A stretch of DNA of 40,785 nucleotides from positions 1 through 40,785 of the forward strand of contig JALSIX010000139.1 of the NCBI GenBank assembly GCA_026989655.1, in the 5' to 3' direction. Made by a program: the position numbers and the translations under genes. This document shows, piece by piece, positions 1 through 40,785 of this stretch (positions within the stretch are counted from its first letter, which is position 1; each line of letters opens with the position of its first letter). Below the pieces are notes generated by a model. The model worked only from the letters and a program-made list of their open reading frames with translations. It did no database searches and had not been told where the DNA came from. The stretch comes from Caldilineaceae bacterium. Lineage in GTDB: Bacteria > Chloroflexota > Anaerolineae > Caldilineales > Caldilineaceae.

Positions 1-51
1 CCGCTGAGGGCGGGGAGCAGGCCCGGCGCAGCCGGACCCCCCCGGCGAATG

Positions 52-81
52 CGCCCCGCGCGCTTTTCCGCGCACGGGGCG
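52..81. terminator. Terminator-like hairpin, no visible partner gene
   Basis: Arms CGCCCCG (52-58) and CGGGGCG (75-81) pair. After one C/A mismatch a further GCGC/GCGC pairing closes a 6-nt loop. It may end a gene lying left of the window or simply be GC-rich structure. No coding region can be supported between 1 and 296. Confidence 0.35.
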
Positions 82-173
82 GATCGTCCCGCGCCTCGGC
101 TCCTTCGCCGGGCTCCGCCCCGCCCTGGAACAGCCACCCCAGGGTCCGCCCCCCATCGCCCCCGGACCTGGAT

Positions 174-203
174 TTGACAACCGCTCCCCATCTGCGCTAT
201 AGT
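174..203 (+). promoter_or_regulatory. Sigma-70-like promoter of the padR gene
   Basis: A perfect -35 box TTGACA (174-179) is followed by an 18-bp spacer and the -10 box TATAGT (198-203). The predicted start of transcription is near 210, directly before the palindrome at 214-231, which suits repression by occlusion of the start region. Confidence 0.8.
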
Positions 204-213
204 CCACGCCCGT

Positions 214-231
214 ATACTCAGTTCTGAGTAT
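214..231. promoter_or_regulatory. Palindromic operator, probably for the PadR protein
   Basis: ATACTCAG (214-221), two T residues, CTGAGTAT (224-231): a perfect 8-bp inverted repeat with a 2-bp centre. It sits just downstream of the -10 box, across the expected +1. PadR-family repressors are dimers that commonly bind such palindromes in their own promoter, so autoregulation of padR and the following membrane gene is the simplest reading. Confidence 0.7.
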
Positions 232-296
232 TCAGCCCTGAGGGATACAGGGCCGGCCCCGGAAAAGGGCCCAGGCCCTCCATGCGGAGACCACCC

Positions 297-824
297 ATGC
301 GAGCCGAGGACCGGAAGCTGTTGCTGTTGGGCCTGCTGCGCAACCAGGCCATGCACGGCTACCAACTCCACCACTTCCTGGAGGAGCACCTGGACTTCCT
401 CCCCGGCCTGAAGGCGCCCACCGCCTACTACACCCTGGAGAAGATGGCCGAGGAGGGACTGGTCGTTGCCCACTCCGAACAGGCCGGCAACCGGCCCAGA
501 CGCCAGATCTACGCCATCACACCGGCCGGAGAGGCCGCGTTCCAACAGCTATTGCGGGAGAACCTGGCCCGGTACGACCCCGGAGAGAGCGGAGACGACA
601 TCGGCATCGGGTTCCTCGAGAGCCTGCCGGATCCAGAGGCCCGGGCCTACCTGGCCCGGAAACGGGCCGCCATCCTGGAGCGCTCCGCCCGCTATCGTCG
701 GGCCCTGGAGCGCCTGAGCGAGGACAGCAGCATGCACCTCTCGGTCCGCCACTGTCTGCGCCGCTTCGAGGCCGATCTGGCCTGGCTGGACGAGATCGAG
801 GCCTGGCTGGATCGACATCCATAG
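297..824 (+). CDS. PadR family transcriptional regulator
   Basis: A 175-residue PadR-type repressor. The N-terminal half (about residues 4-85) is a winged helix-turn-helix with the typical LLLLGLLRNQAMHGYQL helix and the Tyr-Tyr-rich segment TAYYTLEKMAEEGLV, followed by the RRQIYAITPAGEAAF wing. The C-terminal half is a helical dimerisation region rich in Arg and Glu. The ATG at 297 is preferred over the in-frame ATG at 282 because a GGAGA ribosome binding site lies about 7 nt upstream of it. The gene is preceded by a strong promoter and a perfect palindrome, and followed 58 bp later by a small membrane protein on the same strand. PadR proteins often control membrane or efflux genes next to them, so the neighbour is the likely target. 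The effector is unknown. Confidence 0.9.
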   Translation: MRAEDRKLLLLGLLRNQAMHGYQLHHFLEEHLDFLPGLKAPTAYYTLEKMAEEGLVVAHSEQAGNRPRRQIYAITPAGEAAFQQLLRENLARYDPGESGDDIGIGFLESLPDPEARAYLARKRAAILERSARYRRALERLSEDSSMHLSVRHCLRRFEADLAWLDEIEAWLDRHP

Positions 825-882
825 ACCCACGTGGATCCCCGTGTAGCCACCGTCTCCAGAGGATGAAGGGAGGAGAGCGAAG

Positions 883-1293
883 ATGTACTCGTTTCTGATG
901 CAGGCCCACGCCGACTGGCGCTATCTGGTGCTCCTGCTCCTGGGGGTCAGCCTGGTCAAGTACCTGGTGGGTTGGCTCCGGAGCAGCTCCTGGGGGAGGC
1001 CAGACCAGATCCTGGGCACGGTGACCACCATCGTGGTGGACATCCAGCTCCTGAGCGGCCTGGCCCTGTGGGGCGTGGCCATGTCCCAGGGCCTCCTGGG
1101 ACAGCTAGGACGCGTGCGCGCGTTCGAACATCCCACCACCATGCTGGTGGCCATCGCGATCATGCACCTGGGCTGGCGCCGGGCCCGACACCAGGCCACG
1201 GACCGAGACCGGTTCCGCTGGGCCACCCTGGCCTTCCTGGTGGCCGGGCTCCTGATCCTCCTGGGCATCCGCCTGGTCACCCGGATGGCCTGA
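883..1293 (+). CDS. Small four-helix integral membrane protein
   Basis: A 136-residue protein with four predicted membrane spans (about residues 12-32, 45-66, 82-97 and 111-131). It has no enzymatic motif I recognise. A conserved-looking His lies in the IAIMHLGW segment of the third helix, and Arg-rich turns (RRARHQATDRDRFR) should face the cytoplasm. The start has a strong AGGGAGGAG ribosome binding site (867-875). It lies 58 bp behind padR with no terminator between, so it is probably co-transcribed and controlled by PadR. A haem-binding or quinone-linked helical bundle is conceivable but not shown. It ends in a convergent arrangement with fabF. Confidence 0.75.
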   Translation: MYSFLMQAHADWRYLVLLLLGVSLVKYLVGWLRSSSWGRPDQILGTVTTIVVDIQLLSGLALWGVAMSQGLLGQLGRVRAFEHPTTMLVAIAIMHLGWRRARHQATDRDRFRWATLAFLVAGLLILLGIRLVTRMA

Positions 1294-1330
1294 GCCCCTC
1301 GGCCCCTGCCCAAGGGCAGCAGCGGCAAAG

Positions 1331-1374
1331 GAGGGCGCGGGCAACCGCCGGCCATGGCGGTTGCCCGCGCCCTC
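1331..1374. terminator. Bidirectional hairpin between convergent genes
   Basis: A perfect 19-bp stem (1331-1349 with 1356-1374) closes a 6-nt GGCCAT loop. It lies between the membrane-protein gene and the end of fabF, and can act on both strands. There is no T-run on either side. Confidence 0.8.
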
Positions 1375-1398
1375 TCCCAGAGCTCCCCCTGGGCGGGC

Positions 1399-2634
1399 TC
1401 ACCCCCCGTACCGCCCGAACGCCACCACCACGTTCTGGCCCCCGAACCCAAAGGCGTTGACCAGCGCGTACTGGACATCCATCTCCAGGGCCTGGTTGCC
1501 CACCACATCGACCCCCAGCTCGGGATCCGGCGTGTAGTTGATGGTCGGGGGGACGACCCCCTCCCCGATGGCCTTGACGGCCGCGATCGCGGACTCTGCC
1601 CCCGCGGCCCCCAGGGCGTGGCCCACCATGCTCTTGATGCTGGTCACCTTGGGCATGTGGCCGGTGGGCTCGAAGACCCGCCGGATGGCCAGGGACTCCA
1701 CCTGGTCGTTCAGGACAGTGCCCGTGCCGTGGGCCAGGATCAGGTCCACCTGGTCCGGGGTCAGCCCCGCGTAGCGGATGGCCCGCTCCATGGCCCGCAC
1801 CGCGCCGTCGCCGCTGGGATCCGGCGCGGTGATGTGGTACGCGTCCCCGGTGAGCGCGCCCCCCAGCACCTCCGCGTAGATCCGGGCGCCCCGAGCCCGG
1901 GCATGCTCCTCGGTCTCCAGGATGAGGGCACAGGCTCCCTCCCCGGGCACGAAGCCGTCCCGGTCCACGGAAAAAGGCCGACAGGCCCTCTGGGGGTCGT
2001 CCGTGCGGCTGGAGAGGGGCCCCATCCGGCCGAAGGCCGCGAAGGTGAGCAGGGAGATGGCCGACTCGGTGCCGCCGGCAATGACCACGTCCGCCTCGCC
2101 CCGCTGGAGGCAATGGTAGCCCTCCAGGATGGAGTAGTGGCCGCTGGCACAGGCCGCGGTGCTGGTCATCACCGGGCCTCGGGCCCCGGTCTCCATGGAG
2201 ACCAGACAGCTCACCGCGTTGGCCATGGCCATGGGGACCACGAAGGGTCCCACGGCCTTCCATCCCCGCTTGAACATGGCCCCGGCCGCGTACTCGATCT
2301 CCACGATGCCGCCGCCGCCCGTGGCCATCATCACCCCCACGTTGTCCCGGTTGTGTTCGTCCACCTGCAGACCGGCGTCGGCCAGGGCCTGTTTGGCCAC
2401 CGCCACCGCGAACTGGGTGGCCCGGGCCATCCGGCGGACCTGGCGGCGATCCATGTACGCGGTGGGGTCGAAGTCCTGGACCTCACAGGCCATGTTGTAG
2501 GGCATGTCGCCGGGATCGAACTGGGTCACCCGGCCGGCCCCGGACACGCCAGCCACCAGGTTGGCCCAGTAGGTCTCCGGGTCGTTGCCGATTGGGGTCA
2601 CCGCGCCCAGGCCAGTGATCACGATCCGTCTCAT
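1399..2634 (-). CDS. fabF: 3-oxoacyl-ACP synthase II (beta-ketoacyl-ACP synthase)
   Basis: A 411-residue condensing enzyme of fatty acid elongation: it joins malonyl-ACP to an acyl-ACP. The start MRRIVITGLGAVTPIG is the classical FabF N-terminus. The Cys-His-His triad is complete: Cys162 in STAACASG, His302 in LAHGTGT and His339 in KSMVGHALGAAGA. The GFGGQN glycine-rich tail is present. The length is that of typical FabF (about 410). The frame is open upstream to 3129, but the ATG at 2634 has an AAGGAG site about 10 nt before it and matches the family start. No other fatty-acid gene (acpP, fabD, fabG, fabH) is adjacent, so it stands alone. A divergent recQ follows across 476 bp, and the predicted promoter leaves a leader of about 300 nt. 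Confidence 0.95.
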   Translation of the reverse strand: MRRIVITGLGAVTPIGNDPETYWANLVAGVSGAGRVTQFDPGDMPYNMACEVQDFDPTAYMDRRQVRRMARATQFAVAVAKQALADAGLQVDEHNRDNVGVMMATGGGGIVEIEYAAGAMFKRGWKAVGPFVVPMAMANAVSCLVSMETGARGPVMTSTAACASGHYSILEGYHCLQRGEADVVIAGGTESAISLLTFAAFGRMGPLSSRTDDPQRACRPFSVDRDGFVPGEGACALILETEEHARARGARIYAEVLGGALTGDAYHITAPDPSGDGAVRAMERAIRYAGLTPDQVDLILAHGTGTVLNDQVESLAIRRVFEPTGHMPKVTSIKSMVGHALGAAGAESAIAAVKAIGEGVVPPTINYTPDPELGVDVVGNQALEMDVQYALVNAFGFGGQNVVVAFGRYGG

Positions 2635-2946
2635 CTCCGTCTGTCTCCTTGTCCGTTGAGGCCACAGCGCCGGTTGCAATGCCCGGTGCGGGACAGCCCA
2701 GCTCCCCGGCCAGATCTGGGAGCACAGGGCCCACCGGACGACTCCTGCACCCACCCAAGGAGCTGGCCGGCCGCCATCGCTTTGCATGCCCAGTGTAGAA
2801 ACCCCCAGCCCCCCCTCAGGTCGCGAGCCCCGGCCCCCCGGAGGGCCATCCCAGACGGGAGAGCACACCCAGGTTCGGCCATCGACCCGCGGATCCCGTA
2901 ACCACTCTGGGGGCTGTCCTACAGAAAATGGCGTATGGCGATCGGA

Positions 2947-2976
2947 ATTATATGAAAGCCAGGGGGCACGACGCAA
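2947..2976 (-). promoter_or_regulatory. Predicted fabF promoter
   Basis: On the minus strand, TTGCGT (2976-2971), an 18-bp spacer and a perfect TATAAT (2952-2947). Transcription would start near 2940, giving an untranslated leader of about 300 nt before fabF. Confidence 0.55.
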
Positions 2977-3017
2977 AAAAACAACGGAAAGAACGAGTTC
3001 CCATCCCCTGGGAGGTG

Positions 3018-3026
3018 TGCTACAAT
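3018..3026 (+). promoter_or_regulatory. Extended -10 promoter of recQ
   Basis: TGC followed by TACAAT (3021-3026) forms an extended -10 element. No good -35 hexamer is visible, which extended -10 promoters tolerate. Transcription would start near 3033, about 78 nt before the recQ start. Confidence 0.55.
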
Positions 3027-3110
3027 GGCCCTGCGTGGACACGCCGCTGCTCCGGCGGCTCCAGCCATCGAGGAACCCACCGATTCCGGGCCGTGTCAAG
3101 CGGAACCCCC

Positions 3111-6100
3111 ATGGACGACACATCGCCATCCGACGGGACCAATGCCCCCGGCACGGTAGACGCCCTGGGCCTCTCCCCCGACCTGGTCGCCCACCTCCCG
3201 CCCGAACTCCGGGACGCCGTGTTGGACCACCTGGCTCACTGGGCCACCCCCCAGGAGCGGCTGTCCGTGTTGCAGCGCTGCCAGGAGGTCCAGGGCCCGC
3301 TGCTGGCCTTCCTGGACCGGGAGGCCCAGGCCCTTCTGGCCGAAGGCCGTCCCCAGGACGCCTTGGAGGTCATGGAACGCCGCCTGCGCCGCAGCGCCTC
3401 CCTGGCCGCCCGGACGTTCCACGCCCTTCTCCTGGCCATGGCCGGGCACCCCCAGGCCGCCCGCGCAGAGGCCCGAGACCTGGTGGCCGCCCACCCGGAC
3501 CATCCGACCGTGGTGTTGGCCGCGGCCCAGGTCTACAGGGCCCTGGAGGAGCTGGAGACGGCCCGCAGGATCCTGGAGCCCTTCCTGGAAAGCCATCCGG
3601 CCCACCCCGCGGCCACCATTGCCCTGGCCCAGGTGGCCCTGGAGGCAGGGGAGCGGGCCCAGGCCCTGGCCCTGGTGGAGCGGCTGGGCGGAGGCGTGCC
3701 GATGGACCTGGAGGTGCCCTGGCTGCGTCGGCTTCGGGAGCTGTGCCGGGCCCTGGGGCTGGAGCAGATGGTCCAGGGCCTCTCCCTGGCCCTGGCACAA
3801 CGCCGCACCCGCTCCTTGGAAGCCCTCCAGGAGGCCCTCTCCCCCGTCGTGGAGGCCCTCTCCCGGGGCCAGCAGCCGGATGCCATCTACCGACATCTGA
3901 GCGGGCCCGAGCGCATCGCCGTGGATCCCCAGGAAGCCCATCGGGTACGGCTGGCCGCCATCCGCCACTTCGGCTTCTCCGAGCTCCGGCCCGCCCAACT
4001 GGAGATCATGGCCTCCGTGCTTCGGGGGACCTCGGTGCTGGCCGTGTTGCCCACAGGAGCGGGCAAATCCCTCTGCTTCCAGCTCCCCGCGCTGCTGTTG
4101 CCCCGCGCCACCCTGGTCATCAGCCCCCTCATCGCGCTGATGAAGGACCAGGTCGAGGGCCTCCCGGCCGCGGTGCAGGCCGTGACCACCACCATCCACA
4201 GCACCCTGGGCGAGGAGGAGGTGCGCCGCCGGGTGACAGACGTGGCCCGAGGCGTGTATCGGCTGATCTACGTGGCCCCCGAACGCCTCCGCCAACGCCC
4301 TTTCCTGCGGGCCCTGCGGGAGGCCGGCATCAGCCTCTTCGTGGTGGACGAGGCCCACTGCGTGAGCCTGTGGGGCCACGACTTCCGGCCCGACTACCTC
4401 TTCATCCAGGAGGCCCGGGCCGAGCTCGGCAACCCCACCGCCCTGGCCATGACCGCCACCGCGCCGCCCCGCATCCGGGACGAGATCCTGGACCACCTGG
4501 CCGTGGAGGAGGACGGCCGCCCGGTGCGGCCCACGGTCATCGCGCTGGACATCTTCCGACCGAACCTCCACCTCTCCGCGGTCCGCTTCCACAGCGACGA
4601 GGAGAAGGTGGCCGCGCTCCTGGACTTCGTGGCCCGCACAGAGGGGAGCGGCATCGTCTACGCCAGCACCCGGCGGGGCTGCGAGAACCTGGCCCTACGC
4701 CTGCGGGGCGCCGGCATCCCCGCCGAGGCGTACCATGCGGGCCGAGGCGATCGCCACGCAGTCCAGGAACGGTTCATGCGAGGAGAGACCCGAGTGGTGG
4801 TGGCCACCGTGGCCTTCGGCATGGGGATCGACAAGGCCGACATCCGCTTCATCGTCCACTTCCACCCGCCCCGCAGCCTGGCCGCCTACTACCAGGAGGT
4901 GGGACGGGCCGGCCGGGACGGCATCCCGGCCCACTGCATCCTCTTCCACAGCCCCAACGACTGGGCAACCCTGCGCCGTTGGGCCCGAGCCGACGAGCTG
5001 GACCCGGACTTCCTGGAACAGGTCTACGCGGCCATCGCCACCCAGTTGGGTCGCTCCCCCGCGGCCCGGGGAGAGGACCGAGGGGGCAGCGGCCCGGTGG
5101 ATATCCGCCGGCTGGCCCAGGTCCTGGGTGGCGACGAGACCGCGATCCGGGTGGCCGTGAGCGTCCTGGAGCGGGCCGGCCTCATCGGCCGAGGGTTCGA
5201 CGTGCCCCAGGAGGTGACCGTGCACCTGAGCCCGGACCGGGAACGGATCCGCGCGGGCTGCCGGGGCCATCCCCATCGGATCCGCCTGGTGAAGCGCCTG
5301 GGCATCCGCCCAGGCCAGTCGGCCACCTTCCGGACCGCGGACATCGCCCAGGCCCTGAGATGGTCCCTGGCCGACGTGGAACGCCACCTGCTGGAGGCCC
5401 AGGCCCAGGGCGTGCTCCAGGTGCAGGGCCGGCGGCGGGCCATGTTCATCCACCTGCCCCCCCGGCCGCCCGATGCCCGCGAACGGCTGGAGCGGCTGCG
5501 AGACCACGCTCGCGCCGCGGCCCAACGCCGCATCGACGAGCTCATGGGCTACGCGACCACCGAGACCTGCCGCCATGGAGCCATCAGCGCCCACTTCGGC
5601 AGCCCTCCCCGGACCCGATGCACCGCATGCGACAACTGCACCGGCGCCCGGCCGGTGGTGCCCAGCCCCCGCACGGTGGCGCCCCTGCCCGACGAACAGG
5701 ACCTGGAACCCCTGATCCTGGACTGTCTGATGAGCCTGCCCAAACCCGTGGGCAAATCGGGCTTGGCCCGCATCCTGGCCGGCCACCTGCGAGCACCGGT
5801 CCAGGCCCACGAGTGCCGCCACTTCGGCAGGCTGGCCGGCCTGGGCGAGGTCGCCATCCGCCAGCGGGTGGACGATCTGCTGGAGCGCCATCTCCTGCGC
5901 ACCTACGAACACCGGGGCTACCCCGTCCTGGCCCCGACCCTCCGCGGCCGAGAGTTGGCCCAGGCCTGGCTGGAAAGGCACCCGGAGTGGGCCCAGCCGG
6001 GACCGGCCCCCACGGAAAGCCCCCAGGCACCCCGGCCCAGCCCGGCCCCGGAGGAGGAAGAGGGCCCCGCCTACACCGCGCTGCAACGGGCCCTCTATGC

Positions 6101-6623
6101 CTGGCGGCGACGCACCGCCCAGGAACAGGGCGTCCCGGCCTACGTGGTCATGGACAACGAGCTGATGTTCCGCATCGCGACCACCCGCCCCCAGACCCGG
6201 GAGGAGCTGGCCGCTCTGCCGGGCATGGGGCCCCAACGCCTCAGCCGATACGGGGAGATCCTCCTGGATCTGGTGAAGCTCCACCCCCCGGAGCCGGGGG
6301 ACGAGGCCCGGCTGGCCGGGCAGCAGGCCGCCTCTGAGGGGGAACGGCCCTCGCGCCCCGGGGCGGCCGAACGCCAGATCACCCTGCGCCTGCAGGAGCT
6401 GCGCCAGCGATTGGCCGTGGAGAGAGGGGTCGCCCCCTACCGGATCGCGAGCAACCGCCTGCTCCAGGCACTGGCCCGCCAGGCCCCCTCCAGCCCCGAC
6501 GCGCTGGCCCAGATCCAGGGCTTCGCTGCCAGCGGCCTGGCCGAACACGTGGACGCCGTGCTGGAGGCCATTCGACAGGGGCTGGCCTTCCAGGGTTCCT
6601 CCCAGGCCCAGACCGATCCCTGA
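3111..6623 (+). CDS. recQ: RecQ-family ATP-dependent DNA helicase with TPR-like N-terminus and two HRDC domains
   Basis: A 1170-residue 3'-5' DNA helicase for recombination and replication-fork repair. Residues about 60-210 form helical TPR-like repeats (ALEVMERRLRRS, AARAEARDLVAAHP, ARRILEPFLESHP) not found in ordinary RecQ. The helicase core follows: Walker A PTGAGKS with Lys319, DEAH at 413-416, motif III TATAPP, and motifs V-VI in AFGMGIDKADIRF and YYQEVGRAGRDG. The RecQ zinc cluster is intact at Cys820, Cys837, Cys840 and Cys843, followed by a winged helix. Two HRDC domains end the protein (about 985-1062 and 1086-1160). E. coli RecQ is about 610 residues. The ATG at 3111 is chosen because it follows the promoter; the frame is open further upstream. 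A strong hairpin lies after the stop. Paralogues with RecQ/WRN-like domain shuffling cannot be excluded. Confidence 0.92.
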   Translation: MDDTSPSDGTNAPGTVDALGLSPDLVAHLPPELRDAVLDHLAHWATPQERLSVLQRCQEVQGPLLAFLDREAQALLAEGRPQDALEVMERRLRRSASLAARTFHALLLAMAGHPQAARAEARDLVAAHPDHPTVVLAAAQVYRALEELETARRILEPFLESHPAHPAATIALAQVALEAGERAQALALVERLGGGVPMDLEVPWLRRLRELCRALGLEQMVQGLSLALAQRRTRSLEALQEALSPVVEALSRGQQPDAIYRHLSGPERIAVDPQEAHRVRLAAIRHFGFSELRPAQLEIMASVLRGTSVLAVLPTGAGKSLCFQLPALLLPRATLVISPLIALMKDQVEGLPAAVQAVTTTIHSTLGEEEVRRRVTDVARGVYRLIYVAPERLRQRPFLRALREAGISLFVVDEAHCVSLWGHDFRPDYLFIQEARAELGNPTALAMTATAPPRIRDEILDHLAVEEDGRPVRPTVIALDIFRPNLHLSAVRFHSDEEKVAALLDFVARTEGSGIVYASTRRGCENLALRLRGAGIPAEAYHAGRGDRHAVQERFMRGETRVVVATVAFGMGIDKADIRFIVHFHPPRSLAAYYQEVGRAGRDGIPAHCILFHSPNDWATLRRWARADELDPDFLEQVYAAIATQLGRSPAARGEDRGGSGPVDIRRLAQVLGGDETAIRVAVSVLERAGLIGRGFDVPQEVTVHLSPDRERIRAGCRGHPHRIRLVKRLGIRPGQSATFRTADIAQALRWSLADVERHLLEAQAQGVLQVQGRRRAMFIHLPPRPPDARERLERLRDHARAAAQRRIDELMGYATTETCRHGAISAHFGSPPRTRCTACDNCTGARPVVPSPRTVAPLPDEQDLEPLILDCLMSLPKPVGKSGLARILAGHLRAPVQAHECRHFGRLAGLGEVAIRQRVDDLLERHLLRTYEHRGYPVLAPTLRGRELAQAWLERHPEWAQPGPAPTESPQAPRPSPAPEEEEGPAYTALQRALYAWRRRTAQEQGVPAYVVMDNELMFRIATTRPQTREELAALPGMGPQRLSRYGEILLDLVKLHPPEPGDEARLAGQQAASEGERPSRPGAAERQITLRLQELRQRLAVERGVAPYRIASNRLLQALARQAPSSPDALAQIQGFAASGLAEHVDAVLEAIRQGLAFQGSSQAQTDP

Positions 6624-6647
6624 GAGAGGGGCCGGCTCGGCGACGCA

Positions 6648-6680
6648 GGTCCCCCAGGCCGCCCACGGCCCCAGGGGACC
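6648..6680. terminator. Hairpin terminator after recQ
   Basis: GGTCCCC (6648-6654) pairs with GGGGACC (6674-6680). Inside it GGCCG (6657-6661) pairs with CGGCC (6666-6670) around a CCCA loop, so 12 bp in total with a small internal loop. It lies 25 bp behind the recQ stop and before pspA, and probably separates the two transcripts. There is no T-run. Confidence 0.65.
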
Positions 6681-6766
6681 GTGCCGTGCAACCTTTCGCC
6701 CAGGCCCGACGTAGAACATCCCGGACGCCCATCGATCCGCCTGCAAGCCAAAGGAGGCAGAACCCC

Positions 6767-7447
6767 ATGGCAAGTCTTCTGGAGAAGGTCTCCACCCTCA
6801 TCTCGGCCAACCTCCACGCGCTGGTGGACCAGGCCCTGCAGAGCAACAGCCTGGCCGTGATCGACCACTACATCCGGGAGGTGGAGAACCACCTGGAGGA
6901 GCTGGAGGACGCGGCCGCCACCGTCGGTGGCGAGGTGCGCTCCATCCAGCGCAAGATCGCGGAGTACGAGCAGAGAGCCCAGGAGCTGGACCGGGCCATC
7001 GATGCCTTCCTGGTGGAGGGAAACGAGGAGTACGCGGCCGCAGCCCAGAGCAAGCTCAACAGCACCCAGCGCCTCATCGAGACCTATCGGGAACAGCTCC
7101 AGCGCCAGCAGGCCGAGTACGAGAAACTCCTCAGCGCGAAGGTCAAGCTGGAGGCCCGGCTCACCACCATGAAGCAGGAGCGGGAAGAACTGGCCGCCCT
7201 GCTGGAACTGGCCAAGAGCAAGGAGATCACCGTCAAGGCCATGGAGAGCCTGGACGATCTCATGGGCGCCGGGGACACGGACATCCGGCGCATCGCCGAG
7301 AGCATCTACAGACGGCTGGACAAGGCCACCGCGGCCAGCGAGATGCGCGCCGCCCGCCTGGACGAGGAGATGGACCGGGTCCTGGAGCGCAGCGCCATCG
7401 ACCGCCAACTGGAGGAGCGGAAGCGCCGGCTCGGCCTGGCCCAATAG
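6767..7447 (+). CDS. pspA: PspA/IM30 family membrane-stress protein
   Basis: A 226-residue PspA/IM30 protein, an ESCRT-III-like peripheral membrane protein that coats and protects the inner face of the cytoplasmic membrane. The N-terminal amphipathic helix (MASLLEKVSTLISANLHALVDQA) is typical, and nearly all the rest is coiled coil rich in Glu, Gln and Arg. The length matches PspA (about 220-230). The ATG at 6767 has an ideal AAAGGAGG ribosome binding site (6750-6757); the frame is open upstream to 6686 without a better start. It is the first gene of a plus-strand series encoding membrane-anchored proteins. No PspF activator and no sigma-54 promoter is visible, so control differs from that in enterobacteria. 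Confidence 0.93.
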   Translation: MASLLEKVSTLISANLHALVDQALQSNSLAVIDHYIREVENHLEELEDAAATVGGEVRSIQRKIAEYEQRAQELDRAIDAFLVEGNEEYAAAAQSKLNSTQRLIETYREQLQRQQAEYEKLLSAKVKLEARLTTMKQEREELAALLELAKSKEITVKAMESLDDLMGAGDTDIRRIAESIYRRLDKATAASEMRAARLDEEMDRVLERSAIDRQLEERKRRLGLAQ

Positions 7448-7535
7448 CCCCGGGAGCAGGCGTCGGGGATGGACTTCCCTCCTGCCCGTCTCCGGCACCT
7501 GCCCCTCCACCACCCAACCCGGGACTTCCGTCACC

Positions 7536-7859
7536 ATGCGTGGATATCTGCCCCTCATCGCCATGGCCGTGCTCATCCTGGTGGTGCTCGGCGCCTTCTT
7601 CTGGATCGTCCAGGAGGCCCGGGAAGCCCTGCCCCGCTCGGACGAGATCATCTCCGTCCGCCAAGCTGCGGACCTCATCCGGGACGGAGAGGTGGCCCGT
7701 GTCCTCATCCAGGAAGAGCGGGACGTCTTCCTCTACCTGCCCGACCGGGCCCGCCCCCTCTACACCCGGCTGGAGCCCGGCACCACCTTCACCGAGACCT
7801 TTCAGGCCCTGGGCGTGCCCCCCACCCTGTTCCCGCCCCTGACCGTCGAGGCCGACTGA
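7536..7859 (+). CDS. Stand-alone FtsH extracytoplasmic-domain protein
   Basis: A 107-residue protein with one membrane span at the N-terminus (about residues 5-25) and a short extracytoplasmic domain. The segment ISVRQAADLIRDGEVARVLI, followed by a short beta hairpin and FTETFQALGV, resembles the N-terminal region of FtsH proteases (FtsH_ext). The AAA ATPase and zinc-protease parts are entirely missing, and the gene ends after the domain, so this is not a protease. In FtsH this domain contacts partners and substrates outside the membrane; here it may be a membrane adaptor. It lies 88 bp behind pspA and 14 bp before the next gene. I see no strong ribosome binding site. The domain call rests on sequence resemblance only. 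Confidence 0.65.
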   Translation: MRGYLPLIAMAVLILVVLGAFFWIVQEAREALPRSDEIISVRQAADLIRDGEVARVLIQEERDVFLYLPDRARPLYTRLEPGTTFTETFQALGVPPTLFPPLTVEAD

Positions 7860-7873
7860 ATGGGTAGACCGAC

Positions 7874-9130
7874 ATGACCCGAACCCGCCTGATCTTCGTC
7901 GCCATCGTCGCCGTGGCCCTCCTCATCGTGGCCGTCTCCCTGGTCTGGCGGGCCGCCACGGGCAACCCGGCAGATGCAGGGCTCACCGTGGAGCGCCCGG
8001 AAGAGATCACCGTGCGGGTGTTGGTGGCCCTGCCCGTGGAGCCCTGGGTCCGGGCCGCGGCCGAGCGGTTCAACCGCTCCGGGCCCACCGTGGAGGGGGC
8101 CGCGGTCCAGGTGGAGGTCATCGCCATGGACGGCCTGGTGGCCCTGGGCAAGTGGGACCGCAACGACTTCGGCGCCCTGTCCGCCAACGTGGATCCCCAG
8201 GAGCTCCAGCCGGAGGAACGGGCCCGGCTGGCGGACTTCCCCACCGCCTGGATCCCGGACAGCCGATACCTGGTGGAGCTGGCCAACGTGCCCTACAAGG
8301 AGCGGCTGGGCCGGGACGTCTTCCTCACGGACGGCACCTACCGGGCCCGTCCCATCGCCATCAGCCTCTTCACCTGGGGCATCTACGAGAGCCGGGCCCG
8401 GGTGCTCCTGGAGCGCTTCGGCGAGATCCGATGGCGCACCATCCACGACGCGGCCGTGGCCCCAGGGGGCTGGCCCGATCTGGGCGGCGACCCAGCCTGG
8501 GGGTTCTTCAAACTGGCCGTGCCCGACCCCCGGAAGAACGTGGGCGGGCTGGCCGCCATGATCGCGGCCGCGGGCGAGTACTACGGCCGCACGGACATCT
8601 CCGTGGAGGACGTGACCGACCCCGAGTTCCAGCAGTGGCTGGGCGAGCTCATGGGCGCGGTGACCAACATCAGCGGCGGCAGCGCCTACACCGCAGAGGA
8701 CTTCGCCCTCTTCGGCTACAGCGTGGGCGACGGCGGCCAGCTCCTGGAAAGCGACCTGCTCCAGAACATGCAGGGCATCGTCACCCATTGGGAGGAGCCC
8801 CTGCTCCTCTTCTACCCGGAATTCGTCACCTGGTTCGACTTCCCCTTCTCCATCTGGATGGGCCCAGAGACCACCGCCCTGGAGAAGAACGCGGCCCTGG
8901 CCTTCCAGCGCTACCTCCTGTCCCAGGAGGAGCAGAAGGCCGCCCTGGCCTTCGGCCTCCGCCCGGCCAACCCAGAGGTCTCCGTCACCGCCACCGAGGA
9001 CAGCCTCTTCGTGAGATGGGCCGACCGCGGGGTGGAACCCGTGGTGCCCCGGACCACGGCCATGCGGCCCCCGGGCCGGGACGTGCTCCTGACCCTGCTG
9101 CGTTGGTACGAGCTCAACGTGGTGCGCTGA
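7874..9130 (+). CDS. Membrane-anchored extracellular substrate-binding-like protein
   Basis: A 418-residue protein with an uncleaved-looking membrane anchor (about residues 5-24, RLIFVAIVAVALLIVAVSLVW) and an external domain resembling bacterial extracellular solute-binding proteins. Features are the opening beta strand EITVRVLVALPVEPWVRAAA followed by a helix, and the late segments FPFSIWMGPETTALEKNAALAFQRYLLS and QKAALAFGLRPANPEV, which resemble the C-terminal lobe of such proteins. There is no lipobox. No permease or ATPase is nearby. The next gene carries the same kind of fold fused to a VWA domain, so the two probably arose by duplication and may form a complex. The ligand is unknown. 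It starts 14 bp after the previous stop, as in an operon. Confidence 0.7.
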   Translation: MTRTRLIFVAIVAVALLIVAVSLVWRAATGNPADAGLTVERPEEITVRVLVALPVEPWVRAAAERFNRSGPTVEGAAVQVEVIAMDGLVALGKWDRNDFGALSANVDPQELQPEERARLADFPTAWIPDSRYLVELANVPYKERLGRDVFLTDGTYRARPIAISLFTWGIYESRARVLLERFGEIRWRTIHDAAVAPGGWPDLGGDPAWGFFKLAVPDPRKNVGGLAAMIAAAGEYYGRTDISVEDVTDPEFQQWLGELMGAVTNISGGSAYTAEDFALFGYSVGDGGQLLESDLLQNMQGIVTHWEEPLLLFYPEFVTWFDFPFSIWMGPETTALEKNAALAFQRYLLSQEEQKAALAFGLRPANPEVSVTATEDSLFVRWADRGVEPVVPRTTAMRPPGRDVLLTLLRWYELNVVR

Positions 9131-9140
9131 GGTGAGGGCC

Positions 9141-10925
9141 ATGGCTCGTCGCTCCCGCCCCTCTGGCCGCCCCCCCGGGGGCAGAGGACGCCCCCGCCGG
9201 ACCCTCTGGCTGGGACTGGGCCTCTTCACGGTCCTTCTGCTGCTCCTGTGCAGCATCAGCGGCGCATGGTGGCTCGCCCGATGGCTGACGGGAGGAGCCG
9301 AGGAGGCCGGCCCGGCCAACCCGGCCCCCACCTGGCCCCCGGACAGCCCGGTCCTCTCCGTGGCCGTCTCTCCGGTCATGTTGCCCACCCTCCAGGAGCT
9401 GGCCGCGGCGTTCAACGCCCAGGAGCTCACCGCCCCCGACGGCCAGACCCTGCAGATCCAGGTGCGTCCCCTGGTCCCCGAGACCATGGTGACCCGGGCC
9501 CTGGAGGCCCCTTCCTTCCAGGCCCTGGTGCCCGACAGCAGCATCTGGCTGGACCTCCTGGACCGCCAGTGGGCCCAGCGCCACGCCCCCCCGGGGAACA
9601 CCAACGCCCTTGCGGCCCTGATCCCGCCCCGCCGGGTGGCGGCCCACGTCCGCTTCGCGGTCAGCCCCCTGGTCATCGCCGCCTGGGAGGACGTGGCCCA
9701 GGAGCTGGGCTGGCCCCAGCAGCCGGTGAGCTGGAGCACCGTCCAACGCAAGGCCGTGGAGGACCCGACCTTCCGCTGGAGCCACCCCAGCACCCAACAC
9801 GCGGCCGGCCTCCTGGCCACCCTGGCCGAGTTCTACGCGGGCGCCGGCCTGACCCGAGGCCTGGACGAGACCCTGGCCACCCAGCCCCACGTGCTGGACT
9901 ACGTCCGCACCATCGAGGCCACGGTCCAGTTCTACGGCGAGAGCGAGGATGTCCTGGTCCAACGGCTGGCCGAGGAAGGCACCCAGATCGTGGATGCCTT
10001 CGTGGCCCAGGAACAGACGGTCATCGCGTGGAACCGACGGCAGCCCCAGCGGCGGCTGGTGGCCCTCTATCCTGCAGAGGGCACCCTGTGGGTGGACCAT
10101 CCCCTGGCCCTGCTGGAGCTGGGCGCGGAGGACGAATCCCCCGTCACCGACAACCAACGCCGCGCCTTCCAGGCCTTCAGCCAGTTCCTCACCCAGCCCG
10201 ACACCCAACGGCGCCTCCTGGAGCGGGGCTATCGGCCCACCCACCCAGATCTGGCCCTGGATGAGCCCGGCAGCCCCTTCGTGGACACGGACACAGTGGA
10301 CCCCCGCCAGCCGGCCACCGCCCTCCAGATCCCGCCGGCCTCGGTGGTGGAGGTGGTGCGCAACGTCTGGTGGTACACCAAGCGCCCTACCAACGTCTTC
10401 CTGGTGGTGGACACCAGCGATTCCATGTCCGGCGACAAGCTGGACGCCACCCGACAGGCCCTCCGGGCCTTCGTGGACCAGATCCGCGGCCCCCGGGACC
10501 GGGTCGGCCTGGTGGACTTCGGCTCGGGGGTGAAGCGTGTGGTGCCCCTCCAGCCCATGGACGAAAGGGGCCGAGCGAACCTCTTCCCGGTCATCGATTC
10601 CCTGGAGGCCGACGGCTACACCGCCCTGGTGGACGGGGTGATGGCCGCGTACCAGGCCCTACAGGACGCGAACGACCCAGAGGCCATCAACGCCATCGTG
10701 GTCATGACCGACGGCCAGGAGAACAACAGCCGCTACGACATGGGAGACCTGGCCCGGGCCATGCAGGCGGGCCGGATCCCCGTGCTGATCTTCACCATCG
10801 GCTTCGGCGACGACGCGGACGAGGTGCTGCTGCGGCAGATGGCGGAGCTGGGCCGGGGCCAGTTCCGCTGGGCCAGCGAGGCCGATCTCCAACAGCTCTA
10901 CCGGATTATCTCCACCTACTTCTGA
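9141..10925 (+). CDS. Substrate-binding-like domain fused to a VWA domain, membrane-anchored
   Basis: A 594-residue protein. A basic cytoplasmic tail (RRSRPSGRPPGGRGRPRR) precedes one membrane helix (about residues 20-45). An extracytoplasmic solute-binding-like region of about 350 residues follows, with the same C-lobe pattern (RRAFQAFSQFLTQPDTQRRLLERGYRP) as the preceding protein. The C-terminus is a von Willebrand A domain with a complete metal site: DTSDS at 424-428 and the Asp of TDGQ at 524. VWA domains bind protein partners through a divalent metal. ATG 9141 is preferred over an in-frame GTG at 9132 because GAGGTGAG lies 5 nt upstream. The gene starts 10 bp after the previous stop. Such binding-protein/VWA fusions are known in bacteria, but the function of the family is not established. 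Confidence 0.82.
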   Translation: MARRSRPSGRPPGGRGRPRRTLWLGLGLFTVLLLLLCSISGAWWLARWLTGGAEEAGPANPAPTWPPDSPVLSVAVSPVMLPTLQELAAAFNAQELTAPDGQTLQIQVRPLVPETMVTRALEAPSFQALVPDSSIWLDLLDRQWAQRHAPPGNTNALAALIPPRRVAAHVRFAVSPLVIAAWEDVAQELGWPQQPVSWSTVQRKAVEDPTFRWSHPSTQHAAGLLATLAEFYAGAGLTRGLDETLATQPHVLDYVRTIEATVQFYGESEDVLVQRLAEEGTQIVDAFVAQEQTVIAWNRRQPQRRLVALYPAEGTLWVDHPLALLELGAEDESPVTDNQRRAFQAFSQFLTQPDTQRRLLERGYRPTHPDLALDEPGSPFVDTDTVDPRQPATALQIPPASVVEVVRNVWWYTKRPTNVFLVVDTSDSMSGDKLDATRQALRAFVDQIRGPRDRVGLVDFGSGVKRVVPLQPMDERGRANLFPVIDSLEADGYTALVDGVMAAYQALQDANDPEAINAIVVMTDGQENNSRYDMGDLARAMQAGRIPVLIFTIGFGDDADEVLLRQMAELGRGQFRWASEADLQQLYRIISTYF

Positions 10926-10929
10926 CACC

Positions 10930-11808
10930 GTGCCCATGGCCACCCGGACGGAACTCCAGCGACGGGCCCAGAGCCTCCTCATCCAGTACGCGCTCTTCCG
11001 CTGGGAGAACGCGATCCTCCTGGGGCTGACCCTGGTGCTCACCGTCCTCTATCCCCGGCCCTTCCCCTGGTGGCCCGGCTGGGGATGGCCGGCCCTGGGC
11101 CTCCTGGGCGTGGCCTTGGTGATCTACACCAGCCTCACCGACACCCAGGCCAATGGCCGGATCCTGGTGGCACTGCTGCAGGAGGAGTACACCCCCCGCA
11201 CCCTCCGCCACCCTGGCCTCCGCGCCGAGGTGGAGAGGGCCCTGGACTACCAACGCCGCATCGAGGAGCAGATCCGCGCCCAACGCCCGGGCATCCTGCG
11301 AGACCGGCTGGAGGACACCGCCGGCCAGATCTGGGAGTGGGTCCGCTCCATCCACGAGCTGGCCCGACGCCTGGACGGGTACCTGGCGGAACGCCCCAGC
11401 CCTGAACAGCGCCAACATCTGCGCCAGGAGCTCCGGGACCTGGAGGCCCAGCTCCGGCTGGAGACCAACCCGGAGACCCGGAGGCAGATCCAGGAGGTCC
11501 TGGCCGCCAAGCAGACCTACCTGGAGACCCTGGAGGCCCTGGAGGAACGGATGGAGCAGGCACGTCTCCAGATGGACCAGAGCCTCACCGCGCTGGCCAC
11601 GGTCTACAACCAACTCCGTCTCATCGACGCCCAGGACGTGGCCAGCGGCCGGGCCGAACGCCTCCGGGCCGACATCCAGGAGCAGATCCAGCGCCTGGAT
11701 GACCTGGTGGCCAGCCTGAACCAGGTGTACGGGACCCGGTTCGACCGACCCATGCCTGCCGCGGACCCTGGAGCCGTGGCCGGCGCCCCAGGGGACACGA
11801 ACCCCTGA
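10930..11808 (+). CDS. Two-helix membrane protein with long coiled-coil tail
   Basis: A 292-residue protein of unknown function. Two membrane helices near the N-terminus (about residues 27-44 and 52-70) form a hairpin, so the long remainder should lie in the cytoplasm. That remainder is helical and charged, with coiled-coil character over about 85-265 (for example QEVLAAKQTYLETLEALEERMEQ). The tail ends in a Pro/Ala-rich segment. Translation may start at GTG 10930 or at ATG 10936; neither has a good ribosome binding site, and coupling to the preceding gene (stop at 10925) is likely. A cytoplasmic coiled coil tethered to the membrane, encoded with PspA, could be a docking partner for PspA; that is inference. 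Confidence 0.7.
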   Translation: MPMATRTELQRRAQSLLIQYALFRWENAILLGLTLVLTVLYPRPFPWWPGWGWPALGLLGVALVIYTSLTDTQANGRILVALLQEEYTPRTLRHPGLRAEVERALDYQRRIEEQIRAQRPGILRDRLEDTAGQIWEWVRSIHELARRLDGYLAERPSPEQRQHLRQELRDLEAQLRLETNPETRRQIQEVLAAKQTYLETLEALEERMEQARLQMDQSLTALATVYNQLRLIDAQDVASGRAERLRADIQEQIQRLDDLVASLNQVYGTRFDRPMPAADPGAVAGAPGDTNP

Positions 11809-11885
11809 CCCTTTCGTCCTCCTGTGGAGCGGGCTGGGGCCACCGTCTCGGCCCGCTGCGATCCGTCCTTGTCGTGTAGGAGAAC

Positions 11886-13049
11886 ATGGCCAATCCCATC
11901 GCGATGCCTCGACACCTGCGTATCCTCCACCTCCTCCTGTTGGCGCTTCTGCTGGCGGCCTGTGGCGGGGGCTCCCGCCCCACCCGGGGCGACGCGATCG
12001 TCTACGTGGCCGTCCCCCTGAGCGGCTTCCAGGCCAACGGCGGCCAGACCGTGTTGGGTGGGGTGCGGCTGGCCGCCGCGGAGGTCAACCTCCAGGGCGG
12101 CCTCCTGGGCTACCGGGTGGTGGTCCACCCCCTGGACGACGAGTCGGACAGCGACACGGCCGTGGCCAACCTGGAGACCATCCGCCAGGCCCTGGACCGG
12201 GGCGACCGGGTGCTGGGCGTCATCGGCCACCTGAACAGCGGCCAGACCGAGGCCACCCTGCCCCTCTACGACGAGCTGGGGTTGCTGGTCATCACCCCCA
12301 CCGCATCGGAACAGAGCCTGACCCGCCGGGGGTACACCCACTTCTTCCGGGTGAACGCCCACGACGGCATCCAGGCCCAGGTGGACGCCCGCTTCCTGGT
12401 GGAGACCCTGGGCGCGACCCGGGTCGCGGTGCTCCACAACGACACCGGCTACGGCCGCGGACTGGCCGACTCCCTGGTCCAGGAGCTGGAGGCCCGGGGC
12501 GTCCAGGTGGTCTACCGGGCCCAGGTGGCCGAGGGCCAGAGCGACTTCCAGGCCATCCTGCCGGAACTGCGGGCCACCGCGCCCGACGCCCTCTTCTACG
12601 CGGGCTACGAGATCGAGGCCCCCTACCTGCGGGCCAGCCTGGTGGAGGCCGGCCTGGATCTGCCCATGCTGGCCAGCGACGGCGCGTTCCTGGCCGCGAC
12701 CATCGACGAATCCAACGGCACGGCCGAGGGGATGTACGTCAGCGCGTTCGCGCCCAGCCCCCAGAACGTCGCGGACGCCCGCTGGATCGAGGCCTACCAG
12801 GCGGTGGAGTACCGGGACCCGGATACCTACTCGGTGAACGGCTACGTGGCCATGCAGGTCCTGGCCGAGGGCGTGCGCCGGGCCGACTCCCTGGAGCGAC
12901 AGGCCGTCCTGAAGGCCCTGCGGGAGGGCGCGATCCCCACGCTCCTGGGGCCCCTGCGCTTCGACGGCAATGGGGATCTGGTGAACCCCCGCATCTGGAT
13001 CTATCGGGTGGAGGGGGGCGAGTTCCGCCAGGTGGCCGAGCTCCCCTGA
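11886..13049 (+). CDS. LivJ-like ABC transporter substrate-binding lipoprotein
   Basis: A 387-residue protein of the branched-chain amino acid/amide binding family (type I periplasmic binding fold). The signal peptide ends in a lipobox LLAAC, so the protein is lipid-anchored outside the membrane. Typical segments are VAVPLSGFQANGGQTVLGGVRLAAAEVN, VLGVIGHLNSGQTEATLPLYDELGLLVITPTAS and VAVLHNDTGYGRGLADSLVQELEARG. Length and order fit LivJ/UrtA-like proteins. The ATG at 11886 follows GTAGGAG. No livHMGF permease or ATPase genes are nearby, so its transporter is elsewhere or it works as a sensor. It may be the last gene of the pspA cluster (77 bp behind the coiled-coil gene). The ligand cannot be told from sequence. 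Confidence 0.88.
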   Translation: MANPIAMPRHLRILHLLLLALLLAACGGGSRPTRGDAIVYVAVPLSGFQANGGQTVLGGVRLAAAEVNLQGGLLGYRVVVHPLDDESDSDTAVANLETIRQALDRGDRVLGVIGHLNSGQTEATLPLYDELGLLVITPTASEQSLTRRGYTHFFRVNAHDGIQAQVDARFLVETLGATRVAVLHNDTGYGRGLADSLVQELEARGVQVVYRAQVAEGQSDFQAILPELRATAPDALFYAGYEIEAPYLRASLVEAGLDLPMLASDGAFLAATIDESNGTAEGMYVSAFAPSPQNVADARWIEAYQAVEYRDPDTYSVNGYVAMQVLAEGVRRADSLERQAVLKALREGAIPTLLGPLRFDGNGDLVNPRIWIYRVEGGEFRQVAELP

Positions 13050-13465
13050 GAGACCAAACTACAGGAAGCCGTCGACCGCCCGAGCCCCGCGGAGACCGGC
13101 GGGCGCACAGACATCCGGGGAGACCGCCCCCGGCCCTCCGGGAGCCGCTCGGAAGGGCCACCCCAGCCTGCCCCCTAGGACTACACGCAGATCCCCGTGA
13201 AAATGCCCACGGCGCGCCCAACTCCGGGTGGGTCGCTATCGGAAACGGCTGTCCCCCGCGGTGCGCCCATGCCGTCGCGCCCTCCTGGGCCAGTTGACCG
13301 CGACGCCACGGCCGGTTGACGCGGCCATGGTACGCTGGAGCCATCCACCCGGTGTGGAGTCGGCCGTCGTCTCCAGACCGGTGAGGACCCCGGCCATCGG
13401 GTCGGCGGAGGGCATCCTGGACTTCGGCCAGACTGCAGCCTGCAAAGGACAAAGGAGGAGATGCC
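13050..13465. other. Intergenic region before the hpa operon
   Basis: 416 bp without a supportable gene. A GC-rich hairpin (CCGGGG 13115-13120 with CCCCGG 13128-13133, followed by GGCCCT 13132-13137 pairing with AGGGCC 13154-13159 as an alternative) could end the lipoprotein transcript. Two direct TTGAC repeats at 13294 and 13316, 22 bp apart and about two helical turns, may be regulator sites or -35 boxes, but no convincing -10 follows at the right spacing. The region ends in the hpaB ribosome binding site. Confidence 0.45.
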
Positions 13466-14986
13466 GTGGGTGCGCGACGAGGCCATGAGGTCATCCAACG
13501 ACTGCGGGAGACCCCCCCGGAGCTGTGGCACCGGGGAAAGCGGGTGGAGGATCCCACCACCGAACCCGGGCTGGCCAACGGCGTGCGGAGCCTGGCCCGG
13601 CTCTACGACCTCCAGTGGGAGGAGCCGGACGTCATGCTCTTCGACTCGCCCACCACAGGCCAAAAGGTGGGCCGCTCCTTCATGATCCCCAGGACCCAGG
13701 AGGAGCTGGCCAGCGTGGGGGAGATGATGATGCGCTGGGCCCGGGCCACCTTCGGCATGATGGGTCGAGCGCCGGACTACCTGAACCGGGCCATCTCGGC
13801 CTATGCCGGCGGCGCGGACTTCCTGGCCGAGCCGGATCCCCGCTTCGGCGAGAACATCCGCCGCTACCACGAGTACATGCGGGAGAACGACCTCTGCCTG
13901 ACCCACACCCTCATCAACCCCCAGATCAACCGCAGCGTGGGGCCCGCCCGACAGAAGGACCCCTTCCTGGCCGCCCGGGTGAAGGAGGAGACCGATGCCG
14001 GCATCGTCATCCGGGGGGCCCGCATGTTGGCCACCCTGCCCATCTCCGACGAGATCATGGTCTTCCCCTCCACCCTGCTCAAGAGCGCGGAGGAGGACGC
14101 GCCCTATGCCTTCGCGTTCGCCATCCCCAACAACACCCCGGGCCTGCGTTTCATCTGCCGGGAGACCGTGGACTACGGACGCACCCCCTACGACCATCCC
14201 CTGAGCGCCCGCTTCGAGGAGATGGACGCGGTGGTGATCTTCGACGACGTCTTCGTGCCCTGGGAGCGGGTCTTCCTCTACCGAGATGTGGAGCGCTGCA
14301 ACCAGGCCTACCACGCCACCGGCGCGGTGGTCCACATGAGCCATCAGGTGGTGTGCAAGAACATCGCCAAGACCGAGTTCCTGCTGGGGCTGGTCTCCAT
14401 GATGGTGGACGCCATCGGGGTAGAGCGCTTCCAGCACATCCACGAGAAGGTGGCCGAGATCTGGGTCACCCTCCAGACCATGAAGGCCTTTCGCCGGGTC
14501 GCGGAGGTGGATGCCGCGCCCAACGCCTACGGCGTCATGTCCCCGGCCTGGGATCCCCTGGACGCGGCCCGGAACCTGTACCCCCGGCTCTACCCCCGGC
14601 TGATCGAGATCGTGCAGCAGATCGGCGCCAGTGGGCTGGTGGCCATGCCCACCTGGGCCGACGTAACCGGCCCCCTGGCCGAAGACATCATGAAGTACTA
14701 CCAGAGCGCCCGTCTGGAGGCCCGAGAGCGCATCCCCCTCTTCCGCCTGGCCTGGGACACGGCCCTCTCCGCCTTCGGCTCCCGCCAGGTGCTCTACGAG
14801 CGCTTCTTCTTCGGCGACCCGGTGCGCATGGCCGGCGCGCTCTTCCACAGCCACGACCGCAGCCAGTACATGGAGATGGTCCGGGAGTTCCTCAAGCAGA
14901 CCATCGAGGAGATGGAGCAGGAGGGGGCAAGCCCCACGGCCCCGGTCCCCACATCCGGCGACGGCGCGAAAGGAGGTGACGCGTGA
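13466..14986 (+). CDS. hpaB: 4-hydroxyphenylacetate 3-monooxygenase, oxygenase component
   Basis: A 506-residue flavin-dependent monooxygenase of the HpaB family. It hydroxylates 4-hydroxyphenylacetate to 3,4-dihydroxyphenylacetate using reduced FAD supplied by a separate reductase (HpaC), which is not encoded in this window. The N-terminus MGARRGHEVIQRLRETPPELW matches the family start GARTGxExIxRL. Other family segments are LTHTLINPQINR, FRFICRETVDYGRTPYDHPLS-like wording and DDVFVPWERVFLYRD. The GTG at 13466 is chosen over the out-of-frame ATG at 13461; AAGGAGGAG (13452-13460) precedes it. The gene overlaps the next by 4 nt. Related HpaB proteins hydroxylate other phenols or 4-hydroxyphenylacetyl compounds, but the downstream genes support 4-hydroxyphenylacetate. 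Confidence 0.9.
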   Translation: MGARRGHEVIQRLRETPPELWHRGKRVEDPTTEPGLANGVRSLARLYDLQWEEPDVMLFDSPTTGQKVGRSFMIPRTQEELASVGEMMMRWARATFGMMGRAPDYLNRAISAYAGGADFLAEPDPRFGENIRRYHEYMRENDLCLTHTLINPQINRSVGPARQKDPFLAARVKEETDAGIVIRGARMLATLPISDEIMVFPSTLLKSAEEDAPYAFAFAIPNNTPGLRFICRETVDYGRTPYDHPLSARFEEMDAVVIFDDVFVPWERVFLYRDVERCNQAYHATGAVVHMSHQVVCKNIAKTEFLLGLVSMMVDAIGVERFQHIHEKVAEIWVTLQTMKAFRRVAEVDAAPNAYGVMSPAWDPLDAARNLYPRLYPRLIEIVQQIGASGLVAMPTWADVTGPLAEDIMKYYQSARLEARERIPLFRLAWDTALSAFGSRQVLYERFFFGDPVRMAGALFHSHDRSQYMEMVREFLKQTIEEMEQEGASPTAPVPTSGDGAKGGDA

Positions 14987-15867
14987 AGGAGCTGCGGGGC
15001 TCCATCGTTCCCATCGTCACGCCCTTTGCGGACGGCCAGGTGGACTACGATCGCCTGGTCGGGCTCATCGAGTGGCAGATCGAGAGCGGCTCCCACGGCA
15101 TCTCCGTCACCGGCACCACCGGCGAACCCAGCTCCCTCACCCTGGAGGAGCGGAAACAGGTCATCCAGGTGGCCTGCCAGGCCGTGGCCGGGCGGGTGCC
15201 CTTCGTGCCGGGCACCGGCTCGGTGAACCACCGGGAGACCCTGGAGCTCACCCGCTACGCGGAGAAGGTGGGCGCGGACGCGGTGCTGGTCATCGCGCCC
15301 TACTACGTGCGCCCCAGCCAGGAGGGGCTCTTCCGCCACTTCGACGCGGTGGCCAAGAGCGTGGAGATCCCGGTGATCCTGTACAACATCCCCGGCCGCA
15401 CCGGGGTGAACATCGAGATCGACACCGTGGCCCGGCTGAAGGAGGCCAACCCCAACATCGTGGGGGTCAAGGAATCCAACAAGGACTTCGAGCACATCAA
15501 CCGGCTGCTCCACCGCATGGGGCGGGAGTTCCTGGTCTACTCCGGGATCGAGCTCCTCTGTTTCCCCATCCTGGCCATCGGGGGCGCGGGGTTCGTCAGC
15601 GCGACGGGCAACCTGCTGCCCCACAAGGTGGCCGAGCTCTACAACCGGGTCCAGGAAGGGCAGTGGAAGGAGGCCCAGGACCTCCACTACTGGCTCATGC
15701 CCCTGAACGACGCGGTCTTCCTGGAGATCAACCCGGTGCCCGTGAAGACCATCCTGGGCCTGATGGGCAAGATCCGACCGGAGGTGCGGCTGCCCTTGGC
15801 CCCTGTATCGCCGGAGAACCGGGCGAAGCTGGAGGCCCTGGCCCGCCAGTATGGACTGATCCAGTGA
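14983..15867 (+). CDS. DapA-family (dihydrodipicolinate synthase/N-acetylneuraminate lyase) aldolase in the hpa operon
   Basis: A 294-residue Schiff-base aldolase of the DapA/NAL family. Visible residues are the GTTGE motif (44-48), Tyr134 in LYNIPGRTG, Arg139, and the Schiff-base Lys163 in GVKESNKD. All of these are conserved in true DapA, so 4-hydroxy-tetrahydrodipicolinate synthase activity in lysine synthesis cannot be excluded. Its position inside the hpa operon, overlapping hpaB by 4 nt (GTGA) with a full AAAGGAGGTGA ribosome binding site, argues for a catabolic pyruvate aldolase. It could take the place of HpaI, the metal-dependent aldolase that normally splits 2,4-dihydroxyhept-2-enedioate into pyruvate and succinic semialdehyde. 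That role is inferred from context. Confidence 0.85.
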   Translation: MKELRGSIVPIVTPFADGQVDYDRLVGLIEWQIESGSHGISVTGTTGEPSSLTLEERKQVIQVACQAVAGRVPFVPGTGSVNHRETLELTRYAEKVGADAVLVIAPYYVRPSQEGLFRHFDAVAKSVEIPVILYNIPGRTGVNIEIDTVARLKEANPNIVGVKESNKDFEHINRLLHRMGREFLVYSGIELLCFPILAIGGAGFVSATGNLLPHKVAELYNRVQEGQWKEAQDLHYWLMPLNDAVFLEINPVPVKTILGLMGKIRPEVRLPLAPVSPENRAKLEALARQYGLIQ

Positions 15868-15877
15868 GCACACGCCT

Positions 15878-16624
15878 ATGAAACTCGCCCGCTTTGCCTA
15901 CAACGGCCGGATCTACCAGGCCGTCTACGAGAGGGAGCAGCTCTGGGTGGGCTCCGTGGCCTTCGACCCCCAGGAGGTCCAGTGGCTGCCACCGGTGGCC
16001 CACGTGGGCAAGGCCATCGGTGTGGCCCTGGGCTACGCGGACCATGCCGCGGAGCTGGGGCTGGACCTGCCGCCAGAGCCCATCCTCTTCCAGAAGATGA
16101 CCAGCTCCTTCATCGGCCACCGGGCGGCCATCGTCGCGCCGCCCCACGTGGAGTACATGCACTACGAGGCCGAGCTGGTGGCCGTCATCGGCCGGCCTGC
16201 CCGCCGGGTGAAGGCCGAGCACGCCCTGGACTACGTGCTGGGCTACACCATCGGCAACGACGTGACCGTGCGCGACTTCGTGACCAACTACTTCCGCCCC
16301 CCCATCAAGGCCAAGGGCTTCGACACCTTTGGCCCGGTGGGGCCCTTCCTGGTCACCGCAGACCAGGTGGACCCCACGGAGCTGGGGGTCCGGACCTACG
16401 TGAACGGGGAGCTGCGCCAGGAGGGCAACACCCGCCACCTGCGCCACAGCGTGGCCGAGCTGATCGAGTACATCTCCGCGTTCATGACCCTGGAGCCCGG
16501 CGACATGATCTGGACCGGCACGCCCGAGGGCCTCTCCCACATCTACCCCGGCGACGTGGTCCGCTGCGAGGTGGACGGCCTGGGCGCGCTGGAGAACCCG
16601 GTCATCGGAGAGGAGGCACCATGA
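15878..16624 (+). CDS. hpaG: Fumarylacetoacetate-hydrolase family decarboxylase/isomerase
   Basis: A 248-residue enzyme of the FAA hydrolase fold, in the homoprotocatechuate pathway most likely 5-oxopent-3-ene-1,2,5-tricarboxylate decarboxylase and/or 2-hydroxyhepta-2,4-diene-1,7-dioate isomerase. The divalent-metal ligands are visible as Glu97 and Glu99 in HYEAELVAVIG and Asp128 in YTIGNDVTVRDF. The late motif DMIWTGTPEGLSHIYPGD is also typical. E. coli HpaG is a two-domain duplication of about 430 residues; here there is one domain, as in many Gram-positive and thermophile homologues. The gene starts 10 bp after the aldolase and ends with an ATGA overlap into hpaE, so translation is probably coupled. 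Confidence 0.88.
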   Translation: MKLARFAYNGRIYQAVYEREQLWVGSVAFDPQEVQWLPPVAHVGKAIGVALGYADHAAELGLDLPPEPILFQKMTSSFIGHRAAIVAPPHVEYMHYEAELVAVIGRPARRVKAEHALDYVLGYTIGNDVTVRDFVTNYFRPPIKAKGFDTFGPVGPFLVTADQVDPTELGVRTYVNGELRQEGNTRHLRHSVAELIEYISAFMTLEPGDMIWTGTPEGLSHIYPGDVVRCEVDGLGALENPVIGEEAP

Positions 16625-18162
16625 GCACTGCCCCCCCCAGCCCGGAGGCGGTGGAGAACCGGGCCAAGGCCGAGGCCCTCCGGGCCCGCCTGGCCCAGCG
16701 AGGCATCCGCCACTTCATCCGCGGCCAAGAGGTGGACTCCGTCTCCGGCCAGACCTTCGAGACCTGTTCGCCGGTGGACAACCGGCCCATCTGTCCAGTG
16801 GCCGCAGGGGACGCCCAGGACATCCACCGGGCGGCCCAGGCGGCCCGGGAGGCCTTCCCGGCCTGGCGGGACCTGCCGGCCCGGGAGCGGAAGCGGCTGC
16901 TCCACCGGGTGGCCGACCTCATCCAGGAACGGGCCGAGGAGATCGCGCTCCTGGAGAGCCTGGACACCGGCCAGCCCATCCGCTTCATGAGCAAGGCCGC
17001 CATCCGGGGCGCGGCCAACTTCCGCTTCTTCGCGGACCGCTGCGAGAGCGCCCGGGACGGCCTCAGCCTGCCCACCGAGCAGTTCCTGAACTACACCGTC
17101 CGCCAGCCCATCGGCCCGGTGGGGGCCATCACCCCCTGGAACACGCCCTTCATGCTCAGCACGTGGAAGATCGCGCCGGCCCTGGCCGCGGGCTGCACCG
17201 TGGTCCACAAGCCCGCGGAGTGGAGCCCGGTCACCGCGGCCCTGCTGGCCGAGATCCTCCACCAGGCCGGGATCCCCGCCGGCGTGGTCAACACCGTCCA
17301 CGGCTTCGGGGAGACCGCGGGCCGGGCCCTGACCGAGCACCCGGAGATCCGGGCCATCGCCTTCGTGGGCGAATCCGCCACCGGCAGTGCCATCCTCCGC
17401 CAGGGCGCCGAGACCCTGAAGCGGGTCCACTTCGAGCTGGGGGGCAAGAACCCCGCGGTGATCTTCGAGGACGCGGACCTGGACCGGGCCGTGGACGGCA
17501 CGGTCTTCATGATCTTCAGCCTGAACGGCGAACGCTGCACCTCCAACAGCCGGGCCCTGGTCCACCGCAGCCTCTACCCGGCCTTCGTGGAACGGGTCGC
17601 GGAACGGGCCCGAAACATCCGGGTGGGCGATCCCCTGGACCCGACCACCGAGGTGGGGCCCCTGATCCACCCGGACCACGTGGCAAAGGTCCTCTCCTAC
17701 ATCCAGATCGGCCAGCAGGAGGGGGCCACCCTGGTGGTGGGTGGCCAACGGCTTCAAGAGGGGGCCCTGGCCCAGGGGAACTACGTGGCCCCCGCGGTCT
17801 TCGCGGACGCGGCCAACCACATGCGCATCGCCCAGGAGGAGATCTTCGGCCCAGTCCTCACCGTCATTCCCTTCGACGACGAGGAGGAGGCCCTGGCCCT
17901 GGCCAACGGGGTGAAGTACGGCCTGGCCGCCTATGTGTGGACCCAGGACGTGGCCCGAGCCCATCGGTTCTGCCAACGGCTTGAGGTGGGCATGGTGTGG
18001 GTCAACTCCCACAACGTACGCCATCTGCCCACCCCCTTCGGCGGCATGAAGGCCAGCGGTATCGGCCGGGACGGCGGCGACTACAGCTTCGACTTCTACA
18101 TGGAGACCCAGAACATCGCCATCGCACTGGGCCCCCATCCCATCCCGAGACTCGGCACCTGA
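16621..18162 (+). CDS. hpaE: 5-carboxymethyl-2-hydroxymuconate semialdehyde dehydrogenase
   Basis: A 513-residue NAD(P)-dependent aldehyde dehydrogenase. In this pathway it oxidises the ring-cleavage product 5-carboxymethyl-2-hydroxymuconate semialdehyde. The catalytic set is complete: Asn174 in TPWNTPF, Lys197 in VVHKPAEWSP, Glu272 in FELGGKNP and nucleophile Cys306 in NGERCTSNSR, with the FVGESATG cofactor loop near 248-255. The frame is open far upstream, but ATG 16621 overlaps the hpaG stop (ATGA) and has an AGAGGAGG site. The protein has about 25 residues more at the N-terminus than E. coli HpaE (488 residues). General aldehyde dehydrogenase activity on other substrates remains possible. 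Confidence 0.9.
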   Translation: MSTAPPSPEAVENRAKAEALRARLAQRGIRHFIRGQEVDSVSGQTFETCSPVDNRPICPVAAGDAQDIHRAAQAAREAFPAWRDLPARERKRLLHRVADLIQERAEEIALLESLDTGQPIRFMSKAAIRGAANFRFFADRCESARDGLSLPTEQFLNYTVRQPIGPVGAITPWNTPFMLSTWKIAPALAAGCTVVHKPAEWSPVTAALLAEILHQAGIPAGVVNTVHGFGETAGRALTEHPEIRAIAFVGESATGSAILRQGAETLKRVHFELGGKNPAVIFEDADLDRAVDGTVFMIFSLNGERCTSNSRALVHRSLYPAFVERVAERARNIRVGDPLDPTTEVGPLIHPDHVAKVLSYIQIGQQEGATLVVGGQRLQEGALAQGNYVAPAVFADAANHMRIAQEEIFGPVLTVIPFDDEEEALALANGVKYGLAAYVWTQDVARAHRFCQRLEVGMVWVNSHNVRHLPTPFGGMKASGIGRDGGDYSFDFYMETQNIAIALGPHPIPRLGT

Positions 18163-18183
18163 CACCAGAGGAGGAGGTCGGCC

Positions 18184-19179
18184 ATGCCCATCCGTCATCC
18201 TGCGCCCCGGACCCCCTTCCACATCGTCCGCATGAGCCACATCGAGCTGGGTGTCACCGACCTGGAGGCGTCCCGGCGCTTCTACGTGGACATCCTGGGC
18301 CTGGTGGAGACCGAACAGGTGGGGAACACCCTCTATCTGCGGGGGCTGGAGGAGCGCAACCACCACTCCTTCGTGCTGACCCAGATGGAACGGCCCCTGG
18401 TGCGGCGCATGGGCTACAAGGTGAGCTGCGAGGAGGACCTGGACCTCCTGGCCGAACGGTTCCAACAGCTGGGCCTGCCCGTGGCCTGGGCCGAACCCCA
18501 CGGCCAGGGACGCACCCTCCAGGTCCGAGATCCCCTGGGGATGCCCCTGGAGTTCTGCTTCCACATGGAACAGGTCCCCCGGATGTTGCAGCGGTACGCC
18601 CACTACCGGGGCTGCCGCCCCATGCGCATCGACCACTTCAACTGCTTCACCCCGGACGTCCAGGCCTCCCACGACTTCTACGCGCTGGAGCTGGGCTTCC
18701 GCACCACGGAGTACACGGAGACGGACGATGGGCGGGAACCGCCGGAGCTCTGGGCCGTGTGGATGCACCGGAAGGGCAACGTCCACGACCTGGCCTTCAC
18801 CAATGGCCAGGGCCCCCGGCTCCACCACGTGGCCGTGTGGGCCTCCTCGGTGAACGACATCCTGCACCTGTGCGACGTGATGTCCACCTCCGGCTACCTG
18901 GACCACATGGAGCGGGGGCCGGGCCGCCACGGCATCTCCAACGCCTTCTTCCTCTACACCCGAGACCCGGACGGACACCGGGTGGAGATCTACACCGGCG
19001 ACTACCTGACCGTGGACCCGGACTTCGAGCCCATCCGCTGGGGGCTGCGGGATCCCCAACGACAGACCCTGTGGGGACATCCCGCGCCCCGAAGCTGGTT
19101 CGAGGAGGGCAGCCTGTTCGAGGGAGTGGAGACCCTCCAGCCGCCTCAGGTCCAGGCCGAGCCCATCGTGGCCCCGTAG
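18184..19179 (+). CDS. hpaD: Homoprotocatechuate (3,4-dihydroxyphenylacetate) 2,3-dioxygenase, VOC type
   Basis: A 331-residue extradiol dioxygenase made of two vicinal-oxygen-chelate domains (about 14-130 and 147-290). It opens the ring of 3,4-dihydroxyphenylacetate. The 2-His-1-carboxylate metal site lies in the second domain: His151 in MRIDHFNCFTPDV, His214 or His215 in PRLHHVAVW, and Glu268 in GHRVEIYTGDY. This spacing agrees with the Brevibacterium/Arthrobacter type enzymes (His155, His214, Glu267), not with the unrelated E. coli HpaD fold. The metal, Fe or Mn, cannot be read from sequence. An AGGAGGAGG ribosome binding site precedes the ATG, 21 bp after hpaE. It is the last gene of the operon; a perfect hairpin follows. 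Confidence 0.92.
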   Translation: MPIRHPAPRTPFHIVRMSHIELGVTDLEASRRFYVDILGLVETEQVGNTLYLRGLEERNHHSFVLTQMERPLVRRMGYKVSCEEDLDLLAERFQQLGLPVAWAEPHGQGRTLQVRDPLGMPLEFCFHMEQVPRMLQRYAHYRGCRPMRIDHFNCFTPDVQASHDFYALELGFRTTEYTETDDGREPPELWAVWMHRKGNVHDLAFTNGQGPRLHHVAVWASSVNDILHLCDVMSTSGYLDHMERGPGRHGISNAFFLYTRDPDGHRVEIYTGDYLTVDPDFEPIRWGLRDPQRQTLWGHPAPRSWFEEGSLFEGVETLQPPQVQAEPIVAP

Positions 19180-19212
19180 CGATTCCGCGCCCAGACACCC
19201 CTGGAACAGACA

Positions 19213-19244
19213 CCGAGGGCCCTCCCGGTCTGGAGGGCCCTCGG
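19213..19244. terminator. Bidirectional hairpin after hpaD
   Basis: CCGAGGGCCCTCC (19213-19225) pairs perfectly with GGAGGGCCCTCGG (19232-19244) around a 6-nt loop. It lies 34 bp behind hpaD and 34 bp behind the convergent LysM gene. There is no T-run. Confidence 0.8.
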
Positions 19245-19277
19245 CGATCCACGCCCCACAGATACAGGAACGCCTCT

Positions 19278-19892
19278 TCAGGGACAGGGAATGATCAGAC
19301 GTTGCCCCACGTAGATCCGGGCCGAGGGCAGGCGGTTCCGGGCCTTGATGTGGGACAGGGGAATGCCGTACCGTCGAGAGATGGCCCACAGGGTGTCCCC
19401 GGGCTGCACGATATATCGCGGCTCCCGAAGACAGGGAGGCGGCGTGGGCAGAGGGGGCGGCGTGGCCGCCGGGCTCACTGCAGGGGTGGGGGTGGGCCGC
19501 CCCAGGGAGGAGTTGCCGGAAGGCGGATGGCTCCGGGACGGCGACGCCTCCACCCGGGTCGGCACGGACGAGGTGGCCGGGAGATACAGGATCTCCATCG
19601 GCGGGATCCGCAGCCGCTGGCCCGCCCGAAGCAGGTTCCAGTTGCGGATCCCGTTGTAGGTGGCCAGCCGGTAGAGGGACACGCCGTACAGCCGAGCGAT
19701 CTCCGACAGGGTCTCCCCGGGGTTCACCACGTGGATCACCGGCGTCTGGGCATGGACGGAGAGGGTCAGCCAGGGCGAGGACCAAAGCGCCCCTGCCAGG
19801 ACCAGGACCAGCAGGACACGCCGACGGGATCGCGGGATGAAGCTGCAGAGTCGGAGCTGAGCATGTCGGAGTACGAAGCGGAACGGTCTCAT
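19278..19892 (-). CDS. Secreted or membrane-anchored protein with two LysM domains
   Basis: A 204-residue peptidoglycan-binding protein. A basic N-terminus and hydrophobic segment (about residues 25-48, ending SVHAQ) form a signal peptide. LysM 1 covers about 53-97 ([20 protein letters not shown], then [10 protein letters not shown]) and LysM 2 about 159-202 ([20 protein letters not shown], then [10 protein letters not shown]). They are joined by a Pro/Thr/Ser-rich linker ([21 protein letters not shown]). There is no catalytic domain, so it probably binds cell-wall glycan as a structural or anchoring protein. The start at 19892 is chosen because a GGGGGG-containing site lies just upstream and the residues before it do not look like a signal peptide; the frame extends to 19943. 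It follows the protease gene on the same strand but after a probable terminator and 299 bp. Confidence 0.88.
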
Positions 19893-20159
19893 CGGGGTCC
19901 CCCCTTCACTCCCCGTCGAGCCACGGCTCTGCGGCCTGGACAAGGCTCATCCTCCACACCTGGTTCCATGCGCCCTCAACAGAGGGGAAAGGATCCGGGC
20001 CCCATCCACCTGTCTTGGAAAGCGGAGTATTGTCCACCCGGCCTCGGCCATTGATCCCTGGGAGTCCCACAGAAGGCTGGGAGAAAGGACAGCTCCCATC
20101 CTCCCTCTTCGACCCCTGGGCCCTTCCTGGCCATAGGCCTTTGGAACCGATCCCCGGCC
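19893..20159. other. Intergenic region upstream of the LysM gene
   Basis: Together with the hairpin after the protease this makes 299 bp without a gene. The promoter of the LysM gene should lie here. I find no pair of hexamers at good spacing; the A/T-richer stretch around 20015-20035 is the best place to look. No RNA gene is recognisable. Confidence 0.4.
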
Positions 20160-20183
20160 GGCTCGGTCCACCCCACCGGAGCC
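20160..20183 (-). terminator. Hairpin terminator after the subtilisin-like protease
   Basis: Plus-strand GGCTCGGT (20160-20167) pairs with ACCGGAGCC (20175-20183) with one bulged base and a 7-nt loop. It begins 8 bp behind the protease stop codon. Confidence 0.5.
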
Positions 20184-20191
20184 TGAGTTCA

Positions 20192-21853
20192 TCATCGATG
20201 GACCTGGGGAAGATAGGCCACGAAGACCGGGGCTGTGGAGCCCTCTGCCTGCAGGGCGAAGTCCAGCCCCTGCACGGTCTGGCCCGCCTCCACCTGGATC
20301 TCGTAGTAGGCGGGCTCCACGGCGACCCGGGTTCCGGGCACGTCGGCCATCACCCGGTAGGTCCCCGGAGCCAGGGAGGTCACCTCCCATCGACCGTTCT
20401 CCGGGGCAGGCTGCACCCGGGCCACCTCCTGGCCCGCCAAGGTGCGGACCCGGACAACGGCCTCCAACACCCCGGAGCGCTGCCCTTCCCGCCCCCCCAC
20501 CATGGAGACCTGGCCACTGAGCCGTCCCGGCGTGCCGCCAGCCACAGACTCGGCATACCCCAAGGCCAGGCCGGCGGCCACATCGATACGGCCGTACCCG
20601 AACCGGTTGTCCCGGGCCACCTCGCCCAGGTCCACCGCGGTCCGGCGCATGAGCTCCCGGATCTCCCCCGGGGTACGGCCGGGATCCTGGCTGAGCAACA
20701 GCCCAGCCAGCCCCGCCACATGGGGGGCCGCCATGCTGGTCCCACTCATGAAGGTATAGCCGCTATACACATTATCGCGTCGGTTGTAGGTGCTGTAGAT
20801 GGCATAGCCAGGCGCGGTCAGCTCCACCCAGGGGCCGAAGTTGCTCAAGCTCCACAGGGTATCGTCGTCCCGGGTAGCCCCCACCGCGATCACCCGGGGA
20901 TCCGCGGCCGGATAGAAGGGTGTGTCGCTCCGGCTGTTGCCAGCGGCCGCCACCACCAGGACCTGCCTCTCGGCTGCGTAGGCGATGGCATCGGCCATCA
21001 CCTGGGGCATGGCCGAGCCACCCAGGCTCAGGTTGATCACCTGGGCGCCCTGGTCCACCGCGTACACCACCCCTGCCGCCACGTCGAACCAGCTTCCCAC
21101 GTTGTACTCGTTGAGCACCCGCACGGGCAGGAGGGAGCAGCCCGGACAGATCCCCGCGGAGCCGATGCCGTTGTTGGCCGTGGCCGCGATGATGCCCGCC
21201 ACGTGGGTACCATGCCCGTGCTCGTCGGTCGGATCCGCGTCGTTGTCCACGAAATCGTAGCCGCCGGCCGCGATGCGCCCCCGCAGGTCCGGATGTTCGG
21301 CGTCGATGCCGCTGTCCACCACCGCGATGACCACCTCCGGAGAGCCCATGGTGTAGCTCCAGGCCGTGGACGCGCCCACCAGCCAGGGAGCATAGACCCA
21401 CTGGCGGTTGTTGAAGGCCGGATCGTTCACCTGGACCGGAGAGCCGGGGACGGCCGGGATGGTCCCGCCGAGAGGGGGCACCTCCTCCTCCACCAGCGGC
21501 ACACCCTGGACCAGCCCATCCGGCTCCGCATAGAGCACCTCTGCCCGGCTCTCCAGGGCCGCAGCCAGGGTCCGGAGTCCCCCTCGAGCCCCGGCGGCCC
21601 CCCCGACCCGCTCCACCCGGGCCACCCCCAGGGGCTCGATCCACTCGACCACGCTGCCCAACCGGTCGAGGAGCGCCTGGCGGGCGGCTGGGTCCGCGTC
21701 CGGGGCAAAGCGGACCACCAGGGCCTGGGTGTCGGGGCTCCGTTCTGCCTGCACGGGGGTAGGAAAGGTCAACTGCCAGCCAGACCACAGGACAATCGCC
21801 AGGGCGACGATGAAGAGCAGGGGCCTTCGTGTCTTGGCGACTGTCGTTCCCAT
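20192..21853 (-). CDS. Secreted S8 (subtilisin/thermitase-like) serine protease
   Basis: A 553-residue exported protease. A signal peptide (about 11-36, LLFIVALAIVLWSGWQLTF then PVQAE) is followed by an I9-like propeptide region (about 40-115). The catalytic domain carries Asp180 in VVDSGIDAEHPDL, His214 in HGHGTHVAGI, Asn306 in AAAGNS and Ser373 in GTSMAAPH. Two Cys residues in GICPGCSLLPV resemble thermitase-like proteases of heat-loving bacteria. Residues about 430-553 form a beta-rich tail with a carboxypeptidase-regulatory-like pattern (VRTLAGQEVARVQPAPENGRWEVTSLAPGTYRVMAD). It probably degrades external protein for nutrition. It is preceded by glycerate kinase on the same strand, 274 bp away, and is probably transcribed alone. 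Confidence 0.95.
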   Translation of the reverse strand: MGTTVAKTRRPLLFIVALAIVLWSGWQLTFPTPVQAERSPDTQALVVRFAPDADPAARQALLDRLGSVVEWIEPLGVARVERVGGAAGARGGLRTLAAALESRAEVLYAEPDGLVQGVPLVEEEVPPLGGTIPAVPGSPVQVNDPAFNNRQWVYAPWLVGASTAWSYTMGSPEVVIAVVDSGIDAEHPDLRGRIAAGGYDFVDNDADPTDEHGHGTHVAGIIAATANNGIGSAGICPGCSLLPVRVLNEYNVGSWFDVAAGVVYAVDQGAQVINLSLGGSAMPQVMADAIAYAAERQVLVVAAAGNSRSDTPFYPAADPRVIAVGATRDDDTLWSLSNFGPWVELTAPGYAIYSTYNRRDNVYSGYTFMSGTSMAAPHVAGLAGLLLSQDPGRTPGEIRELMRRTAVDLGEVARDNRFGYGRIDVAAGLALGYAESVAGGTPGRLSGQVSMVGGREGQRSGVLEAVVRVRTLAGQEVARVQPAPENGRWEVTSLAPGTYRVMADVPGTRVAVEPAYYEIQVEAGQTVQGLDFALQAEGSTAPVFVAYLPQVHR

Positions 21854-22049
21854 AAGCCGTCTTCCTGTGCGGTGCTATCGAGAGAGCGGATCTTCGGCCA
21901 CGGGCGCCGTTTCCCCCGGGATATTGCGGAGAGGATAGCGCCCCAGCCCACGCATTTGGCGTAGGCATTCTGGCCGATGCACCTCCAGTAAAGCCCAGCC
22001 GCCCCGGAAGAACAATAGGTATCTGGGGGCACAACTTTACGACCGGCTT

Positions 22050-22085
22050 TTCCGGGGATTCCACAAGGGACGAACTATCCCGGAA
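22050..22085 (-). terminator. Possible hairpin terminator after glycerate kinase
   Basis: Plus-strand TTCCGGGGAT (22050-22059) pairs with ATCCCGGAA (22077-22085), with one bulged G and a 17-nt loop. It lies about 43 bp behind the glycerate kinase stop and before the protease. The rest of 21854-22127 must hold the protease promoter, which I cannot place with confidence. Confidence 0.4.
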
Positions 22086-22127
22086 GAGGAAAGGAGAGGG
22101 GGAAAGAGGATCGAGATGGGGAGCCGG

Positions 22128-23498
22128 TCAGCGGACCAACACCACGTAGAGGTCGTTCACATTGGTGCGGGTGGGGCCGGTGAAGAGCATGTCCCCCACC
22201 CGCTGCAGGAGGGGATAGGCATCGTGCCGTCGCAGGTGATCCAGCGGCTCCATCCCCTGGGCCCGGGCCCGAGCACAGGTGGTGCCGTCTACCAGGCCCC
22301 CTGCACTGTCCGTGGGGCCGTCGGTGCCGTCGGTGGCCAACGCAGCCACCTGGATATGGCGATCCACGCCCTCCAGGGCCAGGGCCGCGGCCAGGGCCAC
22401 CTCCTGGTTCCGTCCGCCCTTGCCAGGGTGCTCGCCCAGGACCACGGTAGACTCGCCCCCCAACACCAGACAGGCCGGCGCGGACACCGGGTTTCCCCGG
22501 AGGAGCACCTCCTTGCCCAGGGCCGCCAACATCTTTCCCACCTCCGCGGCCTGGGCCTCCAGGTAGGTGGTCAGGACCAGGGCATGATACCCCAAGGAGG
22601 CCGCCTGTTCTCGAGCAGCCTGGGCGGCCTGGGCATTGTCGGCCACCACCAGGGTGCAGGTCCGCTCGAACACCGGATCCCCGGGCTTAGGCGTCTCTGG
22701 GACCTGGCCCCGGAGACCGGCCCGGAGCCGGGCCACCACAGCCGGAGGGAGCCGTTCCTCCAGGCCATAGCGGGTCACCACAGCCCAGGCATCCTGCCAG
22801 GTGCTCGCATCCGGCACCGTGGGGCCGCTGGCGATGACGTCCAGGGGGTTGCCCACCACGTCGCTGAGGACCAGGGTGACCAGCCAGGCCGGGTGGACGG
22901 CCCGGGCCAGTTGACCGCCCTTGATCTGGCTCAGATGCTTGCGGAGGACGTTGATCTCGTGGATGGTGGCGCCGCAGGCCAGGAGCACCTGGGTCGTGGC
23001 CTGGAGATCGTCCAGGGGGATGCCCGGGGCCGGCATCTCCAGCAGCGCGGAGCCGCCGCCCGAGAGGACACAGAAGACCAGGTCGTCCTCTCGGGCCCGG
23101 TGGGCCAGGGCCAGGATGCGACGCCCTGCCTCCACGGCCCGGTCGTCGGGGACCGGGTGCCCGGCCTCCAGGACCTGGACGATGCGGGTGGGCTCGGCGT
23201 GGCCCTCCTTCACCACCACCAGGCCCGCGTGCAGCCGCTCTCCCAGACGATCCTCCAGAGCCCGGGCCATAGGGGAACCGGCCTTGCCCGCGCCCAGCAG
23301 ATAGAGAGCCCGGCAGCGGGCCAGGTCGAAGGAGCGGCCCTCCACCCGGAGAAGGTGCCCGCGGCGTTCCACCGCACGGGCCACCGCGGCGTAGGGGTCC
23401 ACCGCGTCCAGGGCGGCGTCCAGGATGGCCAACATATCCGCCCGTCCCCGGGGATCGGGGGCCAACACCTGGGGGGCAAAACGGCCGGTTCCAGCCAC
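22128..23498 (-). CDS. Glycerate 2-kinase, MOFRL/GckA type
   Basis: A 456-residue glycerate kinase of the GckA/TtuD family, which makes 2-phosphoglycerate from D-glycerate with ATP. Conserved segments are LLGAGKAGSPMARALE, EAGHPVPDDRAVEAGRRIL, CVLSGGGSALLEMPAPGIPL, INVLRKHLSQIKGGQLAR and LSDVVGNPLDVIASGPTVPD. The C-terminal MOFRL domain follows with VLGGESTVVLG, KGGRNQEVALAAAL, ATDGTDGPTDSAGG and TGPTRTNVNDLYVVLV. Length is normal for the family. Glycerate from glyoxylate, serine or sugar-acid breakdown would enter glycolysis here; no pathway partner is adjacent. The gene diverges from the DUF72 gene with only 59 bp between start codons. Confidence 0.94.
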   Translation of the reverse strand: MAGTGRFAPQVLAPDPRGRADMLAILDAALDAVDPYAAVARAVERRGHLLRVEGRSFDLARCRALYLLGAGKAGSPMARALEDRLGERLHAGLVVVKEGHAEPTRIVQVLEAGHPVPDDRAVEAGRRILALAHRAREDDLVFCVLSGGGSALLEMPAPGIPLDDLQATTQVLLACGATIHEINVLRKHLSQIKGGQLARAVHPAWLVTLVLSDVVGNPLDVIASGPTVPDASTWQDAWAVVTRYGLEERLPPAVVARLRAGLRGQVPETPKPGDPVFERTCTLVVADNAQAAQAAREQAASLGYHALVLTTYLEAQAAEVGKMLAALGKEVLLRGNPVSAPACLVLGGESTVVLGEHPGKGGRNQEVALAAALALEGVDRHIQVAALATDGTDGPTDSAGGLVDGTTCARARAQGMEPLDHLRRHDAYPLLQRVGDMLFTGPTRTNVNDLYVVLVR

Positions 23499-23557
23499 GC
23501 TTCCGAACTCCTGGATCCCGCTTTGTCCTCGGTAGGGGCCTATGCTAAGGTAGACAC

Positions 23558-24325
23558 ATGGCTGTCCACACCATCTACGTGGGCTGTGCGGGCTGGCGCA
23601 TCCCTCGGGAGCATGCCACCTGGTTTCCGACCCAGGGCACCCATCTGGAGCGCTACGCGGCTCGATTTCCGGCCGTGGAGATCAACTCCTCCTTCTATCG
23701 GCTCCATCGGCCGAGCACCTATCGCCGCTGGGCCGGCTCCACACCGCCCGGATTCCGGTTCGCGGTCAAGCTCTTCCGCCAGCTCACCCATGGACAGCGT
23801 CTCCGGCACGTGGCCGGCCTGGATGCCTTCCTGGAAGGGGTGGAGGCCCTGGGCGAGAAGCTGGGCCCCCTCCTGGTCCAGCTTCCTCCCAGCCTGGAGT
23901 TCGACCCTCTGGTGGCCCAGGCCTTTTTCCGGGCCCTGCGAGCCCGTTTCCGGGGATGGGTGGCCTGCGAGCCCCGCCACCCGACCTGGTTCACCCCAGA
24001 GGCCGAGGCGTTGCTGGTCCGCCACCGGGTGGCCCGGGTGGCCGCGGATCCGCCCCCAGCACCCGATGGCGACCGGCCGGGCGGCTGGGTAGGCCTGAGC
24101 TACTGGCGGCTCCACGGCTCGCCTCGCCGCTACTACGACCCGTACGATCCGGCCCGCCTGGTCTCCCTGGCCCAGGAACTGCGCCGGGCCGCGGAGAGGG
24201 GGCCTGTGTGGTGCATCTTCAACAACACCGCGGCCGGTGCAGCCCTGCCCAACGCCTGGGCCCTGCTCCAGGAACTCGACCCGGGTGCGCTCACCCCTGG
24301 GCCAGGTAGAGGGCAGCCAGGATGA
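23558..24325 (+). CDS. DUF72 (YecE-like) protein
   Basis: A 255-residue protein of the DUF72/YecE family, a TIM-barrel-like fold of unknown function. The N-terminus IYVGCAGWRIP, the segment RYAARFPAVEINSSFYRLHRPSTYRRWAGSTPPGFRFAVKLFRQLTH and the late WRLHGSPRRYYDPYD and VWCIFNNTAAGAALPNA segments are diagnostic. A TATGCT -10-like box at 23541-23546 would place transcription start only a few bases before the ATG, so the mRNA may be nearly leaderless. The last 35 bp overlap the end of the convergent EamA gene, leaving no room for a separate terminator between them. Confidence 0.92.
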   Translation: MAVHTIYVGCAGWRIPREHATWFPTQGTHLERYAARFPAVEINSSFYRLHRPSTYRRWAGSTPPGFRFAVKLFRQLTHGQRLRHVAGLDAFLEGVEALGEKLGPLLVQLPPSLEFDPLVAQAFFRALRARFRGWVACEPRHPTWFTPEAEALLVRHRVARVAADPPPAPDGDRPGGWVGLSYWRLHGSPRRYYDPYDPARLVSLAQELRRAAERGPVWCIFNNTAAGAALPNAWALLQELDPGALTPGPGRGQPG

Positions 24326-25196
24326 GGGCTGTCCCACCCCAGGCCGCGGGGGTCATGGGGTCCCCGAGCAGGAGATTCCCGGCCAGGGCACCCACCACCG
24401 GGATCAGGAGGATGAAGAACACGGCCCGGTGGACCGGCAGCCGCGCCGCCACATACCACCAGGTCAGGTTGGCCACCACGCTCGCGCCCAGCCCCAGGCC
24501 CAGGAGCCCCCACAGCCCCATCCAGCCGGGCCAGGGCGGGATGCCCTCCACGGCCAGGGCCAGGGGCAGCAGAAACAGCCCCCCCAGGATCGCGGCCAGG
24601 CCGGTGACCACCGAGGGCGGATAGCGGGCCACCAGGACCTTTCCCTGCACCACGTAGATCGCGCCGGCCAACGCGGAGAGAAGGACGAGCCCATCCCCGG
24701 CCAGGTGGGCCGGGGCCACCACAACGGCCGCCCCCTCCAGGCTGAAGAGAACAGCGCCCAGGGTGCCCAGCCCCAGAGCCCCGACCAGGCGACCTGTCAG
24801 CCGTTCCCCCAGGAAGAGCCCAGAGAGGACCGCAGCGAACAGCGGGACCAGGTTGCCCAACACACTGGCATTGGCCGCGGTGGTCAAGGTCAGGGCCAGG
24901 TTCTGGACCGCGTAGAGGCCGGTGACGCCGATGAGGGCGAAACGCAACACCGCTCCGGGATGGCGACCCAGGGCCTGGCGAAACGGGCCGACCTGTCCCC
25001 AGGCCGGCAGCAGGAGGGCGAAGACCCCGCCGGCCACCAGCCACCGACCGGCGGCCACCCAGAGGGGGCCCCAACGGCTGTACAGGGCCTGGGTCAGCAC
25101 GAAGCTGGTGCCCCACAGGAGCACCGTGGTCAACCCGGCCAACCACACCCGCCAGCCCCTTTCCCTCGTCCAGGATCCCGCGTTCTCCCCCGTCAT
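24291..25196 (-). CDS. EamA/DMT family transporter
   Basis: A 301-residue membrane protein of the drug/metabolite transporter superfamily, with ten predicted helices in two EamA repeats (about 15-140 and 165-300). Each repeat starts with a short loop and a helix pair such as LTTVLLWGTSFVLTQALYS and ends in motifs like FLGERLTGRLVGALGLGTLGAVLF and LLGDPMTPAAWGGTALILAALYL. The first repeat carries the usual small-residue and Trp pattern near its N-terminus. Substrates of such exporters (amino acids, metabolites) cannot be predicted. The start at 25196 lacks a strong ribosome binding site, and the frame is open upstream in another reading. It diverges from the membrane protein at 25267. Confidence 0.9.
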   Translation of the reverse strand: MTGENAGSWTRERGWRVWLAGLTTVLLWGTSFVLTQALYSRWGPLWVAAGRWLVAGGVFALLLPAWGQVGPFRQALGRHPGAVLRFALIGVTGLYAVQNLALTLTTAANASVLGNLVPLFAAVLSGLFLGERLTGRLVGALGLGTLGAVLFSLEGAAVVVAPAHLAGDGLVLLSALAGAIYVVQGKVLVARYPPSVVTGLAAILGGLFLLPLALAVEGIPPWPGWMGLWGLLGLGLGASVVANLTWWYVAARLPVHRAVFFILLIPVVGALAGNLLLGDPMTPAAWGGTALILAALYLAQG

Positions 25197-25204
25197 CGCC
25201 AGCG

Positions 25205-25213
25205 TGGTATAAT
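25205..25213 (+). promoter_or_regulatory. Extended -10 promoter of the 25267 membrane-protein/smc unit
   Basis: TGG followed by a perfect TATAAT (25208-25213) makes an extended -10 box; no clear -35 is present. It lies 54 bp before the start codon. The reverse complement of the same A/T-rich box could serve the divergent EamA gene, whose ATG is only about 9 bp from it. Confidence 0.6.
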
Positions 25214-25266
25214 GGCGTCATGTCCATCGAAAAGACGAGCTGCCGTATTGTACCAGACCCCCGACC

Positions 25267-26055
25267 ATGAGCACCTATTCACCCAACGGCAAGGCCCGCT
25301 CGCCCTCGGTCCAGAAGCCCCGGTCGGCGCCCTACGACCTGCTCTCGGATCCGGTCTTCTACGGCACGGTGGCCTTCTTCGCCTTCCTCACCACGGCCCT
25401 GCCCGGCGCCCTGGGCCAGGTGAACTTCATGCCCTTGGTCCAGGCCCTGGCCCTGACCGTCTTCCTGGGCATGGCCCTGAAACGGCGGCGGCTCTCCGTG
25501 GCCCTGCGGGTGGCCGTCCTCTGGATCGGCGTCCAGTTTCTCACCATGGTCGGGGTCAGCACCCTCCTGCCCGGCCAGGCCGAACGAGCCATTCCCGGTG
25601 GCTTCTACTACCGGACCGGCCTGCTGGAGTGGGGGTACACCGGAGAATGGCTTCCCGGCGGGCTCCTGACCCAGCCCCGAAGCCGCCTGTTGGAGCTCCT
25701 GGGCGTCTCCCTGGGGAGCCTGGTCACCGCAGGCCTTGTGGGGGCCTGGGTCCTGGTCCGCGAGGTGAACCAGCTTGCCTTTTCCTGGGTGGCTCTCAGC
25801 CGCCAGATCCCCTCGGGGATGGGCCCCTTCCTGGGCCTCATGCCCTGGCGTTGGGTGGAGCTGGCCGGGGACGTGGGGCTGGTGCTGCTCTTCGCCCAGC
25901 CCATGCTGCGCAACGCCTGGCAACCCCGCACGTACTGGGTGGAACAGCGCCGCCTGGTCCAGGCCACCCTGGTCCTGACGGCAGGGGGGCTGGCCCTGGA
26001 TCTCCTCCTGCCCGGCCTGTGGCAGACGGCCTTCCGGCCCCAGCTTCCTCCCTGA
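25267..26055 (+). CDS. Integral membrane protein of unknown function
   Basis: A 262-residue protein with a polar N-terminal tail of about 30 residues and roughly five to six membrane helices (for example [76 protein letters not shown] and [21 protein letters not shown]). I recognise no domain. It is transcribed toward smc and ends 20 bp before the smc start, so the two are likely co-transcribed from the extended -10 promoter upstream. No ribosome binding site is obvious before the ATG. A link with chromosome segregation is suggested by position only. Confidence 0.75.
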
Positions 26056-26075
26056 GCCCACGGAGCCGTGCGTCC

Positions 26076-29726
<3,651 letters not shown>

Positions 29727-29829
29727 AGGCCGCGGCCTTCCCGCGCGGGGCTCCGGCCCTCCCGACACAGCCCGTTCGCCCCCTCCCACGCCGGACAGTC
29801 CGAGCCCAGAGCAGGCAGAGGAGGTCCAC

Positions 29830-30429
29830 ATGTCCACACCACCCGATCCCGGGCTCCAGGACGAGCCCATGGCCTGGCTTCCCATTCCGACCGAGGACCG
29901 ACTGGATCCGGACATCCAGAAACTCTTCGCCAAGGCCCGGGAGAAGCTCGGCTTCGTGCCCCATGTCTTCCGGGTCTACACCCTCCGCCCGAGCCACTTT
30001 CGCCCCTGGTTCGACCATTTCCGGGAGCTGATGTACGGAGACTCGGAGCTGACCCGGGCCGAGCGCGAGATGATCGGCCTGGCCGTCTCCGCGGAGAACG
30101 GCTGCCTCTACTGCCTGGTGAGCCACGGCGCGGAGCTGCGGGTGGCCCTGGGCGACGCGATCCTGGCGGACCGGATCACCCTGGACTACCGTCGGGCCGG
30201 GCTGGATGCACGCACGGTGGCCATGCTGGACTACGCGGTGAAGCTCACCCGGGCTCCCAAGGAGTGCAGCCAGGCGGACATCCAGCAGCTCCGGGCCCTG
30301 GGCTTCTCGGACCAGGCCATCTTCGACATCGCGGAGATCGCGGCCATGTTCAACTTCACCAACCGGCTGGCCTCGGCCACGGGCATGCTCCCCAATCCCG
30401 AGTACCACGGAATGGGGCGCCCCGGGTGA
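29830..30429 (+). CDS. AhpD-like / carboxymuconolactone decarboxylase family peroxidase-related protein
   Basis: A 199-residue all-helical protein of the CMD/AhpD fold, of the peroxidase-related subgroup. The redox motif ENGCLYCLVSH contains Cys92 and Cys95, with His99 behind them and Glu89 before, as in AhpD-type proton relays. The C-terminal half GFSDQAIFDIAEIAAMFNFTNRLASATG is also typical. It probably reduces peroxides with a thiol donor. AGAGGAGG precedes the ATG. The gene lies 103 bp behind smc; a GC-rich palindrome AAGGCCGCGGCCTT (29726-29739) is in the gap. It is convergent with the DsbA-like gene, another thiol-redox protein, across a hairpin. Confidence 0.88.
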   Translation: MSTPPDPGLQDEPMAWLPIPTEDRLDPDIQKLFAKAREKLGFVPHVFRVYTLRPSHFRPWFDHFRELMYGDSELTRAEREMIGLAVSAENGCLYCLVSHGAELRVALGDAILADRITLDYRRAGLDARTVAMLDYAVKLTRAPKECSQADIQQLRALGFSDQAIFDIAEIAAMFNFTNRLASATGMLPNPEYHGMGRPG

Positions 30430-30455
30430 GGGAGATCCACCCCGGGAACGCGCGA

Positions 30456-30500
30456 CGCCCTCGGCCCGGTCTCCTCCGTGGAAGGACCAGGCCGAGGGCG
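30456..30500. terminator. Bidirectional hairpin between convergent redox genes
   Basis: CGCCCTCGGCC (30456-30466) pairs perfectly with GGCCGAGGGCG (30490-30500). The 23-nt loop can fold further through GGTC/GACC. It lies 26 bp behind the AhpD-like gene and 40 bp behind the DsbA-like gene. Confidence 0.75.
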
Positions 30501-30540
30501 CGTCTCGGTGCAGGGGAAAGAGCTCCGCCCCGGCGGCAGG

Positions 30541-31245
30541 TCAGGGCCGCCGGCCCAGCTCGGCCTCGATGACGGGCTGGAACACGTCGAAGGGGTAGGC
30601 GCCCTCGAACTTCTGGCCGTTGATGAAGATGGTGGGCGTGGAACGGACGCCTCGGGCCTGTCCCTCCTGGCGTTCGGCCTCCACCACGTCCGCGTACTTG
30701 CCGCTCCGATAGCAGCTTCGGAAGGACTCCATGTCCAGGCCGATGGCCTGGGCAAAGGCCATCAGGTTCTCGTCGCTGAAGGCCCCTCGGTTCTCCCCCT
30801 GCTGGTTGGCGAAGAGCATGTCGTGGTATTCCCAGAACTTGCCCTGTTCCTTGGCACACTCCGAGGCCAGGGCCGCGCGGACAGACTCTTGGCCGATGAA
30901 GGCGAAGTGTCGGTACTCGAAACGGACCTGGCCGGTCTCCCCATAGGTCTCCAGGATCTGACGCCCCGCGTCAGTCGCGAATCGCTTGCAGAACGGTCAC
31001 TGGAAGTCGGAGTATTCCTGGATCACCACCGGAGCATCCGGAGGCCCCCAGGCCTTTCCATCCGCATTGGGAGGCGGTTTCAGGTCCTCGGGAACGACCA
31101 CCTGGACAGGCTCCGGACGGTTCAGCCAGACGATCCCCGCGACCAGGAGCACCGCGAGGACCGCGATGCCTCCCAGAACCCAGAGGACCCCCTGCTGGGG
31201 AGCACGGGATGCGGCCCTGCGACGATTCCGACGACGTCGTGCCAT
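30541..31245 (-). CDS. DsbA-like thiol-disulfide oxidoreductase with in-frame TGA, candidate selenoprotein
   Basis: Read through one in-frame TGA at 30997-30999, the gene encodes 234 residues. A basic tail (MARRRRNRRR), a membrane helix (about 20-41) and a thioredoxin fold on the outer face follow. The fold opens PPDAPVVIQEYSDFQ, where homologues continue with CPFC; here the first Cys position (83) is TGA, followed by Pro84-Phe85-Cys86. The rest is intact: CKRFATDAGRQILETYG, the helical insert, and the cis-Pro loop GVRSTPTIFINGQKFEGAYP (Pro204). No other stop or frameshift occurs. A hairpin placed like a SECIS follows. The best reading is selenocysteine in a U-P-F-C site. The alternatives are a single-base nonsense change from TGC or a sequence error. 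GAGGTGA precedes the ATG at 31245. The gene follows nadD by 69 bp and is probably in the obgE-nadD transcript. Confidence 0.75.
30958..30974 (-). promoter_or_regulatory. Candidate bacterial SECIS hairpin
   Basis: On the minus strand CTGACGC (30974-30968), a GGG loop and GCGTCAG (30964-30958) make a perfect 7-bp stem. It begins 22 nt after the in-frame TGA, and the loop lies 29 nt after it, with G in the first loop positions. Known bacterial SECIS elements lie within the coding region shortly behind the UGA with a G at the loop start. The assignment is inferred. Confidence 0.55.
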
Positions 31246-31314
31246 GCTTGTCACCTCGTGTGAGACGCTGAACAACGGAAAGGACGTGGAGAGGGCCCCG
31301 GCCCCGTCGGCCCG

Positions 31315-32025
31315 TTACCCCTGGCCGTTCCCCCGGTAGAGGTGGTGCTCGCGGATGTACCGTTCCACCGGGGCCGGAACCTGATAGCGAATGGGTTGGC
31401 CCGTGCGCACCCGCTCCCGCAACACGTGGCTCGCGATCTCCAGCTCCGGCATGTCCAGGATGATCACCTGATCCCGGATGCCGGGCAGATGCCGCTCCAG
31501 CTCCCCCCAGTCCAGCTCCACATCCGGCCGGCTGAGGGCCACCAGACGGCAGTTGCGCACCAGCCACTCCGCCTCGTGCCAGGTGGGCAGGTCCCGCAGG
31601 CTGTCCATGCCCATGAGGAAGTAGAGCTCCACGGATCGGCCCACCCGCTCCCGGACCAGGCGGATCATGTCGGTGGTGTAGTGGGGCGGGGGCCGATCCG
31701 CGTCGATGCGGCTCACCCGGACATAGGGGCTGTCCGCGGTGGCGAGCTGGGCCATGCGCAGCCGGTGTTCCACCGGGGCCAACTGCTGGCCCTGCTTGTG
31801 AGGCGGTTGGCCAGCCGGGACCACGTAGACCCGATCCAGCCCCAGTTGGAACCAGGCCTCCTCGGCCAAGATCAGGTGGCCCAGGTGGATGGGATCGAAG
31901 GTGCCGCCGAAGATACCGATCCGCCGCAGCGCGGGCTCGGTGTGGCCCAGGCTGAGGGTGTCCTCGGCCGTCTCCATGGGAAGGTGAAACGCCCCCCGGC
32001 GGGGGCCCGGAGAACGGGATGCCAT
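31315..32025 (-). CDS. nadD: Nicotinate-nucleotide adenylyltransferase
   Basis: A 236-residue enzyme of NAD synthesis that joins nicotinate mononucleotide and ATP to deamido-NAD. The nucleotidyltransferase motif [12 protein letters not shown] (40-51) is complete, as are [12 protein letters not shown] and [23 protein letters not shown]. The C-terminal ISSTxIR motif is altered to [11 protein letters not shown], which is unusual. The N-terminus is about 35 residues longer than in compact NadD proteins; ATG 32025 has AAGGAG in front, and a shorter start at Met17 is possible. The gene starts 26 bp after obgE, a common neighbour of nadD in many bacteria. It is followed by the DsbA-like gene. Confidence 0.93.
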
Positions 32026-32051
32026 GCCGAGGCTCCTTGCCTGTCGGGTCC

Positions 32052-33344
32052 TCACTCGCCGAAGGCGTTCTCGTAGCCCCAGACCAGCTCCACCGAGCCG
32101 ATCTGGACCCGATGGCCCTCCTGGATGCCGGCCTCCCGCAGGGCCTCCTCGATGCCCAGGGCCCGCAGGATGCGCTGGAAGCGCATGGCCGCCTCGTAGT
32201 AGTCCCAGTTCGTCATCTGGGCCGCCCGCTCGATGGCGATCCCCTCCACCTGCCACAGATCCTCGCCCAGCCGCTGGACCCGGAAGGCCTTCTCATCCGG
32301 CTCCGGAACGATCTCCACCAGGGATTCCTGGGGCTCCTCCTCGGGCGGCAAGCGCTCCAACATCGCCTGCACCCGGCGGAGCATCTCCGGGATCCCCTCC
32401 CGGGTGGCCGCGCTGATGGCCATCACCGGACGCCCCTGGGCCTGGACAGCAGCCTGGACCTCGGGCCACCGGGCCCGAGCTCCGGGGAGATCCATCTTGT
32501 TGAACACCACCAACTGGGGCTTCTCCGCCAGCTTCGGGTTGAAGAGCTCCAGTTCCTGCTGGATGGCCCGGAGATCCCCCAGCGGATCCGGGCTGGCCCC
32601 GTTGAGAAGGTGGACCAACATCCGACATCGCTCCACATGGCGCAGGAAGTCCAGCCCCAGCCCCACGCCTTCGTGGGCCCCCTCCAACAGGCCCGGGATG
32701 TCCGCGAAGACGATGGCCTGATGGTCCACCTGGGCCACCCCCAGGTGGGGCACCACCGTGGTGAAGGGATAGTCCGCGATCTTGGGCCGGGCCGCGCTGA
32801 TCACGCTGAGCAGGGTGGACTTCCCCGCGTTGGGGATCCCCACGATGCCCACGTCGGCCACCAGCTTCAGCTCCAGCTCCAGCCAGCGTTCCTCCCCAAG
32901 CTCCCCCTTCTCGGCCAATCGGGGGGCCCGGTTCCGGTCCGACTTGAAGGCCGCATTGCCCCGGCCGCCCCGGCCGCCCCGAGCCACCCGTACCTCCTGG
33001 CCCGGCCGGGTCAGGTCGGCCAAGAGCTCCCCGCTCTCCCCATCCCGGACCACCGTGCCCACCGGAACGGAGATGCGCAGGTCCTGGCCGGCCGGGCCGG
33101 TGCGGTTGTTCGGCCCCCCATGGCCACCTCGCTCGGCCCGGAAATGGGCCCGCTTGGTGAAGGGCAACAGGGTGTTGAGGCCCGGATCCGCGACCAGATA
33201 GACATGGCCGCCGCGCCCCCCGCTTCCGCCCGATGGCCCCCCACGGGGGACGTACTTCTCCCGGCGGAAGGCCACGATGCCGTTGCCGCCATCGCCGCCC
33301 TTGACGTGGATCCGCGCCCGATCGAAAAAACGCACCTTGTCCAT
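32052..33344 (-). CDS. obgE: GTPase Obg/CgtA
   Basis: A 430-residue essential GTPase of ribosome (50S) assembly and stress control. The glycine-rich Obg fold comes first ([31 protein letters not shown], then [17 protein letters not shown]). The G domain follows with G1 GIPNAGKST (Lys175), G2/G3 in [11 protein letters not shown] and [17 protein letters not shown], and G4 FNKMDLPGA. The C-terminal OCT domain ([25 protein letters not shown]) is present, as in many Gram-positive-type and Chloroflexota proteins. ATG 33344 gives the canonical [20 protein letters not shown] start, although the ribosome binding site is weak (GTGGAAA). Three tandem 16-bp repeats lie 12-59 bp upstream in the predicted leader. 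The gene heads an obgE-nadD-dsbA transcript. Confidence 0.95.
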
Positions 33345-33355
33345 GCTTTTTCCAC

Positions 33356-33403
33356 ATCGAATCCAGTGGAAATCGAATCCACTGGAAATCGAATCCAGTG
33401 GAA
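33356..33403. repeat. Three tandem 16-bp repeats in the obgE leader
   Basis: Three exact-length copies of ATCGAATCCASTGGAA follow without gap (33356-33371, 33372-33387, 33388-33403). Copies 1 and 3 have G at the eleventh position and copy 2 has C. This makes copy 2 complementary to its neighbours over TCCAGTGG/CCACTGGA, so in RNA copy 2 can pair with copy 1 or with copy 3 (8 bp, 7-nt loop) but not both. They lie between the predicted transcription start and the obgE ATG, and are far more A/T-rich than the surroundings. Confidence 0.9.
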
Positions 33404-33446
33404 CACACGGGAGGAGACCGCCGTGCTCTCTCCTTCCCCGGCCTCC

Positions 33447-33475
33447 AGTATAGTGGCCCGGCCGGGATCCGCCAA
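33447..33475 (-). promoter_or_regulatory. Predicted obgE promoter
   Basis: On the minus strand TTGGCG (33475-33470), a 17-bp spacer and TATACT (33452-33447). Transcription would start near 33440 and give a leader of about 97 nt that contains all three 16-bp repeats. The -35 box overlaps an 11-mer, GTACACTTTGG, shared with the promoter at 35035-35063. Confidence 0.65.
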
Positions 33476-33640
33476 AGTGTACCCAGGGCAGGGTCACCGT
33501 TCCCGCTTGCCGGCAAGGTGGGGCCCCGGGGTAGACGAAGCAGAGGCGCCCCTTGTCCCATGGCCCCACCCTGTCAAGCGCCCCCAGACATCCTCCACAC
33601 GCCTCCCTGTCCGACCGCACAAGCCCAGGCCACACCGCAG

Positions 33641-33669
33641 TTGCAGCCCACCCCGGGCCGGGTTACAAT
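33641..33669 (+). promoter_or_regulatory. Predicted promoter of the amidohydrolase-like gene
   Basis: TTGCAG (33641-33646), a 17-bp spacer and TACAAT (33664-33669). Transcription should start near 33676, about 42 nt before the GTG start codon. Confidence 0.7.
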
Positions 33670-33717
33670 GGCCGTCAGCCCGGACTCCCCACCCCCTGGA
33701 GGCCCCTGGAGGACACG

Positions 33718-34950
33718 GTGCACGACCAGGCCGGCACGCTGCTCTTCCCCGAACTGCTCATCACCCGCCCCGGCGACCCGCCCCGGTCCGGCTGGGGACT
33801 GCGCCTGCGGGGCCCTCGGGTGGATGCCGTCGGGCCCCGGGAAGAGCTGCAGAGCCGCTACCCGGACGACGAGCCCTGGGACGCGCCCGAACAGGTGGCC
33901 TCCCCAGGCTTCGTGGACGCACATACCCACCTGACCGCCCTTCTGGGGCACGGCCTGGTGGACCCGGCGGATCCGGGGGAGCCCTTCCCCGGGGATCCCC
34001 GTTGGCGGGCCCTGGCCCAACACCTGGACCCACTCCTGGTGGACGCGGCCGTGGAGAGCAGCGCCTTCCACAGCCTGCGCAGCGGCATCACCTGCCTGGC
34101 CGAGCTGGTGGACGTGCCCCAGCCCTGGCCCGGCCTGCTGGGTGCCATCGGGGACCGGCTGGCCGGCTACGGCCTACGGGCCCTGCTGGGGCTCCTGGCC
34201 ACCGACACCCGGGGGCTGACCAGCAACGCGGCCTTCCTGGCCCGCGAACAACGACGCGCCACGGATGCCTGGGTCCGCGGATGCGTCGCCGTGAATAGGA
34301 CGGAAGCCCTGGATCCGGGGTTCCCCGAGCAGGCCCGGGCCCTGGCCCGAAGGGCCCAGGCCCCCTACATGGGCCACACCTCGGATCGCCTCCAGGTCAT
34401 CGAACACGGGGAGCGGCGACATCGGGTCTTCACGCCCCTGCGCCCCGGGCTTCGGGGCGAGCTGCCCGAGGCCGCTACGTTCCGCCCGGAGGAGGCCGGG
34501 ACCACCGGGCTGGGCAGCGACGGGGCCAGCTTCGACTTCTTCCGGGTGATGCGCAGCGCCCAACGGCACAGCCGCTACCAGGACATGCCCCGCCGCCTGG
34601 CCGCAAAGCTCATCTGGCGGATGGCCACCGAGGGCGGCGCTCGGGCCCTGGGTTTCCAGAGGCTGGGACGCCTGGAACCCGGATGGCACGCGGACCTGGT
34701 CCTCATCGGCCTGGACCTCCCCGGGCCCATCACGCCGGAGAACCTCTACGAACAGCTCCTTCGATACGGCAGCCCCGAACACGTGCAGACGGTCCTGATC
34801 GCGGGCCAGATGCGGGTGTGCAACGGCGTGGTGCTGGACGTGGACGCCCGGACCGTCCGCCGCCGGGGCGTGGAGGCGGCCCTGGAGTGGGCCCGCCGGG
34901 TGGCCCGGGCCCCGGAACCTTCGGCCCCCGATCCCACCCCAGACCCCTGA
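33718..34950 (+). CDS. Amidohydrolase-superfamily protein, possibly lacking part of the active site
   Basis: A 410-residue protein related to the SsnA/AtzA/guanine-deaminase branch of metal-dependent amidohydrolases. The first metal motif is present (SPGFVDAHTHL, His69 and His71), as is the late Asp motif GLGSDGASFD (Asp268). A His in YMGHTSD (His220) could be the beta-5 ligand. Only about 46 residues separate it from the Asp motif; relatives have about 80-100, including a further catalytic His and the SN-containing loop, which I cannot find. So catalysis may be changed or lost. The C-terminus (LGRLEPGWHADLVLIGLDLPG, VQTVLIAGQMRVCNGVVLDVD) is normal. GTG 33718 with GGAGG 5 nt upstream is chosen; the frame is open further upstream. 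It is a single-gene unit with its own promoter. Confidence 0.75.
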   Translation: MHDQAGTLLFPELLITRPGDPPRSGWGLRLRGPRVDAVGPREELQSRYPDDEPWDAPEQVASPGFVDAHTHLTALLGHGLVDPADPGEPFPGDPRWRALAQHLDPLLVDAAVESSAFHSLRSGITCLAELVDVPQPWPGLLGAIGDRLAGYGLRALLGLLATDTRGLTSNAAFLAREQRRATDAWVRGCVAVNRTEALDPGFPEQARALARRAQAPYMGHTSDRLQVIEHGERRHRVFTPLRPGLRGELPEAATFRPEEAGTTGLGSDGASFDFFRVMRSAQRHSRYQDMPRRLAAKLIWRMATEGGARALGFQRLGRLEPGWHADLVLIGLDLPGPITPENLYEQLLRYGSPEHVQTVLIAGQMRVCNGVVLDVDARTVRRRGVEAALEWARRVARAPEPSAPDPTPDP

Positions 34951-35034
34951 CCCCCCCTGATGGCCTTCGGCCCTGGCTCTCTCCCCCTCCAGCTCTAATG
35001 GAACACTAACATTGGCCTCATCGAATCGCAACAT

Positions 35035-35063
35035 TTGTCCAGTAGATTGGATCTGCGTACACT
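35035..35063 (+). promoter_or_regulatory. Predicted promoter of the NEW3/ABC-2 operon
   Basis: TTGTCC (35035-35040), a 17-bp spacer and TACACT (35058-35063). Transcription would start near 35070, in the centre of the palindrome at 35054-35087. The remaining leader is about 100 nt. Confidence 0.6.
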
Positions 35064-35087
35064 TTGGTATGTACCAATGTGTCCGCA
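35054..35087. promoter_or_regulatory. Imperfect palindromic operator over the -10 box and start site
   Basis: Arms TGCGTACACTTTGGT (35054-35068) and ACCAATGTGTCCGCA (35073-35087) match at 13 of 15 positions around a 4-nt centre. The site covers the -10 box and the presumed +1, the usual place for a repressor. A half-site ACATTGG (35009-35015) recurs upstream of the -35. No regulator gene is adjacent. Confidence 0.6.
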
Positions 35088-35094
35088 GAACGCG

Positions 35095-35114
35095 CGCCGA
35101 GGGCGCCCTCGGCG
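35095..35114. other. Perfect 20-bp palindrome in the NEW3 operon leader
   Basis: CGCCGAGGGC is followed directly by its reverse complement GCCCTCGGCG. In RNA it could form a short stem of about 8 bp, and in DNA it is a symmetric binding site. It lies between the predicted transcription start and the ribosome binding site. Confidence 0.5.
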
Positions 35115-35169
35115 TCCATGCCTTCGCATATCCCGATCCATCCGAGTGCAGCGTGTTCGAGGAGGTACT

Positions 35170-36348
35170 ATGGTGCGTCGTGTACTGGCCTTCAGCGCGA
35201 TCCTGGCCCTGCTGGCCCTGTGGACCGGGAGCCCGGGAGCTGTCCTGGCCCAGGAGCCTGCTCCCGAGGGCGCTCCCCAGGCCCTCACGGTCTTCAGCCG
35301 CTACCCCTCCCAGATCACAGAGCTGGGCAAGAGCGTCACCTACCCCTTGGAGATCCGCACCGGTGTTCCGCAGGTGGTCCGTCTCTCCCTGGACGGGCTT
35401 CCTGAGGGCTGGGAGGCCACCTTCCGCTCGGGCAGCCGGGTGCTCCAGGCCGTGTACGCGGACCCGGGCGAGAAGGCCAGCGTGGACCTGCGCATCAAAC
35501 CGCCCAACGACGCCGACTCCGGCACCTATACCTTCACCGTGGTGGCCCGAGGCGACGGTGAATCGTCCCGGTTCCCCATCGAGCTGATCATCAAGGACCG
35601 GCTGCCCCCGAGCCTGAGCTGGGAGATCGATCTGCCCACCCTCCGGGGCACCCCGAACTCCACCTTCCGATACAGCGCCACCCTGCGCAACGAGGGGGAT
35701 GAGGAGGTGGAGGTGAGCCTGGTGGCCGATGCCCCCCCGGGCTTCCTGGTGACCTTCAAGTCCGTGGGCAAGGACGTGACCAGCATCCCGGTGGATGCCA
35801 ACGGCTCCGAGCGGCTGGACATCGAGGTCCGGCCCTTCGAGCAGATCGAGGCCGGCCGCTACGAGATCCGGGTGGTGGCCCAGGGCGGCGAGACCCAGGC
35901 CGAGCTGGGCCTGGTCGCGGAGGTCACCGGCCAGCCGGATCTGAACATCACGACCCCGGACGGTCGGCTGTCGGCCCAGGCCTACGTGGGGCAGGAGACC
36001 CCCCTGAAGATCCTGGTCCAGAACCGGGGCTCTGCGCCGGCCCTGGGGGTGGACCTGAGCGCCACGGAGCCCAGCGGCTGGACAGTGGAGTTCGACCCCA
36101 AGACCATCGACCAGCTCCCCGCGGGCGAACAGCAGGAGGTGGAGGTGAAGATCCGTCCCGCGGACAAGGCCGTGGCCGGCGACTACATGTTGACCCTCCG
36201 CGCGACCCCGGAACAGGGCAGCAGCGAGAGCGTGGAGTTCCGCATCACCGTGCTGACCTCCACCCTGTGGGGGGTGGTGGGCATCCTCCTGATCGCGATC
36301 GCCGTGGGAGTGGTGGCCCTGGCGGTGGTCCAGTTCGGTCGGCGCTAG
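35170..36348 (+). CDS. NEW3-domain (NPCBM-associated) membrane-anchored protein
   Basis: A 392-residue exported protein. The signal peptide (about 1-27, VLAFSAILALLALWTGSPGAVLA) is followed by three beta-sandwich repeats of the NEW3/alpha-galactosidase-associated type (about 35-140, 140-250 and 255-365). Recurring patterns are YPLEIRTGVPQVVRLSLDGLPEGWEATF, YSATLRNEGDEEVEVSLVADAPPGF and LKILVQNRGSAPALGVDLSATEPSGW, each ending in a GxYxxxVxA-like strand. A C-terminal helix (about 367-388) anchors it, with a short FGRR tail inside. GAGGAGGTAC precedes ATG 35170. It is followed 21 bp later by an ABC ATPase and then the permease, a gene set known from Chloroflexota and Actinobacteria, so it is probably the outer subunit of that exporter. 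Confidence 0.85.
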   Translation: MVRRVLAFSAILALLALWTGSPGAVLAQEPAPEGAPQALTVFSRYPSQITELGKSVTYPLEIRTGVPQVVRLSLDGLPEGWEATFRSGSRVLQAVYADPGEKASVDLRIKPPNDADSGTYTFTVVARGDGESSRFPIELIIKDRLPPSLSWEIDLPTLRGTPNSTFRYSATLRNEGDEEVEVSLVADAPPGFLVTFKSVGKDVTSIPVDANGSERLDIEVRPFEQIEAGRYEIRVVAQGGETQAELGLVAEVTGQPDLNITTPDGRLSAQAYVGQETPLKILVQNRGSAPALGVDLSATEPSGWTVEFDPKTIDQLPAGEQQEVEVKIRPADKAVAGDYMLTLRATPEQGSSESVEFRITVLTSTLWGVVGILLIAIAVGVVALAVVQFGRR

Positions 36349-36369
36349 CCGAGGAAGGAGAGGCGAGCC

Positions 36370-37329
36370 ATGGCCGATCTGGTCATCGAGACCCAGGAAC
36401 TGACCAAGAGATACGGCGACTTCACCGCGGTGGACCGCCTGGACTTGAAGGTCCGCTCCGGTGAGGTCTTTGGCCTCCTGGGGCCCAATGGCTCGGGCAA
36501 GACCACCACCATCCTCATGCTCTTGGGGCTGACCGAACCCACCGCGGGCCGGGTGCAGGTCCTGGGCTTCGACCCGGCCCGCCAGCCCCTGAGCGTCAAG
36601 AGCCGGGTCGGGTACATGCCCGACTCCATCGGCTTCTACGACGAGCTGACCGCCCGGGAGAACCTGATCTACATCGCCAAGCTCAACGGCATCCCCCGCA
36701 AGGAGGCCTATCGCCGCATCGACCAGGCCCTGGAGCGGGTGGGGCTCGGGGACGTGGCGGAACGGCCGGTGCGGACCTTCTCTCGGGGCATGCGCCAACG
36801 TCTGGGCGTGGCCGACGTGCTCATCAAAGAGCCCGAGCTCATCATCATGGACGAGCCCACCCAGGGGCTGGATCCGGCCGGCGCCCGGGAGTTCCTGGAG
36901 CTGATCCAGGGCCTGAAGGAGGAGCGGATCTCCATCCTCCTGGCCTCGCACCTGCTCCATCAGGTCCAGGCCGTTTGCGATCGGGTGGGCCTCTTCCGCT
37001 CCGGCAAGATGTTCGTGGAGGGCACCGTGCCGGAGCTGGCCCGCCAGGTGCTGGGAGGCGCCTATCGGATCCAGGTCCATGTGGTCCGCCCCGACGAGGC
37101 CATCCAGCAGGCCTTGGGCCGGCTCCCGGGCGTCCTCCGGGTGACGCCACGGGACGGCACCGGGTATGAGATGGAGACCCGGGAGGACATCCGCCCCCAG
37201 GTGGCCCAGGCGGTGGTGGGCGCCGGCGGCGAGCTGCTGACCCTGGAGATCGAACAGCCCAGCCTGGACGAGATCTACGCCCGGTACTTCCAGCAGGCCG
37301 AGGAGGAGGTGGAGCATGTCCCAGCTTGA
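36370..37329 (+). CDS. ABC-2 type transporter ATPase
   Basis: A 319-residue ATP-binding protein of an ABC exporter. Walker [10 protein letters not shown] (38-46), the Q-loop region [20 protein letters not shown], signature SRGMRQRL (138-145), Walker [14 protein letters not shown] (Asp161, Glu162) and the H-loop His in [10 protein letters not shown] are all present. The C-terminal 90 residues are the regulatory extension usual in CcmA/NatA-type ATPases. GAAGGAGAGG precedes the ATG. The gene overlaps the permease start by 14 nt, which indicates coupled translation and a common complex in the membrane. The exported substrate is unknown. Confidence 0.95.
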
Positions 37330-38323
37330 GGCAGGCATGGTGCGATCCGGGATGGCGGCCCCCCAAGCCCAGGGCAAGGAGGGCTCCCCGTGGACCGGCC
37401 TGTGGGCTGTGGTGGGCAAGGAGATGGCCGACCACCTGACCAGCATCCGCATGCTGATCCTGGAGCTCCTCGTCGTCCTCACCGCGGCGGGCACGGTCTA
37501 CGCCGCGCTGCAGACCCTGCGCAGCACCGTGGGCCAGGACCGCTTCCTGTTCCTCCGGCTGTTCACCACGGCCCGGGAGCCGCTGCCAGCCTTCGTGGGC
37601 TTCCTGGGGCTGCTGGTCCCCCTCATCGCCATCGCCCTGGCTTTCGACTCGGTGAACGGCGAGTTCAACCGGCGGACCCTCTCTCGGGTCCTGGCCCAGC
37701 CCATCTACCGAGATGCCCTCCTCATGGGCAAGTTCCTGGCCAGCTTCTTCACCCTGGCCCTGGTGCTCACGGTGATCTGGCTCCTGATCATCGGCATGGG
37801 GGTCATCGGCCTGGGGTTGCCCCCCGGGGGCGAGGAGGTGGGGCGCATGCTGTGGTTCCTGGTAGCCACCATCTTCTACGGCGGGATCTGGCTCGCGGTG
37901 GCCCTGCTCTTCTCCATCCTCTTCCGGCAGCCGGCCACCGCCGCGCTGGGCTCCATCGCGGTGTGGCTCTTCTTCACCATCTTCTGGGGCATCCTGGCCC
38001 AGCTCCTGGCCCGGACACTGCGGCCGATCCGCTACGGCTTCGTGGAGGAAGTGCTGGCCCAGGCCCGGCTGGAGCTGGCCCTCTCCCGGATCTCGCCCAA
38101 CACCCTGTACACCGAGGCCACCATTGGCCTGTTGAGTCCGAGCGTGCGCTCCTTCGGCATCATCCTGCCCGAACAGCTCCAGGGCATTCTCCTGGGCACC
38201 CCGCTCCCCCTGACCCAGAGCCTGCTGCTCATCTGGCCCCAGCTCACCGGGCTCATCGCGGCCACCCTGCTCCTCTTCGCGCTGGGCTACGTGCTCTTCC
38301 AACGCCAGGAGATCCGGGCCTGA
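37316..38323 (+). CDS. ABC-2 type transporter permease
   Basis: A 335-residue membrane protein with a cytoplasmic N-terminus (about 45 residues) and six predicted helices, among them [67 protein letters not shown] and [19 protein letters not shown]. The segment [33 protein letters not shown] is the ABC-2 coupling-helix signature (usually exExxxGTlxxllsxPvsr). The long loop between helices 1 and 2 and the external loop near the end are normal. It forms a unit with the ATPase at 36370, whose gene it overlaps, and probably with the NEW3 protein. It is the last gene of the operon; a hairpin follows. Confidence 0.93.
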
Positions 38324-38366
38324 ACCCTGAGCACCTCCCCCGGGAACCACGTCCAGGGAGAGAAGA

Positions 38367-38406
38367 GGGCCTGGCGTGGGGAACCGCTTCGTCCCCCGCC
38401 AGGCCC
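38367..38406. terminator. Bidirectional hairpin after the ABC operon
   Basis: GGGCCTGGCG, a bulged T and GGGG (38367-38381) pair with CCCC and CGCCAGGCCC (38393-38406) around an 11-nt loop: 14 bp with one bulge. It lies 43 bp behind the permease and 74 bp behind the convergent GCS2 gene. Confidence 0.7.
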
Positions 38407-38480
38407 GTGCCTTCCCGCGCGGGCCAGCCTGGTGGAGGCCCTGCAGCAGGCCCATGCCCCCACCCTTGAGCCGCGCCGGG

Positions 38481-39773
38481 TCACAGCACCCGAGTGTAGA
38501 CCAGCAGCCCCTCCATGCCCTCCAGCCGATAGACCCGGCGCATGCGCTGGGCCGGATTGCGACGCCGCTCCAGGCGTTCCCACAGGGGCCCCAGATAGAC
38601 CTGCTCGTCCTGGCCACGGCGCTCCAGCCCCTTCTCCACCAGCCCCAGCACGTTCTCCAGGAAACCGGGGCAGGGCTCCGGGGCGGCCAGGCCATCCCGG
38701 GCCGCCCGGATGTAGTACTGCCGCAGCACGGTCCAGGCCTGAGCCCCCAGAGCGGCCTCCACGTAGTCCACCAGCCTGGGCGCGGCCTCCACCAGCCCCA
38801 GGGCCAGGGCCGTGGCCGCCATGGCGTCGGCCGGAGGCTGCTGGCAGGCCGGGCGGATCTCCACGGTGCCGTAGGCCGCGCGCAGGCGCACCGCGTGCCA
38901 GATGTAGTGTTCGTGGAGGAGGAACGCGTCCAGCTCCGGTCCCTCCTCCACCAGGATCTCCCGGAAAGGCCGACGTTCGGCCACCCACTGCCCGCCCACC
39001 CGACGGACCAGACAGGGATAGTCCACCAGCCGGGCCACCAGATCCTCCACGTCGGTGTAGGGACGGGGGGGCATGCCGTGGCGGGTCCCATGGCGGACCA
39101 TCTCCAGGGCCCGGCCCTCCCGAGCCGAGCAGTAGGGGCTGAGACGGCCCCCATAGACAGGGGAATGGCCGCACAGGGCCACCATCGCAGGGGACAGAAG
39201 CAGCAGGGCATTCAGCAGGCCGATCATCTCGTCCCGGGAGATCGCCACCTGGATCTGGTCCGACGCGGTGACCGTGTACCAGAGCCAGTCGTCTCCCATG
39301 GCCCGGTAGAGGGCCTGATAGCGGGCTTTGGGGGCCATGAGCCCAGGCGCCGGGGGCGTGACGGGCTGGATGCCGTAGCCCAGGATCGCCCATCCCTGGG
39401 CCTGGGCCGCACGGCACAGCCGATCCCGGGCCCGGGTGTAGAGGCTGCACAGATCCTGGAGACGGGTGCAGGGCCGGACCGCGATCTCCACGGTGGCCAG
39501 CCCTACCTCCATCTGGTAGGCATAGTCGTAGCCCTCCAGCGCGACCTGGAGGCGTCCTCGACCCGTCTCGTACCGGGGGGCCAGGGCCGGATCCTCCGCG
39601 GCCAGCAGGGGCCACAGGGCCCGCAGGTCGCCGGCCGTGCCGTCCTCGCGGACCAGCGGATGCTCGGCCTCGCGGCCCACGGTCCGAAGAGGGGAGACCC
39701 GCTCGCGGGGAAACCGGGCCTGGAAGGCCTGGGCCAACTCCTGGATGAGGGTGCGCAGAGCAGGAGGTGCCAC
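38481..39773 (-). CDS. Glutamate-cysteine ligase family 2 (GCS2) protein
   Basis: A 430-residue carboxylate-amine ligase of the GCS2 family, which includes plant-type and actinobacterial (EgtA) glutamate-cysteine ligases. It would make gamma-glutamylcysteine, the first step to glutathione or ergothioneine. The ATP-grasp-like metal motif GREAEHPLV (Gly33, Glu35, Glu37) and the late GTVEIRPACQQPPADAMAA motif are visible. Other family segments are YQMEVGLATVEIAV and RYQALYRAMGDDWLWYTVTASDQIQVAI. The frame is open to 39920, but GTG 39773 has GGGAGGGA 4-5 nt upstream and gives the proper N-terminus. It lies 56 bp behind the HAD gene, probably in one transcript. Neither a glutathione synthetase nor egtB-D is present, so the final product is uncertain. 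Confidence 0.8.
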   Translation of the reverse strand: MAPPALRTLIQELAQAFQARFPRERVSPLRTVGREAEHPLVREDGTAGDLRALWPLLAAEDPALAPRYETGRGRLQVALEGYDYAYQMEVGLATVEIAVRPCTRLQDLCSLYTRARDRLCRAAQAQGWAILGYGIQPVTPPAPGLMAPKARYQALYRAMGDDWLWYTVTASDQIQVAISRDEMIGLLNALLLLSPAMVALCGHSPVYGGRLSPYCSAREGRALEMVRHGTRHGMPPRPYTDVEDLVARLVDYPCLVRRVGGQWVAERRPFREILVEEGPELDAFLLHEHYIWHAVRLRAAYGTVEIRPACQQPPADAMAATALALGLVEAAPRLVDYVEAALGAQAWTVLRQYYIRAARDGLAAPEPCPGFLENVLGLVEKGLERRGQDEQVYLGPLWERLERRRNPAQRMRRVYRLEGMEGLLVYTRVL

Positions 39774-39829
39774 GGGTCCCTCCCTCGGCCGCCCCTGGCA
39801 CGGACGCGGGGCACAGGCCGGGGATCCCC

Positions 39830-40642
39830 TCAACCCCGGGGGCCCCACACAGAGGGCTGGGGCACGAACGCGGCGGAGAGACGCCGAACAATGGCCGGCA
39901 GCTCGGCGAAGTGGCGACACACCGCGTGGGCCCGGGTCCGATCGCTGCCCCGGTCCACGATGCCCACGTAGAGGATGGCCTTGGCGCCCACGGCCAGGGG
40001 GCCCTCCACATCGTTGCTCTCCCGATCGCCCACATGGACCAGGCGCTCCAGGGGAACGCCCAGCCCCTGGGCGGCCCGGCGGAAGACCTCGGGATCGGGC
40101 TTGGAGGCGCCCACCTCGTCGGAGAAGATGCAGTGACGGAAGTGGCGCAAAAGCCCCTGTCGCTGGAGCAGATAGCGCAGACCTCGACCGGTGGTGTGGA
40201 TGGTGTCCGAGATGATGCCCAGGCGGTAGTGCTGGGCCAGCTGCTCCAACACGGGATGGAGGCCCGGCGCGAAGTCCGGCTGGACCCGGATCTCCATGTC
40301 CTCGATCTCCCGGATCAGCTCGTCCACCTCCCGGATCAGGCGGGCGAACTTGCCCGGGGGAGGACGGAGTCCCAGGTAGTCGTAGGCGTCGTAGATCCGG
40401 GACGCGATGCCAGGGGTCCGGTGTTCACCGTGCCAGGCCTGCCGGAAGTTCTGGTTGGCGTAGGTGTACGCGGCCAGGGCCCGCTCCCGGTCGATATGGG
40501 GATAGCGACGGGTCACCCAGTCGGCGAAGAGGCGGGCTCGCGCCTCGGCCTTGGAGGGCAGGCCCAGGGCCTTGCGCTTGGGCTCATCGGAATCATCGAT
40601 GGCCAGGGTGTCCCAGAAATCGAAGGTGATGGCTTCGATCAT
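39830..40642 (-). CDS. HAD-superfamily hydrolase
   Basis: A 270-residue haloacid-dehalogenase-type phosphatase with a helical cap (subfamily I). Motif I is FDFWDTL with nucleophile Asp8; the usual second Asp is at position 11 but two residues are spaced DFWD rather than DxD, which is seen in related bacterial phosphatases. Motif II is Ser145 in LGIISDT, motif III Lys181 in SKPDPEVF, and motif IV Asp206 and Asp211 in VHVGDRESNDVEGP. The substrate is unknown; sugar or nucleotide phosphates are possible. The gene is transcribed before the GCS2 gene and may be in one unit with it. The ribosome binding site is weak. Confidence 0.9.
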   Translation of the reverse strand: MIEAITFDFWDTLAIDDSDEPKRKALGLPSKAEARARLFADWVTRRYPHIDRERALAAYTYANQNFRQAWHGEHRTPGIASRIYDAYDYLGLRPPPGKFARLIREVDELIREIEDMEIRVQPDFAPGLHPVLEQLAQHYRLGIISDTIHTTGRGLRYLLQRQGLLRHFRHCIFSDEVGASKPDPEVFRRAAQGLGVPLERLVHVGDRESNDVEGPLAVGAKAILYVGIVDRGSDRTRAHAVCRHFAELPAIVRRLSAAFVPQPSVWGPRG

Positions 40643-40691
40643 GGCAGATGTCTCGGGGATGGAACGGGGTCGGTGTCTCCTCCACCCCGGG

Positions 40692-40721
40692 ATGATAGCA
40701 CAGGGCGCGACAAAGGGACAA
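40692..40721 (-). promoter_or_regulatory. Predicted promoter of the HAD/GCS2 unit
   Basis: On the minus strand TTGTCC (40721-40716), an 18-bp spacer ending in TGC, and TATCAT (40697-40692), so an extended -10 form. It lies about 50 bp before the HAD start codon. No gene is seen from 40722 to the window end. Confidence 0.6.
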
Positions 40722-40785
40722 CGGCCTGGGAAGAGGGGAAGGGATCCCCACGGGGTTGTCCATCGGTACGCGCATCTCGGGATGG

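Follow-up and report, generated by a model that had tools for sequence, protein, structure and literature searches.

How PspA systems detect trouble is poorly understood beyond a few model bacteria. In B. subtilis, the YdjFGHI system holds PspA at the membrane through integral partners (PMC8581546). The catalogue of PSP partners (PMC11237479; PMC9239133) lists PspA together with AAA ATPases, Band-7 proteins, two-component systems and one context with a PBPB-OmpA protein and an ABC transporter. Among permease-less binding proteins, the actinobacterial GlnH-GlnX-PknG system comprises a binding lipoprotein, a helical transmembrane adaptor and a cytoplasmic effector, with an amino acid as ligand (PMC6069109, PMC9769921).

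The locus presented here lies in a stretch of 40,785 nucleotides from a Caldilineaceae bacterium (contig JALSIX010000139.1), referred to as the window throughout; its contig belongs to a 4.09 Mb genome of 150 contigs. The five genes at 6767-11808, all on the plus strand, were confirmed, and their consecutive arrangement as described in the initial annotation is borne out by the coordinates. The boundaries of the proposed five-gene unit were slightly off, however: judged by gene order in relatives, the conserved core is PspA, a solute-binding-fold protein (SBP), an SBP-VWA fusion, a membrane coiled coil (CC) and a LIV-type lipoprotein. The latter, at 11886-13049 and thus past that interval, had been missed, while an FtsH_ext-like gene had been wrongly included. 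From PspA to CC the intergenic gaps measure 88, 14, 1 and 4 bases, and CC is separated from the LIV gene by 77 bases. Because the gaps of the block measure just 1 to 88 bases, the stretch from PspA to LIV is likely a single transcript; a promoter scan returned no match to a sigma-70-like promoter. On balance, we favor the reading that this block encodes a membrane complex which couples an extracellular binding-protein module to an exchangeable cytoplasmic output, here PspA.

The neighborhoods of CC-bearing relatives were mapped together with 80 named loci from an SBP-based genome scan (the best 80 of 129), nearly all of them metagenome-assembled and with approximate gene starts. Every named locus with a stated phylum or class belongs to the Chloroflexota, and 51 of these best 80 of 129 comprise PspA, SBP, SBP-VWA, CC and LIV, complete and in this order. 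Confinement to this genome would have spoken against the unit, but the arrangement is kept in many Chloroflexota families. MAGs named Litorilinea aerophila are among its carriers. L200 and L201, which belong to the phylum but to other families outside the class, also possess the entire set. Most of the 29 incomplete loci are truncated by contig ends. Fifteen of the 29 lack PspA: six end at a contig edge (L136, L150, L158, L159, L180, L192), six have WD40/kinase genes in its place (L141, L142, L145, L149, L152, L155), and three keep the SBPs, with PspA absent from the 3.6-10 kb upstream and no kinase seen (L183, L189, L196). The other 14 are without CC and/or LIV, and all of them end <4 kb downstream of SBP except L199, in which an SPFH gene is present and LIV absent. 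L180 is also without LIV and L183 without CC, though contig room remains in both. Across 59 loci, every neighbor family outside the core was limited to 13 loci at most, while the core genes were present in most, which is more than expected by chance. Of 400 genomes sampled across the phylum, 38 contained a relative of SBP (1e-20 or better), and just five of these scored >370 bits. Six loci of genus g6 (L101, L102, L105, L106, L108, L110) carry inserted small genes of toxin-antitoxin-like appearance (PIN-like and antitoxin-like, by eye), with the core order intact.

The first core gene (6767..7447, plus strand) encodes a PspA/IM30-family (ESCRT-III-like) protein of 226 aa (PF04012 PspA_IM30, 2.5e-18, 66.9 bits, cut-off 33.9), the sole PF04012 match in its genome. 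It falls outside the proteobacterial PspA equivalog TIGR02977 (31.4 bits against a cut-off of 242.95). In a quick tree that raised long-branch warnings, the cluster PspAs formed a clade of their own (99% SH-aLRT), apart from the remaining PspAs of related genomes. The CC-paired PspAs of loci lacking SBPs joined this clade, and the tested PspAs of G078, G094, and G096 fell outside of it. Based on this tree, the window PspA is part of a separate lineage that goes with CC. In seven of the 80 named loci (L156, L167, L169, L170, L171, L173, L174), a further, strongly diverged PspA lies next to the first; these copies form one clade (100% SH-aLRT). NfeD is found in three of the 80, and SPFH, whose partnership with PspA marks YdjFGHI-type modules, in four, with none in the window block.

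The FtsH_ext-like gene (7536..7859, plus strand) encodes 107 aa with one transmembrane helix, predicted in 10/10 rows, and an FtsH-like extracellular domain, whose Pfam FtsH_ext score of 13.3 bits stays under the cut-off of 25.5. Both the AAA and the M41 protease domain are absent by Pfam, and the product is thus not an FtsH. It aligns to the N-terminal ends of full-length, FtsH-sized frames found in relatives (up to 9e-9), and three full-size FtsH-type frames are located elsewhere in the window genome. The gene is present in 9/80 named loci, with close homologs in only 10 other genomes, all of one family. Consequently, we rejected it as a core gene and regard it as a local accessory rather than as the complex member it had been taken for. 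Limited to few genera, such a stand-alone protein might tune FtsH. PDB sequence searches with PspA, SBP, CC, and the FtsH_ext-like protein delivered nothing useful.

The genes around the block are more variable. Immediately 5' of PspA, the 65 of 80 loci that bear it show a STAND-type NTPase in 26 cases, RecQ in 12, a REC-histidine kinase in six and other genes or a contig edge in 21. The STAND-type NTPase carries a C-terminal Trans_reg_C winged helix (e.g., L070:5742-7103, and 26 of the loci L120-L199) and its position makes it a candidate for a dedicated PspA-cluster regulator. Permease, ATPase and known Psp regulator are indeed absent from 6767-11808, as had been stated; however, since relatives carry a STAND NTPase or REC-histidine kinase upstream, the statement on ATPases and regulators holds for the window and not for the clusters of its relatives. 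None of PspB, PspC, PspF or LiaFRS was found among the Pfam-scanned neighbors in the window, which sets the locus apart from a classical psp/lia operon. In the window itself, PspA is preceded by a RecQ-type helicase (2928-6623) that combines TPR repeats at its N-terminus with HRDC domains in two stretches and is kept 5' of PspA in window-family relatives, and by a 515 aa frame without Pfam family (1354-2901), with matching frames 5' of RecQ in some same-family loci. RecQ was rejected as a partner, as it precedes PspA in window-family loci only (12/65 PspA-bearing loci). Downstream of the block, 13466-19176 holds aromatic catabolism genes (HpaB hydroxylase, DHDPS family, FAA hydrolase, glyoxalase/dioxygenase superfamily). 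LIV was not assigned to these 4-hydroxyphenylacetate genes because it follows CC in relatives with different downstream genes. A defense system was likewise dismissed, PADLOC having returned weak coiled-coil matches only. In some loci, a small protein with one transmembrane helix and often a C-terminal zinc ribbon is encoded just 5' of SBP (L100:5702-5920, L111:11338-11640, L114:5975-6262, L220:8585-8875). It appears LiaI-like by eye alone, the Pfam matches being sub-threshold and mostly to zinc ribbons.

Three core genes encode the putative extracellular module. SBP (7874..9130, plus strand, 418 aa) is the best conserved gene of the block, with 60-80% identity to 30 relatives and about 100 invariant columns. 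While Pfam gave 17.1 bits (cut-off 27), the structure model (pLDDT 82.6) obtained 206 PDB matches at E<=0.001, the best being 5um2 (E 2.1e-10). By this match to solved class II proteins it possesses a class II solute-binding fold, and it resembles sulfate-, maltose-, and polyamine-binding proteins with TM-scores up to 0.68. A single N-terminal transmembrane helix, predicted in 30/31 rows, would anchor it. SBP-VWA (9132..10925, plus strand, alternative ATG at 9141, 597 aa) follows directly 3' of SBP in 79/80 named loci, the remaining one ending at a contig edge, and joins an N-terminal transmembrane anchor to SBP_bac_11 (1.7e-12) and VWA (8.2e-20) domains. According to cross-matches its SBP part is distantly related to SBP, and its VWA part is closest to ITIH4, CLCA, and TRAP domains. 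On the plus strand, the conserved columns DxSxS (10410-10424), T (10620-10622), and D (10710-10712), spanning 10410..10712, constitute what we take to be the MIDAS metal site of the VWA domain. All five residues are identical in 33/33 SBP-VWA rows, which marks the domain as a VWA with MIDAS, and metal contacts are implied by this invariance. LIV (11886..13049, plus strand; Peripla_BP_6 1.3e-51) has the amino-acid receptor 3ip5 (E 4.6e-58) and the LIV-binding protein as closest solved structures. Its Cys26 is at least 90% conserved, and 23/28 rows show a lipobox-like motif. S118, Y241, and D265 are invariant and align in or beside segments of 3ip5 that presumably contact the ligand in LIV-type proteins.

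CC (10930..11808, plus strand) is the proposed adaptor. Its model (pLDDT 87.1) comprises short membrane helices at residues 25-40 and 52-70, i.e., an N-terminal two-helix hairpin, followed by long helices of a putative cytoplasmic domain. The hairpin is predicted but not certain, because a simple hydropathy scan of 41 CC rows calls two transmembrane helices in 25 and one in 15, and none in the window CC. Searches revealed no Pfam family, no PDB sequence match and no PDB fold match, and PspA did not match a model of the CC cytoplasmic part; kinship of CC with PspA or with a known fold is thus unsupported. CC occurs in 55/100 relatives and in 27/42 sampled families (as read from the table). The coiled coil encoded in SBP/SBP-VWA loci of other families of the phylum is a homolog of CC (hhalign 97.8%, E 1e-12).

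The favored reading draws on two swaps of the cytoplasmic partner, each of which counts as a single event. The first is seen in a WD40/kinase clade that comprises eight loci, seven of which were in the tree (100/98), and that branches from within the PspA-linked loci. Here a WD40 gene replaces PspA, together with a kinase gene in L141, L142, L145, and L152, where the contig is long enough, and without a kinase in L149 and L155. PspA is absent genome-wide in 8/8 genomes of the clade and present in 5/5 sisters. While SBP, SBP-VWA, and LIV keep their scores, CC drops to 178-209 bits (linked median 379). This divergence is found in the cytoplasmic part, with identities of 0.22-0.28 against 0.39-0.50 in the membrane part (ratio 1.48-2.23). 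PspA-linked CCs, in contrast, show 0.49 for the membrane and 0.47 for the cytoplasmic part (ratio 0.92-1.22; n=45, a reference set without the window CC and without 11 rows that were odd, fragmentary or from pairs), and the PspA-bearing sisters have cytoplasmic identities of 0.48-0.51. Since the replacement of PspA is one evolutionary event, the CC divergence is one event across seven rows as well. L136 combines an intermediate CC (cytoplasmic 0.33) with genome-wide absence of PspA, and is a modest test because this absence was checked after the CC value had been seen. The genome of L188 lacks a PF04012 match, yet a partial PspA at the contig start matched a custom profile. In the reciprocal check, two of four PspA-CC pairs without adjacent SBPs had a membrane/cytoplasm ratio below the linked range, which is half the expected signal and weak. 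CC thus looks like an adaptor, to judge from these identities: its conserved membrane half would face the binding proteins, and its cytoplasmic half would be specific to the effector.

Upstream of SBP, the PspA-less L141, L152, L145, L149, and L155 contain WD40 genes, in part with a Ser/Thr kinase, a PP2C phosphatase and a small VWA protein (Pfam: Pkinase in L152 and L145; WD40 in L141, L149, and L155; PP2C_2 in L141 and L152; VWA in L141). We take these genes to resemble the TerY-type phospho-signaling triads (VWA-PP2C-kinase).

The receptor module reaches beyond the PspA-linked loci. Four genomes from a different family of the phylum (f61) encode proteins in which a zinc ribbon, a Ser/Thr kinase (PF00069, 1e-42 to 1e-43 on all four) and a hydrophobic stretch are joined to a C-terminal SBP homolog, and these kinase-SBP fusions adjoin SBP-VWA (L203:7687-10212, L204:7829-10318, L205:9244-11661, L219:9502-11793). 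By this arrangement, the external module is paired with kinases too. Further families of the phylum hold a triad of SBP, SBP-VWA, and CC-homolog without adjacent PspA, although 9/10 such genomes encode PspA elsewhere; the external module plus CC therefore either predate the PspA link or extend beyond it. Like L183, L189, and L196, which keep the SBPs without PspA, these families weigh against the favored reading.

Such kinases bear on the strongest competing explanation, which we nevertheless consider unlikely: SBP folds that have lost ligand binding could, together with the VWA domain, simply hold wall or surface polymers, while a CC-PspA scaffold stiffens the membrane. The invariant VWA metal site and the anchoring of every external part would suit such a structure, as would PspA, NfeD (3/80), and SPFH (4/80), which point to membrane scaffolding. 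However, kinase-SBP fusions and kinase genes in the place of PspA fit signaling better, and LIV stays close to amino-acid-binding structures with its key positions invariant.

How closely CC follows PspA was assessed across 100 relatives, of which 52 possess both, three CC alone, four PspA alone and 41 neither (phi 0.86; the rows share kinship, so that counts are not independent and Fisher values are not readable as probabilities). Phi is 0.58 for CC-SBP and 0.51 for PspA-SBP. The contigs of all three CC-alone genomes end inside the block (G004, G011, G087), and PspA alone was found in G070 (contig edge), G078, G094, and G096. The second swap concerns genus g8, in which 16/17 genomes lack CC and PspA genome-wide, and 15 of those 16 keep SBP. 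In the eight g8 loci mapped, SBP-VWA always follows SBP, LIV is present in five, and the small transmembrane/zinc-ribbon gene precedes SBP, persisting after the loss of PspA and CC. With 417-545 bits the g8 SBPs score lower than other complete copies (about 680-790), and they form long branches beside G038, the sole g8 member with the full set. That the block is a mere co-transcription of surface and membrane genes without direct partnership appears quite improbable to us, since CC tracks PspA over and above the neighborhood (phi 0.86 vs. 0.58), PspA-CC pairs exist without SBPs, and, where PspA is lost, CC changes in the cytoplasmic part alone. Least of all do we expect the binding proteins to serve ABC permeases encoded elsewhere while PspA guards the membrane during uptake: by fold and family they do belong with ABC binding proteins, and one published PspA context contains an ABC transporter alongside a PBPB-OmpA protein (PMC11237479), but neither permease nor transport ATPase is a conserved core neighbor in the gene maps, as an ABC importer would have it, SBP, SBP-VWA, and kinase-SBP are transmembrane-anchored, and VWA is not a transport part.

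We therefore return to a complex that couples external binding to an exchangeable output. Its outside would consist of two anchored class II SBP-fold proteins, one with a VWA metal site, and a lipid-anchored LIV-type protein. CC would span the membrane and present its long helical domain inside, where the dedicated PspA would dock. As trigger one might envision ligand occupancy, or a lost contact of VWA to wall or surface polymer; candidates are an amino-acid-like ligand via LIV, some ligand via SBP and the metal-dependent VWA contact. The change outside would then pass through the CC membrane helices, and PspA would be recruited or released, oligomerise, and shield or remodel the membrane, an action that we infer from its family. 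Likewise, we infer complex formation, the role of CC as PspA dock, the ligands, and the direction and trigger of the signal. The earlier proposal that external binding is relayed across the membrane to PspA gains comparative support from gene order, CC-PspA co-occurrence, CC divergence restricted to the cytoplasmic part and kinase-SBP fusions, while the share assigned to FtsH_ext did not hold. More tentatively, and with somewhat less than even expectation, one might speculate about a ligand-gated, bacterial ESCRT-III-like system, in which a binding-protein/VWA receptor works through a modular CC tuned to the installed effector, be it PspA remodeling or Ser/Thr phosphorylation.

If true, membrane maintenance would respond to nutrient or surface signals, beyond damage alone. 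The block is widespread in Anaerolineae, an abundant yet little-known class, and supplies a testable adaptor (CC) as well as candidate ligand sensors. Moreover, it represents a natural experiment, with a constant input module, an exchanged cytoplasmic partner and an adaptor altered on the matching side only. The set of SBP, SBP-VWA, CC, and LIV was not found in the searched portions of the PSP partner catalogue (PMC11237479; PMC9239133), in which 'Chloroflex' and VWA are absent from the 2022 main text and 'vWA' from that of 2024. Among the open-licence literature searched, no paper joined Chloroflexota with PspA and none described such a PspA/SBP/VWA/coiled-coil operon.

Compared to known systems as described, the block shares features with several. 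Ser/Thr kinases fused to solute-binding or ANF-receptor domains (PMC1262709) are the same kind of fusion as in L203-205 and L219; however, those are reported as single proteins of Streptomyces and Nostoc, with no neighboring SBP-VWA gene and no connection to a PspA cluster. YdjFGHI keeps PspA at the membrane in the manner proposed here, and SPFH is linked in some relatives of the block as well, but that system is described without binding proteins or VWA, and YdjG/H (zinc ribbon, TPM) without a shown relation to CC (PMC8581546). GlnH-GlnX-PknG likewise combines a permease-less binding lipoprotein with a helical adaptor and a cytoplasmic effector, and the kinase variants of the block are alike in plan. 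By described topology, however, GlnX has four transmembrane helices and external helical bundles (PMC9769921), whereas CC combines two predicted membrane helices with an internal coil, and the block differs further in its three binding proteins, its VWA domain and its PspA output. Taken together, the proposed coupling of binding proteins to PspA looks like a so far undescribed wiring of the outside to membrane maintenance.

Follow-up and report, generated by a model that had tools for sequence, protein, structure and literature searches.

The window, a stretch of 40,785 nt from a Caldilineaceae contig (JALSIX010000139.1), carries on its minus strand a gene for a DsbA-like protein with a TGA codon at its putative active site. 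The gene runs from an ATG at 31245 to a TGA stop codon at 30543–30541 and comprises 234 codons with the internal TGA counted; a first-pass annotation had given the same coordinates (31245–30541), frame, length, and single internal TGA, and these were borne out. Read along the minus strand, the frame encodes an arginine-rich start, an N-terminal membrane helix (residues 17–41, positions 31197–31123) that has no lipobox cysteine, the stretch EYSDFQ-TGA-PFCKRF, and a Thr-Pro loop (STPTIFING), and then ends at the stop codon. The internal TGA (30999–30997, codon 83) is the sole internal stop, no frameshift is present, and the codon occupies the first position of a predicted UxxC active site (U-P-F-C, with U for selenocysteine, Sec). 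A Shine-Dalgarno-like GAGGTGA (31257–31251), spotted by eye, precedes the ATG by 5 nt, and genes for a NadD-like nucleotidyltransferase (31315–31977) and the Obg GTPase (32052–33434) lie upstream on the same strand, in agreement with the ribosome binding site and operon position described earlier. This nadD/obg neighborhood was not seen around the other loci, for which short flanks were examined. The convergent neighbor (29830–30429, plus strand) encodes a carboxymuconolactone-decarboxylase/AhpD-like protein with a CxxC motif (CLYC).

The protein matches the Pfam profiles Thioredoxin_4 (PF13462; E 3.5e-36, residues 65–227, 125 bits against a cut-off of 23) and DSBA (PF01323; E 1.4e-19, residues 75–224, 71 bits against a cut-off of 25.6), and both matches extend across codon 83, consistent with the single domain spanning the TGA that had been proposed. 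In the AlphaFold model (mean pLDDT 91.6), a long helix at the N-terminus precedes a thioredoxin fold into which a helical domain is inserted. This arrangement, with (U/C)xxC at the start of a helix in the predicted model and in its PDB matches, is that of the DsbA-like proteins. The best match among solved structures is BdbD of Bacillus subtilis (3eu3/3eu4; Z 22.5, 2.0 Å over 172 residues), which is 28% identical and has Cys where the window protein has Sec; the Corynebacterium diphtheriae enzymes TsdA/DsbA and further DsbA proteins, related Gram-positive ones among them, also rank with the best matches. In an alignment of 30 relatives, with Sec entered as Cys, the invariant positions are 83, the second active-site residue Cys86 (TGC, 30990–30988), Cys130, Cys178, and Thr203-Pro204 (30639–30634), the last forming a loop that is expected from the family to be in the cis state.

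The position of the TGA is conserved among relatives. In the first relative set, an internal TGA is found in 26 of 175 distinct domains, always aligned with the first active-site Cys, and the second active-site position is Cys in all 26. A wider sample of 298 genomes from the same Chloroflexota class raised the total to 55 distinct TGA-bearing domains, every one of which carries the TGA at the first Cys of CxxC; the regions were picked partly for holding a TGA, so that the share of Sec forms is not a frequency, but this choice was independent of the place of the TGA within the domain. One apparent exception, L071, was set aside, its TGA being an ordinary stop beyond the domain. Dozens of other genomes carry a TGA at the same codon, and the in-frame UGA aligns with the redox Cys of homologues. 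The frame is kept downstream in relatives, whereas frame-disrupting changes there had been named in the first-pass annotation as grounds for rejection. Placement of the TGA at the first active-site cysteine had been recognized in the first-pass annotation; its further statement that this site is nearly always CPFC did not hold, as relatives show CP[F/Y/V]C and other sequences. A tandem DsbA-like protein (L062, in genome G049, contig C24) has an in-frame TGA in each of two neighboring domains and a further domain with Ser at the active site, making it a candidate two-Sec protein.

A hairpin follows codon 83 (CUGACGC-GGG-GCGUCAG, 30974–30958), with a stem of 7 bp, a 3-nt loop with G first, an energy of −9.2 kcal/mol, and a spacing of 29 nt from the UGA to its apical loop. 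It lies within every limit of the published bacterial SECIS model, namely a loop of 3–9 nt, an upper stem of 4–16 bp, G in the first two loop positions, a spacing of 16–37 nt, and a minimum free energy of −7.5 kcal/mol or below (PMC13188914). A result this good is reached at 7.7% of codon positions in the GC-rich window and in 2.8% of synonymous recodings; the hairpin by itself is weak evidence for Sec, and it is the comparison across relatives that counts. Folding of the whole 62-nt stretch gave a structure no more stable than those of shuffled sequences, so the test was made local and comparative. In a gap-free alignment of 29 Sec relatives, 95.1% of hairpin cells are paired and two-sided changes occur in 5 of the 7 pairs (34 cells), while pairings slid along the alignment leave 22–47% of cells paired. 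None of 500 shuffles matched the observed paired share, number of two-sided cells, or covariation score, although these controls are not probabilities, since the structure was read from the same sequences and the rows are related. The 29 rows include L205, which largely lacks the hairpin, and leave out L033, L057, L215, and L218, which have hairpins at other spacings. Six to seven pairs form at the same columns in 28 of 33 Sec rows versus 2 of 26 Cys rows, and hairpins are more stable after Sec codons than after Cys codons (p 5e-12, a value that overstates independence because the rows are related). The covarying SECIS hairpin gives further backing to the Sec interpretation.

These comparisons bear on the possibility that a sequencing or assembly error converted a TGC (Cys) codon to TGA in an ordinary DsbA-like gene. 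Such an error would be in keeping with the Cys form of the nearest neighbor in a tree of 63 domains built with the Sec column blanked (L181, genome G258, support 99/92), but the same-codon TGA recurs in orthologues from many other genomes, and the window gene carries the hairpin that is typical of Sec forms and that most Cys forms lack. Because the TGA recurs at one column in independent assemblies, an error is not credible, and we consider it very improbable. Parsimony places nine Sec/Cys changes on the tree, of which at least six are forced by well-supported branches, a number that makes neither a sequencing error nor a single decayed gene credible.

We regard as equally improbable that the TGA is a true nonsense mutation in a decaying gene. 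Without recoding, as the first-pass annotation pointed out, only a stub of 82 residues would be made, and the next in-frame ATG (30819) would yield 92 residues without an active site. Against decay, the frame is free of further stops and of frameshifts, Cys86, Cys130, Cys178, and Thr-Pro are all intact, and the TGA position recurs across relatives. Third-position GC is also high downstream of the TGA (0.87, compared with 0.72 before it), which fits translated DNA.

The host genome (4.09 Mb, 150 contigs, 99% complete) encodes the full set of genes for Sec insertion, the absence of which had been named as grounds for rejecting a selenoprotein. All four genes expected of a bacterial selenoprotein producer are present: selC (tRNA-Sec, scoring 73.6 bits, above the Rfam cut-off, with anticodon TCA by ARAGORN), SelB (325 bits, cut-off 242), SelA (582 bits, cut-off 268), and SelD (332 bits, cut-off 125). 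The selD gene (L081, contig C118, about 17962–18957) has its own in-frame TGA at MVACAGUASK and encodes a Sec-type selenophosphate synthetase; Sec synthesis in this organism thus appears to involve an enzyme that itself contains Sec. Readthrough of UGA exists in bacteria, but decoding of codon 83 as another amino acid, by a near-cognate tRNA or a changed genetic code, is the least probable reading of all, given a tRNA-Sec with a UCA anticodon, a DsbA-like gene that itself terminates in TGA, and an internal TGA confined to sites at which a redox Cys is expected. Among relatives, a tRNA-Sec match was obtained for 21 of the 22 Sec-bearing genomes in the first sample and for 18 of 27 further ones, the latter no more often than for Cys-only genomes under stricter filters and with incomplete assemblies; in neither sample does its presence distinguish Sec-bearing relatives from Cys-only ones. 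The matches missing from the second sample are likely explained by incomplete assemblies and strict filters. G093, G145, G249, G255, and others have a TGA-bearing gene but gave no tRNA-Sec match with the strict filters applied, which probably reflects incomplete assemblies or missed hits.

The Sec machinery, the same-codon TGA in relatives, the preserved frame, and the covarying hairpin together support the selenoprotein proposed in the first-pass annotation. We infer that the gene very probably encodes a membrane-anchored, extracytoplasmic thiol-disulfide oxidoreductase of the DsbA/BdbD type with Sec at the nucleophilic position of UPFC. UGA at codon 83 would be read by Sec-tRNA(Sec) delivered by SelB, which would be recruited by the hairpin that occupies nt 23–39 after the UGA. 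Disulfide exchange with substrate proteins is predicted to run through Sec83 and Cys86 as the redox pair, and a second disulfide, structural in role, is probably formed by the invariant Cys130 and Cys178. A gene caller halting at the UGA would annotate the 82-residue stub or two fragments.

DsbA-like selenoproteins are, as the earlier annotation stated, a known class; UxxC DsbA-like (PF01323) forms have been catalogued since at least 2006 (PMC1794560, PMC5029168, PMC13188914), and the window protein shares their Pfam domain and motif, a likeness drawn at the level of domain and motif. Its best NCBIfam match is NF041057 (DsbG-like/Rcas_1661 thioredoxin-like (seleno)lipoprotein; 156.2 bits), a DsbG-like type listed among the UxxC selenoprotein families (PMC13188914), with which it shares the fold and a UxxC with Sec first. 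However, this score is below the curated cut-off of 190, the protein has a plain membrane helix with no lipobox and no Cys before residue 83, its active site is UPFC rather than U[T/G/S]xC, and the spacing from UGA to loop is 29 nt compared with 17. Because of the low score and the missing lipobox, we did not file it in NF041057. The name Rcas_1661 gave no match in the literature searched. The genome has a second DsbA-like selenoprotein gene (L013:1228–1989, contig C140 about 10440–11200), encoding a lipoprotein with UTAC; it also has a TGA and is a true member of NF041057 (250 bits against the cut-off of 190). It adjoins a two-domain Cys DsbA protein, and its clade has its own covarying SECIS, in which 5 of 7 pairs show two-sided changes among nine relatives.

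The anchored Chloroflexota clade was not described in the literature searched. We think it fairly probable that it is a DsbA-like selenoprotein clade of this Chloroflexota class that lies outside curated models and is distinct from NF041057. Within this clade, at least six exchanges between Sec and Cys would have taken place, and the protein sequence itself would bear the imprint of the SECIS hairpin. Downstream of the active site, most Sec forms contain the motif F-A-[T/A]-[G/D]-[A/S]-x-R-[Q/R]-[I/L], which Cys forms mostly lack. Since Sec forms in several places on the tree share the place of the hairpin, the simpler reading of the sequences is that an old Sec was kept and repeatedly replaced by Cys, which we offer as a candidate direction of change. 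With Sec and Cys relatives in one class and a hairpin that tracks the Sec codon, the clade constitutes a natural experiment on Sec/Cys replacement in one enzyme, and one that bears on what a protein pays for carrying an RNA element within its coding sequence. No match at E 1e-45 came from the other genomes sampled in the window's own family (f1), and gene loss or transfer may be offered as readings.

The function predicted from the modeled fold is most likely extracytoplasmic thiol-disulfide exchange. The similarity to BdbD, together with the one DsbB-like match in the genome (42 bits), slightly favors oxidation, possibly in partnership with that DsbB-like protein. CcdA/DsbD-like matches are found on three contigs of the genome, and a reducing or isomerizing role through CcdA-like proteins is possible. 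VKOR was considered as a redox partner and had no match in this genome. At another locus (L178, contig C67, 10564–13134), a two-domain Cys DsbA gene is followed by a gene for a TlpA-like thioredoxin and one for a CcdA-like membrane protein, a set that may constitute a reducing pathway.
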